NCBI RefSeq assembly: GCF_020035535.1
Contig: NZ_CP083350.1
Span: forward strand, 2,676,501 to 2,740,500
DNA from: Ensifer adhaerens
GTDB lineage: Bacteria > Pseudomonadota > Alphaproteobacteria > Rhizobiales > Rhizobiaceae
Reading direction: 5' to 3'
DNA: 64,000 bases
Under the pieces are notes generated by a model that was given only the letters and a program-made list of their open reading frames with translations, was not told the DNA's origin and ran no database searches. Each line of letters opens with the position of its first letter. The first letter of the stretch is position 1. Below, piece after piece: positions 1 through 64,000 of the stretch. The translations under genes and the position numbers were made by a program.

Positions 1-959
1 CGATCCAGTTCGAGAAACGGCGTTCGTTGTCCGACACGCTCGCCCGGCGCCCGCAGCAGGTCGTCTCGGCGGTCAACGGCATCGATCTCGATGTGATGCC
101 CGGCGAGACGCTCGGGATCGTCGGCGAATCCGGCTGCGGCAAGTCGACACTCGCGCGCCTGATCGCCGGCCTGCACCGGCCGACATCAGGCGATATCCTG
201 TTCGAGGGCGAGAGCGTCGTCGGCCTCAAGGGAGCGAGGCGACGCGCCTATAACCGGCGCGTCCAAATGATGTTTCAGGATCCCTACACCTCGCTCAATC
301 CCCGCATGACCGTGCGTGACACCTTGCGGGAGGCGATCACGGTGCATCGCATGCGCGAGGGCGCGGCGATCGACCGAAGGGTCGACGAGCTGCTGGAGCT
401 GGTGCGGTTGCCCGAAGGCGCCGCCGACAAGTATCCGCACGAATTCTCGGGTGGCCAGCGCCAGCGCATCGGCATTGCGCGGGCGCTGTCGCTGGAGCCG
501 ACTTGTCTGGTCGCCGACGAACTCGTTTCCGCGCTCGACGTTTCGGTGCAGGCGCAGGTCGTCAACCTGCTGATCGAGCTTCAGGACGAGCTGGGCCTGA
601 CGGTGCTGTTCGTGGCGCATGATCTCAGGCTCGTGCGCCATGTCTCGCACCGGGTCGCCGTCATCTATCTCGGCGCCATCGTCGAAATCGGCCCGTCGGA
701 GGCGCTGTTTTCAAAGCCGATGCATCCCTATTTCAAGGGGTTGCTGGCTGCCGCGCCGTCGCTTGACCCAGGCGCCAGGCGTCGCGCTCCGGCACTTGTC
801 GGCGAACTGCCGAGCCCTCTTGCCATCCCGCCCGGCTGCCCTTTCCACGTGCGCTGCTCGCACGCGACCGAGCTTTGCCGCCGAGAGAAGCCGGCGCTCC
901 GCCCGGTCGGATCGGGCATGACCGCCTGCCATTTCGCCGAAACGATCGGCGACGCCTGA
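1..959 (+). CDS. Oligopeptide/dipeptide ABC transporter ATP-binding protein (OppF/DppF type), 5' end cut by window
   Basis: This is the cytoplasmic ATPase of a peptide-type ABC importer. The frame is open from base 3, so the true start lies upstream of the window; the TTG at 27 is only an internal codon. It shows a Walker A motif (GESGCGKST, near 123-149), a Q-loop ([12 protein letters not shown]), the signature FSGGQRQR, Walker B and an H-loop (VAHD). The residue after the Walker B Glu is Leu (DELVSALD) where Pro is usual. A C-terminal oligo_HPY tail with a Cys cluster ([15 protein letters not shown]) is typical of OppD/OppF proteins. The next gene, an Xaa-Pro aminopeptidase 25 bp downstream, suggests uptake of proline-containing peptides. 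The other transporter subunits must lie to the left of the window. Confidence 0.93.
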
Positions 960-984
960 AACTCCACTGGATAGGAAAGACATC

Positions 985-2787
985 ATGGATACGAGAGCAA
1001 GGCCGGATATGTCCGGCCGGATTGGCGCGCTGCGGCGCAAGCTTGCGGAGACCGGGCTCGACGGCTACGTCGTGCCGCGCTTCGACGAACATCAGGGCGA
1101 ATACTGCGCGCCACATGACCATCGCCTGGCCTTCGTCACCGGCTTCACCGGTTCGGCCGGTGTGGCGATCGTCATGCGCGACCGTGCAGCGATCTTCGTC
1201 GACGGCCGTTACCAGGTGCAGGTGCGCGACGAAGTGGATCTCGGGACCTTCGCGATCGAACATTTCTATGACGCACCGCTCAAGGATTGGCTGAAGAACA
1301 ATCTGCGCAAGGGCGAACGCGTCGGCTTCAACGCCATGCTTTTGCCTTCCACCTGGGATGCGGACTGCAGCCGCTCGGTTGAGCAGGCGGGTGGCGTATG
1401 GACGTCCGTCGACGAAGACCTTGTCGACGCGATCTGGACCGACCAGCCGGAAAAGCCGCTCGGCAAGATCATGGCCTTCCCGGTCGCCTATTCCGGCGAA
1501 AGCGTTGCCGAGAAGAAGAGCCGAATTGCCGCAATGCTGGCGGAGCAGGGGGCCGATCTCCTGATCGAGGCGCAGCCCGACAACATCGCCTGGTTCCTCA
1601 ATGTCCGTGGCCGGGACGTCGCATTCAACCCGATGCCGCAATCCTTCCTGATTTTCGACCGCGCCGGGCAGACGGAATGGCTGGTCGATCATCGCAAGCT
1701 CCCGAACGACCTCTCCGATTTCGAGCTCGACGATGTCGCGATGGCCGAGCCCGGACAACTGCTTGCACGCGTCAAGGCGGTGGCGGCCGGACGAACGGCG
1801 CTGATCGATCCCGGCTTTGCCCCCTCGGCGACTGCCCATGCAACACGCATCGCCGGCGGCACGGTGCAGCTTGCGAAAAGCCCCATCACGCTTGCCAAGA
1901 TGCACAAGAACACGACCGAGCTTGCGGGCTTCCGTGACTGCCACCGTCTGGATGGTGCTGCCTGGATACGCTTCTTCGCCTGGCTCGAGCGGCACGCCCT
2001 GGAGCGGGATGCGAGTGGCAAACCCGTTACCGAACTCGAGGCGGAGGAGCGCATCCTTGCCTACCGCACGATGGCAGAAAGCTTCGTCGAGCCGAGCTTC
2101 CGTTCGATCTCGGCGGCAGGCGGCCACGCTGCGATGTGTCACTATGCGGCGACCGAGAAGAGCAATGGCCTGATCCGCAAGGGCAGCATTTATCTGCTCG
2201 ACTCCGGTGGGCAGTACCTGACCGGCACCACCGATGCCACGCGCACGACTGCGATCGGCCCTGTCGATGACGAGATCCGGCGCGCGTACACCGCTGTTCT
2301 CAAGGGACTGATCTCCATGGTGTCGCTCAAGTTCCCCAAGGGAACCTTCGGCCACCAGCTCGACGCCTTTGCCCGCCGTCCGCTCTGGGACCTCGGGCTC
2401 GACTATGACCACGGCACCGGCCATGGGGTCGGTCACTTTCTCTCGGTGCACGAACAGCCGCAACGTTTCGATCGGCGCGTCAACGAGATCGAGCTGAAGC
2501 CCGGCATGGTGACGACGATCGAGCCGGGCTACTACAAGGCCGGCGCCTACGGCATCCGCATCGAGAACCAGGTGGAGGTGGTGGACGACGGCGACGGGTT
2601 CCTGAGCTTCCGGAGCCTGACGCTGGTGCCGATCGACCTGCGGCTGGCCGATCTCGGTCTGCTGACCGTGGCAGAGCGCTCGTGGATCGACGCCTACCAC
2701 AGTCGCGTCGGGCGCCAGATGGATGGCCTGCTTGATGCAGAGACATCGCGTTGGCTCGCGGAGAGAACCGCTCCGATCGCCGTCTGA
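985..2787 (+). CDS. pepP: Xaa-Pro aminopeptidase, M24B family (large three-domain form)
   Basis: This is a predicted cytoplasmic metallopeptidase that removes the N-terminal residue from peptides with Pro at position 2. At 600 aa it has the size of the long eukaryote-like form (two creatinase-like N-terminal domains and a C-terminal pita-bread domain). The five metal ligands of M24 are visible: Asp in LLDSGGQ, Asp in GTTDATRT (about residues 404-416), His in GHGVGHF (about 480-485), Glu in TIEPGYY and Glu in RIENQVEV (about 513-530). The start ATG follows AGGAAAG. It sits directly behind a peptide ABC ATPase and is probably cotranscribed with it, digesting imported peptides. The gene symbol is used by family only; substrate range is unknown. 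Confidence 0.93.
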   Translation: MDTRARPDMSGRIGALRRKLAETGLDGYVVPRFDEHQGEYCAPHDHRLAFVTGFTGSAGVAIVMRDRAAIFVDGRYQVQVRDEVDLGTFAIEHFYDAPLKDWLKNNLRKGERVGFNAMLLPSTWDADCSRSVEQAGGVWTSVDEDLVDAIWTDQPEKPLGKIMAFPVAYSGESVAEKKSRIAAMLAEQGADLLIEAQPDNIAWFLNVRGRDVAFNPMPQSFLIFDRAGQTEWLVDHRKLPNDLSDFELDDVAMAEPGQLLARVKAVAAGRTALIDPGFAPSATAHATRIAGGTVQLAKSPITLAKMHKNTTELAGFRDCHRLDGAAWIRFFAWLERHALERDASGKPVTELEAEERILAYRTMAESFVEPSFRSISAAGGHAAMCHYAATEKSNGLIRKGSIYLLDSGGQYLTGTTDATRTTAIGPVDDEIRRAYTAVLKGLISMVSLKFPKGTFGHQLDAFARRPLWDLGLDYDHGTGHGVGHFLSVHEQPQRFDRRVNEIELKPGMVTTIEPGYYKAGAYGIRIENQVEVVDDGDGFLSFRSLTLVPIDLRLADLGLLTVAERSWIDAYHSRVGRQMDGLLDAETSRWLAERTAPIAV

Positions 2788-2817
2788 AACGGCGCCCGCG
2801 CCTATTGACCACCGTGC

Positions 2818-2837
2818 GGCGGGCCGATCGGCCCGCC
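2818..2837 (+). terminator. Perfect 20-bp GC palindrome behind the aminopeptidase gene
   Basis: GGCGGGCCGATCGGCCCGCC lies 30 bp after the aminopeptidase stop and could fold into a strong hairpin. There is no clear U-tract after it, so it may be a weak terminator or an mRNA-end stabiliser rather than a true intrinsic terminator. Confidence 0.45.
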
Positions 2838-2995
2838 GTCGTCCGTTTCAGGCGGGCACACGGCCCGAATAGACGCAGAAGGAGCGTTACAGTCCGTGTG
2901 AGTCCTCTTGCTTGCCAAGTGCGATTCGTGATAATTTTCACAAATATTGTTCGTGGCCAACGAAACCACGAAATGGCGCGAAAACGGACAGGGCC

Positions 2996-3727
2996 ATGGT
3001 CAGTCGCAAAACTGCTCGCATCATCCAGCTAGCCGAGGCGCTTTCCGGGCGGAGGGTTCTGCACCTGCGTGACGCCGCGGCCCTGCTCGGCGTCTCTGAA
3101 ATGACCATTCGCCGTGATGTCGCCGACAATCCCGGCCAGTTCGCCTTTCTCGGCGGGCACATCGTGCCGGCGACCGAGATCGAAGGGGACGGGCCGTATG
3201 AACTCGCGCGCGAAGCCGATAGTCACGCCGCCGCCAAGCGGGATGCCTGCGTCCACGCTGCCCGCCACATCCGCCCGGACGAAACGATCTTCATCGATTG
3301 CGGCACAACGCTCGAATATCTCGTCGATCTTATTCCAGAGAATTATTCAATAACTGCGGTATGTTACTCGCTAAACGTTGCGGGAAAACTGACCCACAAA
3401 CCGAACGTGCGGATCGTCATGCTGGGCGGCGTATATCACCCGGCCTCGGCATCCTTCTCCGGTAATTCCGGGCTGGAGACACTCGATTCGCTCGGGATCA
3501 ATGTCGCCTTCCTTTCAGCAGCTGGGATCGACCCCGGTCGCGGCGCGACCTGCGTCCATTTCCATGAGGTGCCTGTGAAGCAAAAGGTCATCTCGCTCGC
3601 ACGCGAAAGCCATCTCGTCGTCGACCTCAGCAAAATCAGCAAGTTGAAGCCGGCATTCTTTGCTCCGGTCAGGGCTTTCCGCTCGGTGATCACCGAAGAA
3701 GGCGAGACAGAGATACCAGGCCTCTAG
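2996..3727 (+). CDS. deoR: DeoR-type transcriptional repressor of deoxyribose/nucleoside catabolism
   Basis: The 243-residue protein has an N-terminal DeoR helix-turn-helix (LHLRDAAALLGVSEMTIRRD, about residues 24-43) and a sugar-phosphate binding C-terminal domain with the DCGTT motif (about 100). It resembles E. coli DeoR closely along its length (AAALLGVSEMTIRRD, DCGTTLEYL, TAVCYSLN, SAAGIDPGRGATC), so the family name is well supported rather than just generic DeoR-like. ATG 2996 is chosen because homology begins there. The gene precedes deoC in the same direction, which suggests it represses deoC in response to deoxyribose-5-phosphate. The AT-rich leader (2925-2960) holds GTGATAATTTTCAC, a possible self-operator. 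Confidence 0.88.
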   Translation: MVSRKTARIIQLAEALSGRRVLHLRDAAALLGVSEMTIRRDVADNPGQFAFLGGHIVPATEIEGDGPYELAREADSHAAAKRDACVHAARHIRPDETIFIDCGTTLEYLVDLIPENYSITAVCYSLNVAGKLTHKPNVRIVMLGGVYHPASASFSGNSGLETLDSLGINVAFLSAAGIDPGRGATCVHFHEVPVKQKVISLARESHLVVDLSKISKLKPAFFAPVRAFRSVITEEGETEIPGL

Positions 3728-3730
3728 CCC

Positions 3731-3757
3731 GTGATTGGGCTATTGACGACCAATCAC
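3731..3757. repeat. Inverted repeat between deoR and deoC
   Basis: GTGATTGG (3731-3738) and CCAATCAC (3750-3757) are perfect 8-bp arms around an 11-nt loop, starting 4 bp after the deoR stop. It could be a small terminator for deoR or an operator for deoC. It has no U-tract. Confidence 0.4.
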
Positions 3758-3771
3758 GGTCGCGGCTTCCC

Positions 3772-3800
3772 TTGACATGCTCATGGTTTGATGGAATAGT
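3772..3800 (+). promoter_or_regulatory. Likely promoter of the deoC operon
   Basis: TTGACA at 3772-3777 is a perfect -35 box. After a 17-bp spacer comes AATAGT at 3795-3800, a weak -10. It lies about 90 bp upstream of the proposed deoC start. The following AT-rich stretch contains TCACAAAAATA, which resembles TCACAAATATT in the deoR leader (from 2938) and may be part of a DeoR site. Confidence 0.45.
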
Positions 3801-3888
3801 CACAAAAATAGGTAGAAAAATAACAAATTTGATTATCCCGGCGAGTGCGCCTTGAATGTGCGTCAGTGCCGCGACAGGGAGTTCTCAC

Positions 3889-4902
3889 TTGGAAGACCTT
3901 GCTGTGAAGGCCGGCGCGTCGAAAGCAGCGCATTTGCCGGCGTCGGGCCATAACTGGCCGCGCAACGATGGTATCGATCTGGATCTTGGTTGGGTGCTCG
4001 ACCAGCGCGTCAACCTGTCGGCAGCCGAGCGCCGCGTCGCGACATTGCCGGCCCGTCGCACCGTCAAGAATGATGCGCAGGCCGCCTGGCTGCTGAAAGC
4101 CGTCACCTGCATCGACCTCACGACCCTCAATGGCGACGACACGACGGAGCGCGTCAAGCGCCTCTGCGCCAAGGCGCGTCAGCCCGTGCGCCAGGATCTG
4201 CTCGAAGCCATGGGCATGGGCGGTCGCGGCATCACCACAGGCGCGGTCTGCGTCTATCACCGTTTCGTTTCGACGGCTGTCGAGGCGCTGGAAGGTTCCG
4301 GTATTCCGGTTGCGGCCGTCTCCACCGGTTTTCCAGCTGGTCTCATCCCGCATGACGTGAAGCTGCGGGAGATCGAGGCGTCGGTTGCCGACGGCGCCAA
4401 GGAAATCGACATCGTCATTACCCGCGAGCACGTGCTGACCGGCAACTGGCAGGCGCTCTATGACGAGATGCGTGACTTCCGCGCCGCCTGTGGCGACGCC
4501 CATGTGAAGGCGATCCTGGCGACCGGTGACCTGAAGACGCTGCGCAATGTCGCGCGCGCTTCGCTCGTCTGCATGATGGCCGGTGCCGATTTCATCAAGA
4601 CCTCGACCGGCAAGGAAGGCGTCAACGCGACGCTGCTGGTAACGCTCATCATGCTGCGCATGATCCGCGCCTATCAGGAGCAAACGGGCCTCAAGGTGGG
4701 TTACAAGCCGGCCGGCGGCATCTCGGCTGCCAAGGACATCCTGAACTACCAGTTCCTGATGAAGGACGAGCTCGGCCGTGAATGGCTCGAACCGGACCTC
4801 TTCCGCATCGGCGCATCGAGCCTGCTTGCCGATATCGAACGTCAGCTCGAACATCACGTTACCGGCGCCTACTCGGCCCTCAACCGTCACCCGATTGGAT
4901 GA
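3889..4902 (+). CDS. deoC: Deoxyribose-phosphate aldolase
   Basis: This enzyme cleaves 2-deoxyribose-5-phosphate to acetaldehyde and glyceraldehyde-3-phosphate in the cytoplasm. The Schiff-base lysine motif FIKTSTGK (Lys about 237) and the second lysine motif VGYKPAGG are both present, as is the C-terminal FRIGASSLL phosphate-site region. At 337 residues it is longer than E. coli DeoC (259) and matches the longer DERA class. TTG 3889 is preferred because GGGAG stands 7 bp before it; an in-frame ATG at 3856 lacks a clear ribosome site. The stop codon overlaps the start of the aldehyde dehydrogenase (ATGA), so the two products are probably translated together. Confidence 0.92.
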   Translation: MEDLAVKAGASKAAHLPASGHNWPRNDGIDLDLGWVLDQRVNLSAAERRVATLPARRTVKNDAQAAWLLKAVTCIDLTTLNGDDTTERVKRLCAKARQPVRQDLLEAMGMGGRGITTGAVCVYHRFVSTAVEALEGSGIPVAAVSTGFPAGLIPHDVKLREIEASVADGAKEIDIVITREHVLTGNWQALYDEMRDFRAACGDAHVKAILATGDLKTLRNVARASLVCMMAGADFIKTSTGKEGVNATLLVTLIMLRMIRAYQEQTGLKVGYKPAGGISAAKDILNYQFLMKDELGREWLEPDLFRIGASSLLADIERQLEHHVTGAYSALNRHPIG

Positions 4903-7292
4903 TCCCGATGACTGTCGCAAGGTATTTTGACGAAATGTCCTATGGTCCAGCACCCGAGGCCGACACCGAAGCCCGTCAGTGGCTGGCGCGCCACAAGGGC
5001 GAATTCGGCCACTTCATCAATGGCGCCTTCGTTGCCTCCGCGTCCGGCAAGACCTTTGAGACCAACGAGCCGGCAACCGGCAAGCTGCTTGCAAAGGTAG
5101 CACTCGGTGGTGCCAAGGACGTCGACGATGCGGTTGCCGCTGCCCGCAAGGCGCAAGGCCCCTGGGCAAAGCTGCCGGGCCATGCCCGCGCCCGCCATCT
5201 CTATGCACTCGCCCGCATGATCCAGCGCCACGCGCGCCTGATCGCGGTCGTCGAGGCGATCGACAACGGTAAGCCGATCCGCGAGACCCGCGATATCGAC
5301 GTGCCGCTCGCCGCTCGCCACTTCTATCACCATGCAGGCTGGGCGCAGCTGCAGGAATCCGAGTTTGCCGATCAGCTGCCGGTCGGCGTCGTCGGTCAGG
5401 TCATTCCGTGGAACTTCCCGTTCCTGATGCTGGCCTGGAAGGTCGCGCCCGCTCTGGCGCTCGGCAACACCGTCATCCTGAAGCCGGCGGAATTCACGCC
5501 GCTGACGGCGCTGCTCTTTGCCGAACTCGCGGCTGCCGCAGGTCTTCCGGCCGGCGTGCTCAACGTCGTCACAGGCGAAGGCGAAACCGGCGCGCTGATC
5601 GTCGAGCACTCGGACATCGACAAGATCGCCTTTACCGGCTCGACCGAGGTCGGCCGCCTCATTCGTGAGCGCACCGCCGGCACCGGCAAGTCGCTGACGC
5701 TCGAACTTGGCGGCAAGTCGCCCTTCATCGTTTTTGACGATGCCGATATCGACGGTGCGGTCGAAGGCGTGGTTGACGCCATCTGGTTCAACCAGGGCCA
5801 GGTCTGCTGCGCCGGGTCGCGCATTCTCGTTCAGGAAGGCGTGGCACCGCTCTTCTACGAGCGGCTGAAGCGCCGCATGCAGACGCTGCGCGTCGGTCAT
5901 CCGCTCGACAAGGCGATCGACATGGCGGCGATCGTCGCGCCGGTGCAGCTGCACCGGATCGAAAGCCTGGTCGCCAAGGGTGTCGCCGAAGGTGCGGCCC
6001 TGCATCAGCCGAAGATCGAACTGCCGAAGGGCGGCAGCTTCTATCCGCCGACCCTGCTTACCGGCGTTCAGCCGACCTCGATCGTTGCGACCGAAGAGAT
6101 CTTCGGCCCCGTCGCCGTCTCCATGACCTTCCGCACGCCGGAAGAGGCGATCCAGCTTGCCAACCACACGCGCTACGGCCTTGCCGCCAGTGTCTGGAGC
6201 GAGACCATCGGCCTGGCATTGCATGTCGCAGCCAAGCTCGCCGCCGGCGTCATCTGGGTCAATGCGACCAACCTCTTCGATGCATCTGCCGGTTTCGGCG
6301 GCAAGCGCGAGTCTGGCTTCGGCCGCGAGGGCGGCCGCGAGGGGTGCTACGAATATCTGAAGCCGAAGGCTTGGGCCGGCCGCAAGCTGCGCCCCGCGGT
6401 CGCTGAACCGACATTGAAGCCGGCCGTCGCCGATTTCGCCATGCCGGATGTCGACCGCACCGCCAAGCTCTTCATCGGCGGCAAGCAGGTGCGGCCGGAT
6501 GGCAACTATAACCGCAACGTGCTTTCGCCCAAGGGCAAGGTGCTTGGCGAAGTCGGCGAGGGCAACCGCAAGGACATCCGCAATGCAGTTGTGGCAGCGC
6601 AAGCCGCATCCGCCTGGTCGTCGGCAACGACGCACAATCGTGCGCAGATCCTCTACTACATCGCCGAGAATCTGAGCGGCCGTGCCGAGGAGTTCGTCGA
6701 CCGTATTGCCGACATGACCGGCGCGTCTGTGGCGAACGCCAAGGCAGAAGTCGAAGCCTCGATCGCGCGTCTCTTCACCTATGGTGCCTGGGCGGACAAG
6801 TACGAGGGCGCGATCCACCAGCCGCCGCTTCGCGGCGTAGCACTTGCGATACCCGAGGCGATCGGCGTCGTCGGCGTGGTCTGCCCGCCGGAAGCGCCGC
6901 TGCTCGGTATGATCAGCCTGGTTGCGCCCCTGATCGCCACCGGTAACCGCGTCGTCGTGGTGCCGAGCGAGCAGCATCCGTTGGCCGCGACCGATTTTTA
7001 CACGGTTCTGGAAACGTCCGACGTTCCGGCCGGCGTCGTCAACATCGTCACCGGCTCGACGATCGAACTGGCAAAGACGCTTGCAAGCCACAACGACGTG
7101 GATGCGCTCTGGGCTTTCGGTTCGGCGGAACTCTCGACCCTCGTCGAGAAGCTCTCGGTCGGCAACCTGAAGCGCACCTTCGTCGACTACGGCAAGGCGA
7201 CGAACTGGCTGGATCGGGAGGCGGCAGAAGGCCCGGCCTATCTGCGTCGCGCCACCGACGTCAAAAACATCTGGATCCCCTACGGCGAATAG
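4899..7292 (+). CDS. Double-domain aldehyde dehydrogenase, ALDH16 type
   Basis: A NAD(P)-dependent aldehyde dehydrogenase of about 797 aa made of two ALDH modules. The first (about 1-480) is complete: IPWNFPFLM, the general-base Glu in LELGGKSP (about 268) and the catalytic Cys in FNQGQVCCAGSR (about 300). The second (about 505-797) keeps the N-terminal Rossmann part (CPPEAPLLGMISL) but lacks an ELGGK Glu and a catalytic Cys. This is the ALDH16 architecture, in which the second module is structural. The start is ATG 4899, overlapping the deoC stop; MTVARYF at 4908 is an alternative. Coupling to deoC suggests it oxidises the acetaldehyde released by the aldolase. Confidence 0.9.
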   Translation: MIPMTVARYFDEMSYGPAPEADTEARQWLARHKGEFGHFINGAFVASASGKTFETNEPATGKLLAKVALGGAKDVDDAVAAARKAQGPWAKLPGHARARHLYALARMIQRHARLIAVVEAIDNGKPIRETRDIDVPLAARHFYHHAGWAQLQESEFADQLPVGVVGQVIPWNFPFLMLAWKVAPALALGNTVILKPAEFTPLTALLFAELAAAAGLPAGVLNVVTGEGETGALIVEHSDIDKIAFTGSTEVGRLIRERTAGTGKSLTLELGGKSPFIVFDDADIDGAVEGVVDAIWFNQGQVCCAGSRILVQEGVAPLFYERLKRRMQTLRVGHPLDKAIDMAAIVAPVQLHRIESLVAKGVAEGAALHQPKIELPKGGSFYPPTLLTGVQPTSIVATEEIFGPVAVSMTFRTPEEAIQLANHTRYGLAASVWSETIGLALHVAAKLAAGVIWVNATNLFDASAGFGGKRESGFGREGGREGCYEYLKPKAWAGRKLRPAVAEPTLKPAVADFAMPDVDRTAKLFIGGKQVRPDGNYNRNVLSPKGKVLGEVGEGNRKDIRNAVVAAQAASAWSSATTHNRAQILYYIAENLSGRAEEFVDRIADMTGASVANAKAEVEASIARLFTYGAWADKYEGAIHQPPLRGVALAIPEAIGVVGVVCPPEAPLLGMISLVAPLIATGNRVVVVPSEQHPLAATDFYTVLETSDVPAGVVNIVTGSTIELAKTLASHNDVDALWAFGSAELSTLVEKLSVGNLKRTFVDYGKATNWLDREAAEGPAYLRRATDVKNIWIPYGE

Positions 7293-7305
7293 GGAATTCT
7301 CCCCT

Positions 7306-7329
7306 GCGGGCCGAAGGGAGTCGGCCCGC
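7306..7329 (+). terminator. Hairpin behind the aldehyde dehydrogenase gene
   Basis: Perfect 9-bp arms GCGGGCCGA (7306-7314) and TCGGCCCGC (7321-7329) around a 6-nt loop, 14 bp after the stop and followed by GTTTCGG. A probable terminator or 3' stabilising stem. Confidence 0.6.
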
Positions 7330-7440
7330 GTTTCGGGGTTCAATCGTGAAATTGGGTTCCGGCCGCAGCACCTTGCGTCTCTGAAGACGCGATAGGTGTG
7401 TCTGCAGGCCGAAGCGCCAATGTGCTGGGAGGAGGAGTGC

Positions 7441-7890
7441 ATGCTCAAGAATATCGATCCGGCCCTCAATGCCGATGTACTACATGCGCTTCGGTCCATG
7501 GGACACGCCGACACGCTGGCGATCGTCGACACGAATTTCCCGGCGGATGCGATTGCCCGCAAGTCGGTGATCGGCAAATTGTTGCGGATCGACAACGTCT
7601 CGGCGGCGCGCGCCATGGAGGCGGTTCTCTCGGTTCTGCCGCTGGATACGCCTTTGCAGCCGTCCGTCGGCCGGATGGAGGTGATGGGTGCACCGGATGA
7701 GCTTCCGGCGGTGCAGCGGGAGGTCCAGGCCGTGGTCGACAAGGCGGAAGGCAAGTCGGCACCCCTCTACGGCATCGAGCGGTTTGCCTTTTACGAGGAA
7801 GCCAAGAAGACCTATTGCGTCATCGTCACAGGAGAAACCCGGTTCTACGGCTGCTTCCTCCTCACCAAGGGCGTCATCCCACCCGCCTAA
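7441..7890 (+). CDS. fucU: RbsD/FucU family sugar mutarotase (FucU-like)
   Basis: The 149-residue protein matches L-fucose mutarotase FucU from end to end: MLKNIDPALNADVLHALRSM at the start, the MGHADTLAIVD and NFPA segments, and IERFAFYEEAKK...VIVTGE near the end. The family catalyses interconversion of sugar anomers or pyranose/furanose forms. ATG 7441 follows GGGAGGAGG. With a ribokinase-type kinase next and deoxyribose-phosphate aldolase before it, its substrate here may be ribose, deoxyribose or another free pentose; the sequence does not decide this. Confidence 0.85.
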   Translation: MLKNIDPALNADVLHALRSMGHADTLAIVDTNFPADAIARKSVIGKLLRIDNVSAARAMEAVLSVLPLDTPLQPSVGRMEVMGAPDELPAVQREVQAVVDKAEGKSAPLYGIERFAFYEEAKKTYCVIVTGETRFYGCFLLTKGVIPPA

Positions 7891-8056
7891 ACCACGGTGA
7901 ATTGGGGTACGGGCGGAAGCTGCGCAGGCTCTTCTTCAACCCGCTCCGCTGAGGCTTTCGACGTGAGCCGCTGCGCCGTTTTCAATCCATTGCATCTCGC
8001 GCAGCCGTTGATCCGCTTGCGCGTTCTCAGAGCTTTTCGGGAGAAGGTACCAGACG

Positions 8057-8989
8057 ATGAAGGTTGGCGTTTCGATATTGGGGATATTCGTGGCCGACAC
8101 CGCCTACATGGCGCGTCGTATGCCTGCCATTGGAGAAACGATCATCGGCAGCGGCTTTTCCGTAGGACCGGGCGGCAAGGGCTCGAACCAGGCAGTTGCT
8201 GCCGCGCGTGCCGGCAGTCCGGTGACCTTCATCTCGCGGCTGGGGCGCGACACTTTCGGCGACATGGCGCTACGCACCTATGCCGAAGCGGGCGTCACGA
8301 CGAAGATCGTGCAGATGGACGACCTTCCGACGGGCGCGGCCTTCATCTACGTCAACGATCAGAATGGTGAAAACGCGATCATCGTTTATCCCGGCGCCGC
8401 TGGTGCGATCGATGTGGGCGATGTCGAGGCGGCGCGTGAGACGATCGAAGCGTCGCGGGTTTTCGTGACCCAGCTCGAACAGCCGGCTGCGGCTGCGCAA
8501 AGGGCGCTCGAGATCGCGCGCGCGGCTGGTGTGACCACGGTCTTCAATCCCGCGCCGGCTGAGCCATTCTCGGAATCGATCTATCCGCTCTCGGATTACT
8601 TCGTGCCCAATGAGACCGAGGCTGCGGCAATCGTCGGCTTCTCGCTTTCTTCGCACGATGACATCACCCGTGCCGGTGACGCGCTGCTTGCCAGAGGGGG
8701 CAAGGCGGCTCTGATCACGCTCGGGGCGCGCGGCGTGCTCTATCACACCCGTGAGCAATCGGTTCTCGTTCCGGCAATGGCGCCAGGGCCGGTAATCGAC
8801 ACGACCGGGGCAGGGGATGCCTTCGTCGGCGGCTTTTCCGCAGCGTTGGCGCGGGGCTTGGCGCCCGTTGACGCCGTGCGCTTTGGCTGCGCGACGGCGG
8901 GCATTGCAGTGACGCGCCGCGGCACGGCACCGGCCATGCCGACGCTCGCCGAGATCGAGGCTTTTCTCGCTCAAAGCGCGGCGGCCTGA
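8057..8989 (+). CDS. rbsK: Ribokinase-like PfkB carbohydrate kinase
   Basis: An ATP-dependent sugar kinase of 310 aa. The N-terminal PfkB signature is GGKGSNQAVAAARAG (about 38-52), and the C-terminal signature DTTGAGDAFVGG carries the catalytic Asp (about 254) and anion hole. NPAP and NETE motifs typical of ribokinases are present. GAGAAGG precedes the ATG. It probably phosphorylates ribose or deoxyribose before DeoC; a deoxyribokinase role is attractive because no nucleoside phosphorylase or phosphopentomutase is seen nearby, but that is inference. The gene ends facing the minus-strand GAF gene with a shared terminator between them. Confidence 0.88.
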   Translation: MKVGVSILGIFVADTAYMARRMPAIGETIIGSGFSVGPGGKGSNQAVAAARAGSPVTFISRLGRDTFGDMALRTYAEAGVTTKIVQMDDLPTGAAFIYVNDQNGENAIIVYPGAAGAIDVGDVEAARETIEASRVFVTQLEQPAAAAQRALEIARAAGVTTVFNPAPAEPFSESIYPLSDYFVPNETEAAAIVGFSLSSHDDITRAGDALLARGGKAALITLGARGVLYHTREQSVLVPAMAPGPVIDTTGAGDAFVGGFSAALARGLAPVDAVRFGCATAGIAVTRRGTAPAMPTLAEIEAFLAQSAAA

Positions 8990-9008
8990 CCTTACAGGCA
9001 AATAAGCA

Positions 9009-9035
9009 AAGCCGCCCGCGGGTGACGGGCGGCTT
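9009..9035. terminator. Terminator hairpin between convergent kinase and GAF genes
   Basis: AAGCCGCCCG (9009-9018) and CGGGCGGCTT (9026-9035) are perfect 10-bp arms with a 7-nt loop. The stem sits between the kinase stop (8989) and the GAF gene stop (9102) and could serve both strands. Confidence 0.7.
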
Positions 9036-9101
9036 CGAGCAGATCGAGGAAGGCACTGGGTGCTTCCTGCGCAAATGCGTACTCTCAAATGCAGGGAAAG
9101 C

Positions 9102-9608
9102 TCAGGTCCGCTCGGCGCGAGCGGCGGCGAGGAAGGCGAGCTTCGCCGGCATTTCCAGATGCTTGGAGAGCGCCACGCGTTCCGGCGTGTAATGATGCTC
9201 GACGTCGAGGCAGTTGACGGTGCCGAGCAGTTCGCCGCCAACGACGACCGGGATGTTGGCGACCGAGCCGCAGCCGAGCGACCAGATGGTTTCGTGATCG
9301 CCGAAGACCTTGGAGATGTCGACGATGGTGTTGGCCACGAAGGTCTGGTGCGCCTTGTGGACGATGTCGAACCAGCTGTCGTAGCGGATCGGCTTGGTGC
9401 CGGAGGTCGGGTACTCCGCGGGGTGCGAGGTGTAGGCGCGGCGCGCGACTTCGTTGACCATGTCGACGGTCATGATGGTGAAGAGCTTGGCGCCGATCAC
9501 CTGGCGGCTAAGCGTCTGCAATGCGGTCCATACCGCATCGGCATCAGTGGTCTTGGCAATGGCCGCGTCGAATTCCGCCAGCGCGGCAGCGATCTGTTCA
9601 CTGTTCAT
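9102..9608 (-). CDS. Small GAF-domain protein
   Basis: A 168-aa soluble protein that is a single GAF domain with a short N-terminal helix (MNSEQIAAALAEFDAAIAK). Visible features are SLGCGSVANIPVVV, GTVNCLDVEHHY and an Ala-rich C-terminus. No output domain or catalytic motif is recognised, and it does not show the Cys pattern of free methionine-R-sulfoxide reductase. It is the last gene of the minus-strand peptide transporter operon, 75 bp behind the second ATPase, with an inverted repeat between them. It may sense a ligand linked to peptide uptake or metabolise a transported compound; function unknown. Confidence 0.8.
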   Translation of the reverse strand: MNSEQIAAALAEFDAAIAKTTDADAVWTALQTLSRQVIGAKLFTIMTVDMVNEVARRAYTSHPAEYPTSGTKPIRYDSWFDIVHKAHQTFVANTIVDISKVFGDHETIWSLGCGSVANIPVVVGGELLGTVNCLDVEHHYTPERVALSKHLEMPAKLAFLAAARAERT

Positions 9609-9636
9609 GCTATGTCCTTGGAGTTACTCGATATCT

Positions 9637-9686
9637 TAGAGCGGGACGCGGTTGGGATATCGCCCGCGTTTTCCTGTCCCGCTCTA
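9637..9686. repeat. Long imperfect palindrome overlapping the end of an ABC ATPase gene
   Basis: Outer arms TAGAGCGGGAC (9637-9647) and GTCCCGCTCTA (9676-9686) pair over 11 bp, and inner ACGCGG/CCGCGT can pair as well with a bulge. The right arm includes the ATPase stop codon. The AGAGCGGGA type of palindrome resembles dispersed intergenic repeats of rhizobia, so it may be a REP-like element as well as an mRNA-end hairpin. Confidence 0.55.
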
Positions 9687-10424
9687 GTTGGCATGCGCGG
9701 CGCTGATGTGCATCAGCTCACGCGAATAGGGATCCTTGAGGTCGCCGCGCTTGAGATCGGCGACATCGGCAATCTCGACGATCCGGCCCTGGCGCATGAC
9801 GGCGAGGCGGTCGCAGAGGAAGGAGACGACGGCCAGGTTATGGGTGACCATCAGGAAGGTGAGGTTCTGCTCGCGCCTGAGACGCTTCAACAGGTTGAGG
9901 ATTTCGGCCTGGACCGAGACGTCGAGCGCGGACGTCGGCTCGTCGAGCAAAAGCACCTTCGGCTTCAGCATCAGCGCGCGAGCAATCGCCACGCGCTGGC
10001 GCTGGCCGCCCGAGAGCTGGTGCGGAAAGCGGAAGCGGAATTTGCGATCGAGGCCGACCGAGGTCATGACCTCTTCGATGCGGGCGTTGCGGTCGCCGAT
10101 GCCGTGGATCGTCAGCGCTTCGCCGAGCGTGGCGTCAACGGTCTTTCGCGGATGCAGCGAGCCGTAGGGGTCCTGAAAGACCATCTGGCACTGGCGTGAG
10201 AAGGCGCGGTCGATGCCGTGGCCGCGCGGCGAGCCGAGCACGGTGATCTCGCCGCTCCATTCCGGTGCGAGACCTGCGATCGCCTTCAGCACGGTCGATT
10301 TACCCGAGCCGCTTTCGCCGACAAGCGCAAAGCTCTCGCCGTCGGCGATATCGAGATTGACGTCGTGAGTGATCTGCACGTCGCCGTAGGAGATGTCGAG
10401 GTTCTTGAGAGAGAGCGCGGTCAT
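9684..10424 (-). CDS. Peptide ABC transporter ATP-binding protein (DppF type)
   Basis: A 246-aa ABC ATPase with Walker A GESGSGKST, Q-loop MVFQDPYGSLHPR, signature [15 protein letters not shown], Walker B VLLLDEPTSALD and H-loop VTHN. It belongs to the dipeptide/oligopeptide subfamily but lacks the usual Cys-rich C-terminal extension. The start is ATG 10424, overlapping the stop of the preceding ATPase gene by 4 bp (ATGA). It pairs with the neighbouring ATPase as the heterodimeric engine of a peptide importer. Confidence 0.92.
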   Translation of the reverse strand: MTALSLKNLDISYGDVQITHDVNLDIADGESFALVGESGSGKSTVLKAIAGLAPEWSGEITVLGSPRGHGIDRAFSRQCQMVFQDPYGSLHPRKTVDATLGEALTIHGIGDRNARIEEVMTSVGLDRKFRFRFPHQLSGGQRQRVAIARALMLKPKVLLLDEPTSALDVSVQAEILNLLKRLRREQNLTFLMVTHNLAVVSFLCDRLAVMRQGRIVEIADVADLKRGDLKDPYSRELMHISAAHAN

Positions 10425-11254
10425 GCCTTGGCCCATGCGCTGCGGTCGAGCACCGGCAGCTCGTCCCGTGTTTCATCGAGGCGCGGGATCGAGGCGATCA
10501 GCCCGCGCGTATAGGGGTGCTTGGCCGCCATCAGCTCGCCGGCCTGGCACTCTTCGACCACCTCGCCGGTGTTCATGACGAGGATGCGGTCGCAATAGCT
10601 GGAAACGAGATTGAGGTCATGGCTGATGAAGATCAGCCCCATGCCCTTGCGTTTGACCAGTTCGTCGATGATGTCGAGCACCTGGGCCTGGACGGAAACG
10701 TCGAGCGCCGAGGTCGGCTCGTCGGCGATCAAAAGGTCTGGCTCGGGGATCAGCATCATCGCGATCATCACGCGCTGGCCCATGCCACCGGAGACCTCGT
10801 GCGGATAAAGGCGGGCGACGCGTTCCGGGTCGGCGATACGTACCGATTCCAGCATGGCGAGCACGCGGGTGTTGACCTCGCGGCGGGGCAGCTTCTGGTG
10901 CGTCAGCAGCGCCTCTGCGATCTGTTCGCCGATCGTCATGACCGGATTCAGCGAGAACTTCGGGTCCTGCATCACCATGGAAATGCGGGCGCCGCGAATT
11001 GCGCGCATCTGCCGCTCGGACTGCTTCAGAAGGTCAACGCCGTCGAAGACGAGCTTGTCGGCCGTGACGCGACCGGGCGCCCGGATGAGCTGCAGGATCG
11101 AGCGGCCGGTCATCGACTTGCCCGAGCCGCTCTCGCCGACGATGCCGAGGCGCTCGCGACCAAGTGTGAAGGAGATGCCGCGCACGACATCGAGGTCGCC
11201 ACGGGGCGTCGGGAATGTGACGCGCAGATTTTCGACTTCGAGAAGCTTTGTCAT
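10421..11254 (-). CDS. Peptide ABC transporter ATP-binding protein (DppD type)
   Basis: A 277-aa ABC ATPase with Walker A GESGSGKSM, Q-loop MVMQDPKFSLNP, signature VSGGMGQRV, Walker B LLIADEPTSALDVS and H-loop ISHD. Residue M in place of the final Walker A Thr is common in the OppD/DppD branch. ATG 11254 is chosen because it overlaps the permease stop by 4 bp and homology starts there (MTKLLEVENL). It works with the following ATPase and the two upstream permeases. Confidence 0.92.
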   Translation of the reverse strand: MTKLLEVENLRVTFPTPRGDLDVVRGISFTLGRERLGIVGESGSGKSMTGRSILQLIRAPGRVTADKLVFDGVDLLKQSERQMRAIRGARISMVMQDPKFSLNPVMTIGEQIAEALLTHQKLPRREVNTRVLAMLESVRIADPERVARLYPHEVSGGMGQRVMIAMMLIPEPDLLIADEPTSALDVSVQAQVLDIIDELVKRKGMGLIFISHDLNLVSSYCDRILVMNTGEVVEECQAGELMAAKHPYTRGLIASIPRLDETRDELPVLDRSAWAKA

Positions 11255-12159
11255 CAGCGCTGCTCCCCGCTCTTCGGATCCAGTACGTCGCGCAGGCCAT
11301 CGCCCAGGAAACAGAAGCCGAGGCTGACGAGAATGATGGCAAAGCCGGGCATGGTCGCGACCCACCATTGGTCAAGGATGAACGAGCGACCGCGTGAGAT
11401 CATCGCGCCCCATTCGGGCAACGGCGGCTGGGCGCCGAGGCCGATGAAGCCGAGACCGGCGGCCGTCAGGATGATGCCGGCCATGTCGAGCGTGACGCGG
11501 ACAATCATCGAGGAGGTGCAGAGCGGCAGCACGTGGCTGAGGTTGACGCGCAGGCTCGAAGCGCCGAGCAGGCGCACGGCCGAGATGAATTCGGAGTTCT
11601 TGAAGGTCAGCGTTTCTGCACGGGCGACGCGGGCATAGCCGGGCCAGGAGGTGATGGCGATCGCGATGATCGCATTCTCGATGCCGGGGCCGAGTGCTGC
11701 GACGAAGGCGAGCGCCAGGATGAGCTTCGGTAGCGACAGGAAGATGTCGGTGATGCCCATGAGGATACGGTCGACCCACCCGCCGAAATATCCGGCGGCA
11801 ACGCCGATGACCAGGCCGGCCGGAGCCGCGAGCACGGCGACCAGCGTGACAATGGCGAGCGTGATGCGTGCGCCGTAGACGACGCGCGACCAGATATCGC
11901 GGCCGAGTTCGTCGGTTCCCATCCAGTGGGCGGCGCTTGGCGGCAGAAGGCGTTCGCCGAGCGACTGGCGCAACGGATCATGTGTCGCCAGCCACGGGGC
12001 GAAAAGAGCCGTCAGCACCAAGGCTGCGATGATGATCGCGCCGACAACGGCCAGCGGATTGCGCATGAGAGCGCCGAAGATGCGATAGAAACGCCCCAGG
12101 CGTGCCTGCATCGGCGAGGCGGGGCTGTCGTCGATCAGCCAGTCGCGAAGTGTGGTCAT
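11254..12159 (-). CDS. Peptide ABC transporter permease (DppC type)
   Basis: An inner-membrane permease of 301 aa. It has a cytoplasmic N-terminus, TM1 near residues 35-57 (PLAVVGAIIIAALVLTALFA), an OppC-like N-terminal region (LGERLLPPSAAHWMGTDELG) and about five more membrane spans with the EAA-type loop near SWPGYARVARAE. GGAGGAGGCGGAC precedes the ATG. It forms the channel with the DppB-type permease 12 bp upstream. Confidence 0.92.
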   Translation of the reverse strand: MTTLRDWLIDDSPASPMQARLGRFYRIFGALMRNPLAVVGAIIIAALVLTALFAPWLATHDPLRQSLGERLLPPSAAHWMGTDELGRDIWSRVVYGARITLAIVTLVAVLAAPAGLVIGVAAGYFGGWVDRILMGITDIFLSLPKLILALAFVAALGPGIENAIIAIAITSWPGYARVARAETLTFKNSEFISAVRLLGASSLRVNLSHVLPLCTSSMIVRVTLDMAGIILTAAGLGFIGLGAQPPLPEWGAMISRGRSFILDQWWVATMPGFAIILVSLGFCFLGDGLRDVLDPKSGEQR

Positions 12160-12171
12160 GTCCGCCTCCTC

Positions 12172-13245
12172 CTAGCGTGCACGCGGATCGAGCACGCGAT
12201 AGAGCACGTCCGAAATCTTGTTGATGCCGATGAAGACCGCGCCGATGACGAGGGTCGAGCCGAGCACGGCCGACATGTCGGCGTTGAGCAGGGCCACGGT
12301 CAGGTAGTTGCCGATGCCGGGCCAGGAGAAGATCGTCTCGATCATCACGGAGCCTTCGAGCAGGCCGGCGTAGGACAGGCCGATGACGGTGATCAACGGC
12401 ACGCGGATCGGCCGGAAGGCGTGGCGCCAGATGACGAGGCGCTCCGGCACGCCCTTGACGCGGGCGGTGGTGACATATTCCTGGCTCAGTTGGTCGAGCA
12501 TGAACGAGCGTGTCATGCGAGCGATATAGGCGAGCGAGAAGAAGCCGAGGCAGGACGCCGGCAGGATCAGGTGCCAGACGGCGTTGCGGAAGATCTCCCA
12601 TTCGCCGGCGATGATGCTGTCGACAAGGATCAGGCCGGTCACCGGCGTCACCATGCCGTCATAAAAGATGTCGACGCGGCCGGGGCCGCCGACCCATTTC
12701 AGCCGGGCATAGAAGATCGCGAGGCCGACGAGGCCAAGCCAGAAGGCCGGCACGGAATAGCCGAGCAGACCGACGACGCGGATGCCCTGATCGAGCCAGG
12801 AACCTCGACGGGCGGCGGCGAAAACACCGAGCGGCACGCCGATCAGCACGCCGAGGATGATGCCGAGCGTCGCCATTTCCAACGTGGCGGGGAAGACGCG
12901 GGCAAGGTCTTCGAGAACCGGCCTGCCGGTTGAGACCGAGGTTCCGAAATTGCCCGTTGCGACATCGCCGACATAGCGGACGAACTGGGTAATCAGCGGC
13001 TGGTCGAGCCCCATTTCCTGGCGCACCCGCTCATAGACAGCGACGGGTGCACGGTCGCCAACGACGGCCAGGACCGGGTCGATCGGCACGATACGGCCGA
13101 TGAAGAAGGTGATCGCGAGCAAGCCGATGAAGGTTATCGCGAGCGTAACCAGGAAGCCCATCAATGAGAAAAGGCGCTGCCGTGTCCGGCTCGGCCGAGC
13201 GGCGCGACGTACAGGCGCTGCTGCTGTGGTGCTGTCGTTTGCCAC
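12172..13245 (-). CDS. Peptide ABC transporter permease (DppB type)
   Basis: An inner-membrane permease of 357 aa and the first gene of the minus-strand transport operon. The first membrane span is near residues 28-50 (LMGFLVTLAITFIGLLAITF), followed by a DppB-type periplasmic region and a permease domain with an EAA loop (ARMTRSFMLDQLSQEYVTTA). It extends about 20 residues further than typical DppB at the N-terminus, with a basic Ala/Arg-rich stretch. The start appears to be GTG 13245, preceded by GAGGGATGG. Its binding protein is encoded divergently, beyond the XRE-cupin regulator. Confidence 0.91.
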   Translation of the reverse strand: MANDSTTAAAPVRRAARPSRTRQRLFSLMGFLVTLAITFIGLLAITFFIGRIVPIDPVLAVVGDRAPVAVYERVRQEMGLDQPLITQFVRYVGDVATGNFGTSVSTGRPVLEDLARVFPATLEMATLGIILGVLIGVPLGVFAAARRGSWLDQGIRVVGLLGYSVPAFWLGLVGLAIFYARLKWVGGPGRVDIFYDGMVTPVTGLILVDSIIAGEWEIFRNAVWHLILPASCLGFFSLAYIARMTRSFMLDQLSQEYVTTARVKGVPERLVIWRHAFRPIRVPLITVIGLSYAGLLEGSVMIETIFSWPGIGNYLTVALLNADMSAVLGSTLVIGAVFIGINKISDVLYRVLDPRAR

Positions 13246-13359
13246 GTGGCGATTCCATCCCTCTTCGCTTGCGGTCTGTCCTGTCGATAGCGCAAAAAAT
13301 CGCTTGGAGTATATAAATAAGTTTGCTTAAATCAAAAAAATTTTACTGGGAGGGAATGG
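13246..13359. promoter_or_regulatory. Divergent control region of the peptide transport locus
   Basis: An AT-rich 114-bp gap between the transporter operon (minus) and the XRE-cupin regulator (plus). It contains AGTATATAAATAAG and TGCTTAAATCAAAAAAATTT, an obvious place for promoters on both strands and for the regulator to bind. No clean palindrome was found. GGGAGGG just before 13360 is the regulator's ribosome site. Confidence 0.45.
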
Positions 13360-14043
13360 GTGAGCGATCCGTCGGAGGAGGCAGACGCAACGTCCGGAAA
13401 ATCTGGCGGGGCAGGGCAGCCGAAGGTCGGCGCGCTGGTGCGCACGCGCCGGCGGCAGATGCACATGACCTTGCAGACGCTGAGCGACGCGTCCGGCGTT
13501 TCTGTCGGCTATCTCAGCCAGATCGAGCGCGATCTGGCGATGCCTTCGCTTGGCACGCTTGCGCAGATTGCCCAGGGGCTCGGAGCCGAACTCAACCATT
13601 TCATCCTGGCGCCGGCGATCGATACCGGCCTCTCGCGAGCCGAGGGGCGCATGGTGTTTTCGGTCGGAGGCTCGCCCGTATCCTATGAGCGGATCGGCGC
13701 CGACTTCGCCGGCAACCAGCTTTCAAGTTTCGTCATCACGATTCCGCCAGGGCACCGCTCCGAGGTCTTCAGCCACGAGGGCGAGGAGCTCGTCTACATG
13801 CTTGAGGGGGAGATACTCTTCGGCCTCGACGGCGACGACACCACGCTTTCCCCGGGCGATGGCCTGCATTTCCGCGGCATCCAGCCCCACTACTGGTGGA
13901 ACAAGACGGACACTCCGGTGCGACTGATCTGGACCGGCACCCTGCCGCTCTTCCGGCCGCGCGCCTTCCAATCCAACGAGACCGGCACGCCGCAATCGGC
14001 GCTGAAGCCGGCACCGACAAAAACCAAGCCTCATCGAAAATAG
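13360..14043 (+). CDS. XRE-family regulator with cupin sensor domain
   Basis: A 227-aa regulator with a lambda-repressor-like helix-turn-helix (about residues 28-82: LVRTRRRQMHMTLQTLSD, SGVSVGYLSQIERDLAMPSL) and a C-terminal cupin_2 fold (about 140-205: GHRSEVFSHEGEELVYMLEG, LSPGDGLHFRGIQPHYWWN). It starts with GTG 13360 behind GGGAGGG. This class of regulators commonly controls amine, amino-acid or peptide use. Its position between a peptide-binding protein gene and divergent transporter genes suggests it controls the whole locus. Confidence 0.9.
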   Translation: MSDPSEEADATSGKSGGAGQPKVGALVRTRRRQMHMTLQTLSDASGVSVGYLSQIERDLAMPSLGTLAQIAQGLGAELNHFILAPAIDTGLSRAEGRMVFSVGGSPVSYERIGADFAGNQLSSFVITIPPGHRSEVFSHEGEELVYMLEGEILFGLDGDDTTLSPGDGLHFRGIQPHYWWNKTDTPVRLIWTGTLPLFRPRAFQSNETGTPQSALKPAPTKTKPHRK

Positions 14044-14047
14044 GAGA

Positions 14048-15643
14048 ATGATGATGAGAATGTTCAAGGCCGCGGTCTTCGCGGCGTCCCTGATGATGAG
14101 CGTAGCGCCGGCGGCGCTCGCCGAAACGCCGGCGGAAGTGCTGGTCGTTGCACAGAACATCGATGACATCGTCAGCATCGACCCGGCCGAAGCCTATGAG
14201 TTTTCCTCCGGCGAATACGTCACCCAGACCTACGACCGCCTGGTGCAGTACGATGCGCCCGACGTGAAGAAGCTGGCGCCGGGCCTCGCCTCCGAATGGA
14301 CGGCTGACGATGCCGCCAAGACGATCACTTTCACGCTGCGCGATGGCGTCACCTTCTCCTCCGGCAATCCGCTGCGCGGCGAAGACGTCGTCTATTCCTT
14401 CAAGCGCGTCGTCGTTCTCAACAAGGCCCCGGCCTTCATCCTGACGCAGCTCGGTTGGACGCCGGAGAACATCGACAAGATGGTGACCGCCGAGGGCAAC
14501 AAGGTCACGATCAAGTATGAAGGCGACTTCTCGCCGGCCTTCGTTCTGAACGTTCTCGCCGCCCGCCCGGCCTCGGTCATCGATGCGGAGACCGTCAAGG
14601 CCAACGAAGCCAATGGCGACTTCGGCAATGCCTGGCTCAAGGCAAACTCGGCCGGTACCGGTCCGTTCGTGCTGAAGGCGTTCCGCGCCGGCGAACTCCT
14701 GAACCTCCAGAGCAACCCGAACTACTTCGGTGGCGCTCCGGCGATCAAGGGCGTCATCATCCGTCACGTAGCTGAAGCCGCCACCCAGCAGCTGCTGCTC
14801 CAGACCGGCGACGTCGACATGGCCAAGAACCTGACGCCGGACCAGGTGTCGGGCCTTCAGGGTAAGGACGGCATGAAGGTCGAATCCTATCCGCAGGCCG
14901 CCGTGCACTTCCTGTCGTTCAACCAGAAGGATGAAGCGCTGCAGCCGGCAGCCGTCTGGGAAGCCGCCCGCTACCTCGTCGATTACAAGGGCATGACCGA
15001 CAGCTTCCTCAAGGGGCAGATGGAAGTACACCAGGCCTTCTGGCCGAAGGGCTTCCCGGGTTCGCTCGACGAGACCCCCTACAGCTACGATGTCGAAAAG
15101 GCCAAGAAGATCCTGGCCGATGCCGGCATCAAGACGCCGATCAAGGTAACCCTCGACGTCATCAACTCTACGCCGTTCACCGACATGGCGCAGTCGCTGC
15201 AGGCATCCTTCGCAGAGGCCGGCATCAACTTCGAGATCATCCCGGGCACGGGCAGCCAGGTCATCACCAAGTACCGTGCGCGCACCCACGAAGCGATGCT
15301 GCTCTATTGGGGCCCGGACTTCATGGACCCGCATTCGAACGCCAAGGCCTTCGCCTACAACGAAGACAACGCCGACGACAAGTATCAGTCGACGACCACC
15401 TGGCGCAACGGCTGGGCCGTCCCGGCCGAACTGAATGAAGCGACCAAGGCAGCCCTGAAGGAAGCCGATCCGGCCAAGCGCGACGCGCTTTACGTCGACC
15501 TGCAGCGCAAGGTGCAGGAAAAGTCGCCGATCGTCATCATGCTCCAGGCAGCGACCCAGGTCGCGATGAAGGACAAGGTCGAAGGCTACGTCAACGGCGC
15601 CATCTCGGACTACGTCTTCTACCGCCTGGTGAAGAAGAACTGA
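14048..15643 (+). CDS. Periplasmic peptide-binding protein, SBP family 5
   Basis: The 531-residue solute-binding lipoprotein-like component for the divergent peptide transporter. It has a Sec signal peptide ending at APAALA-ETPAEV (about residue 25) and then an SBP_bac_5 domain (DIVSIDPAEAYEFSSGEYVT, the substrate-cleft segment YFGGAPAIKGVIIRH). No lipobox Cys is visible, so it is probably a free periplasmic protein. Three ATG codons are stacked at 14048, 14051 and 14054 behind AGGAG; 14054 has the best spacing. It follows the regulator by 4 bp and ends in a hairpin. Confidence 0.93.
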   Translation: MMMRMFKAAVFAASLMMSVAPAALAETPAEVLVVAQNIDDIVSIDPAEAYEFSSGEYVTQTYDRLVQYDAPDVKKLAPGLASEWTADDAAKTITFTLRDGVTFSSGNPLRGEDVVYSFKRVVVLNKAPAFILTQLGWTPENIDKMVTAEGNKVTIKYEGDFSPAFVLNVLAARPASVIDAETVKANEANGDFGNAWLKANSAGTGPFVLKAFRAGELLNLQSNPNYFGGAPAIKGVIIRHVAEAATQQLLLQTGDVDMAKNLTPDQVSGLQGKDGMKVESYPQAAVHFLSFNQKDEALQPAAVWEAARYLVDYKGMTDSFLKGQMEVHQAFWPKGFPGSLDETPYSYDVEKAKKILADAGIKTPIKVTLDVINSTPFTDMAQSLQASFAEAGINFEIIPGTGSQVITKYRARTHEAMLLYWGPDFMDPHSNAKAFAYNEDNADDKYQSTTTWRNGWAVPAELNEATKAALKEADPAKRDALYVDLQRKVQEKSPIVIMLQAATQVAMKDKVEGYVNGAISDYVFYRLVKKN

Positions 15644-15693
15644 TCGTCTGGTGATCACCCTTGCGCCGATCAGAAAAAGGCGCACATATCAAA

Positions 15694-15719
15694 CGCCCTG
15701 GGCCTTCCGGCCCGGGGCG
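15694..15719 (+). terminator. Terminator hairpin behind the peptide-binding protein gene
   Basis: CGCCCTGGGCC (15694-15704) pairs with GGCCCGGGGCG (15709-15719) over 11 bp with one G-U pair and a TTCC loop. It lies 51 bp after the stop and is followed by ACGTGTTT. Confidence 0.65.
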
Positions 15720-15766
15720 ACGTGTTTCTACTGATCGCTTTGATAAGTTCTGGGAAGGTTTGCGAA

Positions 15767-16195
15767 ATGGCGGATGTGAAGGTGAGAACGCGGGAAACCG
15801 GTGCGACGGCCGTCGTCGGCAAGACAGGTTTTCCGCATGTGACATCGGTGACCGGCGGTGAGCTCGATATCGTCACCGGCCCGTCGCAGCCCGGCTACGG
15901 CCCACTCGATCTGCTCTACGCATCGCTCGCGAGCTGCCTGGTGCTCAGCGCCCGGATCGCCGCCAGCCGCTACGGCGTACTCGACCGGCTGACGGAAGTG
16001 AGCGCCAAGGTGACCGGCGAGAAGGCCCATGACGAACCCTCCCGGGTTGCTAAGTTCAACATCGTCTTCGACATCAAGGGTGATTTCGACGACGCGGTCC
16101 GTCATGCGATCGCGGAAGCCGCCGAAAACGAGATCTGCACCGTCAGCAACACGATCCGGGGCAATCCGGAATTCGTGACCGAGTTCAATCACTGA
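15767..16195 (+). CDS. OsmC/Ohr family protein
   Basis: A 142-aa OsmC-like protein, the family of thiol peroxidases acting on organic hydroperoxides. The family's first active Cys is seen in the helix segment LASCLVLSARIAAS (about residue 59) and a second Cys in EICTVSNTI (about 124), as in the YhfA/OsmC branch. GGGAAGG precedes ATG 15767. It stands alone on the plus strand, ending at a strong terminator shared with the convergent MFS gene. No link to the neighbouring peptide locus is evident. Confidence 0.88.
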   Translation: MADVKVRTRETGATAVVGKTGFPHVTSVTGGELDIVTGPSQPGYGPLDLLYASLASCLVLSARIAASRYGVLDRLTEVSAKVTGEKAHDEPSRVAKFNIVFDIKGDFDDAVRHAIAEAAENEICTVSNTIRGNPEFVTEFNH

Positions 16196-16223
16196 CGTTC
16201 GCCGGTCCCAATGTCCAACAGAA

Positions 16224-16256
16224 AGGGGGCGGGCTGCGATGGGCAGCCCGCCCCCT
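16224..16256. terminator. Strong bidirectional terminator
   Basis: Perfect 14-bp arms AGGGGGCGGGCTGC (16224-16237) and GCAGCCCGCCCCCT (16243-16256) with a 5-nt loop, followed by CTTTT on the plus strand and TTTC on the minus strand. It ends both the OsmC and the convergent MFS transcripts. Confidence 0.9.
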
Positions 16257-16281
16257 CTTTTAAGCAGCAGCGGTGATGAGC

Positions 16282-17577
16282 TCAGGCCGGCTGCGGCGCT
16301 AGCGCCTCCGGTTGGCGCCGACCGATGGTCAAGACCAGCAGGGCCGCCACGATGCAGAGCATTCCAGCGGCAAGCAATGCCGGGGTATAGGTTTCGAGCG
16401 ACGTCCGGCTGGCGCCTGCGAGGAAGGTCGCGCTGGCGGCGCCGAGCTGATGACCGGTAAAAACCCAACCGAAGACGAGGCCTGCCCGTTCGGGACCGAA
16501 GCGTTCGGCCGAGAGCTTTACCGTCGGCGGTACCGTTGCGACCCAGTCCAGGCCGTAGAAAACCGCGAAGATCGACAGCGTGTAGATGTTGAAGCCGCTG
16601 AACGGCAGGAACATCAGCGACAGGCCGCGCAGGCCATAGAACCAGAAGAGCAGCCAGCGATTGTCGTAGCGATCGGAGAGCCAGCCGGAGCCGATGGTAC
16701 CGATGAGATCGAACACGCCGATCAACGCCAGAAGACTGGCTGCGGCGACGGCGGCAATACCCACGTCACCGCAGATCGAAACCCAATGGGTCTGGATCAG
16801 TCCGTTGGTGCTGAAGCCGCAGACGAAGAATGTGGCAAAGAGCACCCAGAAGGTGTTGGTCTTCGCAGCGTCGGCGAGTGCCCTGATCGGCGCCATCAGC
16901 AGGGCACCGAAGCTCTTTGCCTTCGGTGGTGCCGGTACCATTTTTTTGGAACCAAAGGGGGCGAGGCCGAGGTCACCGGGGCGATCCTGCATCAGCAACA
17001 GAACCAGCGTGAAAGCCACCAGCAGTATGACGATGATCAGCGTCAGGGCCGAGCGCCACCCGATCGTTTCGGTAAGGGAGGCGAGCAGCGGCAGGAACAC
17101 CAGCTGACCGGTGGCATTGCTGGCGGTCATCAGTCCGACGACGAGGCCTCGTCGCTTATCGAACCAACGGGTTGCCACCGTCGCGCCGAGGACGAGCGCC
17201 GTCATGCCGGTGCCGACACCGAGCACCACGCCCCAGATCGCGACCAGATGCCAGAGCTCCGTCATGTAGAATGAGGCGGCGATGCCGGATATGATCAGGA
17301 TCAGCGCGGTGGAAACGACCGGGCGTACGCCGAAGTGGTTCATGAACGATGCCGCGAAGGGACCGAGCAGGCCGAAGAGGCAAAGACGGATCGCGAGCGC
17401 CAGCGAGATTTGGGCATTGGACCAGCCGAATTCGGTCTCAAGCGGTTTGATCAGCACGCCGGCCGAGCCCATGGCGCCGGCGGTCGACAACATGACCAGG
17501 AATGTGACGGCGGCCACCGCCCAGCCGTAATGGATATTGCGTCTGGCAAGATAACGCGCAAGCGCTGGACCGAACAT
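16282..17577 (-). CDS. MFS transporter (monocarboxylate-type, 12 spans)
   Basis: An inner-membrane secondary transporter of 431 aa with about 12 hydrophobic spans in two halves, a central cytoplasmic loop (LGLAPFGSKKMVPAPPKAKS) and an MFS motif after TM2 (FMNHFGVRPV). Overall pattern (NIHYGWAVAAVTF, GVLIKPLETEFGWSNAQIS) is that of the oxalate/formate and monocarboxylate-like branch. The MarR gene lies 117 bp upstream on the same strand, which suggests MarR controls its expression. Substrate cannot be read from the sequence; organic acid uptake or drug export are both possible. Confidence 0.88.
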   Translation of the reverse strand: MFGPALARYLARRNIHYGWAVAAVTFLVMLSTAGAMGSAGVLIKPLETEFGWSNAQISLALAIRLCLFGLLGPFAASFMNHFGVRPVVSTALILIISGIAASFYMTELWHLVAIWGVVLGVGTGMTALVLGATVATRWFDKRRGLVVGLMTASNATGQLVFLPLLASLTETIGWRSALTLIIVILLVAFTLVLLLMQDRPGDLGLAPFGSKKMVPAPPKAKSFGALLMAPIRALADAAKTNTFWVLFATFFVCGFSTNGLIQTHWVSICGDVGIAAVAAASLLALIGVFDLIGTIGSGWLSDRYDNRWLLFWFYGLRGLSLMFLPFSGFNIYTLSIFAVFYGLDWVATVPPTVKLSAERFGPERAGLVFGWVFTGHQLGAASATFLAGASRTSLETYTPALLAAGMLCIVAALLVLTIGRRQPEALAPQPA

Positions 17578-17693
17578 CGTGGACTTCCTTTCGCCCGTAT
17601 TGTTTGGGGAGCAGGCCCGGGCGCAATGCGCATCGCCTTTCGCGCCTCGGGACTTCTTTCTTTCTATGGTGGGCTATCAGCCGACCGCCTCGT

Positions 17694-18089
17694 CTAAAGT
17701 GCCTGCAGCAATTCCTTCAGCTTTGCGGTGTCTTCCACCCCGAGCTTCGCCTCGATCTTGTCCTGGGCGCCCTGCCAGAGCGGCGCCCCGTCCTGCAGGA
17801 TGTTTCGCCCATTGTCGGTCAGCTCGACGACAGCCTCCCTCTGGTCAGCGCCGGCGCCGGTTGCGACGAGATCCATGCTCTCCAGCACCTTGATGTTGCG
17901 GCTGACCGTTGAGCGCTCCAGTTCGGTCTGGCGGCCGAGTTCGGTGATCGAGATCGGCTGGCCGCGTTCAATGTGCCGAAGCAGGCTGAACTGGGCGACA
18001 TTGATGCCAATCGGTTCCAGAGCGTCGTCGTAGAGTGACGACAGCTTGCGAGAGGCCTTGCGCAGGAGAATGCAATAGCAACGAGACAT
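17694..18089 (-). CDS. MarR-family transcriptional regulator
   Basis: A 131-aa winged-helix regulator (from MSRCYC). The recognition helix region ISITELGRQTELERSTVSRN (about 45-64) and wing DQREAVVELTDNGR are typical of MarR. ATG 18089 is preferred over the in-frame TTG at 18110, because the region between them forms a near-perfect palindrome that looks like an operator. It probably represses itself and the MFS gene downstream. Confidence 0.88.
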   Translation of the reverse strand: MSRCYCILLRKASRKLSSLYDDALEPIGINVAQFSLLRHIERGQPISITELGRQTELERSTVSRNIKVLESMDLVATGAGADQREAVVELTDNGRNILQDGAPLWQGAQDKIEAKLGVEDTAKLKELLQAL

Positions 18090-18092
18090 GAA

Positions 18093-18108
18093 GCGTGCAT
18101 ATACACGC
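18093..18108. promoter_or_regulatory. Candidate MarR operator
   Basis: GCGTGCATATACACGC is a 16-bp palindrome with 14 matching positions, lying just 4-19 bp upstream of the MarR start codon, where bound repressor would block the ribosome site or early elongation. The size and AT-rich centre suit MarR-family operators. Confidence 0.6.
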
Positions 18109-18254
18109 AAATAGATGACGTCAAGTATTCGAGGTGACCGGAGCTGCAGACGAGCGCCTTCACGGGCGCCTGCGAAAACTTGATTCTCGGGAGGAGACGG
18201 CAGAAACGCGCCTGCGCGCCGCGCTAATGACAGGCTTGTCGAACTTGCCGAGCG

Positions 18255-18776
18255 TCAGTCGACGAACGGCTCGAGTTCCTTGTCGAACTCGACCTCGACG
18301 ACATTGTTGAAGAGGGCGGTCGCGACCATGATGCCGGAGAAGGCGACGAGATCGACCAGCGCCTTGGCGTCGTAACGCGCCTTCAGCCCGGTCCAGATTT
18401 CCTCCGGGACGGCATTGCTGTCGGCGACGATGGCGCGACCAAAATCGATCAGCCGCTGTTCGTCTTCGCTCGGCACGACGGTGTGAAAATCGATGCCGGC
18501 ATTGGCGAAGGCACGGCGGAAGAAGCCCATGGCAATAGGGGACTTCATGGCCTCGGAAATGGAATGGGAGAGGAACCAGATCTCCCGATCGTCGAGCGCT
18601 GGGCGCAATTCCTCGCGCAGCGTGAACCATTCGGCGTAGATGCGGTGTGCAACCGGCGAATGCAGCAGCGTGCGCTTCATGTTGGTCATGCGGCCACGCA
18701 CGCGGACCTCCTCGTCATGGGCGGCGCGGATATCGTCGGAAGCGGTGTCGTAGTCGATCTGCGGGATATGGCTCAT
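18255..18776 (-). CDS. Carboxymuconolactone decarboxylase/AhpD-like protein
   Basis: A 173-aa all-helical protein of the CMD/AhpD superfamily (MSHIPQIDYDTASDDIRAAH start, HSPVAHRIYAEWFTLREEL, FSGIMVATALFNN). It lacks the CxxC pair that AhpD uses for alkylhydroperoxidase activity; around the expected site it reads EIWFLSHSISEAM. The catalytic activity is therefore doubtful, or of another type. ATG 18776 begins the homology. It lies between MarR and Lrp genes on the minus strand, with no clear operon partner. Confidence 0.75.
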   Translation of the reverse strand: MSHIPQIDYDTASDDIRAAHDEEVRVRGRMTNMKRTLLHSPVAHRIYAEWFTLREELRPALDDREIWFLSHSISEAMKSPIAMGFFRRAFANAGIDFHTVVPSEDEQRLIDFGRAIVADSNAVPEEIWTGLKARYDAKALVDLVAFSGIMVATALFNNVVEVEFDKELEPFVD

Positions 18777-18827
18777 GGTCATGCCTGTCTTGGTCGCGCG
18801 CAAGGGGCGCAAACGATGGTGGTAGCG

Positions 18828-19253
18828 TTAGACGGTGCTGAGCAGGATGCTCGTTTCGCTGTTCGAGACGCCTTCGACGTCGCGCACTTCGCGCAGGATG
18901 CGGTCGAAATCGCTGAGGCTGTTGGCGCGGATTTCGGCGACCAGATCCCAGCCGCCGTTGGTCGTATGAAGCGCGTAAAGTTCCGGTAGGCCGCGCAGGT
19001 ATTTGATGACCTTGGTGGTGTTGCGGCCGCTGACTTCGATCATCATGATCGCACGGATGGCGCGATCGTCATAATCCTGCCGCACGCGCAGCGTGAAGCC
19101 AAGAACCGCGCCGCTTTCGAGCAGCCGGTCGATGCGCGTCTGCACGGTGGCGCGGGAGATGCCGAGCACGGTGGCGATCTTGGAGTAGGGCGCGCGGCCG
19201 TCTTCTCGCAGGAGCGAGATGAGCTGGTGATCGAGTTCGTCGAAGATATGCAT
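18828..19253 (-). CDS. Lrp/AsnC-family regulator
   Basis: A 141-aa regulator with an N-terminal AsnC helix-turn-helix (LDHQLISLLREDGRAPYSKI, GISRATVQTRIDRL, about 7-50) and a C-terminal RAM/ligand-binding fold (about 65-140). It is transcribed away from the ornithine cyclodeaminase gene, sharing a 128-bp control region. By analogy with Lrp-type activators of arginine and proline catabolism (for example PutR and OccR-like settings), it likely responds to an amino acid of this pathway and controls the plus-strand operon. Confidence 0.9.
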   Translation of the reverse strand: MHIFDELDHQLISLLREDGRAPYSKIATVLGISRATVQTRIDRLLESGAVLGFTLRVRQDYDDRAIRAIMMIEVSGRNTTKVIKYLRGLPELYALHTTNGGWDLVAEIRANSLSDFDRILREVRDVEGVSNSETSILLSTV

Positions 19254-19381
19254 GAATATTGTATAGTACGACTGCGCAAATTGCTCAATAAGCTGTTGCA
19301 GATTAGGCAGGTTTAAAATTTCAACTCACTTCTTGCTTGTCTAGTCTGACTCCATCGAATTTCTCCGATGGAGTTTTTAAC
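19254..19381. promoter_or_regulatory. Divergent control region of lrp and the ornithine cyclodeaminase operon
   Basis: This 128-bp gap is AT-rich near both genes. It contains GCAAATTGC (19276-19284, perfect odd palindrome) and AATATTGTATA next to the lrp start, which are plausible Lrp-family contacts. GATGGAG at about 19368 is the ribosome site of the plus-strand gene. Confidence 0.45.
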
Positions 19382-20428
19382 GTGGTTCAGTATGTCGGTG
19401 TCGGCAACGTAATCGAGCTGGTCAAATCGATCGGCATTGAGACGTTTCTTGTAGGTCTTGCGGAATATATCGAGGATGATTTCCGTCGGTGGAACTCATT
19501 CGAGAAAACCCCGCGGCTCGCCAGCCATTCGAAGACCGGCGTCATCGAACTGATGCCGACCTCGGACGGCGAGCACTACGGCTTCGAATACGTCAACGGC
19601 CACCCGAAGAACCCGAATGTGGGCCTGCAGACCGTGACCGCCTTCGGCGTTCTCTCCGATGTCAGCACGGGCTACCCCTGTCTCGTTTCCGAGATGACGA
19701 TCATGACAGGTCTTCGCACGGCGGCCACGTCGGCGCTCGCGGCAAAGTACCTCGCTCGTCCCGACGCCCGCTCGATGGCGATCATCGGTCTCGGTGCCCA
19801 GTCGGAGTTCCAGGCGCTCGCCTTCCGCGCTCTGCTCGGCGTCAAGCGCCTGCAGGTCTTCGACATCGATTCAGAAGCCGCTGACAAGTTCTGCAACAAC
19901 CTCGCCGATATGGACTTCGACATTGTCGTCGCCGCGACCGCCGAGGAAGCCGTATCAGGCGCCGACATCATCACGACCGTCACGGCCGACAAGCGCAACG
20001 CCACGATCCTCTCCGACAACATGGTCGGCGCCGGCGTGCACATCAATGCCGTCGGTGGCGACTGCCCCGGGAAGACGGAACTCCAAGGCGATATCCTGCG
20101 CCGCGCCGACGTTTTCGTCGAATACCCGGAACAGACCCGTATCGAAGGCGAGATCCAGCAGATGGCGCCGGACTTCCCGGTCACCGAACTCTGGCAGGTT
20201 ATCGCCGGCGAGGCCGAAGGCCGTCGCAGCAACGGACAGATCACCATCTTCGATTCCGTCGGTTTCGCGACGGAAGACTTCTCCGCGCTACGCTTCCTGC
20301 GCGACAAGATCCAGGGCACGGCGTTCTACACGGAACTCGACCTGACGACGCAGCCGGAGCACCCGCGCGATCTCTATGGTCTGTTCCGGCAACAGCCGGC
20401 AACCCCTGTCGAGTGGAGCGCTGCGTAA
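19382..20428 (+). CDS. ocd: Ornithine cyclodeaminase family protein
   Basis: This NAD+-dependent enzyme of the OCD/mu-crystallin family converts L-ornithine to L-proline and ammonia. The 348-aa protein has the family N-terminal substrate domain (KTGVIELMPTSDGEHYGFEYVNGHP) and a Rossmann segment (MAIIGLGAQSEFQALAF), followed by NAVGGDCPGKTEL near the active site. GTG 19382 is chosen because GGAG lies 8 bp before it. It heads a same-direction run of eight genes: two guanidino hydrolases, a four-gene ABC transporter and an M20 hydrolase. The next start codon is 1 bp after its stop. Ornithine made by the next enzyme would feed it. Confidence 0.88.
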   Translation: MVQYVGVGNVIELVKSIGIETFLVGLAEYIEDDFRRWNSFEKTPRLASHSKTGVIELMPTSDGEHYGFEYVNGHPKNPNVGLQTVTAFGVLSDVSTGYPCLVSEMTIMTGLRTAATSALAAKYLARPDARSMAIIGLGAQSEFQALAFRALLGVKRLQVFDIDSEAADKFCNNLADMDFDIVVAATAEEAVSGADIITTVTADKRNATILSDNMVGAGVHINAVGGDCPGKTELQGDILRRADVFVEYPEQTRIEGEIQQMAPDFPVTELWQVIAGEAEGRRSNGQITIFDSVGFATEDFSALRFLRDKIQGTAFYTELDLTTQPEHPRDLYGLFRQQPATPVEWSAA

Positions 20429-20429
20429 C

Positions 20430-21401
20430 ATGAAGAGACTGTCCGTACAGGCGCCGAAGGGCGTCGTGATGATCCGTCCGCACCATTTCGGCCCGAACCC
20501 GATGACGGCCAAGGACAACGCCTTCCAGGCAACCGACGCGGCACGGCAGCCGTCGGCAATCGCTAAGGCCGCCTTTGACGAAGTCAGCCGCATGGCTGAC
20601 GGGCTCGCGGGCGCCGGCGTTGCCGTTCACCTCTTCGAAGACGAAACCACGACCCGTCCCGACTCTGTCTTCCCGAACAACTGGTTCTCGACCCATTCGG
20701 GTGGCCACGTCGCGATCTATCCGATGTACTCGGAAAGCCGCCAGAGCGAGCGCCGCTCCGACATCATCGAGATGCTGAAGAACGAGTATCGCGTTCAAGA
20801 CGTGATCGACTATTCCGGTCTCGAAAAGGACGGCGTTTATCTGGAAGGCACCGGCGCCATGGTGCTCGACCATATCGGTCGTGTCGCCTATGCCGCCCGC
20901 TCCAACCGCACCAACGAAGTGGCGCTGGAACGCTTCTGCACCCACTTCAACTTCGAACCGATGATCTTCGGTGCGGTCGATCGCCAGGGCAATTCGATCT
21001 ACCACACCAACGTGCTGATGTGCATCGGCACGGAGTTTGCGCTGATCGGTACAAGCATGATCCCGGATGCGGCGCGCCGCCAGGAAATCTGCGCGCGTCT
21101 CGAGGAAACCGGGCGCCAGGTCATCGATCTCACGCTCGACCAGATCGAGAACTTCGCCGGCAATGCCATCGAACTCGATGGTGTCGACGGCCGCGTCGTC
21201 GTCATGTCCGCCCGTGCACTCGCCTCGCTCCGCGCGGATCAGGTCAAGGCGCTCGAAGCCTCTGCCCGTGTTCTCGCCTTCGACGTTCCGACCATCGAGC
21301 TCGCCGGCGGTTCCGTGCGTTGCATGCTGGCCGGGGTTCACTTGTCACGTCGGGAAAACGTGAACAAGCAAGCGCTTTACGCCGCCATGTCCGATCGATA
21401 G
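20430..21401 (+). CDS. Guanidino-modifying superfamily hydrolase, CtlX-like (probable citrulline ureidase)
   Basis: A 323-aa cytoplasmic hydrolase of the pentein (amidinotransferase) fold. The catalytic triad-like residues are visible: PDSVFPNNWFSTH (acidic pair region), His in IYHTNVLMCIG and the nucleophile Cys in GGSVRCMLAGVH near the C-terminus. The whole pattern matches the CtlX/citrulline-utilisation family, which converts citrulline to ornithine with release of ammonia and CO2. It stands between ornithine cyclodeaminase (1 bp upstream) and a DDAH-like gene (31 bp downstream), exactly the order expected for a path to proline. Arginine deiminase activity is the main alternative. Confidence 0.78.
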   Translation: MKRLSVQAPKGVVMIRPHHFGPNPMTAKDNAFQATDAARQPSAIAKAAFDEVSRMADGLAGAGVAVHLFEDETTTRPDSVFPNNWFSTHSGGHVAIYPMYSESRQSERRSDIIEMLKNEYRVQDVIDYSGLEKDGVYLEGTGAMVLDHIGRVAYAARSNRTNEVALERFCTHFNFEPMIFGAVDRQGNSIYHTNVLMCIGTEFALIGTSMIPDAARRQEICARLEETGRQVIDLTLDQIENFAGNAIELDGVDGRVVVMSARALASLRADQVKALEASARVLAFDVPTIELAGGSVRCMLAGVHLSRRENVNKQALYAAMSDR

Positions 21402-21432
21402 AAGCACCTCATCCAAGCCAAAGGTACTACAA

Positions 21433-22236
21433 ATGTCGCAGTCACGCCCCGTCTACCAGTTCAACAACATCATCGTCCGCACCCCGTCGAAGTCGGTCGT
21501 CAACGGCCTTCGCGCCGATGACCGCGGCAACCCCACCTTCGAAGGTGTGAAGGCCGAGCACGATGCCTATATCGCGGCGATGAAGGACGCAGGCGTGAAG
21601 GTGACGGTCTTGCCGGCGCTCGAAGCCTTCCCGGACTCGATCTTCGTCGAAGATCCGGCGCTGGTCTTCACCGAAGGTGCGATCCTGCTGCGCCCGGGTG
21701 CCGAGACGCGCGTCAAGGAAACCCCGGAAATCGAACCGACGCTGCGCGCCATGTTCGAAACAGTGCTCGACCTGCCGGGCGAAGGCTTTGCAGATGGCGG
21801 CGACGTGCTGACCACACGCGAAAGCGTGATGATCGGCCTCTCGGCCCGCACCAACAAGGTTGGCGCCGAAGCCCTCCAGGCTTGCCTGACCAAGCTTGGC
21901 CGCAAGAGCGAGATCGTTGCGACGCCGGAAGGCGTGCTGCACTTCAAGACCGACTGCTCGCTGCTCGACGACGAGACCGTGCTTTCGACTGCGCGCCTCG
22001 CCAAGTCGGGTGCCTTCGAACGCTTCAAGCAGGTGATCATTCCTGAAGGCGAAGAGCCGGCGGCCAATGCGTTGCGCGTCAATGACGTCGTTATGGTCGG
22101 TTCCGACTTCCCGCGCACGATCGAGATGCTCGACAAGCTCGGTTACAAGGTCGTGCCGATGAAAACGACGGAGATCGGCAAGATCGACGCGGGTCTTTCC
22201 TGCATGTCGCTGCGCTGGTTCAGCAACACGCTCTGA
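21433..22236 (+). CDS. Dimethylarginine dimethylaminohydrolase-like protein (DDAH family)
   Basis: A 267-aa pentein-fold hydrolase. It carries the DDAH substrate-site segment PDSIFVEDPALVFTEGAILL, the GEGFADGGDVL strand, the catalytic His in LHFKTDCSLLDD and the nucleophile Cys in DAGLSCMSLRW near the end. DDAH enzymes hydrolyse N-omega-methylated arginines to citrulline and methylamines, and some relatives act on arginine or other guanidines. Sitting next to a citrulline-acting relative and an amino-acid transporter, it is a candidate first step in using arginine or methylarginine. The two pentein proteins of this cluster belong to different subfamilies, so this is not a simple duplication. 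Confidence 0.83.
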   Translation: MSQSRPVYQFNNIIVRTPSKSVVNGLRADDRGNPTFEGVKAEHDAYIAAMKDAGVKVTVLPALEAFPDSIFVEDPALVFTEGAILLRPGAETRVKETPEIEPTLRAMFETVLDLPGEGFADGGDVLTTRESVMIGLSARTNKVGAEALQACLTKLGRKSEIVATPEGVLHFKTDCSLLDDETVLSTARLAKSGAFERFKQVIIPEGEEPAANALRVNDVVMVGSDFPRTIEMLDKLGYKVVPMKTTEIGKIDAGLSCMSLRWFSNTL

Positions 22237-22264
22237 TCCGACGCAATCCCCGAGGAGGAACATT

Positions 22265-23065
22265 ATGAAGACGTTGAAGACCGCCCTGTTCGCAGGGATC
22301 GCCCTTTCCATGGCTGCTGGCAGCGCGCTGGCCGAGGACACGCTGCGGCTCGGCATGACGCCGGAGCCCTACATGCCGTTCACTCAGGTCAATGCCGGCG
22401 GCGAATGGGAGGGCCTCGAAGCCGACCTTTCTCGCGCGCTCTGCGAGAAGATGGCCGTGAAGTGCGAGATCAGCCAGATGGCCTGGGACGGCCTGATCCC
22501 GTCGCTGAAGGAGAAGAAGGTCGACTTCATCATCGGCGCCTTCTCGATCACCGACGAGCGCCGTCAGGTCGTCGACTTCTCGACGCCCTATTACACCGAA
22601 GGCACGTCTTTCGTCGGCTCCAAGGGTGATACGAGCGAGATCAAGACGACCGATGCTGCCGACGGCTCCGGCAAGATCATTGACCCGGCAAGTGTCGAGG
22701 GCAAGATCATCGGCGTCCAGACTTCGAGCGTACAGTCTGCCTACGTCGCCAAGTACCTGACGGGCGCCGAAGCCAAGAGCTACGACACCGCCGACAACTC
22801 GGTTGCCGACCTCATCGCCGGCCGCGTCGACTACGTGCTGATCCCCGACCTCTACATCCAGACGTTCCTGAAGACGCCTGAAGGTGCCGACTACGAGGTC
22901 AAGGTCGAAGTTCCGAAGAACGTCACGCTCGGTGAAGGTGTCGCCTATGCTGTGCGCAAGGGCGATGCAGCGACCCTCGAGAAGGTCAACGCCGGTCTTG
23001 CCGCCCTGGAAAAGGACGGCACGACTAAGTCGCTTGTCGACAAGTGGATCTTCGGCAAGAAGTAA
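22265..23065 (+). CDS. Periplasmic amino-acid-binding protein (SBP family 3)
   Basis: A 266-aa solute receptor for a polar amino-acid ABC importer. The signal peptide ends at GSALA-EDTL (about residue 22), followed by SBP_bac_3 segments: GMTPEPYMPFTQVNAGGEWE, EKMAVKCEISQMAWDGLIPS, IGAFSITDERRQVVDFSTPY. The last of these carries the Arg that binds the ligand carboxylate. GAGGAGG precedes the ATG. Gene context points to arginine, citrulline or a methylated arginine as ligand. A 10-bp hairpin follows before the permease genes. Confidence 0.92.
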   Translation: MKTLKTALFAGIALSMAAGSALAEDTLRLGMTPEPYMPFTQVNAGGEWEGLEADLSRALCEKMAVKCEISQMAWDGLIPSLKEKKVDFIIGAFSITDERRQVVDFSTPYYTEGTSFVGSKGDTSEIKTTDAADGSGKIIDPASVEGKIIGVQTSSVQSAYVAKYLTGAEAKSYDTADNSVADLIAGRVDYVLIPDLYIQTFLKTPEGADYEVKVEVPKNVTLGEGVAYAVRKGDAATLEKVNAGLAALEKDGTTKSLVDKWIFGKK

Positions 23066-23077
23066 TCTGCACTTGAA

Positions 23078-23111
23078 GGGCGGCGGCCGGCTTGTTGCTT
23101 TGCCGCCGCCC
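23078..23111 (+). terminator. Hairpin between binding-protein and permease genes
   Basis: Perfect 10-bp arms GGGCGGCGGC (23078-23087) and GCCGCCGCCC (23102-23111), 13 bp after the binding-protein stop. Being inside an operon without a U-tract, it more likely protects the upstream mRNA or attenuates the downstream genes than fully terminates. Confidence 0.65.
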
Positions 23112-23234
23112 TCGATCGCCAACCGGGCCGTAGCGCCGGGGCATTCTTGCAGCTATTGCGACGACGCCCTTGCCCGCCATGACAGGACGGGCGGCGCTCC
23201 GGGCTGGCAAAAAATCGGGAACAGGTAACGACGG

Positions 23235-23948
23235 ATGGACTATTACTGGCAATTGCTTGCCTGGGGCGGCGAGGGCTGGGGCGACGATTTCGCCTGGGGC
23301 CTGGTGATGACCTTGCAGGTGTCCGTGGTCGCCTATGCGGTCGCGGTTCTCTTCGGCTTCTTGGGCGCTGCCGGCAAGCTGTCGAAGCACCGCTTCCCGC
23401 GGTTCCTTGCCGAAATCTACACGACCGTCGTCCGCTCCCTTCCCGAGTTGCTGGTCATTCTGCTTCTCTATTTCTCGGTCGCCAGCGGCGCCGAACGGCT
23501 CTTGAAACACTTCGGCCTGGTGGCTGAAACCTTCCAGTTCAGCTCTTTCTGGGCAGCGATTATCGCGCTTGCCTTCGTCTCCGGCGCCTTCATGACCGAA
23601 GTGCTGCGCTCCGCCTTCCTTTCCGTGCCTCCCGGCCAGATCGAGGCGGCGGTTTCGATCGGCATGCCCCGTCGCAAGGTCTTCATCCGCATCATCTTCC
23701 CGCAGATGATGCGTCATGCCGTACCGGGCATGGGCAATCTCTGGCTGTCGATCACCAAGGAAAGCGCCATCATCAGCGTGCTCGGCTCCTTCAGCGAGCT
23801 GCTCTACACTGGCTACAGGGCCGCTGCCGGCACCAAGCAGTACATCTTCTTCTACGGGCTGACGGCCATCCTGTTCCTGGCGATCACGCTCGTCTCCGTG
23901 CTGGTGATCGCCCAGATCGAACGCCGCCTCAACCGGGGGCACCACTGA
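23235..23948 (+). CDS. Polar amino-acid ABC transporter permease (HisQ type)
   Basis: An inner-membrane permease of 237 aa with about five spans and the EAA-like loop SVPPGQIEAAVSIGMPRRKVF (about 130-150) that contacts the ATPase. FAWGLVMTLQVSVVAYAVAV forms the first membrane span. Preceded by a 169-bp gap with a hairpin; the ribosome site GGAACAGG stands before ATG 23235. Its stop overlaps the next permease start by 1 bp. Confidence 0.92.
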   Translation: MDYYWQLLAWGGEGWGDDFAWGLVMTLQVSVVAYAVAVLFGFLGAAGKLSKHRFPRFLAEIYTTVVRSLPELLVILLLYFSVASGAERLLKHFGLVAETFQFSSFWAAIIALAFVSGAFMTEVLRSAFLSVPPGQIEAAVSIGMPRRKVFIRIIFPQMMRHAVPGMGNLWLSITKESAIISVLGSFSELLYTGYRAAAGTKQYIFFYGLTAILFLAITLVSVLVIAQIERRLNRGHH

Positions 23949-24649
23949 TGGATACGTTCTTCAACGTCATCGGCTTTCTGCCGGCGCTGATCAAGGCGAC
24001 CCCGCTGACGCTGCTTTTGACAGCTGTCGCCGGCGTCTTCGGCCTCGTCATCGGCACGCTCGTGGCGCTTGCCCGGCTTTCCGGTCGCCGTGTGCTCTCG
24101 GTTCCGGCCTATGTCTTCACCTTCGCCTTCCGTGGCACGCCGCTGCTCGTGCAGATCTACCTGATCTATTACGGTCTCGGACAAATCCTGCCCGGCACCT
24201 GGGTACGCCACAGCTTCCTCTGGCCGTATCTGCGTGACGGCCTGTGGTATGCGATCTTCGCGCTCAGCCTCAACCAGGCATCCTATAATGCCGAGGTCAT
24301 CCGTGGCGCGATCAAGGCGGTCCCGCGCGGCCAGATCGAAGCGGCGAAATCGATCGGCATGCGCTCGTCGATGATTCTCCGCCGCATCACCCTGCCGCAG
24401 GCGTTCCGCTCCTGCCTGCCGGTGCTGACGGGCGATCTGATCATCCTGTTGAAGACGACGTCTCTGGCCTCGACGATCACGATCCTTGAGGTCATGGGCA
24501 CCGCCCGCATGCTGCAACGCCAGTCGCTTTTGATCTTTGAACCGTTGATCGCCGCCGGCATCATCTATTTCACCGTCGTCTTCATCCTGACGCGCATCAT
24601 GGGTGTCGTCGAGAAGCGGCTCACCCGCTACCGCACGGCGAAGGCCTAA
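23948..24649 (+). CDS. Polar amino-acid ABC transporter permease (HisM type)
   Basis: An inner-membrane permease of 233 aa, partner of the HisQ-type protein. It shows TPLTLLLTAVAGVFGLVIGT as first span, the FRGTPLLVQIYLIYYGLGQ segment typical of the family, and the EAA loop VPRGQIEAAKSIGMRSSMIL (about 120-140). Start codon overlaps the previous stop (TGATG), indicating translational coupling. Confidence 0.92.
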   Translation: MDTFFNVIGFLPALIKATPLTLLLTAVAGVFGLVIGTLVALARLSGRRVLSVPAYVFTFAFRGTPLLVQIYLIYYGLGQILPGTWVRHSFLWPYLRDGLWYAIFALSLNQASYNAEVIRGAIKAVPRGQIEAAKSIGMRSSMILRRITLPQAFRSCLPVLTGDLIILLKTTSLASTITILEVMGTARMLQRQSLLIFEPLIAAGIIYFTVVFILTRIMGVVEKRLTRYRTAKA

Positions 24650-24685
24650 AGAGGAGGCGCGCCACGGCGCGCGAGAGGAACGAAC

Positions 24686-25450
24686 ATGGTCGCAACAGCG
24701 CTTTCGGTGAACAACATTCACAAGAGCTTCGGGTCGGTCGAGGTGCTCAAGGGCGTCTCCTTCGAGGCAAAGTCCGGCGATGTCATCTCGCTGATCGGCA
24801 GCAGCGGTTCGGGCAAGAGCACGTTGCTCCGCTGCATCAACTATCTTGAGACGCCGGACGAGGGCCAAATCTCCGTTTCGGGAGAGGTGATCCGCACCGT
24901 CAAGGGCAAGGACGGCAAGTTTCATGCCGCCGACAAGCGGCAGCTCGAGCATATCCGCACCCGGCTCGGCATGGTGTTCCAGAGCTTCAATCTCTGGTCG
25001 CACAAGACCATCCTCGAAAACATCATCGAGGGGCCGATGCATGTGCTCGGCATGGCGAAGAAGGATGCGATCGGTGAGGCCGAACTGCTGATGGAAAAGG
25101 TCGGCATCACCCCGAAGCGCGATCACTATCCGAACCAGCTCTCCGGAGGCCAGCAGCAGCGTGCGGCAATCGCCCGGGCGCTGGCGATGAAGCCCGAGGT
25201 GATGCTCTTCGACGAGCCGACCTCGGCACTCGATCCGGAGCTCGTCAACGAGGTGCTGCTCGTCATCAAGAAGCTCGCCGAAGAGGGCCGCACGATGGTG
25301 ATGGTCACCCATGAAATGTCACTCGCCCGTGATATCTCCAGCGAAGTGATCTTCCTGCACAAGGGGCTGGTCGAAGAGCGCGGCGCGCCAGCGCAGGTGA
25401 TGCGCGACCCGCAATCGGCGCGTCTGCGCCAGTTCCTGCAGATGGCTTGA
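24686..25450 (+). CDS. Polar amino-acid ABC transporter ATP-binding protein (HisP type)
   Basis: A 254-aa ABC ATPase with Walker A GSSGSGKSTLLRCIN, Q-loop MVFQSFNLWSHKT, signature [15 protein letters not shown], Walker B VMLFDEPTSALDPELVNE and H-loop VTHEMS. The DPELV pattern after Walker B is characteristic of polar amino-acid importers. It powers the two permeases upstream. A short GC hairpin lies in the 36-bp gap before it. Confidence 0.94.
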   Translation: MVATALSVNNIHKSFGSVEVLKGVSFEAKSGDVISLIGSSGSGKSTLLRCINYLETPDEGQISVSGEVIRTVKGKDGKFHAADKRQLEHIRTRLGMVFQSFNLWSHKTILENIIEGPMHVLGMAKKDAIGEAELLMEKVGITPKRDHYPNQLSGGQQQRAAIARALAMKPEVMLFDEPTSALDPELVNEVLLVIKKLAEEGRTMVMVTHEMSLARDISSEVIFLHKGLVEERGAPAQVMRDPQSARLRQFLQMA

Positions 25451-25460
25451 GGAGGCCCCG

Positions 25461-26612
25461 ATGCGCGACGCCAATTTTTCCGAGTTCCTGCCTGAACTCG
25501 TCGATATTCGCCACAAGCTGCACGAGATGCCGGAGATCGGCCTTTCCGAGGTGAAGACTTCGGAGTTCGTTGCGGGCCTGCTGCAATCCTGGGGCTTCGA
25601 GGTTACCCGTGGTCTCGCGACAACCGGCATCGTCGCGACACTGAAGCGCGGCAACAGCAACCGCGCCATCGGCTTTCGTGCCGACATGGATGCGCTGCCG
25701 ATGCAAGAGGAAACCGGTCTTGGCTACCAGAGCAAGCACCCGGGCGCGATGCATGCCTGCGGCCATGACGGTCACACCAGCATGCTGCTCGGCGCCGCCT
25801 GGGCACTGTCGAAGGACGAGAGCTTCAACGGCACGGTTCACCTGATCTTCCAGCCGGCCGAGGAAAACTTCGGCGGCGGCAAGCTGATGATCGAGGACGG
25901 TCTTTTCGAGCGCTTCCCCTGCGAGCGGGTCTATGCGCTCCACAACTGGCCGGGCCTTCCGGTCGGTCAGTTCTCCAGCCGCGCCGGCGCGATGGCCGCA
26001 TCGATCGATGTGCTGACGTTGACCATCCGGGGCAAGGGCGGCCACGGCGCCCAGCCGGAGCTGACGGTCGATCCGGTTGTCGTCGGTTCCAGCGTGGTGA
26101 TGGCGCTGCAGACGCTGGTGTCGCGCAACATCTCGCCACACCAACCGTCTGTTCTGACCGTCGGCTCGTTCCAGGCGGGTTCCGCCTCCAACATCATTCC
26201 CGATACGGCGGTGCTGGAAATCAGCATGCGCGCCATGGATCCTGTCGTCCGCAAGCAGCTTCAGGAGCGCGTCGAGCAGATCGCCCGCCTGCAGGCGGAA
26301 AGCTACAATGCAGAGGCCACCTTCGACTGGCAGGTCGGCTATCCCGCAACGATCAACGATGCCGAGGCGGTCGAAGACGCTCGGGCGGTGATCGCGGAGA
26401 CTTTCGGCGCCGACGCTTATGTCGAATTGCCCGAGCCGCTGATGGGCAGCGAGGACTTCTCGTTCCTGCTCGAAAAGGTGCCGGGGGCCTATGTGCTGGT
26501 CGGCAACGGCGACAGCAGCGGCCTGCACACCACCCGCTACGATTTCAACGATGAAATCCTTGAGCGCGGTGCGATGTATTTCTACCACCTCGCACGCGCC
26601 GCGCTCGTCTAA
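25461..26612 (+). CDS. M20 family amidohydrolase (hippurate hydrolase/N-acyl amino-acid deacylase type)
   Basis: A 383-aa zinc-dependent hydrolase of the M20D branch. Metal-binding motifs are MHACGHDGH (about residue 96-104), QPAEENFGGGK (about 130) and ALHNWPG, with the lid domain AGAMAASIDVLTLTIRGKGGHGAQPE in the middle. The family removes acyl groups from amino acids or hydrolyses indole-acetyl and hippuryl conjugates. It is the last gene of the arginine-type operon, 10 bp behind the ATPase, so it may deacylate imported N-acyl arginine, citrulline or ornithine before the other steps. Substrate not determinable here. Confidence 0.9.
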   Translation: MRDANFSEFLPELVDIRHKLHEMPEIGLSEVKTSEFVAGLLQSWGFEVTRGLATTGIVATLKRGNSNRAIGFRADMDALPMQEETGLGYQSKHPGAMHACGHDGHTSMLLGAAWALSKDESFNGTVHLIFQPAEENFGGGKLMIEDGLFERFPCERVYALHNWPGLPVGQFSSRAGAMAASIDVLTLTIRGKGGHGAQPELTVDPVVVGSSVVMALQTLVSRNISPHQPSVLTVGSFQAGSASNIIPDTAVLEISMRAMDPVVRKQLQERVEQIARLQAESYNAEATFDWQVGYPATINDAEAVEDARAVIAETFGADAYVELPEPLMGSEDFSFLLEKVPGAYVLVGNGDSSGLHTTRYDFNDEILERGAMYFYHLARAALV

Positions 26613-26638
26613 GCACGAGGCTTCTCATGCCTGGCCGC

Positions 26639-28015
26639 TCAGGCGACCGGGTGCAGATCGCCGAAGACCGTGGGGATCAGTTCCGACACGGTCGGGTGGA
26701 TGTGCACCGCGTGCGTGATCGTCGTGTAGGGCTTGCCGGCATACATGACGTCGAGGATGCTCTGCACCGCCTCGTCGCCGCCGGTGCCGAGGATCGAAGC
26801 GCCTAGGATCTGCTTGGTCTCGGCGTCGACGATCACCTTCATGAAACCCTCGGTCTCTCCCTTTTCGACCGCACGGCCGACACGGGTCATCGGTCGCATG
26901 CCGACGAGCAGCTTGCGGCCGGACTTGCGCGCCTCGGTTTCCGTCATGCCGGCGTGGCCGAGCGGCGGATCGACGAAGAGTGCATAGGTCGAGATGCGGT
27001 CGCTGACTTTCCGAGCCTCGCCATCGAGCAGGTTTGCCGCGACGATCTCGAAGTCGTTATAGGCCGTGTGGGTGAAGGCGCCGCGACCGTTGCAATCTCC
27101 CATGGCGAAAATGTGCGGCACACTGGTCCTGAGCGTCTCGTCGACCTCGACATAGCCTCGGGCGTCGGTCTTCACGCCCGCGCGATCCAGGCCGAGATCG
27201 TCCGTGTTCGGCCGGCGGCCGGTGGCGAGCAGCAGATGGGAGCCTGAAATTTCGGGCGCGCCGGCGGTGCAATCGACGCCAGCGACGACCTCATCTCCGC
27301 GCCGGGCAAAGCGGATGCATTCGGCATTGAGGCGCAACTGGATGCCTTCCTTTTCAAGGATGGCGAGGATGGCATCCGAAACGTCCGCATCCTCGCGGCC
27401 GATCAGCCGCGGCCCTTTCTCGATGACGGTCACCTCCGAGCCGAAGCGGCGGAACATCTGCGCGAATTCGAGCCCTATATAGCTGCCGCCGACCACGATC
27501 AGGTGGCGGGGCAGGGTGTCGAGATCCATGATCGAGACATTCGTGAGATGAGGCACGTCCTCGACGCCCGGGAAATCCGGCGTCGCGGCGCGGCCGCCGA
27601 CATTGAGGAAAATCTGATCGGCCGACAGCAGGTCTTCGCCGAGACGGATTTCATGCGGGCTTTCGAACCGGGCGTGGCCCTCGAAGACCGTGCAGTTCTT
27701 CATGCCCTTCAGCCAGCTTTCGACGTTCTTGCGCGATGTGAACCGCACCGTGTCCTTGCGCGCCATGACGCGCGCGAAATCGATGGTAACTGGCCCGGTG
27801 GTCACGCCGTAGTCCGCGCCGCGCCGTGCCAGGTGCGCGGCATATGCACTTGCAACCATCGCCTTGGTGGGCATGCAGCCGGTGTTGACGCAGGTACCGC
27901 CGAACAGCTTGCGTTCGACGATGGCGACGGACTTTCCCGCCGATGTCAGCCTGCCGGCCAGCGAAGGGCCTGCCTGGCCGGCCCCGATGATGATTGCGTC
28001 GAAATGTTTTTTCAT
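26639..28015 (-). CDS. FAD-dependent pyridine nucleotide-disulfide oxidoreductase (mercuric reductase-like)
   Basis: A 458-aa flavoprotein with FAD-binding IIGAGQAGPSLAGRL at the N-terminus, the redox-active disulfide GGTCVNTGCMPTKAM (Cys about 42 and 47), an NAD(P) site VVGGSYIGLEFAQMF and a dimerisation domain ending with the AVHIHPTVSELIPT His-Glu pair. No HMA domain and no C-terminal Cys pair of MerA is present, so it is unlikely to be a true mercuric reductase; general dihydrolipoamide dehydrogenase-like proteins of this kind are common and uncharacterised. Its start overlaps the stop of the upstream membrane-protein gene by 4 bp. Confidence 0.88.
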   Translation of the reverse strand: MKKHFDAIIIGAGQAGPSLAGRLTSAGKSVAIVERKLFGGTCVNTGCMPTKAMVASAYAAHLARRGADYGVTTGPVTIDFARVMARKDTVRFTSRKNVESWLKGMKNCTVFEGHARFESPHEIRLGEDLLSADQIFLNVGGRAATPDFPGVEDVPHLTNVSIMDLDTLPRHLIVVGGSYIGLEFAQMFRRFGSEVTVIEKGPRLIGREDADVSDAILAILEKEGIQLRLNAECIRFARRGDEVVAGVDCTAGAPEISGSHLLLATGRRPNTDDLGLDRAGVKTDARGYVEVDETLRTSVPHIFAMGDCNGRGAFTHTAYNDFEIVAANLLDGEARKVSDRISTYALFVDPPLGHAGMTETEARKSGRKLLVGMRPMTRVGRAVEKGETEGFMKVIVDAETKQILGASILGTGGDEAVQSILDVMYAGKPYTTITHAVHIHPTVSELIPTVFGDLHPVA

Positions 28016-28479
28016 GACACCGAGGACACCACCCAGAGTGCGAGGAGAATGGCGACAGCATCCTCGAGAAGGGCGATCGGCAGATCCCTGCCGCCGATGG
28101 CCGCAACGAGGCGCTTGCGAGCTTCATAGCCGCCGAGCGTTCCGATGACTGCACCGATGACGCCGGCGACCAGACCGCCGAGCATAGCACCTCCGGCGGT
28201 GCCAAGCACGGCCCCGCAGAAACCGCCGCTGACAATGCGGGCGCCGAACTGCTGCGGAACCTTGCGGCTCGGCGTGCTCGGCAACTGGTCGCCGACGAAC
28301 TCCACGAGCGCTAGAAGGCCGAAAATGTAGGGCGTGAACCGGAAGCCCATGAAGGCGGCCCAAGAGCTGCTGAGCGGTAACCAGCCGGCCGCAGCGCCAA
28401 TGCTGACGGCAGCAGGTGCAGTCATGGTTCGCAGGCCGGCGACCACGCCGATAAGCAGCGCGAGAAGATAGGTCGACAT
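28012..28479 (-). CDS. DUF4126-type small membrane protein
   Basis: A 155-aa protein with several Gly/Ala-rich hydrophobic segments (STYLLALLIGVVAGLRTMTA, GGFCGAVLGTAGGAMLGGLV, AILLALWVVSSVS) and a conserved-looking middle SWAAFMGFRFTPYIFGLLAL. The pattern resembles the DUF4126 membrane family of unknown function. ATG 28479 is chosen since homology starts there. It overlaps the flavoprotein gene by 4 bp, so the two are likely cotranscribed and may act together, but no pathway is known. Confidence 0.72.
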   Translation of the reverse strand: MSTYLLALLIGVVAGLRTMTAPAAVSIGAAAGWLPLSSSWAAFMGFRFTPYIFGLLALVEFVGDQLPSTPSRKVPQQFGARIVSGGFCGAVLGTAGGAMLGGLVAGVIGAVIGTLGGYEARKRLVAAIGGRDLPIALLEDAVAILLALWVVSSVS

Positions 28480-28809
28480 GATTTTCCCGAACGTTCGCCG
28501 GGCGCACCCGCCACCAGCCCCAAGCGGTCGGGTCGAGCGGCATCGCAACCAAGAATGAACGCAAATGTTCTGGCGGGCCTTATTCAAAGTGGCCGACAAC
28601 GCGAGCGATTGCAACGCTCAATCGGTCGCCGCGGGTTGCGATAGTCTATCCTTTCGATGGTGTTAGTGGCTGATGAAATTTTTCGTCCGCCACAGTCTCT
28701 GCGTGCAACCCTATTTTTTGCCGGGGGCTGACATATATGGAATGGCTTGCCCCGACGCGGCGGACATTCCGTGATCAAACTTGCGGATCGAAATTCGAGG
28801 GAGAAACCC
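28480..28809. promoter_or_regulatory. Divergent gap upstream of the betaine-type transporter
   Basis: A 330-bp gene-free stretch between the DUF4126 gene (minus) and the osmF-like gene (plus). It contains an AT-rich section around 28670-28740 (GAAATTTTTCG, CCTATTTTTTGCC) that is a likely promoter area, and GGAATG/CATTCC at 28739-28770 as a weak inverted repeat. The ribosome site GAGGGAG precedes 28810. Nothing else was recognised. Confidence 0.35.
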
Positions 28810-29721
28810 ATGCGCCTGACTAGACTGCTTATCGGAACTGCCATCGCTTTCACGTTGACCGCTGCCACCGCCAGTGCCGATGTGGTCGTCTCCTCGAAGA
28901 TCGACACCGAAGGCGGCGTGCTCGGCAACATCATTCTTGCCGTGCTCAACGCCAACAACATCAAGACGGTAGATCGCGTCCAGCTCGGTGCGACGCCGGT
29001 CGTGCGCAAGGCGATCACCGCCGGCGAAATCGATATCTATCCGGAGTACACCGGCAACGCCGCGTTCTTCTTCGAAAAGGCTGACGATCCGGTGTGGAAG
29101 GATGCCGCGAAGGGCTACGAGGCCGCCAAGAAGCTTGATTACGACGCCAACAAGATCGTCTGGCTGACGCCGTCGCCGGCCAACAACACTTGGGCGATCG
29201 GGCTGCGCAAGGAAGTGGCGGACGAAAACAAGCTGAAGACGCTCAGCGATTTCGGCAAATATGTCGCCGGTGGCGGCAAGGTGGTGCTTGCCGCTTCGTC
29301 CGAATTCGTGAACTCAGCAGCGGCATTGCCGGCGTTCCAGACCACCTACGGCTTCACCCTGAAGCAGGAACAGCTGATCACGCTCTCCGGTGGTGACACA
29401 GCGGCGACGATCGCCGCGGCGGCTAACCAGACGAACGGCGCGAATGCGGCCATGGTCTATGGCACGGACGGCGGCATCGCGCCTTCGGGTCTCGTCGTGC
29501 TGGAAGATGACAAGGCTGTACAGCCTGTCTACCAGCCGGCCCCGATCATCCGCGAGGCCGTGCTCAAGGAAAATCCTAAGATCGAGGAACTGCTGAAGCC
29601 GGTGTTCGAGAAGCTCGATCTCGTGACGCTTCAGGACCTGAACGGTCGCGTTCAGGTCGGCGGCGAACCGGCCAAGGCGGTTGCCGAAGACTTCCTGAAG
29701 AAGAACGGCTTCCTGAAATAA
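28810..29721 (+). CDS. osmF: Periplasmic betaine/choline-type binding protein (OsmF/YehZ-like)
   Basis: A 303-aa binding protein of the OpuAC family with a signal peptide ending at TASA-DVVV (about 23). The motif GEIDIYPEYTGNAAFFF is typical of the OsmF/YehZ and OpuBC/OpuCC proteins, and the ABC partners match the YehYXW set. These systems import glycine betaine or related quaternary amines, often induced by salt or stationary phase. The gene is followed by an 8-bp hairpin before the permease. OsmF is used by resemblance; ligand not proven. Confidence 0.85.
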   Translation: MRLTRLLIGTAIAFTLTAATASADVVVSSKIDTEGGVLGNIILAVLNANNIKTVDRVQLGATPVVRKAITAGEIDIYPEYTGNAAFFFEKADDPVWKDAAKGYEAAKKLDYDANKIVWLTPSPANNTWAIGLRKEVADENKLKTLSDFGKYVAGGGKVVLAASSEFVNSAAALPAFQTTYGFTLKQEQLITLSGGDTAATIAAAANQTNGANAAMVYGTDGGIAPSGLVVLEDDKAVQPVYQPAPIIREAVLKENPKIEELLKPVFEKLDLVTLQDLNGRVQVGGEPAKAVAEDFLKKNGFLK

Positions 29722-29733
29722 GTTGACGGGTTA

Positions 29734-29764
29734 CCGGGACGTTGGTCCGAAGCCGGCGTCCCGG
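29734..29764 (+). terminator. Hairpin between osmF-like and permease genes
   Basis: CCGGGACG (29734-29741) and CGTCCCGG (29757-29764) are perfect 8-bp arms, 13 bp after the stop. Within an operon and without a U-tract, it probably tunes the ratio of binding protein to membrane components. Confidence 0.55.
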
Positions 29765-29821
29765 GGCATGCCTGCAGGTGCCGAAGTCGCGCCGGCACAG
29801 GCGGGGAGGGAATGTGGTTTG

Positions 29822-30984
29822 ATGCAACTCCGCTTTGACAAGCTCGGAGCGATCATCGCGGCTTTGGCGCTTGGCGGCGCCTTCATCGCGCCTTTTGCAA
29901 CGTTTCGCGCCAATCGCATCGTCGCCGGCGAGGCAAAGACGATCATTGAGTCTCTGCCGCAGCCGTGGGGCGTGGCGGTTCTGCTGGTAATCCTTGCAGG
30001 CGCCGTCTTGGCAGCCGTGCGTTCACCGGTGCTTCTGCGCCTCGTCGCGGCCTTCGTGGCGCTTGCGGTGCTGGCGCTCGGCATCGGTGTCGCTGCCAGC
30101 CACCTGACGCCTGAAGCCAACACCTACGCTCGGGTTTCTCCGGCCTCCGGCTTCTGGGGCATGCTCTTCGCCTTCGGGCTGCTTGCCGCCGATGCGCTGA
30201 CGCGATTGCGCCCAGCGCCCTTCGTGCGCGTCGTTGTACTCGTCGCCGTGCTCGCCTTTATCGGCATCCTATTGCTCTCCGGCACCTGGGACGGCCTTTC
30301 CATCCTGAAGGAATATGCGAGCCGGGTGGATACGTTCTGGGCGGAAGCCCGCAAACATGTGACCTTGGCGCTCGGCTCACTTGTGGCCGCAACCATCGTC
30401 GGCATTCCGCTCGGTATCCTCTGCCATCGCGTCACGCGGTTGCGTGACGGTTTGCTCGGTGTCCTCAACGCGATCCAGACGATCCCGTCGATCGCGCTCT
30501 TCGGCATCCTCATCGCGCCACTCGGCTGGATCGCCGCCAATGTGCCGGGCGCCGCCACGATCGGCATTCGCGGCATCGGCGTTGCGCCGGCCTTTGTCGC
30601 GCTGTTCCTCTATTCGCTGTTGCCAGTGGTCGCCAACACCGTCGTCGGGCTGGCCGGTGTTCCGCGGGACGCGAACGACGCGGCCCGCGGCATCGGTATG
30701 ACCGATTGGCAGCGGCTGGTCGGCATCGAGTTTCCGTTGGCCTTTCCGGTGATCCTCACGGGTATCCGCATCGTGCTCGTGCAGAATATCGGCCTGGCGA
30801 CGATTGCGGCGCTGATCGGCGGCGGCGGCTTCGGTGTCTTCGTCTTCCAGGGCGTCGGACAGACCGCAATGGATCTCGTTCTGCTTGGCGCCGTGCCGAC
30901 CGTTGTGCTGGCATTTGCCGCGGCGATCGTGCTCGACGCGATGATCGAGATGGCCACACCCAATAACAGACAGGCAGAAGCCGC

Positions 30985-30988
<4 letters not shown>
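29822..30988 (+). CDS. yehY: Betaine-type ABC permease with long N-terminal membrane region (YehY-like)
   Basis: A 388-aa permease. The first 170 residues hold about four extra hydrophobic segments (LGAIIAALALGGAFIAPFAT, GVAVLLVILAGAVLAAV, LLRLVAAFVALAVLALGIGV, FWGMLFAFGLLAADALTRL), as in YehY. The C-terminal half is the OpuBB-type permease domain with the EAA-like loop AGVPRDANDAARGIGMTDWQ. ATG 29822 follows GGGAGGG. It overlaps the ATPase gene by 4 bp. Confidence 0.87.
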
Positions 30989-31922
<934 letters not shown>

Positions 31923-31923
<1 letters not shown>

Positions 31924-32660
31924 TGCCGAAGCTCTCCAGCCTTCTTCGCCTCGCGGTATTTCTGGTTCTGATCGCCTTCCTGCTGCAGCCGCAATGGTTC
32001 GAGCCGCTGCTGCGGCCGCTGGTTCAGGAAAATGCGCCTGTGATCTATAATCAAGGCAGTCTGTTGCAGCTGACCCTGTTGCACCTGCGCACCGTCGCCG
32101 TAGCCGTGGCTGCTGCTGCACTGGTTGCTCTCGCCCTGGCAATATTGGTGACGCGCGAATCCGGGGCCGAGTTCCTGCCGCTGTCGCGCAGCCTGGTGAA
32201 TATCGGCCAGACCTTTCCGCCGGTCGCCGTGTTGGCACTTGCCGTTCCCATTTTCGGCTTTGGCGAGAAGCCGACGCTGATCGCACTTTTTCTCTATGGC
32301 CTGCTGCCGATCTTCGAGAATGCGCTGACGGGGCTGACGACATTGCCACCCTCCGTCATGGAGGCGGCGCGCGGCGCCGGCATGACAAGTGGCCAGCGCC
32401 TCCTGAAGGTGGAGTTACCGCTGGCGATGCCGGTGATCCTCGCCGGCATCCGGCTTTCGGTGGTCATCAGCCTGGCAACCGCGACGATCGGATCGACGGT
32501 CGCGGCGAAAACGCTTGGCGAGGTCATCATTGCCGGCCTGCAATCGAATAACCTTTCCTTCGTCGTCCAGGGCGGCCTGATCGTTGCGACACTTGCCGTG
32601 CTTCTGCACGACGGATTGCAGGCGGCTGAAAGAAAACTGGCCGCTCGAATGGGCCGCTAA
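31923..32660 (+). CDS. yehW: Betaine-type ABC permease (YehW-like)
   Basis: A 245-aa inner-membrane permease, the second channel subunit of the set. It has an N-terminal span (LLRLAVFLVLIAFLLQPQWF), VAVAVAAAALVALALAILV, and an EAA-like loop TTLPPSVMEAARGAGMTSGQ followed by EVIIAGLQSNNLSFVVQGGL. Starts with TGATG coupling from the ATPase gene. Confidence 0.9.
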
Positions 32661-32955
32661 AGGCGCTGACCGTTCCGTCGCCAAGGTCGCGCGGCGGTCG
32701 TCTCAACCAAAATCGAAGCATGCACGAAGGCCACGCAACGTGCAGTGGTCTGGACCGCTTTCTTCCTGCCGTAGAGTTGCGGATCGCGCACCCTCTTTAG
32801 TTGTCCGTGAAATGCCTGCTTTCTCGGCATATGCCTTCAGTATGAAAATGAATTTCACAATTTTACAAAATATGCGGATTTGGGTTGACGCCCTGAAAAA
32901 ACTGTCCCAGTCTGCGAAAATAAATTACGCCAAAAGGCAGGGGAACAGGACGAGC
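32661..32955 (+). promoter_or_regulatory. Control region of the sugar catabolic island
   Basis: The 295 bp before the oxidoreductase gene are GC-rich at first and then strongly AT-rich from 32820 to 32945. TGAAAATGAATTTCA at 32843-32857 is an inverted repeat (TGAAA-N5-TTTCA), a near match to a motif in the other control region of the island. TTGACG at about 32884 could be a -35 box with no good -10. CAGGGGAACAGGAC precedes the start codon. Confidence 0.5.
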
Positions 32956-34113
32956 ATGAAAGTCGGTATCATCGGACTCGGATTCCGTTTGGGTTATCTC
33001 GGCTATGTCTTCAAGGCCATGGACGAGAGCTTCGAGATCGCCGGCTATGTCGATCCGAACCCGGCCGGTCTGCCCACGCTCACCGAAAAGGGCATCTCGC
33101 CCGGCAACGCCTATGCGACCCCCGAAGAGCTGATCGCCAACGAGAAGCTCGATCTCCTGATGATCGGCTCGCCGAACCATATGCATCTTGACCATATTCG
33201 TATCGGTCTCGAGGCTGGTCTCAAGGTTTTCAGCGAAAAACCGATCGTGACGACGGTGCAGGAGAGCCTGGAGCTTGCAGCACTGATGGCGAAGTTCGGT
33301 CATGAGCGTCTGATGGTCGGCCTCGTGCTGCGCTACGCGCCGATGTATCGCGATCTGCGCGCAGCGCTTGCCGAAGGCAAGCTCGGGCAGGTGGTCTCAA
33401 TCGAGGCTTCCGAGCACATCGAACCCTATCATGGCGCCTTCTTCATGCGCGATTGGCGCCGTTATGAGCGTTATTCCGGCAGCTTCATGCTGGAAAAATG
33501 CTGCCACGACCTGGACCTCTACAACGGCGTCGTCGGCGCCCGGCCGGAGCGCGTCGCAAGCTTTGGCGGCCGCAAGAGCTTCATCCCCGCCAACGATCCG
33601 GCGCGCGAAGGCATCAACGATCTGGAGTTGTTCCACCGCAAGCCGAGCGGTTGGATGGGCTCTGACAAGGTCTTCGACAGCGACGGCGACATCATCGACT
33701 ACCAGGTGGCGATCGTTGAATACGCCAACGGCGTCGGGATGAACTTCCACACCAATCTCAACGTGCCGGACCAGTTTCGCCGCTTCTGCATCATGGGATC
33801 GCGCGGCATGGCCGAGGGCGATTTCATACGCGGCTATTTCGACGTGCACGAGATGCTGACCGGCAAGAAGGTCATCGAGAACAAGTACGCCGCCACGGAA
33901 CTGTCGCAACACTACGGCGCCGACGAACAGATGGCGACCGACATCATCGGCCACGTCCGTGACGGCCGGCCGCTACCGGTCTCGACGCTGGATGCGCTTG
34001 AAGCGGGCATCCTTGCCCTTTCGATGGACGAGGCGCGGCGCAAGAAGAGCGTGATAGATCTGCGGCCCATCTGGGACCGTTTCGACGAAGCTCTGCATTC
34101 CCGCGCAGCATAA
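32956..34113 (+). CDS. Gfo/Idh/MocA family sugar oxidoreductase
   Basis: A 385-aa NAD(P)-dependent oxidoreductase. The N-terminal Rossmann motif is GIIGLGFRLGYLG, the family signature EKPIVTT (catalytic Lys in SEKPI, about 97) is present, and the C-terminal domain has the HDLD motif in KCCHDLDLYNG. It differs from classic Gfo proteins in having Leu-Gly rather than Gly-x-Gly-x-x-G at the first loop (GLGFRLG). It probably oxidises a sugar or inositol-like compound imported by the following ABC transporter. It heads the operon behind an AT-rich promoter region. Confidence 0.9.
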   Translation: MKVGIIGLGFRLGYLGYVFKAMDESFEIAGYVDPNPAGLPTLTEKGISPGNAYATPEELIANEKLDLLMIGSPNHMHLDHIRIGLEAGLKVFSEKPIVTTVQESLELAALMAKFGHERLMVGLVLRYAPMYRDLRAALAEGKLGQVVSIEASEHIEPYHGAFFMRDWRRYERYSGSFMLEKCCHDLDLYNGVVGARPERVASFGGRKSFIPANDPAREGINDLELFHRKPSGWMGSDKVFDSDGDIIDYQVAIVEYANGVGMNFHTNLNVPDQFRRFCIMGSRGMAEGDFIRGYFDVHEMLTGKKVIENKYAATELSQHYGADEQMATDIIGHVRDGRPLPVSTLDALEAGILALSMDEARRKKSVIDLRPIWDRFDEALHSRAA

Positions 34114-34125
34114 GGGAGGCGCGGG

Positions 34126-35010
34126 ATGAGTGTTCAACGCAGCACGGTCATCTTCGCCTGGATCCTGCTTCTTCCTGCCGTCCTTTACGTCACGGTGATC
34201 GTCGCCTATCCGCTGGTCGACACCTTCATCCTGTCGTTTACGGACGCGTCGCTGAAGAAGACGACCAACTGGGTCGGCTGGACCAACTACAACAAGATTT
34301 TCAACGAGACCTTCGCCGAAGTCATCTTCCGCACCTTCATCTGGACCTTCTTCTCCGTCTCGATCAAGATGATCATCGGCGTCTTCGGCGCGACGATGCT
34401 GAACGCGGCCGTACCGGGCCGGGCGCTCTTCCGTCTCCTCACCATGCCGCCATGGATCGTGCCGATGGCAATCGGCATCTTCATGTGGGGCTGGATGTAC
34501 AACGGCCAGTTCGGCATGATCTCGGGCGTGCTGCAGAACTGGGGGCTTTCCAACGGGCCGATCGCGTTCCTGGCCCACGGTTCGACCGCCTTCTGGGCAA
34601 CGATCATTACCGATGTGTGGATCGGAGTGCCACTGGTGACGCTCTACATGCTGGCGGCGATGCAGGCGATCCCGCAGGATCTCTATGAAGCCGCCTGGAC
34701 CGATGGGGCAGGGCGTCTCTACCGGTTCCGCCGCATCACCCTACCGCTGCTCGTGCCGTCACTGATCACCATGTCGATGCTGTCGCTGATCGCGACGTTC
34801 AATTCCTTCGACATCATCTGGATCCTCACCCAGGGCGGGCCCAATGGGGAGACGACGACGATGATCATCGACACCTACCGCACTGCCATCGGGTCGAAGA
34901 AATACGGGGAAGGGGCTGCGCGCGCCGTGCTGATCTGCATCTTCCTGTCGATCTTCTGCCTTGCCTATTTCAGGGTCACCAGCCGTCTTGCCGCGGGGGA
35001 ACAGAAATGA
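34126..35010 (+). CDS. Sugar ABC transporter permease (MalF/UgpA type)
   Basis: A 294-aa permease of the CUT1 family with six spans: TVIFAWILLLPAVLYVTVIV as first, and the EAA loop AIPQDLYEAAWTDGAGRLYR (about 185-205) contacting the ATPase. GGGAGGCGCGGG precedes the ATG. The stop overlaps the next permease by 4 bp. Confidence 0.93.
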   Translation: MSVQRSTVIFAWILLLPAVLYVTVIVAYPLVDTFILSFTDASLKKTTNWVGWTNYNKIFNETFAEVIFRTFIWTFFSVSIKMIIGVFGATMLNAAVPGRALFRLLTMPPWIVPMAIGIFMWGWMYNGQFGMISGVLQNWGLSNGPIAFLAHGSTAFWATIITDVWIGVPLVTLYMLAAMQAIPQDLYEAAWTDGAGRLYRFRRITLPLLVPSLITMSMLSLIATFNSFDIIWILTQGGPNGETTTMIIDTYRTAIGSKKYGEGAARAVLICIFLSIFCLAYFRVTSRLAAGEQK

Positions 35011-35864
35011 GCCAGCCTGCCATGATCAACCGCTACCGTTGGTATGAGCTCGTTGGCATCTATGCCGGCATCTTCGTCTTTCTATGCTTCATCCTGGCGC
35101 CTTTCTTCGAGGGCTTCCTGGTGTCGCTGAAGCCGCTCGGTTTGCTTTTCTCCTCGCCCTATCGCTTCTGGCCGGAAAACGGCTCGTTTGCCGCCTACTT
35201 CACCATGTGGGATAGCGTTCCGGGCTTTGCTCGCTACATCTTCAATTCCTTCTTCATCTCGACGATCGTGACAGTGATCGTCCTGTTGCTGGTCATTCCT
35301 GCCTCTTACGCCTTTGCCCGCTTCAGCTTCCGCGGCAGCGGCTTGCTGCTCGGCGCGTTCCTCGCCGTCAACATGTTCTCCGGCGCGGTGCTGCTTATTC
35401 CGTTGTTCCGGCTGATGCGAACGCTCGGCGTGCTCAACACCTATCTCGCGATGATCGTGCCCGGCGTTGCCTTCCTGATCCCGTCGGCAATCTGGCTGCT
35501 GCGCACCTACATGATGCGTATCCCGCGCGAACTGGATGAAGCGGCATTCGTCGACGGCGCCAGCCACTTCTACACACTGCGCCGGGTGATCCTGCCGATC
35601 GCCATGCCCGGGATCACCGTGGTGGCAATCACCACCTTCATCGGCGCCTATGCCCAGCAATTCATCTATGCACTGACCTTCAACTCCAAGACCGAATACA
35701 TGCCGCTGCCCGTGGGGCTGTTTGCCTATTTCGGTCGTCAGGAGGTGGTCTGGAACGAGCTCATGGCGGCCAGCTTCGTCGGCATCGCGCCGGCTGTCGT
35801 CGTGATCTTCCTCCTGCAACGGTATCTCGTCAGCGGCCTGACCGCGGGCGCGGTGAAACAATAA
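35007..35864 (+). CDS. Sugar ABC transporter permease (MalG/UgpE type)
   Basis: A 285-aa permease of the CUT1 family, pairing with the preceding one. Hydrophobic start YAGIFVFLCFILAPFFEGFL and the EAA motif RIPRELDEAAFVDGASHFYT are visible. FNSKTEYMPLPVGLFAYFG near the C-terminus is typical for the MalG branch. Confidence 0.93.
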   Translation: MSQPAMINRYRWYELVGIYAGIFVFLCFILAPFFEGFLVSLKPLGLLFSSPYRFWPENGSFAAYFTMWDSVPGFARYIFNSFFISTIVTVIVLLLVIPASYAFARFSFRGSGLLLGAFLAVNMFSGAVLLIPLFRLMRTLGVLNTYLAMIVPGVAFLIPSAIWLLRTYMMRIPRELDEAAFVDGASHFYTLRRVILPIAMPGITVVAITTFIGAYAQQFIYALTFNSKTEYMPLPVGLFAYFGRQEVVWNELMAASFVGIAPAVVVIFLLQRYLVSGLTAGAVKQ

Positions 35865-35901
35865 GGCTTAAGTCAACCACCAGAGAACGGGAGCATACAA
35901 A

Positions 35902-37131
35902 GTGTCTATCCAATTCAAGACAGGGGTACTCGCCCTGGCGCTGCTCGGTTCGACGGCGCTCGGCGCCGTCACCGCCAAGGCGGCCGACCAGGAGATCAGC
36001 TGGATCTACTGCGGCGACACCATGGATGCGGTTCACGCCAAGTACATCAAGCAGTGGGAAGAGAAGAACCCGGGCTGGAAGGTCACGCCGGAAGTGGTCG
36101 GCTGGGCCCAGTGCCAGGACAAGGCCACCACGCTCGCCGCTGCCGGCACGCCGGTCGCCATGGCCTATGTCGGTTCGCGTACGCTGAAGGAGTTCGCGCA
36201 GAACGACCTCATCGTTCCGGTTCCGATGACGGACGAAGAGAAGAAGACCTACTACCCCAACATCGTCGACACCGTGACCTTCGACGACAACCAGTGGGGT
36301 GTTCCGATCGCGTTCTCGACCAAGGCGCTCTACTGGAACAAGGATCTGTTCAAGCAGGCCGGCCTCGATCCGGAGAAGCCGCCGAAGACCTGGGCTGAAG
36401 AGATCGAATACGCCAAGGCGATCAAGGAAAAGACCGGCATTGCCGGCTACGGTCTTCCGGCCAAGACCTTCGACAACACGATGCACCAGTTCATGCACTG
36501 GGTATACACGAACAACGGCAAGGTGATCGACGGCGACAAGATCGTTATCGATAGCCCGGAAGTGCTTGCCGCACTCCAAGCCTACAAGGACATTACGCCC
36601 TATTCCGTCGAAGGCGCCACCGCTTACGAGCAGAACGAAGTTCGTGCCATCTTCCTCGACGGCAAGGTCGGCATGATCCAGTCGGGCTCCGGTGCCGCTA
36701 CGCGCCTGAAGGACACCAAGGTCAACTGGGGCGTTGCGCCGCTGCCGCTCGGCCCTGAAGCCAAGGGCGAAGGCACGCTGCTCATCACCGACAGCCTGGC
36801 GATCTTCAAGGGTTCGGGCGTCGAGGAGAAGGCGATCGAGTTCGCCAAGTTCATCACCTCGCCCGGTCCGCAGGGCGAATATGAGCTTCAGGGCGGCGCC
36901 GGCCTGACGCCGCTGCGTCCGTCGCCGATGGTCGATGAGTTCGTCAAGAAGGATCCCTACTGGAAGCCGTTCATCGACGGCATCTCCTTTGGTGGTCCGG
37001 AGCCGCTCTTCACCGATTACAAGGGCTTCCAGAACGTCATCATCGAAATGGTCCAGTCGGTCGTGACCGGCAAGGCCGAACCGGCCGACGCCCTCAAGAA
37101 GGCGGCTGCCGACCTCGAAGAGTACAAGTAA
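35902..37131 (+). CDS. Sugar-binding protein (SBP family 1)
   Basis: A 409-aa periplasmic receptor with a signal peptide ending at VTAKA-ADQE (about 27) and SBP_bac_1 features (YIKQWEEKNPGWKVTPEVVG, DNQWGVPIAFSTKALYWNKD, ADAL...). The mature protein has Cys in WIYCGD and WAQCQDK, which could pair. It starts with GTG behind CGGGAG. It serves the two permeases just upstream. The sugar is unknown; cluster content suggests an amino sugar or its oligomer. Confidence 0.92.
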   Translation: MSIQFKTGVLALALLGSTALGAVTAKAADQEISWIYCGDTMDAVHAKYIKQWEEKNPGWKVTPEVVGWAQCQDKATTLAAAGTPVAMAYVGSRTLKEFAQNDLIVPVPMTDEEKKTYYPNIVDTVTFDDNQWGVPIAFSTKALYWNKDLFKQAGLDPEKPPKTWAEEIEYAKAIKEKTGIAGYGLPAKTFDNTMHQFMHWVYTNNGKVIDGDKIVIDSPEVLAALQAYKDITPYSVEGATAYEQNEVRAIFLDGKVGMIQSGSGAATRLKDTKVNWGVAPLPLGPEAKGEGTLLITDSLAIFKGSGVEEKAIEFAKFITSPGPQGEYELQGGAGLTPLRPSPMVDEFVKKDPYWKPFIDGISFGGPEPLFTDYKGFQNVIIEMVQSVVTGKAEPADALKKAAADLEEYK

Positions 37132-37138
37132 GGCCATC

Positions 37139-37180
37139 GGGCCGCGAATCTTTCTGCATATCTGCAGGGGTTCGCGGCCC
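37139..37180 (+). terminator. Nested hairpin between sugar-binding protein and ATPase genes
   Basis: GGGCCGCGAA (37139-37148) and TTCGCGGCCC (37171-37180) form perfect 10-bp arms, with an inner CTGCA/TGCAG stem, followed by TTGCTTCCTT. It sits 8 bp after the binding-protein stop and could stabilise that mRNA or partially terminate. Confidence 0.65.
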
Positions 37181-37235
37181 TTGCTTCCTTCTGCTATAAA
37201 TGAGCCGCTTCTCGCCGGTGGCCGGAGACAGTTTC

Positions 37236-38369
<1,134 letters not shown>

Positions 38370-38403
38370 CGGGCGAGTAAACCAGGGTAGTGGTCGCCGC
38401 CCA

Positions 38404-38666
38404 TTGTCGGCTGGCGGCCGCTCTTTGCCGTGGCGACTGTATGGCGGCATCCTGTTTTCGTCGAAGGACAACTTTTGCGGCGTCTTCTCCGATGTCACCA
38501 TGTGGCACTGGAGTTCAGCCGGGGCGCCGCCTTGCCTGACCCGCATTCCGTTCTGGAGGACACAGGCAAGCGCCGTCGCCATTTCAAGGGCCTGCGCCCG
38601 GCGGACATCGATGCGAAGCACGTCGCGCGGTACATCAAGATGGCCCGCCAGGCGGTAGATGGGTGA
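38404..38666 (+). pseudogene. Frameshifted remnant of a DUF1801-like gene
   Basis: One frame reads LYGGILFSSKDNFCGVFSD up to about 38490, and another frame continues as HVALEFSRGAALPDPHSVLE and GTGKRRRHFKGLRPADIDAK-like sequence (here DTGKRRRHFK) to the stop at 38666. Together they match the C-terminal half of DUF1801 proteins, but no single frame covers both and the N-terminal half is missing. It fills the gap between the sugar ATPase and the minus-strand M81 gene. A sequencing error could mimic the frameshift, though the missing N-terminus argues for decay. Confidence 0.6.
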
Positions 38667-38697
38667 AATTTTGGTCGTGCCCGACCGGAAGCAACCG

Positions 38698-40173
38698 TCA
38701 GGCCGCGCCCTTCGCCGTGCCGTGCGGATTGTCGACCTTCGGCCAGATGTCTTTAGGCGCGCGCTTGTAGTCAGTTCTGGCCGGGTTGTTCGGGTAAGGG
38801 GTGCCCGCCGAGCAGTAGAGGATTTCTGACGCAATCTTCGAGAACGACGCGTAGAAGTGGTTGGTCGACTTGATGACCAGGATCTTCTTTTGGGTCGGGT
38901 CGATGCCCATTACCGAGAAAAGGCTTGGGTCGAAGCTCTGCGCGCGGGTCGAGTTCAAGATAATGTCGATCCCGTCGAAAAGAATGTGAGCGGCGTCGCC
39001 AAACGGGGCGAAACTCTCGCCGAAGCGCATCTCGGCGTCACGTACCAGCTTGACCACCTTGACTGTGCCGTCGACCGGATTGCCGGTTCCGGGCGCCGAC
39101 TTGGCGCCGAAGCGCAAGGGGATCTCCGCGCCTTCGCCGGCTGCCATGCAGATCTGTACCGCCATTGGGTCCCAGATCGTTCCGACTGCGACGTCGGTTG
39201 CGCCACGCGCCAGAAGCTCTTCGAGCAGCACCGTTGCGTCGCCGGCGGTGCCGCCGCCCGGATTGTCCCAGACATCGGCGATTACGACAGGCCCCACAGT
39301 CGCAGCGAGCGCTTCGTCAACGGCCTGCTTTTCGTCGATCTGCGGCATGATGAACGTGCCGCGGTGTGAGAAGAGCTCGAGGCCCAATTCCCGAGCGAGG
39401 CTTGCACCCTTCTCGGGCTTGCCATTGGTGACGGCGAGCAGCTTCGTTCCCATTTCCGGAACGTCGCCGGCCATGAAGCCATGGATGACGGAGAGCGAAA
39501 GCACATCCGCATCTTCCTTCTCGATGCGCATGAGCTTGTCGACGAAGGAGCGCATCGGATCGCGCGAGGTCGGGTAGACATCGATCATGCGGCAGTCGAA
39601 GATCGACATGACGGGTGTGACGCGCCCTTCGAGCGTATCGACGGCGATGCGCCAGAGATCTTCGCCGCGGTCGACGAAGTCGGTATGCGGAAATTCCTTG
39701 AAGTAGACGAAGAAGTTCGACGCGGCAGCGCGCTTGGCGGTCAGGTGGCTGTGAGGGTCGAGTTCGGCGCAGACGAGGATATCGGGGCCGACGATCTCGC
39801 GCACGCGCGTGAGCAGGTCGCCCTCGGGGTCTTCGTAGCCGTCGGCGACCATGGCGCCGTGCAGGCCGAGCACGACGGCATCGACGGGCATGGCAGCGCG
39901 CAGCTGGCCGAGGATTTCGTCGCGCAGGCTCTCATAGGTCTCCCGGTTGACGAGGCCGGCGGGATCCGCCCAGGTGGCGGTTCCTTCGATCAGCTCCCAG
40001 CCCTTCTCAGCGCAGACTTGCCGGCCGACGGTGATCGGTGCCGTACAAAGCGTCGGCGTTTCCGGGTGTTCTCCCGGCGGTGCGTAGAGCGAGGCTTCGA
40101 AGGCCCGGCGGTCGATGCAGATCGGGGAGAAGGTGTTGGTCTCGGTCGCAAGCGCCGCTGTGAAGATCCGCAA
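38698..40173 (-). CDS. M81 family metallopeptidase (MlrC/DUF1485-like), copy A
   Basis: A 491-aa protein of the M81 family, whose known member MlrC (microcystinase C) cleaves a linear peptide product. The N-terminal motif ALATETNTFSP with Glu, the AELDPHSHLT Asp-His pair, and DVWDNPGGGTAGDAT are present. TTG 40173 is chosen: family members begin MRI..., AAAGG lies just before, and the neighbouring NTF2-like gene ends 32 bp upstream. It shares little identity with copy B 4.7 kb downstream beyond these motifs. Likely substrate is a peptide or pseudopeptide linked to the imported sugar compound. Confidence 0.85.
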   Translation of the reverse strand: MRIFTAALATETNTFSPICIDRRAFEASLYAPPGEHPETPTLCTAPITVGRQVCAEKGWELIEGTATWADPAGLVNRETYESLRDEILGQLRAAMPVDAVVLGLHGAMVADGYEDPEGDLLTRVREIVGPDILVCAELDPHSHLTAKRAAASNFFVYFKEFPHTDFVDRGEDLWRIAVDTLEGRVTPVMSIFDCRMIDVYPTSRDPMRSFVDKLMRIEKEDADVLSLSVIHGFMAGDVPEMGTKLLAVTNGKPEKGASLARELGLELFSHRGTFIMPQIDEKQAVDEALAATVGPVVIADVWDNPGGGTAGDATVLLEELLARGATDVAVGTIWDPMAVQICMAAGEGAEIPLRFGAKSAPGTGNPVDGTVKVVKLVRDAEMRFGESFAPFGDAAHILFDGIDIILNSTRAQSFDPSLFSVMGIDPTQKKILVIKSTNHFYASFSKIASEILYCSAGTPYPNNPARTDYKRAPKDIWPKVDNPHGTAKGAA

Positions 40174-40204
40174 TGCCTTTTGCCTTTTTAATGTCGCGTC
40201 GCGC

Positions 40205-40696
40205 TCAAGCCGGACCCATCGGGTTCGGCAGGTAACCGGTGAAGCCGGCAATCTTCCAGCGCCCCTCATGCAGGCGACAGTAATAGACCGTCTGCCATTT
40301 CAGGATGTCCACGCTTCCGTCGGACTTTTTCAAGCTGCCGTCGAACTTCTTGCGTGCCAGTGCCTGGTCGCCGTTGATCTCAATGTCTTCGAGCGTCGTG
40401 GTCGTGAAGATCGCGGCGCGTGGGTCTTCGGCAAAGCTCTGAGCGGCGAAATCCTGCGCCTGGCGCAGCCACTCGTCGCGATAGGCGGCAAGCGACGGGA
40501 AGGTCAGCCGCCAATTGTCGGGATTGGTTTCACGCCGGCCGTCGATGCCGATGAAGCTCTCCTCCACGAAATCGCCTGACACCATCGACCAGTCGGCCGC
40601 CAGAAAAGCGGTGATGTCACGAGAGACCAGCATCTCCCAGATCGAGTGGCGAGCAGCATCGGAGGAGGGGAATGGATTGAGGAAAGGATCCCGCAT
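40205..40696 (-). CDS. NTF2/SnoaL-like fold protein
   Basis: A 163-aa small protein with cone-fold features (SIWEMLVSRDITAFLAADWS, TFPSLAAYRDEWLRQAQDFA, WQTVYYCRLHEGRWKIAGFT near the end). The family contains enzymes, binding proteins and polyketide-cyclase-like proteins and gives no reaction here. The start is ATG 40696 (MRDPFLNPF) rather than ATG 40726, because AGGGCG precedes it. It is probably cotranscribed with copy A of the M81 gene. Confidence 0.68.
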   Translation of the reverse strand: MRDPFLNPFPSSDAARHSIWEMLVSRDITAFLAADWSMVSGDFVEESFIGIDGRRETNPDNWRLTFPSLAAYRDEWLRQAQDFAAQSFAEDPRAAIFTTTTLEDIEINGDQALARKKFDGSLKKSDGSVDILKWQTVYYCRLHEGRWKIAGFTGYLPNPMGPA

Positions 40697-40809
40697 ATTC
40701 GCGCCCTGGATTGAAATTCTTTTCATGAACGGTGTTTTTCGCTGGTCAAATTCAGCTTTCTATGGTCACTTGTCAACGATCAAAGAAAATAATTTGCACG
40801 AAGGCTGAC
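40697..40809. promoter_or_regulatory. Divergent control region of the island's second half
   Basis: This AT-rich gap lies between the NTF2-like gene (minus) and RidA (plus). TGAAATTCTTTTCA at 40712-40725 repeats the TGAAA/TTTCA arrangement seen upstream of the oxidoreductase gene, with a 4-bp instead of a 5-bp centre. TTGACA on the minus strand (40776-40771) is a possible -35 box for the M81/NTF2 transcript. Confidence 0.5.
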
Positions 40810-41199
40810 ATGACCATCAAAAGATATGGTGCGGAACAGGTTGGTGCTGGTGGTAAGCCCTTGCCGTTTGCGCGCGCCGTCGAGGCTGACGGCTGGCTCT
40901 ATGTTTCCGGCCAGGTCGCCATGGAAAATGGCGAGATCATCGAGGGCGGGATCATCCCACAGACCCACAAGACGATCGCCAACGTGCTGGCCATCCTGAC
41001 TGAAGCCGGCTACGGTCCGGAGCATGTGGTTCGTTGTGGCGTCTGGCTCGACGATCCGCGGGATTTCTGGACTTTCAACAAGATCTACCAGGAGTACTTC
41101 GGTGCTCATCCGCCGGCGCGGGCCTGCGTCCAGTCGTCGATGATGGTCGATTGCAAGGTCGAGATCGACTGCGTCGCCTATAAGCCGAAGGAAGGCTGA
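40810..41199 (+). CDS. RidA family protein (enamine/imine deaminase type)
   Basis: A 129-aa trimeric-fold protein of the RidA/YjgF/UK114 family. It has GWLYVSGQVA, the TIANVLAILTEAGYGPEHVV core and the catalytic-site Arg in PARACVQSSMM (about 99-104). The family hydrolyses reactive enamine/imine intermediates, often made by PLP enzymes. AAGG precedes the ATG. It leads the plus-strand set with the RpiR regulator, SDR, GH20 and second M81 gene. It may protect against an intermediate of amino-sugar breakdown. Confidence 0.88.
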   Translation: MTIKRYGAEQVGAGGKPLPFARAVEADGWLYVSGQVAMENGEIIEGGIIPQTHKTIANVLAILTEAGYGPEHVVRCGVWLDDPRDFWTFNKIYQEYFGAHPPARACVQSSMMVDCKVEIDCVAYKPKEG

Positions 41200-41224
41200 T
41201 CAATAAGCAAGGCGTAAGCGGGCG

Positions 41225-42088
41225 ATGGACATCTTCGCGACACTACAGGAAGAAAAAGGGCGGCTCTCCCAATCGGAAAACCGGATTGCCGACATTCTCC
41301 TGAACGATTTCGAATTCGCGGTGAACGCCTCCATCATCGAATTGGCGAGCAAGGCGGATGTCTCGCCGCCAACCGTGACCCGCTTCTGTCGGCGGCTGGG
41401 CTGCGACAGCTTCTCCGATTTCAAGGTGCAGCTCGCACGCACCGCCTATATCGGCATGCGCTATCTGAAGCCGGAGCCGAAGAGCCGCGAGACGGGCGAC
41501 GTTGCTCAGGACATCATCACCAAGTCGCAGAACGCGCTGTTCCTTTTGCATCGTTCGCTTGATCTGGCCGCAATCGAGCAGGCGGTCGAGCGGATCGCGG
41601 CAGCGGAAATGATCTATGCCTTCGGTTCCGGCGGAAATTCCTCGATGATCGCTGCCGAGTTGCAGAACCGGCTCTTTCGCTACGGGCTTCGCATCACGTC
41701 CAGTTCCGATCACAGCATGCAGCTGATGATGACGGCGGCGGCGCGGCCGACCGACGTGGTCATCGGCTCGTCCTTTTCCGGCCGTAATGCCGAGCTCGTG
41801 CGCGCCTTTGCGCTCGCCCGCGAACTGAAGGTGCCGACCATTGCGCTGACGCAGAGCGGCAGTCCGGTCGCGGCCGCCGCCAGCATCACCGTTCCGGTCG
41901 ATTTGCCCGAGGGTAACAACATCTACCGCCCCACCTCCACCCGCATCGCCTATCTGGCGCTGCTCGATATCCTCTCCAGCCTCGTCGCCTATCGGGTGCA
42001 GCCCCGGGCGACGACCACACTTCGGCGCATCAAACAGCAGCTGGTCACGCACCGCGACGGTGACGATCGCCAGCTTCTCGGAGACTGA
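41225..42088 (+). CDS. RpiR-family regulator (HTH plus SIS domain)
   Basis: A 287-aa regulator with an N-terminal RpiR helix-turn-helix (about 1-77: NASIIELASKADVSPPTVTR, FCRRLGCDSFSDFK) and a SIS sugar-isomerase-like domain (about 125-255: EMIYAFGSGGNSSMIAAELQ, IGSSFSGRNAELV). SIS domains of this class bind phosphosugars such as GlcNAc-6-P or MurNAc-6-P. It sits within the island, 25 bp behind RidA, and likely controls both promoters, which share a TGAAA/TTTCA inverted repeat. Confidence 0.9.
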   Translation: MDIFATLQEEKGRLSQSENRIADILLNDFEFAVNASIIELASKADVSPPTVTRFCRRLGCDSFSDFKVQLARTAYIGMRYLKPEPKSRETGDVAQDIITKSQNALFLLHRSLDLAAIEQAVERIAAAEMIYAFGSGGNSSMIAAELQNRLFRYGLRITSSSDHSMQLMMTAAARPTDVVIGSSFSGRNAELVRAFALARELKVPTIALTQSGSPVAAAASITVPVDLPEGNNIYRPTSTRIAYLALLDILSSLVAYRVQPRATTTLRRIKQQLVTHRDGDDRQLLGD

Positions 42089-42109
42089 CGTGCCGCGAAA
42101 GGTCAGCGC

Positions 42110-42886
42110 ATGACGCAATCCCTAGCGATCGTAACCGGCGCTGCCGGCGATATCGGCCGCGCTATCGCGCGCAAGCTTTCTGACGATCACGATGTGATCC
42201 TGCTCGTCGACATCGATGCGGAGGCGGCCGAACGGGCCGCGCGCGCGCTCGGCGACGAAAACCGTTTTGTGGCGCTCGCCTGCGACGTGACGGATGCTCA
42301 GAGCGTTGCAGCGATGGCGGCGACAGCAAAGGGCAAGGGATCGGTTCGCACGCTCGTCAACAATGCCGGCGCTGCCCGTGCCGTCAGCCTGCATGATACG
42401 ACGCCTGAGATCTGGCGCATGGACAATGCGCTGAACCTCGAAGCAGCCTTCCTCACTTTTCGGGCCGTTGAGGACATGCTGAAAGAGACGCGCGGCTCGG
42501 TGGTCAACATCGCCTCGGTCAACGGCATGAACGTTTTTGGCCACCCGGCCTATAGCGCCGCAAAAGCAGGCCTCCTGCATCTGACGCGGCTCATAGCCGT
42601 GGAATACGGCAAGTTCGGCATTCGCTCGAACGCTGTGGCGCCCGGCACGGTGCGCACCCAGGCCTGGGAGGCGAGGGCGGCATCAAATCCGGATGTCTTC
42701 GAAGAGGCGCGCCGCTGGTATCCGTTGCAGCGTATCGTCAACCCGGACGATGTGGCCAATGCGGTGCATTTCCTGGCGGGGCCTCTGGCTGCGGCTATCT
42801 CGGGCGTCTGCCTGCCTGTCGACTGCGGCCTCACCGCCGGCCAGGCGGAACTCGCCCGTACGTTTTCGCAATCAAGCCACTACTGA
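42110..42886 (+). CDS. Short-chain dehydrogenase/reductase
   Basis: A 258-aa classical SDR. TGAAGDIGRAIARKL (cofactor motif, about 8-22), NNAGAAR, Ser in NIASVNGM and YSAAKAGLLHL catalytic Tyr-Lys are seen. It probably oxidises or reduces a sugar or sugar acid of the island's pathway. GGTCAGCGC precedes ATG 42110. Substrate cannot be told from the sequence. Confidence 0.9.
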   Translation: MTQSLAIVTGAAGDIGRAIARKLSDDHDVILLVDIDAEAAERAARALGDENRFVALACDVTDAQSVAAMAATAKGKGSVRTLVNNAGAARAVSLHDTTPEIWRMDNALNLEAAFLTFRAVEDMLKETRGSVVNIASVNGMNVFGHPAYSAAKAGLLHLTRLIAVEYGKFGIRSNAVAPGTVRTQAWEARAASNPDVFEEARRWYPLQRIVNPDDVANAVHFLAGPLAAAISGVCLPVDCGLTAGQAELARTFSQSSHY

Positions 42887-42904
42887 CCTAAAGCATTCTG
42901 GAGG

Positions 42905-44830
42905 ATGAGCATGCACCCGGTTTCCTACCGTCTCGAGGCGTCCTGGCAGCCGGATGGCGGGCCGTTTGGCCGGTTCACCTTCACACTGTTCAATTTCTCC
43001 GGTGCGCCTCTTTCCGGCTTCAGGATCGTCTATACCTCGCTCACGCGGGTGATCGATCCCAAGGCCTGCGACAATGCCGTGTTCCTGCGCCGCAACGCCA
43101 ATTTTCACGAATTCGCGCCGCCGGCCGGGCTGACGATCGAGAACGGTGAAAGCTGGACCTTCACCGTCAGCGGCCTGCATCGCAATGCACGTCATTGCAC
43201 GGACGGCGCCAAGTCCGCCTATCTGACGCTCGCTGACGGCCGCCATGTGCCGGTCGCCGTCTCCGATCTCCTTCTTGAGAACGCCGTCAGCGAACCGGCG
43301 CCGGTGCAGCTTCCGGAAGGCAGGCTCGACCAGCCCTATGCGCTGCAGCCATGGCCGGCGAAGCTCGAGCTTCGTGCGGGCTCAGGTTTCCCGGTCACTC
43401 TCTATCCGGCGGCCGGTGCCAAGCAGGACGACGTTGCAGCCGTCGACACGGTCCTGTCGATGTTCCGCCGCCTGTTCCCTGCGGCGCATGCGCCATTCAG
43501 CCTTGCCGGCTCGAGGCAGGGCCGGCCGGTGGCATTCACGGCGGATGCGGCTCTGGCGGCAGAAGCCTATCGCCTGGATTTCTCAGAGACCGAAATTCGC
43601 CTCAGCTACGGCGGCAGCGCCGGCCGGCAATACGGCCTGACGAGCCTCGCGCAGTTGCTGGACGGCGCGCGCAACCACCCCGGAAAATTCCGCTTCCCGT
43701 CGACTGGCACGATCTCGGATGCGCCGCGTTATGGTTGGCGTGGCTGCCATCTCGATGTGTCCCGCCAGTTCTACCCGGCGGCCGACGTCGCACGGCTGAT
43801 CGACATTCTCGCCTGGTTCAAGCTCAACGTCTTCCACTGGCATCTGACGGACGATGAAGCGTGGCGTCTGGAGATAAAGGCCTATCCGGAGCTGACGACG
43901 CACGGGGTCCTGCGCGGTCCGGATGAGCCGCTTTTGCCGCAGCTCGGCAATGGTGCCGAGCCCGTCGGCGGGTTTTACAGCCAGGCGGATGTGAAGGCGA
44001 TCGTCGCGCAGGCAACGGTGCTTCATGTCGATGTGGTGCCCGAAATCGATATCCCTGGCCACAGCACGGCGACCCTGGTGGCGTTGCCGCATCTGACCGA
44101 CGGTCAGGAAGCACCGGAAAGCTATCATTCGGTTCAGGGCTATCCGAACAACGCGCTCAACCCGGCCGTTGCCTTCACCTACGAGTTCCTGGAGAAGGTT
44201 CTCGACGAGATGGTCGAGCTTTTCCCAAGCTCATATATCCATATCGGCGGCGACGAGGTGGCGAACGGCTCCTGGCTCGCATCGCCGCTGGCCAAGAAGC
44301 TGATGGAGCAGGAGGGCATTTCCGGTACCTTCGCGCTGCAATCCTATTTCCTGAAGCGGGTGAAGCAGATGCTGACGGCGCGTGGCCGCAAGCTCGCCGG
44401 CTGGAACGAGGTGGCCCATGGCGGCGGTGTCTCGACCGAGGATACGCTGCTGATGGCCTGGGAGCGGCCGGAGGTCGGGATCGAGCTCGCCCGCGAAGGC
44501 TACGACGTGGTGATGACCCCCGGACAGGCTTACTACCTCGACATGGCGCAGGCCGATGCCTGGCAGGAGCCGGGCGCAAGCTGGGCCGGTACCGCAACGC
44601 CTGCCCACACCTATGGTTATGAGGCCGAAGGCGAATTTCCCGAGGAGCTGAAACCGCGCCTCAGGGGTGTTCAGGCCTGCATCTGGAGCGAACATTTCCT
44701 GTCGCGCGGCTACTTCAATCGCCTGGTTTTTCCGCGCCTTCCGGCGATCGCCGAGGCGGCCTGGACACCGAAGGCGGCGAAGGACTGGCAGCGTTTCGCG
44801 GCCATTGCGCCGCTCAGCCCCAATCTCTGA
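42905..44830 (+). CDS. Beta-N-acetylhexosaminidase, glycoside hydrolase family 20
   Basis: A 641-aa exo-glycosidase that removes terminal GlcNAc or GalNAc. The N-terminal beta-sandwich (about 5-125, YRLEASWQPDGGPFGRFTFT) resembles carbohydrate-binding domains of chitobiases, then a GH20b domain (about 150-260), then the GH20 TIM barrel from about 280. Catalytic Asp-Glu is in YIHIGGDEVANGSW (about 445-458), and HWHLTDDEAWRLE marks the barrel start. No signal peptide is seen, so it is probably cytoplasmic and acts on an imported oligosaccharide or conjugate. AGGATGAG lies near the start. Confidence 0.93.
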   Translation: MSMHPVSYRLEASWQPDGGPFGRFTFTLFNFSGAPLSGFRIVYTSLTRVIDPKACDNAVFLRRNANFHEFAPPAGLTIENGESWTFTVSGLHRNARHCTDGAKSAYLTLADGRHVPVAVSDLLLENAVSEPAPVQLPEGRLDQPYALQPWPAKLELRAGSGFPVTLYPAAGAKQDDVAAVDTVLSMFRRLFPAAHAPFSLAGSRQGRPVAFTADAALAAEAYRLDFSETEIRLSYGGSAGRQYGLTSLAQLLDGARNHPGKFRFPSTGTISDAPRYGWRGCHLDVSRQFYPAADVARLIDILAWFKLNVFHWHLTDDEAWRLEIKAYPELTTHGVLRGPDEPLLPQLGNGAEPVGGFYSQADVKAIVAQATVLHVDVVPEIDIPGHSTATLVALPHLTDGQEAPESYHSVQGYPNNALNPAVAFTYEFLEKVLDEMVELFPSSYIHIGGDEVANGSWLASPLAKKLMEQEGISGTFALQSYFLKRVKQMLTARGRKLAGWNEVAHGGGVSTEDTLLMAWERPEVGIELAREGYDVVMTPGQAYYLDMAQADAWQEPGASWAGTATPAHTYGYEAEGEFPEELKPRLRGVQACIWSEHFLSRGYFNRLVFPRLPAIAEAAWTPKAAKDWQRFAAIAPLSPNL

Positions 44831-44841
44831 GAGGAAAAGCC

Positions 44842-46284
44842 ATGCGCATCGCCGTTGGTGGCATCCACACCGAGTGCAGCACCTATTCGCCGGTCCTGAT
44901 GACGGAAGAAGATTTTCTTGTGCTGCGCGGGCAAGCGTTGCTGGAAGCAGAGTATTTCAGCTTCATGAAGGTTGAGGGCGTCGAGCACATGCCGCTGCTG
45001 CATGCGCGGGCCGTGCCCGGTGGGCCCGTGTCGCGCCCGACATACGAGGCGTTCAAGGTGGAGTTCCTTGAGAAGCTAAGCGCCACCTTGCCGATCGATG
45101 GCCTCTATCTCGCCATGCATGGCGCCATCAAGGTCGACGGCATGGATGATGCCGAAGGCGACTGGATTTCGGCGGCGCGTGCTGTCGTCGGTCCGGATTG
45201 CCCGATTGCGGCGAGCTACGACCTGCACGGCAATGTCAGCCAGAGGATTATCGATCAGCTCGATATCTTTGCCGCCTATCGCACCGCGCCGCATATCGAC
45301 ACGCCGGAAACCATGACTCGCGCCTGGTCGATGCTTGTCTCGGCATTGAGAAGCGGATCCCGTCCGGGTATTGCCTGGGTTCCGGTTCCCGTGCTTTTGC
45401 CCGGGGAATGCACCTCGACGGAGGACGAGCCGGCGAAGTCGCTTTATGCGCAACTGCCTGACATGGACCAACGTCCCGGCGTTCTCGACGCCAATCTGAT
45501 GGTCGGTTACGTCTGGGCCGACGAGCCGCGGGCGACCGCCTGCGCGGTCGTCACCGCGACCGATAGGACAGCAGCCAAGCAGGCGGCGGAAGAGATTGCC
45601 GCCGGCTACTGGGCGCAGCGGAGAAACTTTCGCTTCGGCCCGGTGACTGGGCCGCTCGACGAAATGCTCGATATCGCCGAACGGGCGACGACGACCCCGA
45701 TCATCCTTGCCGACTCGGGCGACAACCCGACGGGCGGTGGCGTCGGCGACCGTGCCGATGTGCTGAAAGCTCTGCTGGCGCGCAGTTGGCGCGGCGCCCT
45801 GATTGCCGGCATCACCGACCGGCCCGCGGTCGAAGCCTGCTTTGCCGCGGGTGTCGGTGAAACGCTGATGCTGAAGATCGGCGGCAGCCTCGACCCGGCA
45901 AGCCCATGCGCCGAGATGCTGGTCGAGGTCGTCAGGCTCGACGATCCGGGTGCTGAGCGGGAGCGGCAGGCGGTGGTGCGCGTCGGCGCCATCGAAATCG
46001 TCATTGCCGCGCGCCGCAGACCCTATCACGATATCGAGGATTTCCGGCGCCTGGGGCTCGATCCACAGGCGGTGCGGCTGCTCGTCGTCAAGTCGGGTTA
46101 CCTGTCGCCGGAACTTGCGCCAATCGCCAACCCCAATCTGATGGCTTTGACCGAAGGTGTCGTCAACCAGGGCATCTCCGGCCTTGCGAGCCTGCGCCGT
46201 CAGCGGCCGGCTTACCCGTTCGATCAGGATTTTGGGTTTGAGCCTGTCGCCCGCTTCTCGTCCCGCTGGTCGAGCGACGGCTGA
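44842..46284 (+). CDS. M81 family metallopeptidase (MlrC/DUF1485-like), copy B
   Basis: A 480-aa M81 protein starting MRIAVGGIHTECSTYSP, with the family Glu in the same place as copy A (HTECSTYSP against ATETNTFSP). YDLHGNVS supplies the Asp-His pair and LADSGDNPTGGGVGD the third motif. It follows the GH20 gene by 11 bp in the same operon, so its substrate is likely the aglycone or peptide left after hexosaminidase action. Having two distinct M81 genes on opposite strands of one island is unusual. Confidence 0.87.
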   Translation: MRIAVGGIHTECSTYSPVLMTEEDFLVLRGQALLEAEYFSFMKVEGVEHMPLLHARAVPGGPVSRPTYEAFKVEFLEKLSATLPIDGLYLAMHGAIKVDGMDDAEGDWISAARAVVGPDCPIAASYDLHGNVSQRIIDQLDIFAAYRTAPHIDTPETMTRAWSMLVSALRSGSRPGIAWVPVPVLLPGECTSTEDEPAKSLYAQLPDMDQRPGVLDANLMVGYVWADEPRATACAVVTATDRTAAKQAAEEIAAGYWAQRRNFRFGPVTGPLDEMLDIAERATTTPIILADSGDNPTGGGVGDRADVLKALLARSWRGALIAGITDRPAVEACFAAGVGETLMLKIGGSLDPASPCAEMLVEVVRLDDPGAERERQAVVRVGAIEIVIAARRRPYHDIEDFRRLGLDPQAVRLLVVKSGYLSPELAPIANPNLMALTEGVVNQGISGLASLRRQRPAYPFDQDFGFEPVARFSSRWSSDG

Positions 46285-46401
46285 GGCTTCACTATCCGCA
46301 TTTGCCTGTCCGAGTTTTCGGGTAGGCCCTCCCTTGGCAGCGCCCCGGTCTATCGGGCCGGTAAACAACGCTGTGACGCCTTCACCTGCTGCATATTCTG
46401 T

Positions 46402-46425
46402 CCTTAAATCGACCGTGATTTAAGG
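46402..46425. repeat. Dispersed inverted repeat (CCTTAAATC type), copy 1
   Basis: CCTTAAATC (46402-46410) and GATTTAAGG (46417-46425) are perfect 9-bp arms around GACCGT. The 17-bp string TGTCCTTAAATCGACCG (46399-46415 region) recurs near 63306. Such a motif in two intergenic spots suggests a dispersed repeat or shared regulatory site. Confidence 0.55.
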
Positions 46426-46468
46426 GATTGTGCGATATCCTCCACCCGCTTCGCGGACACGTTCTAGC

Positions 46469-47695
46469 ATGACTTCCACCATTTTCAGCGCCATGCGCAA
46501 CCCGGCCATGCGGATCAGCATGCTGGCGATCTTCCTGTTTGGCTTTGCGGGTGCCGCGACGTCGCCCTACCAGTCCGTCGTCGGCATCAACGAGCTGGGC
46601 CTGAGCGACGCTCTCTATTCGCTGCTGATCCTTCTCGCCTCGACGGTCAATGTTATCGTCAGCGTTTCGATCGGCATCCTGGCCGATCGTGTCGGCAACT
46701 ACCGGGTGCTGATGTCGACTGCGATCCTGTTCGGCGTCGTTGGCTACGGTATCGTCTATCTGTTGCCGCATCAGATGAGTTTTGTCGTCAGCGTCTTGTT
46801 GCTGTTGCCGATCTACGGTGCGGTTTACACGCTGCTCTTTGCCAATGTCCGCAGCATTGCGCGCCGGATGAGCGGCCATGACGCCGCGTCGCTGACGACA
46901 GGGGCGCGTGCCGCCATCTCGCTCGCCTGGGTTCTCGTGCCTGGACTGGTCGGCTTTGCCCTGGCGGGCGGGGAGAGTATGCTGCCCGCCTATCTGCTTG
47001 CCTGCGTGGGCTGCACCGTCAATCTGCTGATCGTATTCTTTTCGCTGCCCAACGAAGGCGGCGTTGATCCGTCGCTTGGCAAGCGGCTTTCCTATTGGAC
47101 GTCGTTCCGCCAGATCCTGGCACCGCGTATCTTCCTGCGGGTGATTGCCGTTGCGACGATCACGTCGACGCTGCACGTCAACTCCGCCGTGTTGCCGCTG
47201 ATCATGACCGATGAGATCGGCGGAAACGTCACCGATATCGGCATTATCGTCGGCATCGTCGCGTTCCTGGAGGTTGTTTTCATTTTCGTCTGGGCGCGCA
47301 TCCAGTTGAGCCTCGTGCCGTACAAGGCGCTGGCGTTGGGCACGGCCATCTATATCGGCTACATGGTCCTTCTCAGCTTTTCCACGGCCACCTGGCAGAT
47401 CTACGCGCTAACCCTGATCAGCGCCTTTGGCGCAGCAGCGCTGATCACCATTCCGATCAGCTATTTGCAAGACCTGATCGCCGACCGTCCGGGACTGGGA
47501 AGTTCACTGATCGCGGTGAACCTGTTCCTCAGCGGCGGGCTTTGCGCGGGGCTTTTCGCGCTGGGTACGCGGATCAGTAACTATTCCGGCACGGCGCTGC
47601 TCGGCGGTGCTGGGGGGCTTGTCGGGTTGGTGCTGCTGTTGGCCCTCGACGGCGACAGAAAGGGGAAGAGGACGGTCAGCCGCGAACCGGGTTAG
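46469..47695 (+). CDS. MFS sugar efflux transporter (SetA-like)
   Basis: A 408-aa transporter with about 12 spans, starting ISMLAIFLFGFAGAATSPYQ, with SIGILADRVGNYR after TM2 and LGLSDALYSLLILLASTVNV, in the pattern of Set-type sugar exporters. A gap of 184 bp with an inverted repeat separates it from copy B of M81. ATG 46469 (MTSTIFSAM) is preferred to the in-frame GTG at 46430. It may relieve sugar stress when the island's intermediates accumulate. It ends tail to tail with the next minus-strand gene, overlapping 4 bp. Confidence 0.82.
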   Translation: MTSTIFSAMRNPAMRISMLAIFLFGFAGAATSPYQSVVGINELGLSDALYSLLILLASTVNVIVSVSIGILADRVGNYRVLMSTAILFGVVGYGIVYLLPHQMSFVVSVLLLLPIYGAVYTLLFANVRSIARRMSGHDAASLTTGARAAISLAWVLVPGLVGFALAGGESMLPAYLLACVGCTVNLLIVFFSLPNEGGVDPSLGKRLSYWTSFRQILAPRIFLRVIAVATITSTLHVNSAVLPLIMTDEIGGNVTDIGIIVGIVAFLEVVFIFVWARIQLSLVPYKALALGTAIYIGYMVLLSFSTATWQIYALTLISAFGAAALITIPISYLQDLIADRPGLGSSLIAVNLFLSGGLCAGLFALGTRISNYSGTALLGGAGGLVGLVLLLALDGDRKGKRTVSREPG

Positions 47696-48372
47696 TCCCA
47701 GGGCTCATCGACAAATGTGCAGGTGAATTTGGTTTGATTGTCCTGGAGACATCTCTTCTTTTGATCGACGAGGATCATGATCCTCGCGATGAAGCGAGAG
47801 AAGTCGGCCTTGCTGGTGTTAAAGGTGACTATCCCCAGCGCATGCGCCTGGGCCTGAGCCACGCAGGTTGCCAATTCCTGATCGGGGACATTGCTGTTTG
47901 CAACGACGACGGCTTGTTCAAACCGCCCTTCCGCAGAATAGCTCACGGCAGAGGCGCAGTTTCCAGCACCGCTTCCTGCGGTGTCGTTGAGCAATTTGTT
48001 GTAGTAGGCGTCGAAGCCGAAATCTTCAATTTTGCTAAGGTTGACCCGGCCGTTCTGGATGACATCTTCTCTAAATATGACACCGATGGTGTTTCTTCCG
48101 AGGCCCGGCTGGGCGCGCACCTCGATTCCGGCACTGATGGCGAGCATTTGAATTGTTGAGAAGACCACGTCCCTCTTCTTGGTCTCCCCTTGGCTCATTC
48201 CGACGCCGATAAACTCCGGGAAGGCGGTAAAATGCCGTTCGCCGTTGCGAACAGGGCCGAAGAAACTCACGGTCTGAGCGAGCGCAGACGAGGCAACAAA
48301 GACGCTCGTAAGAAGCCCGGTGGCAAACATCAGATGTCTAATGGTTCTTCTCCTGTTCCTGCCCCAACGCAT
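47692..48372 (-). CDS. Secreted hypothetical protein (possible DUF2927)
   Basis: A 226-aa exported protein with a basic N-terminus (MRWGRNRRRTIRHLMF) and hydrophobic signal core ending at SSALA-QTVS (about 33). Cys residues at NCASA, ATCVA, RCLQD and TCTFV could form two disulfides. The LATCVAQAQAHALGI segment resembles the DUF2927 motif with its ALG turn, but this is only suggestive. GAGAAGG precedes the ATG. Function unknown. It overlaps the MFS gene's end and faces the hut terminator upstream. Confidence 0.65.
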   Translation of the reverse strand: MRWGRNRRRTIRHLMFATGLLTSVFVASSALAQTVSFFGPVRNGERHFTAFPEFIGVGMSQGETKKRDVVFSTIQMLAISAGIEVRAQPGLGRNTIGVIFREDVIQNGRVNLSKIEDFGFDAYYNKLLNDTAGSGAGNCASAVSYSAEGRFEQAVVVANSNVPDQELATCVAQAQAHALGIVTFNTSKADFSRFIARIMILVDQKKRCLQDNQTKFTCTFVDEPWD

Positions 48373-48538
48373 GAAGCCTTCTCATCAAAAACCAGCGCGC
48401 GCGTGAGCCAACGGAGACGTCCTGTAACGCGTCGCGGGCAATGCGATGGCATGTCGATTTTTTTAGCATTGCTATCCACGGCTGCAAGGCGCCGGAGCCA
48501 GGAAGACGCACTCCTGACACCAGTCTCATCAAAAAGTG

Positions 48539-48564
48539 ATAGGGGCGCCTTTCGGCGCCCCTAT
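48539..48564 (-). terminator. Intrinsic terminator of the hut operon
   Basis: ATAGGGGCGCC (48539-48549) and GGCGCCCCTAT (48554-48564) are perfect 11-bp arms with a 4-nt loop, 35 bp after the hutU stop on the minus strand and followed there by CACTTTTTGA. Confidence 0.85.
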
Positions 48565-48598
48565 CTGTAGGTCCTTGAGTATGTCGGTCGGGCGCGGG

Positions 48599-50274
<1,676 letters not shown>

Positions 50275-50278
<4 letters not shown>

Positions 50279-51093
50279 GCCTCGCTCCCTGTCTGTGTCT
50301 TGAGGTCAAATGCGATGGTTTCGATGCGGTCCAAGATGGCCTTCAACGGTTCGCGGAGCCGTGCGCTCCGGTCGGCGTCGAGCGTAAATGGCGGCTCTTC
50401 GGCGGCCAGATGGGTCGATTGCGCGAGTTCCATCTGGATCGCGTGCACGCCGGTTTCCGGGCGGCCATAGTGGCGGGTGGTCCAGCCCCCCTTGAATCTG
50501 CCATTGAGGATGCTGCTGTAACCCTCAGCCACCGCTGCAATATCGGCCGTCGCCTTCTCGATCTCCGGCGCGCAGGTCTTGCCCATGTCGGTGCCGATGT
50601 TGAGATCCGGCAGTTTGCCATCGAAGAGGAACGGGATGTGCGAGCGGATCGAGTGGCAATCATAGAGCACGACGACGCCGTGGATCGCCTTGACGCGCTC
50701 GATCTCGGCGGCGAGCGCTGCGTGATAGGGCGCGTGGAACGTCCGGAGCCGCTCGGCGATATCGGCTTCAGTCGGCGCCTCTCCGTCTTTCCAGATCGGT
50801 TTGCCGTCGAAATCCGTATCCGGGATCAGACCGGTCGTATTCTGGCCGGGGTAGAGACTGACGCCTTCGGGATCGCGATTGGCGTCGATCACGTAGCGGT
50901 GGAAGGTGGCGCGAACGACGGTCACCTCCGGCAGAAGGCCATCATAGAGCTGATGGATATGCCAATCGGTGTCGGCGAGGATCTGGCCGTTGTCGTTCAG
51001 ACGGTCCCAGATCGCAGCCGGCACCTCGGTGCCCGTATGCGGAAAACCGAGGATGACCGGGGAGTTGCCTCGTTTGACTTCGAAGACCGCCAT
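50275..51093 (-). CDS. hutG: N-formylglutamate amidohydrolase
   Basis: This enzyme hydrolyses N-formyl-L-glutamate to glutamate and formate in the five-step histidine pathway. The 272-aa protein has [11 protein letters not shown] near the start, [23 protein letters not shown] and [20 protein letters not shown], all typical of the FGase family. This route needs HutF to make formylglutamate from formiminoglutamate, and no hutF is in the window. It lies 1 bp behind hutH and overlaps hutU. Confidence 0.93.
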
Positions 51094-51094
51094 C

Positions 51095-52630
51095 TCAGGC
51101 CTCCAGGCCTGGCAGGATGCCGGCAGAGACGGCAGCGTTCAGGCGGCCGGAGGCGATGAGATCGCCAGCAGCCTTGAGATCATTGGCCATGTAGCGGTCT
51201 TCTTCGATCGTCGGCGAAACGGCGCGAAGCGCGGCAGCGGCCTTTTGCAGTTCGGGGCTCGTCGCCAGCGGGGCGCGGAACTCGACGCCCTGGACGGCGG
51301 TCAGCGCTTCGATGCCGATGATCGAGAACAGGTTTTGGGTCATCAGCAGCAGGCGGCGTGCACCGTGGCAGGCCATGGAGACATGGTCTTCCTGGTTGGC
51401 CGAGGTCGGCGTCGAGTCGACGGACGCCGGATGCGAGAGCTGCTTGTTCTCGGACATCAGCGCCGCCGAGGTGACTTCCGCGATCATCAGACCGGAGTTC
51501 AGGCCCGGCTTCTTGGCGAGGAAGGCCGGCAGGCCGTAGGAGAGGGCAGGGTCGACGAGCAGCGCGATACGGCGCTGCGAGATCGCGCCGATTTCACAGA
51601 CAGCAAGCGCAATCTGGTCGGCTGCAAAAGCCACCGGCTCGGCGTGGAAATTGCCGCCGGAGACGACCGAGTTGTCCGAAAGAACCAGCGGATTGTCGGT
51701 GACGGCATTGGCTTCGGTCTCGAGCACGCGGGCGACCGAGCGCAGGAGGTCGAGGCAGGCGCCGTCGACCTGCGGCTGGCAGCGGATGCAGTAGGGATCC
51801 TGTACGCGCTCGTCGCCTTCGATATGGCTTTCGCGGATTGCGGAGCCCGCGAGCAACGCCCGCAGCGCAGCTGCCGTATCGATCTGGCCGCGATGGCCAC
51901 GGAGCGTGTGGATATCGGGATGGAAGGGTGCGGAAGAGCCCATGGCTGCGTCGGTCGACATGGCACCGGTAACCAACGCTGCCTGCGCAGCGCGGTACGC
52001 GCGGAAGAGACCTGCGAGCGCGAGCGCCGTCGAGGTCTGGGTGCCGTTGATCAGCGCCAGGCCTTCCTTGGCGGCCAGCACGACCGGCGTCAGGCCGGCG
52101 GCGGACAGCGCTTCGGTGCCGGACATGCGACGTCCTTCGAAGAAGGCTTCGCCGTGACCCATCATGACTGCGGCCATGTGGGCGAGCGGCGCGAGGTCGC
52201 CGGAGGCGCCGACCGAACCCTTTTCTGGGATGACCGGGATGACGCCTTTTTCGAGCATAGCTTCGATCAGCCGCACGAGTTCGAGCCGGACGCCGGAAGC
52301 GCCGCGGCCGAGCGAGACAAGCTTCAGCGACAGGATCAGACGTACGACGTTTTCTGCGAGCGGCTCCCCGACGCCGCAGCAATGGGACAGGATCAGATTG
52401 CGCTGCAGCGTCGCGACGTCGGCGCTGTCGATCTTGATCGAGGCGAGTTTGCCGAAGCCGGTGTTGATGCCGTAGACCGGCGCGTTGCCAGCGACGATCT
52501 CGGCGATGCGGCCGGCCGCCTTTTTGATGCCAGCGTCAAACGACGGGTCGAGACGGGCGGGTTCGCCAGTCCAGTAGATGGTTTCGAGGTCGCGAAGGGG
52601 CACGGAGCCCGGGTGTAGAATGATGGTCAT
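51095..52630 (-). CDS. hutH: Histidine ammonia-lyase
   Basis: This enzyme deaminates L-histidine to urocanate. The 511-aa protein has the self-forming MIO cofactor triad Ala142-Ser143-Gly144 in [14 protein letters not shown] exactly where family members have it. NTGFGKL (about 56) and [10 protein letters not shown] (about 405-414) are also present. Its start overlaps the hutI stop by 4 bp. Confidence 0.97.
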
Positions 52631-53871
52631 TGACCAGTCCTTTGCCCTCTGAAGATGCGTTCATGAAGTGGATTGAAGCCGATGCGGTAGACGAGCTCGG
52701 CGGGATCCTCGATGTTCCAAAGCGCGAGATCGGCCGATTTGCCGACCTCGATGGTTCCTGTCTCGGCGAGCAAGCCGAGGGCGCGGGCGGCTTCACGCGT
52801 CGCACCGGCGAGGCATTCGGCAACCGTCAACCGGAAGAACGTCGCCGACATGTTCATGGTCAGAAGCAGCGAGGTCAGCGGCGAAGTGCCGGGATTGCAG
52901 TCGGTAGCGATCGCGATATGCGCGCCGGCGTCGCGCAACGCCTGGACCGGTGGCAGGCGCTCTTCGCGCAGCGCATAGAAGGCGCCGGGCAAAAGCACGG
53001 CGACCGTGCCGGCCCTGGCGAGCGCTGCGGCGCCTTCGGCGTCGAGATATTCGAGATGGTCGGCCGAGAGCGCGCCGTAGGAAGCTGCGAGCTTGGCACC
53101 GCCGAGGTTGGAAAGTTGTTCGGCGTGGAGCTTGACCGGCAGGCCGAGTGCCCTTGCGCGGTCGAAGACACGGGCGATCTCAGCGGTCGAGAACGCGATG
53201 CCCTCGCAGAACCCGTCGACTGCGTCGACCAAACCTTCGCCATGGGCCGCGTCAAGGCCTGGCAGAACCACGTCGGTGATGTAGTCGCCGTTCCGCCCCC
53301 TGTAGTCGGCCGGCGTCGCGTGGGCGGCGAGGTAGCTGGTGACGACGCGCACCGGACGGAGCGTTTCGAGCTTGCGGGCGGCGCGCAGCATGTTGAGTTC
53401 AGCCGTGACGTTCAGCCCGTAGCCGGACTTGATTTCAACGGTCGAAACTCCTTCGCAAAGGAGCGTGTCGAGGCGCGGCAGGGCGCTTTCGACGAGTTGA
53501 TCGACGGACAGCGCATTGGTTGCCTTCACTGAGGAAACGATGCCCCCGCCGGCGCGTGCGATCTCTTCATAGGTAGCGCCTTCGAGCCGCATCTGAAACT
53601 CACGGGCACGGTTGCCGCCATGAACGAGATGGGTGTGGCAGTCGATGAGGGCGGGCGTCATCACGCGGCCCTGGCCGTCGGTTGCTTCGAGGCCGCGTGA
53701 GAACTCGGCGGGAAGGTCACCCTCCGGACCGGCATAGGCGATGCGCCCATTGACGACTGCGACGGCTGCATCCTCGACGAGACCAAGCCCCTCGACGGTT
53801 TCGCCGAGCGTCACGAGACGCACGTTGCGCCAGATGCCGGATGCCTGATTGCTGGTCGAGATTTGGGTCAT
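52627..53871 (-). CDS. hutI: Imidazolonepropionase
   Basis: This zinc hydrolase of the amidohydrolase superfamily opens imidazolone propionate to formiminoglutamate. At 414 aa it is normal size. Metal site [16 protein letters not shown] (about 75-90), KLHAEQLSN and [10 protein letters not shown] are visible. ATG 53871 is chosen because GGAGG stands 8 bp before it and family homology starts there. It is the first gene of the hut operon, behind a likely operator at 53894. Confidence 0.96.
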
Positions 53872-53893
53872 AAGGTCGCCTCCACGGGATATA

Positions 53894-53905
53894 ATGTATA
53901 TACAT
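53894..53905 (-). promoter_or_regulatory. Candidate HutC-type operator of the hut operon
   Basis: ATGTATATACAT is a perfect 12-bp palindrome, 23-34 bp upstream of the hutI start, in an AT-rich promoter area with a minus-strand TTGTGG about 17 bp further out. TGTATATACA matches the kind of site used by GntR/HutC repressors. No hutC gene lies in the window. Confidence 0.65.
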
Positions 53906-53932
53906 ATTAATTTGTTCCACAAGAGGAAATTT

Positions 53933-54013
53933 ATGGAGCTCTCGGAAAAGGAAAGGGCGATCGGGTCGCCAGACCACGATGAAGTAGCTGAGGAGATTGC
54001 TTTAGAAATCTGA
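53933..54013 (+). CDS. Possible 26-residue small protein or gene-start remnant
   Basis: An ATG behind AGAGGAAATTT opens a 26-codon frame rich in acidic residues ([20 protein letters not shown]...), ending at TGA 54011-54013, divergent from hutI and starting 27 bp beyond its operator. It could be a real small protein, the stump of a deleted divergent gene such as hutF or hutC, or chance. No family recognised. Confidence 0.25.
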
Positions 54014-54063
54014 TTTCGCGGAATATTTCGGCCGGCGGCCGTACCTCCGGCGCATGCAAAAAG

Positions 54064-54094
54064 AATGGCCCCAAACCTGAGGTTCGGGGCCATT
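54064..54094 (-). terminator. Intrinsic terminator of the phn operon
   Basis: AATGGCCCC (54064-54072) and GGGGCCATT (54086-54094) are perfect 9-bp arms, with further AACC/GGTT pairing inside. On the minus strand the stem is followed by CTTTTTGC, giving a good U-tract, about 77 bp after phnN. Confidence 0.85.
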
Positions 54095-54170
54095 GCCTGG
54101 ATATCTTGAGAATGCTCGTTGCGATGCGTGCTAGCGACTCGAGGCCTATCGGTCGCGAAGGCGGGCCGCG

Positions 54171-54752
54171 CTAGGCCGCGTGATCCGCCTTGATACGCAA
54201 CCGTTCAACGACCTCGACAAAGCGATTGCCGGCGATTTCCAACCGACCGCTGTTATCGATTACGCTGACGCCGGGGCCTGAGGTGACATCGGGCGCCAGG
54301 CGGCTGAGGCGTCGTAACACCTCTTCCTCGCTTTCACGGCCGCGTTCGGCAAGCCGTTTCGCGAGCACCGGCGCTTCTGCCGTGACGACGACGACGGCGA
54401 TTTCGCCGAAGGCTTCGCGGAACGCCGGCAGGGCACCGCGGCTGCCGTTGACGATCGCCGTCATGCCGTTCCGGACATTCTGGAGCACCGCGGACGGGAT
54501 GCCGTATTTCAGGCCGTGCGCATCCCAGTAGACGGCAAAGGCGCCGTCCTTCTGCATATCGACGAATTCATCCTCCGAGACGCTTTCATGCACTTCACCG
54601 CCGGCATCCGACGGGCGGGTGATGACACGACGGACGAAATGCACATCGTGACAGTCGGTAAAATGTCGGGCGGCAAAGCCCATGACGCTGTCCTTGCCGG
54701 CGCCGCTCGGGCCGACGACGACGACGAGCGCGCCCTGTTCGTTCGCGCTCAT
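54171..54752 (-). CDS. phnN: Ribose 1,5-bisphosphate phosphokinase
   Basis: This guanylate-kinase-like enzyme phosphorylates ribose 1,5-bisphosphate to PRPP at the end of the C-P lyase pathway. The 193-aa protein has the P-loop [14 protein letters not shown] (about 13-26), RRVITRPSD and [20 protein letters not shown]. It ends the phn operon; its start overlaps the phnM stop by 4 bp. Confidence 0.93.
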
Positions 54753-55888
54753 GCGACACGCCGTCCTTCGCGCCAGACGGAGCGTACGACCGGGATGCCT
54801 TCCTTGCGGTGCACGCGGGCGATATCGGCGCGCAGGCCAACGGCAACGCGGCCGCGGTCATTGAGACCGACGGTACGGGCCGGCGTCGAGGTCACCATGG
54901 CGATCGCTTTCGGTAGGTCGATGGATTCGATTTCGTCCGAAAGTACGAAGGGTGCGTGGATCAGGCTGAATGGCACATAGTCCGACGACAGCACGTCGAG
55001 CACGCCGCGCTCCGCCAAGTCGCGGGCAGCGATGTTGCCGGAGTGCGACTTGCCGCGCACGATGTTCGGCGCACCCATGAGTACACTCAGTCCTGCGCGG
55101 TGCGAGGCTTCGGCAGCTTCGAAGCTCGTCGGGAACTCGGCAAGCTTGATGCCGAAGCCGATCGATTCTTCGACGTGATCGACGGTCGCGTCGTCATGGC
55201 TGGCAATGGTGATGCCGCGGGCGGCGCAATCCTGGGCAAGGGCTGTGCGGTGCGGGCTGGCATATTTTGCCGAAAGCGCCTGCTGGCGCTCGACGAAGCG
55301 GGCGAATTCCTCGTCCGAGAAGCCGCGCTTGGATTTGTAGTAGAGCGTGTACTGGTCCATCGTCTGGAACTGGCGCTGACCGGGGGCGTGGTCCATCAGC
55401 GAGACGAGCCTGACCTGCGGGTCGCTCTGGAAGTCCTCGTAGTGATCGAGCACGTCGGAGGTCGAAACCTCGCAGCGGAGGTGGATCAGGTGGTCGGCGC
55501 GCAGGCGGCCTTCTTCCTTGGCCTGTGCCAGCGCGTCGGCCATGCTGCGCATCTCGCCCTTCTGGAAGCCGCCGTCCTCGTCGGAGCCGAGGCGCAGGCA
55601 GTCGAAGACCGTGGTGATGCCGGAGGTGACCACCTGTGCGTCATGAGCCTGAATCGCCGCGATCTTCAACCAGCGTACACCCGGGCGCGGCGAGTAGTGG
55701 GCTTCGAGGTGGTCGGTGTGCAGTTCGATGAGGCCAGGGATCAGATAGTCGCCTTCGAAGTCCTCACCGCTGGCAACCGTGCCCTCGGAAATGTCGGCAA
55801 TCTTGCCGTCGCGGATCAGCACCGAACCGTCGAGGACACTATCCTCGAGGACGATGCGGGCGTTGGTCAAAACCTGTTCTTTGCTCAT
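54749..55888 (-). CDS. phnM: Alpha-D-ribose 1-methylphosphonate 5-triphosphate diphosphatase
   Basis: This amidohydrolase-fold enzyme removes pyrophosphate from the triphosphate intermediate of the C-P lyase pathway. The 379-aa protein has the metal-binding IPGLIELHTDHLEAHYSPRP (about 50-70), GITTVFDCL and IASHDDATVDHVEESI. ATG 55888 begins the homology (MSKEQVLTNARIVLEDSVL). It lies 1 bp downstream of the DUF1045 gene. Confidence 0.94.
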   Translation of the reverse strand: MSKEQVLTNARIVLEDSVLDGSVLIRDGKIADISEGTVASGEDFEGDYLIPGLIELHTDHLEAHYSPRPGVRWLKIAAIQAHDAQVVTSGITTVFDCLRLGSDEDGGFQKGEMRSMADALAQAKEEGRLRADHLIHLRCEVSTSDVLDHYEDFQSDPQVRLVSLMDHAPGQRQFQTMDQYTLYYKSKRGFSDEEFARFVERQQALSAKYASPHRTALAQDCAARGITIASHDDATVDHVEESIGFGIKLAEFPTSFEAAEASHRAGLSVLMGAPNIVRGKSHSGNIAARDLAERGVLDVLSSDYVPFSLIHAPFVLSDEIESIDLPKAIAMVTSTPARTVGLNDRGRVAVGLRADIARVHRKEGIPVVRSVWREGRRVA

Positions 55889-55889
55889 C

Positions 55890-56606
55890 TCATGCGATCT
55901 TTCGTTGGGTGTCGCTGCCGAGCGGCAGCAGGGAGCGGACAGTAAAGGGTGCGCCGCGCTCCGGTTCGACGAAGAGTGCGACTGACGTAACGTGAAGCGG
56001 CTTTCCGATGTGTTCGGCAAAGGTCGTTTCGAGTGCCCGGCGCATGAAATCGCTGTTCTCGGCGGGCACTGGACCGGTCAAGGTCAGATGAAACTGAAAT
56101 TCTTCGAAAACATAGGGATAGCCCCATTCCCGCAGGTAGCGCCGCTGGCGCTCAGGCAGATTTTCCGGCTTGCGGCGGACGAAATCGGCATCCGACAGCG
56201 GCGCGCGGAAGGGATCAAAGCGATGAACAGCGTCCTCGGCGAGGTCCTGCAGTTCTGCGGAAGGAGCCGAAGGAACGAGGGCAAAGAACGGGCCGAGTTG
56301 ATGGAGAACGATCTCCGGGATCTCGAAGGGATCGAGGTCGGCGGCGAAGCATTCGAAGATGCTCAGCAGTTCGTCCTCGTCCCGGCCTTCTGCAAGCTCG
56401 AAGGGGGCTTTCAGCGTGCCGTGAAAGCCGTAGCGCCGTGGATCGCTCGTCAGTGCGCGCTGCACCTCTTGGTCGAGGCCGGCAATCGCCGAGGCATCGA
56501 GATCCTCGCCGGTAAAGGCGTCACGGCCAAGCCAACGGGACGCGGTCTGCGACAGCCGGTCGTCCGCCGGCGGCGCGAAATAGATTGCATAGCGCACGGT
56601 CTTCAC
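55890..56606 (-). CDS. DUF1045 phosphonate-metabolism protein, 2H phosphoesterase fold
   Basis: A 238-aa protein found in many rhizobial phn operons. Two short motifs, FHGTLKAPFEL (about 60) and FHLTLTGPVP (about 170), carry the paired His-x-Thr of the 2H phosphoesterase superfamily, whose members open cyclic phosphodiesters or cleave RNA ends. In the C-P lyase pathway the last intermediate before PhnN is ribose 1,2-cyclic phosphate 5-phosphate, normally opened by PhnP. As no phnP is visible here and DUF1045 is embedded next to phnM and phnN, it may perform that step. That is an inference. Confidence 0.85.
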   Translation of the reverse strand: MKTVRYAIYFAPPADDRLSQTASRWLGRDAFTGEDLDASAIAGLDQEVQRALTSDPRRYGFHGTLKAPFELAEGRDEDELLSIFECFAADLDPFEIPEIVLHQLGPFFALVPSAPSAELQDLAEDAVHRFDPFRAPLSDADFVRRKPENLPERQRRYLREWGYPYVFEEFQFHLTLTGPVPAENSDFMRRALETTFAEHIGKPLHVTSVALFVEPERGAPFTVRSLLPLGSDTQRKIA

Positions 56607-56724
56607 TTTCTTGTAGCGACCGGCCCGCCTGGGCGGCGGGTCGATTGTTTGCGGGATGCGATGCGCAGCTAGCCGATTTCCATGACAACATCATGATGGC
56701 GGACGCGCAAATGCCTGGCAGTCG

Positions 56725-58242
56725 TCAATGTGCCTTGCTGCCCATCAGGCGCGAACGGCACGCGTTCGAGATGCTGTCGAAAATAAAGACAACCAGCAAG
56801 ATCAGAAGCACCATGTAGGCGACATTTTCCCAATCGGAATTGGTGCGCATTGCTTCCCAGAGTTTGAGGCCGATGCCGCCTGCACCGACAGCGCCGATGA
56901 TCGTCGCCGAGCGGGTGTTTGATTCCCAGAAATAGAGGGCCTGGCTGGCAAAAACCGGCAACACTTGCGGCAGCACGCCGAAGCGCTGCACGGCCAGAGG
57001 CGCAGCACCCACCGACTTCACGCCCTCGCGCTGTTTGTCGTCGATGTTCTCCAGCGCCTCCGAATAAAGCTTTCCAAGCGTTCCCGTGTCGGTGAAGAAG
57101 ATCGCCGAGATACCCGCCAGCGGTCCCGGGCCGAAGGCGCGGGTGAAGAACAGCGCCCAGATGAACATGTCCACCGATCGCAGGAAGTCGAAGAAGCGCT
57201 TGACCAACTGATTGGTCATAAAGCTCGGCGTGATGTTGCGGGCGGCAAGGAAGCAGAGCGGGAAGGCGATCAGCGACGCAAAGAGCGTGCCGACGAAGGC
57301 CATGACGACGGTCTGCAGGAGCTTCGTCCAGACATCCAGATGCTGCCACTCGGCATTGTAGAGGATGTTGTTCCAGGCGAGTGAAAGATTGGAACGCGCC
57401 GGATCGATCCGCTCGCCGGACATGATGAGCGAAGCGACTTCGCCGTAGCTCTTGCCGAAGAGGGGCGAGCTGGTGTCGAAGAGGAAATTCGCCCAGCCGA
57501 AGAAGCGGTTGCGGATGGAAACCTCGTCACCTTCGACCTCGGCCCAGCCGGTGGCGCCAAAAGCAAGCACGATCTTCTCGCCGGGGCGCTTCTGCGTTGC
57601 CCAGGTGGGCAGCGTGCCCTGCGGTGTCACCCTGTCGGCGCCGTCTACGGCCATCACCAAGGTCTCGCCGCCATGGGTTGCCTTGACCAGGCTGTCGGCG
57701 ATCTCGACCCTGGTCGAGCGGTCATAGGTAACAACGACGCGCGTCAGCACCTCTTCCGTTCGGGTTTCGACCCGGTTCGGAGCTTCGACGGTGGTCGCGC
57801 CCCCCAGTGCAGAGCCTGGCGTCATGAAGCTGAAGGAAGAGCTTGCCTTCGGCGTTGCCGCCTGTGTTGCCGATGCCGGAATTTCAACGCGGCGCGTTAC
57901 CGTTTCCTTGTCGAGTTCGACCCAGTCCGGACTGGGGTTCGGTCCGAGCGGCGAATTTCGTTGATAATTGAGGCTCATCGTCCGGTCAGGGGCGATGTGG
58001 ATTTCCGGGCGTACCTCGTAGGAAACCCAGTCGGCGAGGTAGGTGCCGGCGATGCCCCAGTTGGCATTGCCCAGCACCTGTCCGATCGAGAAGAACCACC
58101 AGCTGAAGATGAGATATACGATGATACCGCCGGTAACCGCTGCCGTGCGTACGCGCTTGGAGGTAGAGGATTTCAGGAGTTCTGGATGGCGGTTCGCGAT
58201 CGCATCCATTTCCATCGGGTTCAATCGTGTGGTCGTGGTCAT
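56725..58242 (-). CDS. phnE2: Phosphonate ABC transporter permease PhnE, long form with inserted soluble domain
   Basis: A 505-aa permease, well above the usual 260-320 aa for PhnE. After TM1 (about 38-58, TGGIIVYLIFSWWFFSIGQV) comes an unusual stretch of about 230 residues, apparently periplasmic, then the permease core with PhnE-typical LVKRFFDFLRSVDMFIWALF, GTLGKLYSEALENI and the EAA-like loop. It starts at ATG 58242 (MTTTTRLN), 8 bp behind phnE1. It is paired with the normal-length permease and probably works as a heterodimer in phosphonate/phosphate uptake. Confidence 0.88.
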   Translation of the reverse strand: MTTTTRLNPMEMDAIANRHPELLKSSTSKRVRTAAVTGGIIVYLIFSWWFFSIGQVLGNANWGIAGTYLADWVSYEVRPEIHIAPDRTMSLNYQRNSPLGPNPSPDWVELDKETVTRRVEIPASATQAATPKASSSFSFMTPGSALGGATTVEAPNRVETRTEEVLTRVVVTYDRSTRVEIADSLVKATHGGETLVMAVDGADRVTPQGTLPTWATQKRPGEKIVLAFGATGWAEVEGDEVSIRNRFFGWANFLFDTSSPLFGKSYGEVASLIMSGERIDPARSNLSLAWNNILYNAEWQHLDVWTKLLQTVVMAFVGTLFASLIAFPLCFLAARNITPSFMTNQLVKRFFDFLRSVDMFIWALFFTRAFGPGPLAGISAIFFTDTGTLGKLYSEALENIDDKQREGVKSVGAAPLAVQRFGVLPQVLPVFASQALYFWESNTRSATIIGAVGAGGIGLKLWEAMRTNSDWENVAYMVLLILLVVFIFDSISNACRSRLMGSKAH

Positions 58243-58250
58243 GCGTGCAC

Positions 58251-59213
58251 CTACTGGGCCAGCTGGAAGGACTGTTCGCCAACAAGGCGACGGCGGAGCC
58301 AAGCGGAAAACTGGTCGACAGCGAAAATGGTCGCGAAAAGCAGAATGACGATCGCAAGCGTTTTCGCCTGGTGGCCCTGGCCGATCGAGAGGCGCAGCAA
58401 CTCGCCGATGCCACCGCCGCCGACGGCGCCGATGATGGTCGAGGCGCGCACATTAATCTCGAGGCGCAGGAGGAAATAGCTGGTGAAGTTCGGCAGTACC
58501 TGCGGCACCATGCCGAACCAGACGCGCTCGATCCAGTTGCCGCCGGCGGCGCGCAGGCCTTCGTCGGGTTTCATGTCGGCGTTTTCGACCACTTCGTAGA
58601 AGAGCTTGCCGAGCGCACCGATCGTATGGATCGAGACCGCAGCGATCGCGGGAATGGGCCCGAGCGAAAGGATCGCGAGGAAGAAGCCGGCAATTACGAC
58701 TTCCGGAAAGGCGCGCAGGATCTCCATGATGCGGCGAACAATGCCACGGATCCAGGGGTTGGGCATCAGGTTGCGCGCGGCGAGGAAGCAAAGCACGAAG
58801 CCGAGTGCGGTGCCGATGACAGTGGAGAAGATCGCGATGTTCACGGTCTCCAGCATCTTGTGCACATATTCGGGAATGTAGAAGCTCTCGGTCAGGTAGA
58901 GCCGGCCTTCGGGATAGTTGTACTTGAAGCTGCCGTCGTCATAGGGCGAGGGCAGGTCGAACATGGCGCGGAAGATTTCCAGCCCGTCACGCGGCGCGAG
59001 GTCGCCGACGAAGTCTAAGAAATGCGGCAGGCGATCGAAGAACTTGCCGGCGTTGGAATCGTTGGCGAACCAAAGCGAGCCCGAAAGAGCCAGGAAGAGA
59101 ACGCCGAAGCCGAGCCAGGAATAGAGCCTACGGCGGGAACTGAGTTCCTGCCAGTGGCGCTCAATGACGGCGCCGTTGTCGCTCAGATGCCGCGGGAGCA
59201 GGGAAGTTGCCAT
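58251..59213 (-). CDS. phnE1: Phosphonate ABC transporter permease PhnE
   Basis: A 320-aa permease of the phosphonate importer. Membrane segments include LYSWLGFGVLFLALSGSLWF (about 31-50) and the core VNIAIFSTVIGTALGFVLCF, with LRAFPEVVIAGFFLAI and the loop NADMKPDEGLRAAGGNWIER contacting PhnC. Preceded by a 180-bp gap with a hairpin behind phnD. Usual order phnC-D-E1-E2 is kept. Confidence 0.93.
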   Translation of the reverse strand: MATSLLPRHLSDNGAVIERHWQELSSRRRLYSWLGFGVLFLALSGSLWFANDSNAGKFFDRLPHFLDFVGDLAPRDGLEIFRAMFDLPSPYDDGSFKYNYPEGRLYLTESFYIPEYVHKMLETVNIAIFSTVIGTALGFVLCFLAARNLMPNPWIRGIVRRIMEILRAFPEVVIAGFFLAILSLGPIPAIAAVSIHTIGALGKLFYEVVENADMKPDEGLRAAGGNWIERVWFGMVPQVLPNFTSYFLLRLEINVRASTIIGAVGGGGIGELLRLSIGQGHQAKTLAIVILLFATIFAVDQFSAWLRRRLVGEQSFQLAQ

Positions 59214-59346
59214 GATCGTTCCGGCTCGCGCCGGCCTCTATGGCATTTCCAGGAAAGCGCCATGCGGCCTTCCATCAGGAAATGCGTGAAAACTAAGCGA
59301 TAGACATCCGCTGAGGATGGGCGCGGAACACCCCTTCAAACAAGGA

Positions 59347-59374
59347 AACGCTGGCCGTTTGGGCGGCCAGCGTT
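59347..59374 (-). terminator. Hairpin between phnD and phnE1
   Basis: AACGCTGGCCG (59347-59357) and CGGCCAGCGTT (59364-59374) are perfect 11-bp arms around a 6-nt loop, 19 bp after phnD. On the minus strand TCCTTGTTTG follows, so it may partly terminate or protect the phnD mRNA. Confidence 0.65.
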
Positions 59375-59392
59375 CCCAAGGTATGCGGTCTA

Positions 59393-60298
59393 TCAGCCGC
59401 CGATCGTTGCCTTGCGGGCGTCGATGATCGGCTTGTAGAAGTCGGCGTTGACTTCGGTGAAGCCGGTGAAATCGCCACCCTGGATGGCCGAGAAGCACGC
59501 GGCGTCGGTCTTCGGCAGGTCGAGCATGAACTGCTTGAACTTCGCCTTCATGTCGTCGTTCATCGAGGTGCGCACGACGACCGGGCCATTCGGGATCAGC
59601 GGCGACTTCCAGAGTTCGACGAGGTCGTTCATGTCGAGGATGCCCTTGTCGACCATCTTCTTCAGGTTGCCCGAGGTGTAGCCGTCCTTGAATTCGCCGA
59701 CGCCCGAGCCGAAGGTCGTGCCGGCATCGAAGGTGCCCTTGACGACTTCGAGAACCAGGTTTTCGTGACCGCCGCCGAAGCCGGTCTCACCGAAGAATTC
59801 CTTGACCGGCGCGCCGATTGCTTCCGGCAGGGTAACGAGCGGGACGAGGTAGCCAGAGGTCGAGTCCGGATCGGCGAAGCCGAGCTTCTTGCCCTTCAGG
59901 TCTTCGAGCTTGGTGATGCCGGAATCCTTGCGGGCAACCATGATCGAGTGGTAGCCGGTCGAGCCGTCGGTCTGAACGGTCGTCAGGATCGGCTCGACGG
60001 CGTCAGCCTTGGCCAGATAGATCTTGGCGTAGCCGGAAGCGCCGAGTTCGGCGTAGTCGAGCGTGCCGCCGAGCAGGCCCTGGATAACGCCGTCATAGTC
60101 GGCAGCCGGGAACAGCGAGACCTTTTCGACGCCGATCGCAGCCGGCAGCTTGTCGACGAGGCACTGGAAGTTGCGCAGGCGGTCGGCTTCGTTTTCGCCG
60201 CCGAGGATGCCGATGCGGAAATCCTTGAGGTCTTCAGCCTGTGCGTGGCCGACGAGGGCGAGGAGCGCGACGGCGCTCAGAAGAGCTTTTTTCAGCAT
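59393..60298 (-). CDS. phnD: Phosphonate/phosphate ABC transporter binding protein
   Basis: A 301-aa periplasmic receptor with a signal peptide ending at VGHAQA-EDLK (about 21). PhnD-type features are FRIGILGGENEADRLRNFQC, PAADYDGVIQGLLGGTLDYA, and SGYAKIYLAKADAVEPI. It binds phosphonates or phosphate esters for the two PhnE permeases. The 85-bp gap from phnC contains GGGAGAACC before its start. Confidence 0.94.
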   Translation of the reverse strand: MLKKALLSAVALLALVGHAQAEDLKDFRIGILGGENEADRLRNFQCLVDKLPAAIGVEKVSLFPAADYDGVIQGLLGGTLDYAELGASGYAKIYLAKADAVEPILTTVQTDGSTGYHSIMVARKDSGITKLEDLKGKKLGFADPDSTSGYLVPLVTLPEAIGAPVKEFFGETGFGGGHENLVLEVVKGTFDAGTTFGSGVGEFKDGYTSGNLKKMVDKGILDMNDLVELWKSPLIPNGPVVVRTSMNDDMKAKFKQFMLDLPKTDAACFSAIQGGDFTGFTEVNADFYKPIIDARKATIGG

Positions 60299-60383
60299 AA
60301 GGTTCTCCCGTGTGTCCGGCTCAGCCGGATCTATTGGGTTTCAAAGAGGTGCCCTTGACGCGGGCTTTCGATCCTGGCGGGCG

Positions 60384-61226
60384 TCAGATGCCGGCCAGTG
60401 CCAGCGGCTTGAGGCCGGCCGATGCCGTTTCTTCCTGCGGTTCAGCCGTCGGAATGTTGATGCTGGTGGAGGTCATCGATTCCTCGATGCCCGTATCGGC
60501 GCCGTAGATCTCGGCAACGGCTGCCGCCGTCAGATCCTTGGGCTGACCGTCGAAGACGACGCGGCCGTGCGCCATGCCGATGATGCGTTCGCAATAATTG
60601 CGCGCGGTATCGAGCGTATGAAGGTTGGTGATGACTGTGATGCCGTCGCGCTCGTTGATGTCACGCAGCGCATCCATGACGATCTTGGCGTTCAGCGGGT
60701 CAAGCGAGGCGATCGGCTCGTCGGCGAGCAGAACCTTCGGCTGCTGCATCAGGGCGCGGGCGATCGCGACGCGCTGTTGCTGGCCGCCGGAAAGCGTGCC
60801 GGCCGGCTGCAGGGCCGTCTGCTCGATCCCGAGGCGTTCCAGCGCGCCGATCGCCATGATGCGTTCTTCGCGGGTGAACATGTTGAGGATGCTCAAGACC
60901 GTCGAACGGTGGTTGAGGCGGCCGAGCAGCACATTGGTGAGCACGTCGAGGCGCGGCACCAGGTTGAACTGCTGGAAGATCATGGCGCAGTCGCGCTGCC
61001 AGTTGCGAAGCGCTGCGCCGCGAAGCGACGAGACCTCGGTGCCGTCATAGACGATCGAGCCCGAAGACAGGTCGACGAGGCGATTGATCATGCGCAGCAG
61101 CGTCGACTTGCCGGCGCCCGAGCGGCCGATTACGCCGACCATCTGGCCTTGGGGAATGTCGAAGGTAACCGAACTCACGGCTGTCTTCTTGCCGAACTGG
61201 CGGGTTACACTCTTCAACTGAAACAT
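60384..61226 (-). CDS. phnC: Phosphonate ABC transporter ATP-binding protein
   Basis: A 280-aa ABC ATPase with Walker [17 protein letters not shown]-loop [14 protein letters not shown], signature [15 protein letters not shown], Walker [17 protein letters not shown] and the H-loop (TNLHTLD). The C-terminal tail of about 30 residues is Ala/Thr-rich and extends past normal PhnC. It starts the operon, 75 bp behind a likely Pho box, so the set is probably induced by phosphate starvation through PhoB. Confidence 0.95.
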
Positions 61227-61300
61227 TTCTAGCAGGTCCTCTTTCGGGGAGACCGGTCATCGGTATGACACCTGCCATAGCGGCGCTTCATGAAAGCGAA

Positions 61301-61329
61301 ATGTCAGTTTGTTGTAAGTTCTGTTACAG
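61301..61329 (-). promoter_or_regulatory. Pho box-like direct repeats upstream of phnC
   Basis: Read on the minus strand, CTGTAAC, CTTACAA and CTGACAT follow each other with 4-nt gaps, i.e. every 11 bp, in the spacing of PhoB sites (consensus CTGTCAT). Matches are 5, 4 and 6 of 7. The last one is 75 bp from the phnC start. Confidence 0.65.
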
Positions 61330-61435
61330 TTCACGCCCACGCGGGCTGGGTTAATCAAATGTGAACGTCGCAGCCCGGGCGCAGGCGCGATTGGTCACCT
61401 TCCGCGTGATTGCGTGCTGATCCGAATGGGATCGG

Positions 61436-61470
61436 GGCGGTAGCCAGGGCGCTCCCGGGGCGCTACCGCC
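61436..61470 (-). terminator. Hairpin behind the YCII gene
   Basis: GGCGGTAGC (61436-61444) and GCTACCGCC (61462-61470) are perfect 9-bp arms, 10 bp after the stop of the minus-strand YCII gene. No U-tract follows. Confidence 0.5.
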
Positions 61471-61479
61471 GCGTGATTC

Positions 61480-61863
61480 CTAGCCCTCGGTGCCAGGCTC
61501 CAAGGTTGCCCCCGGAACATAGAGGGCGATCGGCCGGATCTCGTAGATCGCGGTAGGATTGCTGCGCCGCAGCTCGCGTGCAGCCGCTATGGCTGCGTCG
61601 ATCGTCGGAAAGTCCACGACGTAGAGGCCCAGCAGTTGCTCTTTGGTCTCGGCGAAAGGTCCGTCGGTGACGATGCCTTCGCCCTGGCCCCTGAGCGTCA
61701 CCGCACCTTCGGCAGGCCCGAGCCGCGCGGCCGGTCCGAAGGCTTTCTGCTGAACGAAGCGCTCATGAACCTCGAGAAGGTCGGACATCAGGGCCGCGTC
61801 CTCTTCCGCGCTCCAGGATTCGACCACGCCTGCCGTGTGATAAGCCAAGATTGCATAATACAT
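61480..61863 (-). CDS. YCII/DGPF-domain protein
   Basis: A 127-aa ferredoxin-like-fold protein of the YCII-related family, with the DGPFAETKEQLLGLYVVD motif (about 68-85) that names the DGPF group, and YYAILAYHT at the start. Such proteins often accompany ECF sigma factors or act on unknown small molecules. None is next to it here. GGGAGGACGG stands before the ATG. Function unknown. Confidence 0.85.
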   Translation of the reverse strand: MYYAILAYHTAGVVESWSAEEDAALMSDLLEVHERFVQQKAFGPAARLGPAEGAVTLRGQGEGIVTDGPFAETKEQLLGLYVVDFPTIDAAIAAARELRRSNPTAIYEIRPIALYVPGATLEPGTEG

Positions 61864-61952
61864 GAACCGTCCTCCCGGACGTATTCCTGTCAGGTTTCGC
61901 TGGCGGCTTCAATCGGCGCGCGAGGTTCGTGGCCACAACTCTCGCTTGGAAA

Positions 61953-63113
61953 TCAGCCCCAGGACGCGGCGGCCCAACGACAGGCCTGGGCGGCGATGCG
62001 CGAACTGCGCTTGAGCTGACCCTGCGCCGCGGCTTGGCGCGCTCTCCAGACAAGGCCGCGGGCGAGCGAACGGGCGAGTTCGCGCCCCGGCGGAAAACTG
62101 CCGCTGAGCGAGCGCAGTCCTTCGTCGATCAGGGCATTCCCGAAGACCTCGTCGCAGTCGTATTTCGATCCAGTCGCGCGCCGGAGGATGCGCTTTTCAT
62201 AGGGCGTCAGCGGACTCCGGCTTTGCTCAAGAGCGCGACCGAAGTCGGAGATGGCGATGTCCCAGCGCTTCTTGCGGGCCATGATCGCACCCCGCTGCAG
62301 GAGCGCGCTGCGCTCTTCATCGCCACTCTCGATGCGCCGCGACGGCAGATAGTCGGTGAGCGGCAAGGTCTGGTGCAAACGATCGAAGATCAGCGCATCA
62401 TTGCTGATCCAGTTTTGATCGCGTCGCTGCGCCTGGAAACGGCTCGCCGCCGGTCCCCGGTCGCCGTCGTGCAGGCGCTGGTGAAAGATGACATTGGCGG
62501 TCGAAGCCGCCTTGCCGAGGAGAGAAAGCCTGATCAGCATGTCGTAGTCCACGGATCGCGGCAGTGCTTCATCGAATGCCCCGGCAGCGTCATAGAGGCT
62601 GCGGCGGACGAGCATGCCAGGCTGGTGGACGAAGAAATCCTCAAGCGTGGCGATCAGGAATTCGTTCGTCGGACAGTCGTTCCAGTAGCCCGTGTCCAGG
62701 AACTTGGCAGCGCCATCTTTTTCGTGCTGGAAACGCACATAGCGCCCGTAGGCGATGCCGGCCGATGGATCGGCCTCGAAGACCTGCATGAGATCGCCGA
62801 GCGCCGTGGGGCAAACAACGTCGTCGTCATCGACGATCCAGACGAACTGCCCCCTGCATTTCTGCAGCCCGGCGTTCAATGCACGCGCCTTGCCGGCATT
62901 GGCCTGCTCTATGACCTCGATCCGGTTTCCGTACCGGGCAAGCACGTCAGCCGTTTCGTCGGTCGAGCCATCGACGACGACGATAATCTCGTCATCGCGT
63001 CCAATCTGCGGCAACAATGCATCGAGCGAAGCTGGTAGATATTGGGCCCGATTGTAGGTGGGAACAATGATGGAGATGCTGGCGCCGTTGCGAGATACGT
63101 CCGATAGCTTCAT
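61953..63113 (-). CDS. Family 2 glycosyltransferase
   Basis: A 386-aa enzyme with a GT-A domain: ISIIVPTYNRAQYLPASLDA (about 13-32), IIVVVDGSTDET (nucleotide binding) and the DxD-type IVDDDDVVCP (about 115-124), then a C-terminal helical tail of about 120 residues (LARSLARGLVWRARQAAAQ). It probably adds a sugar to a surface polysaccharide, as a flippase gene starts divergently 313 bp away. No membrane anchor seen. Confidence 0.88.
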   Translation of the reverse strand: MKLSDVSRNGASISIIVPTYNRAQYLPASLDALLPQIGRDDEIIVVVDGSTDETADVLARYGNRIEVIEQANAGKARALNAGLQKCRGQFVWIVDDDDVVCPTALGDLMQVFEADPSAGIAYGRYVRFQHEKDGAAKFLDTGYWNDCPTNEFLIATLEDFFVHQPGMLVRRSLYDAAGAFDEALPRSVDYDMLIRLSLLGKAASTANVIFHQRLHDGDRGPAASRFQAQRRDQNWISNDALIFDRLHQTLPLTDYLPSRRIESGDEERSALLQRGAIMARKKRWDIAISDFGRALEQSRSPLTPYEKRILRRATGSKYDCDEVFGNALIDEGLRSLSGSFPPGRELARSLARGLVWRARQAAAQGQLKRSSRIAAQACRWAAASWG

Positions 63114-63426
63114 GCCTTGTGCTCCTCCTCAATGGCAGCTTCCCCTCTTGGCGCCTTCCCAGTTCCCCAAGGTTCTTTCGGGGCGATCGATGCACCTTCA
63201 ACGTGTGAAGCGTTGATAAAATGGCGGGCCGCCCTCAATTTCGACAACAAGCCAAAATCTATCGTGAGATAGAATGCAGGCTCGTTTCGATCGCTGAAAG
63301 TCTTTGTCCTTAAATCGACCGCGTTTTGAGGACAAAGACCTGCGGCAACGCAGCTATATCGACCGCAACGCGTCTCATGACGTGCGGTGTTGTGGTTCGT
63401 GAGCTGAATGACGGAAGGCATTTCTA
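63114..63426. promoter_or_regulatory. Divergent gap of the polysaccharide genes
   Basis: This 313-bp stretch contains TCTATC/GATAGA (63258-63273, perfect 6-bp arms) and a long inverted repeat at 63300-63339. Promoters for both the glycosyltransferase (minus) and flippase (plus) genes should lie here; GGAAGG before 63427 is the flippase ribosome site. Nothing else recognised. Confidence 0.45.
63300..63339. repeat. Dispersed inverted repeat (CCTTAAATC type), copy 2
   Basis: Arms of 17 bp (63300-63316 and 63323-63339) match at 15 positions around GACCGC. The arm contains TGTCCTTAAATCGACCG, shared with copy 1 at 46400. The stem is long enough to act as a terminator, a promoter-proximal regulator or a mobile repeat. 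Confidence 0.6.
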
Positions 63427-64000
63427 TTGAGCCGAGCAGTAAAACTGACCGGGCAAGCCATCTGGGCTTCATTGGGCCAATTGGCGCAGGCGTTGCTTGC
63501 AACCATCAGCACCATCATCCTGGCGAGAATCCTCGGCGCCGAAACCTATGGTGTCTTTGCTCTGGGGCTGCTGATCGTCGGCTTCGCCGAGATCTTCGTC
63601 GGGGGACACGCGGCCGACATCGTCGTGCAGAAACCGGACGCCACGACCGGACATCGCAATGCGGCCTTCGCGGCTCTGGTTGTCATCTCCGTTCTCTCGG
63701 CAGTCGTCATCGGTGTCAGCAGTGGGGTGGCCTCAGCCTTCTTCGAGGCGCCGCAGCTCAAGGCGCCGCTGCTTGCGATGCTCGTCCTGCCAATCCTCAC
63801 GGGGCTGGCAAGCGTCCCCAACCAGATCCTCGTGCGGCGCCTGCAGTTCAACGAGCTTGCCCGCATCGGGGCGGTATCGGGTGTGCTGGCGGTCGCGGTC
63901 GGCGTTGTGCTGGCGATTTCGGGCGCCGGTATCTGGAGCCTCGTCATCATGGAGATCGTGCGGCGCTCGGTGAACCTGATCATGCTGATTCCCGCAGCGC
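63427..64000 (+). CDS. Wzx-like polysaccharide flippase, 3' end cut by window
   Basis: The N-terminal 191 residues of a MATE-like oligosaccharide exporter, open to the window edge. It starts with TTG 63427, 8 bp behind GGAAGG. Six or so hydrophobic segments are seen: GQAIWASLGQLAQALLATIS, ILGAETYGVFALGLLIVGFA, AFAALVVISVLSAVVIGVSS, LLAMLVLPILTGLASVP and AVSGVLAVAVGVVLAISGAG. The GAETYGVFAL and VPNQILVRRLQF patterns are typical of Wzx/MviN-like lipid-linked repeat-unit flippases. It marks the start of a surface polysaccharide cluster. Confidence 0.86.
   Translation, partial: MSRAVKLTGQAIWASLGQLAQALLATISTIILARILGAETYGVFALGLLIVGFAEIFVGGHAADIVVQKPDATTGHRNAAFAALVVISVLSAVVIGVSSGVASAFFEAPQLKAPLLAMLVLPILTGLASVPNQILVRRLQFNELARIGAVSGVLAVAVGVVLAISGAGIWSLVIMEIVRRSVNLIMLIPAA

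What the first reader, a model, noticed from the sequence alone, without database searches (positions are those of the whole stretch)
32956..47695. Sugar island joining a GH20 hexosaminidase, two M81 peptidases and a CUT1 transporter
Importer, oxidoreductase, SDR, RidA, RpiR regulator, GH20, NTF2-like protein, two M81 proteins and a Set-type exporter form one neighbourhood. M81 is known from MlrC, a peptidase of microcystin breakdown; GH20 takes off terminal N-acetylhexosamine. The combination suggests breakdown of a glycosylated peptide-like or amino-sugar compound (such as a muropeptide or GlcNAc-bearing natural product). I know of no described pathway with this set.
Basis: partly seen in the sequence, partly recalled or inferred. 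Interest (0 to 1): 0.7.

Follow-up and report, generated by a model that had tools for sequence, protein, structure and literature searches.

The report
Rhizobial amino-sugar regulon with MlrC-like enzymes
A conserved set of about a dozen genes in rhizobia appears to import and dismantle a GlcNAc-type sugar through a sugar-acid route, with enzymes related to a toxin-degrading peptidase probably removing the N-acetyl group.

Summary
In detail: Gfo/Idh/MocA with a CUT1 importer, M81a with a small conserved protein, and RidA-RpiR-SDR-GH20-M81b-MFS are all present. They form one unit. Order is largely kept across Rhizobiaceae, a genome of another family carries nearly the same set shuffled, and a motif (GAAAA-N1-2-AATT) sits as a pair at exactly two places in the window: before gfo and in the divergent M81a/RidA promoter. 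In 14 of 14 further genomes the pair stands before gfo; in six of these the two halves are on different contigs or about 100 kb apart.

The peptide reading gives way to a better one. In 38 of 80 named loci M81a adjoins a fold-III PLP enzyme of the OngC kind; a minimal version elsewhere has a KdgK-like kinase, RpiR, RidA, TRAP importer, M81a and PLP enzyme. This mirrors the ong pathway for oxidised GlcNAc, with M81a where ong has a D-aminoacylase. Best model: glycoside import, cytoplasmic GH20, C1-oxidised GlcNAc, de-N-acetylation by M81a, deamination to KDG. The regulon is well supported; substrate and M81 chemistry are inferred. In this Ensifer-like genome the PLP enzyme is not in the cluster.

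The parts
32843..32857 (+). operator-like site 1 before gfo (TGAAAATGAATTTCA)
   Evidence: paired sites kept in 11 of 11 same-genus loci with gfo inside the stretch and 14 of 14 further genomes
32915..32929 (+). operator-like site 2 before gfo, 72 bp after site 1, with a TTGACG hexamer between them
   Evidence: hexamer by inspection, the promoter scan found none
32956..34113 (+). gfo: Gfo/Idh/MocA oxidoreductase
   Evidence: PF01408/PF22725; orthologues 69-88% in 14 of 14 genomes asked
34126..35010 (+). CUT1 permease A
   Evidence: PF00528
35007..35864 (+). CUT1 permease B
   Evidence: PF00528
35902..37131 (+). periplasmic sugar-binding protein, family 1
   Evidence: PF01547/PF13416; best solved chain is maltose-binding protein MalE3
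37200..38369 (+). MsmK/UgpC-type ABC ATPase
   Evidence: PRK11650 468 bits, above its cut-off of 432
38698..40173 (-). M81a: MlrC-like zinc amidase (start codon uncertain); proposed N-deacylase
   Evidence: PF07364/PF07171; 348 bits to 7ylq; Zn ligands kept, E70 not
40208..40696 (-). conserved small protein (reader: NTF2-like; fold unproven)
   Evidence: no Pfam match; 50 invariant columns among 11 sequences
40715..40724 (-). operator-like site 3, before the small-protein/M81a operon
40785..40794 (+). operator-like site 4, before ridA
   Evidence: both sites in 15 of 15 same-genus loci; of 73 named loci with ridA, 73 have at least one and 68 both
40810..41199 (+). RidA-family enamine/imine deaminase
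   Evidence: PF01042; to RidAs near OngC-like enzymes outside the family-level cluster: L144 42%, L145 44%, L166 52%, L152 53%, L165 58%, L174 60%
41225..42088 (+). RpiR/MurR-family regulator (HTH_6 + SIS); likely reader of the operator-like pairs (inferred)
   Evidence: PF01418, PF01380
42110..42886 (+). SDR dehydrogenase; proposed C1 oxidation of GlcNAc (inferred)
   Evidence: PF13561; PRK07074 442 bits, above its cut-off of 361
42905..44830 (+). GH20 beta-N-acetylhexosaminidase, no signal peptide seen by inspection
   Evidence: PF00728 359 bits; 376 bits to beta-N-acetylglucosaminidase Nag2, 6ezr
44842..46284 (+). M81b: second, more diverged M81 zinc amidase; substrate unknown
   Evidence: PF07364/PF07171; conserved columns
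46430..47695 (+). MFS transporter
   Evidence: PF07690

Best explanation
The neighbourhood is one regulon for a GlcNAc-type glycoside, handled by an oxidative, ong-like route. Shown by sequence: a CUT1 importer and oxidoreductase, a leaderless GH20, RidA, RpiR, SDR, two M81 enzymes, and one operator-like pair at both promoters. Inferred: the importer brings in a GlcNAc disaccharide (chitobiose or its C1-oxidised form, chitobionate); GH20 splits it in the cytoplasm; GlcNAc is oxidised at C1 by the SDR or the Gfo enzyme (or arrives oxidised) to N-acetylglucosaminate, which is formally an N-acetyl-D-amino acid; M81a removes the acetyl group in the place of OngB; a fold-III PLP enzyme (OngC type) with RidA turns glucosaminate into KDG and ammonia; KDG kinase feeds central metabolism. 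In the window's lineage the PLP and kinase steps must come from elsewhere in the genome. M81b may act on a lactone or a second N-acyl substrate; that is open.
For: Shared operator-like pairs: 4 matches in 64 kb (0.36 expected), all at the two promoters; 15 of 15 same-genus loci at ridA, 11 of 11 at gfo, none elsewhere in 295 kb; nine elsewhere in 1.65 Mb of named loci; 14 of 14 further genomes before gfo. PLP enzyme (PF01168+PF14031 in the two scanned) directly beside M81a in 38 of 80 named loci and near M81a in L041, L042, L144, L145, L152, L164. Minimal form in two genomes of one genus of another family: KDG-kinase-like gene, RpiR, RidA, TRAP importer, M81a, PLP enzyme, small protein. A third genome of that genus has an amino-acid-type ABC importer (SBP family 3), PLP enzyme, KDG-kinase-like gene and RidA but no M81a or M81b homologue in the 20-kb locus, as expected if the un-acetylated amino acid is imported. 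ong has GH20, essential RidA, RpiR repressor, fold-III PLP OngC making KDG, and OngB deacetylase (PMC9537276). An OngB-like amidohydrolase from L166 has no match at E<=1e-30 in 9 of 9 M81a-bearing genomes asked. Control: of 12 other M81 loci one has a PLP-enzyme hit (31%) and one a RidA (32%), none RpiR or the small protein.
Against: The PLP enzyme is absent from the window and beside M81a in 0 of 23 Ensifer/Sinorhizobium-titled loci; the nearest in G000 (50-51%, C2:2475253) sits in another CUT1 cluster without the motif. No LPMO_10 in G000. No M81 is known to me to deacetylate a sugar acid. One related cluster has GH1 and no GH20 (L144), so the glycone is not always GlcNAc. Six of eight g271 genomes keep M81a with CUT1, SDR and RpiR but show no RidA or PLP enzyme beside it (L151 ends 1.3 kb after RpiR starts), though all eight have a PLP homologue somewhere. 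The KDG-kinase scores are below the curated cut-off (300 and 264 against 400 bits). L042, L144, L145, L152 and L164 lack the motif.
Confidence: 0.5

Rival explanations
1. The aglycone is not a sugar acid but another N-acyl D-hydroxy-amino acid; GH20 or GH1 removes the sugar, M81a opens the amide, and the PLP enzyme cleaves or deaminates the D-amino acid.
For: The PLP family includes D-threonine aldolase and D-threo-3-hydroxyaspartate dehydratase, and OngC itself also deaminates D-Ser and D-Thr; GH1 stands in L144; a third M81 of the genome sits with an oligopeptide ABC importer, an M55 D-aminopeptidase and a DAO-family oxidoreductase.
Against: KDG-kinase-like gene in three loci with this PLP enzyme (L152, L165, L164 by similarity); sugar-type importer; RpiR regulator; shared parts with ong.
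Confidence: 0.2
2. Muropeptide or glycopeptide breakdown: the M81 enzymes are peptidases on a GlcNAc-bearing peptide.
For: M81 family; MlrC acts on linearized microcystin; D-amino-acid-type partners of another M81.
Against: E70, W59 and F67 of MlrC absent; NF041767 scores 365 and 155 against 999; no peptide-type importer and no other peptidase among the scanned cluster genes.
Confidence: 0.12
3. Ordinary chitobiose/GlcNAc uptake cluster with bystander M81, RidA and SDR genes.
For: CUT1 + Gfo + GH20; SBP weakly like NgcE (38 bits, cut-off 400).
Against: No NagA, sugar kinase or sugar isomerase enzyme among the cluster genes; a canonical nagA locus with CUT1-type, Gfo-like, SIS and BadF-type kinase genes lies at C1:3967133; M81a and RidA are among the best conserved genes in L042.
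Confidence: 0.12

Closest known systems
ong pathway for oxidised chitin, Pseudoalteromonas prydzensis (PMC9537276; abstract, sections 8, 13, 17 and passages seen)
   Same: GH20, RidA, RpiR; fold-III PLP enzyme in many rhizobial versions; KdgK-like kinase in the minimal relatives L152/L164
   Different: M81a instead of the D-aminoacylase OngB; CUT1 or TRAP instead of TBDR + SSS; GH20 without a leader; extra Gfo, SDR, M81b, small protein; no LPMO_10 in the genome; PLP enzyme absent from the window's cluster
MlrC microcystinase (7YLQ; PMC9982164, abstract and passages seen)
   Same: M81 family by sequence, four Zn ligands kept in M81a
   Different: general base E70 and residues W59, F67, F96, S392, Q468, S485 differ; 3 of 10 docking-derived binding residues identical (N41, D341, R492; counted by hand, and R492 varies among orthologues)
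Canonical GlcNAc (nagA) locus of the same genome (L139)
   Same: CUT1-type importer with a Gfo-like gene, CutC nearby
   Different: has NagA, SIS and BadF-type kinase genes; no M81, RidA or GH20 found in it

Membership tests
ong oxidative chitin cluster | GH20 hexosaminidase | tested here: met
   but OngA is predicted periplasmic with a signal peptide, this one shows none by inspection
ong oxidative chitin cluster | RidA and MurR/RpiR regulator in the cluster | tested here: met
   ong
ong oxidative chitin cluster | D-aminoacylase OngB | tested here: not met
   none among the cluster genes; no homologue of the L166 amidohydrolase in G000 at E<=1e-30; that query is OngB-like by family only
ong oxidative chitin cluster | fold-III PLP deaminase OngC in the cluster | tested here: not met
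   absent in the window; beside M81a in 38 of 80 named relatives
ong oxidative chitin cluster | KDG kinase in the cluster | tested here: not met
   absent in the window; a homologue in 8 of 8 genomes asked, G000 included, elsewhere than the cluster except in G327
ong oxidative chitin cluster | LPMO in the genome | tested here: not met
   0 matches of PF03067 in G000; other LPMO families not sought
ong oxidative chitin cluster | GlcNAc1A is the growth substrate | not testable with these tools
   needs growth and enzyme assays
MlrC microcystinase | NCBIfam NF041767 cut-off of 999 bits | tested here: not met
   365 (M81a) and 155 bits (M81b)
MlrC microcystinase | Zn ligands E39, D167, H169, H191 | tested here: met
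   E15, D143, H145, H167 of M81a, invariant in 24 of 24 aligned M81
MlrC microcystinase | catalytic base E70 | tested here: not met
   L46 in M81a; none of the 24 aligned sequences has E there, one has a gap
Canonical NagA/NagB GlcNAc pathway | nagA and kinase/isomerase in the cluster | tested here: not met
   the only nagA over the cut-off is at C1:3967133

The most novel reading that the evidence does not exclude
The M81a clade is a new family of sugar-acid de-N-acetylases: an MlrC-like zinc amidase took the OngB role, giving alphaproteobacteria, rhizobia above all, their own oxidative route for GlcNAc that needs no sugar phosphorylation before KDG, wired into one RpiR regulon.
Probability: 0.45. 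Interest if true: 0.78.

Novelty: new variant of a known kind. Interest (0 to 1): 0.62.

Why it matters
M81 is a large family (101 of 289 sampled genomes of the class have a match at E<=1e-20) whose well-studied member known to me is MlrC. A concrete, cheap test (M81a on N-acetylglucosaminate) could give the family a broader function and show that nitrogen-fixing and plant-associated rhizobia have an oxidative chitin/GlcNAc route; the published survey found the complete route in Gammaproteobacteria and one betaproteobacterium (PMC9537276, section 17).

Tried and rejected
Muropeptide/peptide breakdown: rejected as first choice for the residues and partners given above. Canonical GlcNAc operon: rejected, it lies elsewhere (L139). 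CutC as core partner: near the cluster in only 25 of 80. hut genes as part of the unit: hutU in 23 of 80 only. PLP-enzyme tree of 36 rows: the linked enzymes fall in several places but the base is unresolved, so independent recruitment is not claimed. A genome-wide search for the direct operator pair gave two hits, this gfo promoter and one without a full second site, and the reversed control gave one; no new regulon member. TGGTCTGGACCG before gfo was looked for in the nagA locus and not found. Papers: searches were seen as listings (titles and abstract starts, capped at 15-30 rows; one search had 612 papers and listed 20); none listed describes this cluster or an M81 sugar-acid deacetylase. 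In PMC12017989 (passages) M81, DUF1485, MlrC and rhizobi- do not occur. S. meliloti locus tags next to hutU appear only in an sRNA table (PMC2780559, one passage). PMC5343134 was seen in passages. The motif was read off an alignment that included the window, L025-L042 and eleven other loci, so its count there is post hoc; the 14 genomes were not in it. Those 14 were my choice: 13 of the 23 named loci without an importer ATPase in the locus, plus L069, which has one.
Full report
What is there. The window lies in an 8.1-Mb genome whose closest named relatives by M81b are Ensifer. Layout: gfo-permA-permB-SBP-MsmK on plus (32956-38369); M81a and a small protein on minus (38698-40696); RidA-RpiR-SDR-GH20-M81b-MFS on plus (40810-47695). 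Upstream lies an OsmF-type betaine importer, downstream hutU and hutG.

Is it one unit? The GH20 is found at 83-100% identity in 16 of 16 genus members (G000 included) and at 70-73% in two other genera of the family; 19 of 61 genomes had any match. In the neighbourhoods of 15 genus members and 80 named Rhizobiaceae loci the order is kept apart from losses. Ten of the 80 are the same genomes as ten of the 15 (equal contig lengths). The named loci are the best 80 of 381 and were cut 10 kb from M81b, so gfo lies outside most of them; counts of 80: SDR 80, GH20 79, RpiR 78, small protein 76, M81a 75, RidA 73, MFS 71, MsmK 62, SBP 48. With an MsmK of at least 60% identity required, 57 of 80 keep the importer in the locus; of the 23 without, some are short contigs. 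L042, from another family of the order, holds nearly the same set in a different order (RidA 80%, permease B 78%, M81a 76%, SBP 69%, gfo 68%, M81b 57%); its GH20 is closer to the second GH20 of the window's genome (59%) than to the cluster's (41%), and its MFS gene does not match the window's.

Operator evidence. Aligning upstream regions showed strongly kept AT-rich sites before gfo and between the small protein and ridA. The pattern GAAAA-N1-2-AATT occurs four times in the 64-kb window, 0.36 expected, at exactly those two places. All 15 genus loci have both sites at ridA; 11 of 11 with gfo inside the stretch have both there; none elsewhere in 295 kb; of 73 named loci with ridA, 73 have at least one and 68 both, with nine sites elsewhere in 1.65 Mb. 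L040, L041 and L179, from other genera, have two and two. Because the motif came from an alignment holding some of these, the cleaner test is a set of 14 genomes that I chose: 13 of the 23 without an importer ATPase in the fetched locus, and L069, which has one. All 14 encode gfo (69-88%) and all 14 have the pair 72-73 bp apart before it. From, five of them (G711, G712, G719, G720, G724) have the halves on different contigs, which for G711 may only be an assembly break, and one (G723) about 100 kb apart on one contig. Clusters with a more distant RpiR (L042, L144, L145, L152, L164) lack the motif, as do the nagA, second-GH20 and PLP loci L139, L043, L140. That the cluster's RpiR binds it is inferred.

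What it does. The lead came from neighbours in relatives. In 40 of 89 loci examined and 38 of 80 named ones a PLP enzyme adjoins M81a; two of these enzymes, from L060 and L042, were scanned and have Ala_racemase_N and D-ser_dehydrat domains. This is the family of D-threonine aldolase and D-threo-3-hydroxyaspartate dehydratase; OngC, the glucosaminate deaminase of the ong cluster, is a fold-III PLP enzyme distantly related to these (PMC9537276). That cluster has GH20 OngA, RidA OngD (essential), RpiR OngR (repressor), OngB (GlcNAc1A deacetylase), OngC and KdgK. The rhizobial set shares this frame, with M81a in the deacetylase place. GlcNAc1A is formally an N-acetyl-D-amino acid, and OngB is closest to D-aminoacylases; MlrC breaks an amide to the nitrogen of D-Glu (recalled), so the chemistry is close.

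Comparative series. L152 and L164 (two genomes of one genus, another family): KDG-kinase-like gene (L152: 300 bits, cut-off 400), RpiR, RidA, TRAP importer, M81a at 56-57%, PLP enzyme, small protein; no GH20, SDR or CUT1 homologue was found in the locus. L165 (third genome of that genus): amino-acid-type ABC importer (SBP family 3), PLP enzyme, KDG-kinase-like gene (264 bits), RidA; no M81a or M81b homologue in the 20 kb. Window type: sugar importer, GH20, SDR and M81a. The enzyme set grows with what the importer would bring in: amino acid, N-acetyl acid, glycoside. This is an argument, not a proof; importer specificity is inferred from class. L166, from another class, has RpiR, an Amidohydro_3 enzyme, RidA and an SSS symporter in a row and a PLP enzyme close by, like ong.

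Controls and contrary results. Twelve other M81 loci (under 46% identity) show RidA once (32%), a PLP enzyme once (31%), and no RpiR or small protein within 9.5 kb at the thresholds; the 13 M81a-clade loci outside the genus and named sets show RpiR 13, SDR 11, RidA 7, PLP enzyme 6, small protein 5. In eight genomes of genus g271, M81a (55-57%) sits with a different CUT1 set, SDR and RpiR; only two also show RidA and the PLP enzyme, and one of these carries GH1; all eight have a PLP homologue somewhere. None of 23 Ensifer/Sinorhizobium-titled loci has the PLP enzyme beside M81a, against 38 of 57 others. The window's genome has three PLP homologues elsewhere (50%, 39%, 32%); the best is in a CUT1-PfkB-SIS cluster (L140). 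So for this genome the last steps are assumed from elsewhere. No LPMO_10 was found, so oxidised chitin would have to be made by others, or GlcNAc oxidised inside the cell by the SDR or Gfo enzyme. L121 keeps M81a but RidA and RpiR were not found, and L122 keeps RpiR, SDR, GH20 and M81b but not M81a or RidA.

M81 residues. MlrC's zinc ligands (E39, D167, H169, H191) are kept in M81a and in all 24 aligned M81 proteins; E70, proposed general base in MlrC, is leucine in M81a and glutamate in none of the 24 (one gap); W59 and F67 are alanine and threonine in the 13 aligned M81a-clade proteins. By hand, three of ten docking-derived MlrC binding residues are identical (N41, D341, R492, the last not kept among orthologues). 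Neither M81 reaches the microcystinase model.

Verdict. A real, conserved and probably co-regulated amino-sugar system; the ong-like sugar-acid reading is best, with M81a as deacetylase the new element. Substrate, M81b, the small protein, the MFS and the missing deaminase in Ensifer stay open.

Noticed in passing
window 38420-38660: Between MsmK and M81a lies what looks by eye like a decayed small gene (resembling DUF1801 from memory; no profile was run).
   Followed up: no
window 32746-32757: TGGTCTGGACCG, kept in the genus alignment before gfo, resembles the DasR/NagR-type GlcNAc operator (recalled) or a terminator stem; another exact hit at 16326.
   Followed up: partly
L143 (G000:C2:2907500-2927400): A third M81 of the genome (42% to M81a) sits with an oligopeptide-type ABC importer, an M55 D-aminopeptidase and a DAO-family oxidoreductase, which suggests D-amino-acid amides for M81 more widely.
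   Followed up: partly
L043 (G000:C2:2281000-2300500): Second GH20 of the genome (45%) near an SBP_bac_5 importer protein, aldehyde dehydrogenase, LysR and MFS genes.
   Followed up: no
L121: In Rhizobium sp. FKY42 the cluster looks decayed: RidA and RpiR not found, SDR and GH20 shortened, M81a, M81b and PLP enzyme full length.
   Followed up: no
L140 (G000:C2:2466000-2485900): Another unassigned sugar cluster: CUT1-type importer, SIS, PfkB kinase and an OngC-family PLP enzyme, with a ROK-family gene.
   Followed up: partly
L098 12692-13465 and 25 of 80 named loci: A CutC gene lies near the cluster in many Rhizobium/Agrobacterium versions; CutC also lies by nagA in L139.
   Followed up: no
window 37164-37184: Terminator-like stem-loop between the SBP and MsmK genes, as often seen after binding-protein genes (recalled).
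   Followed up: no
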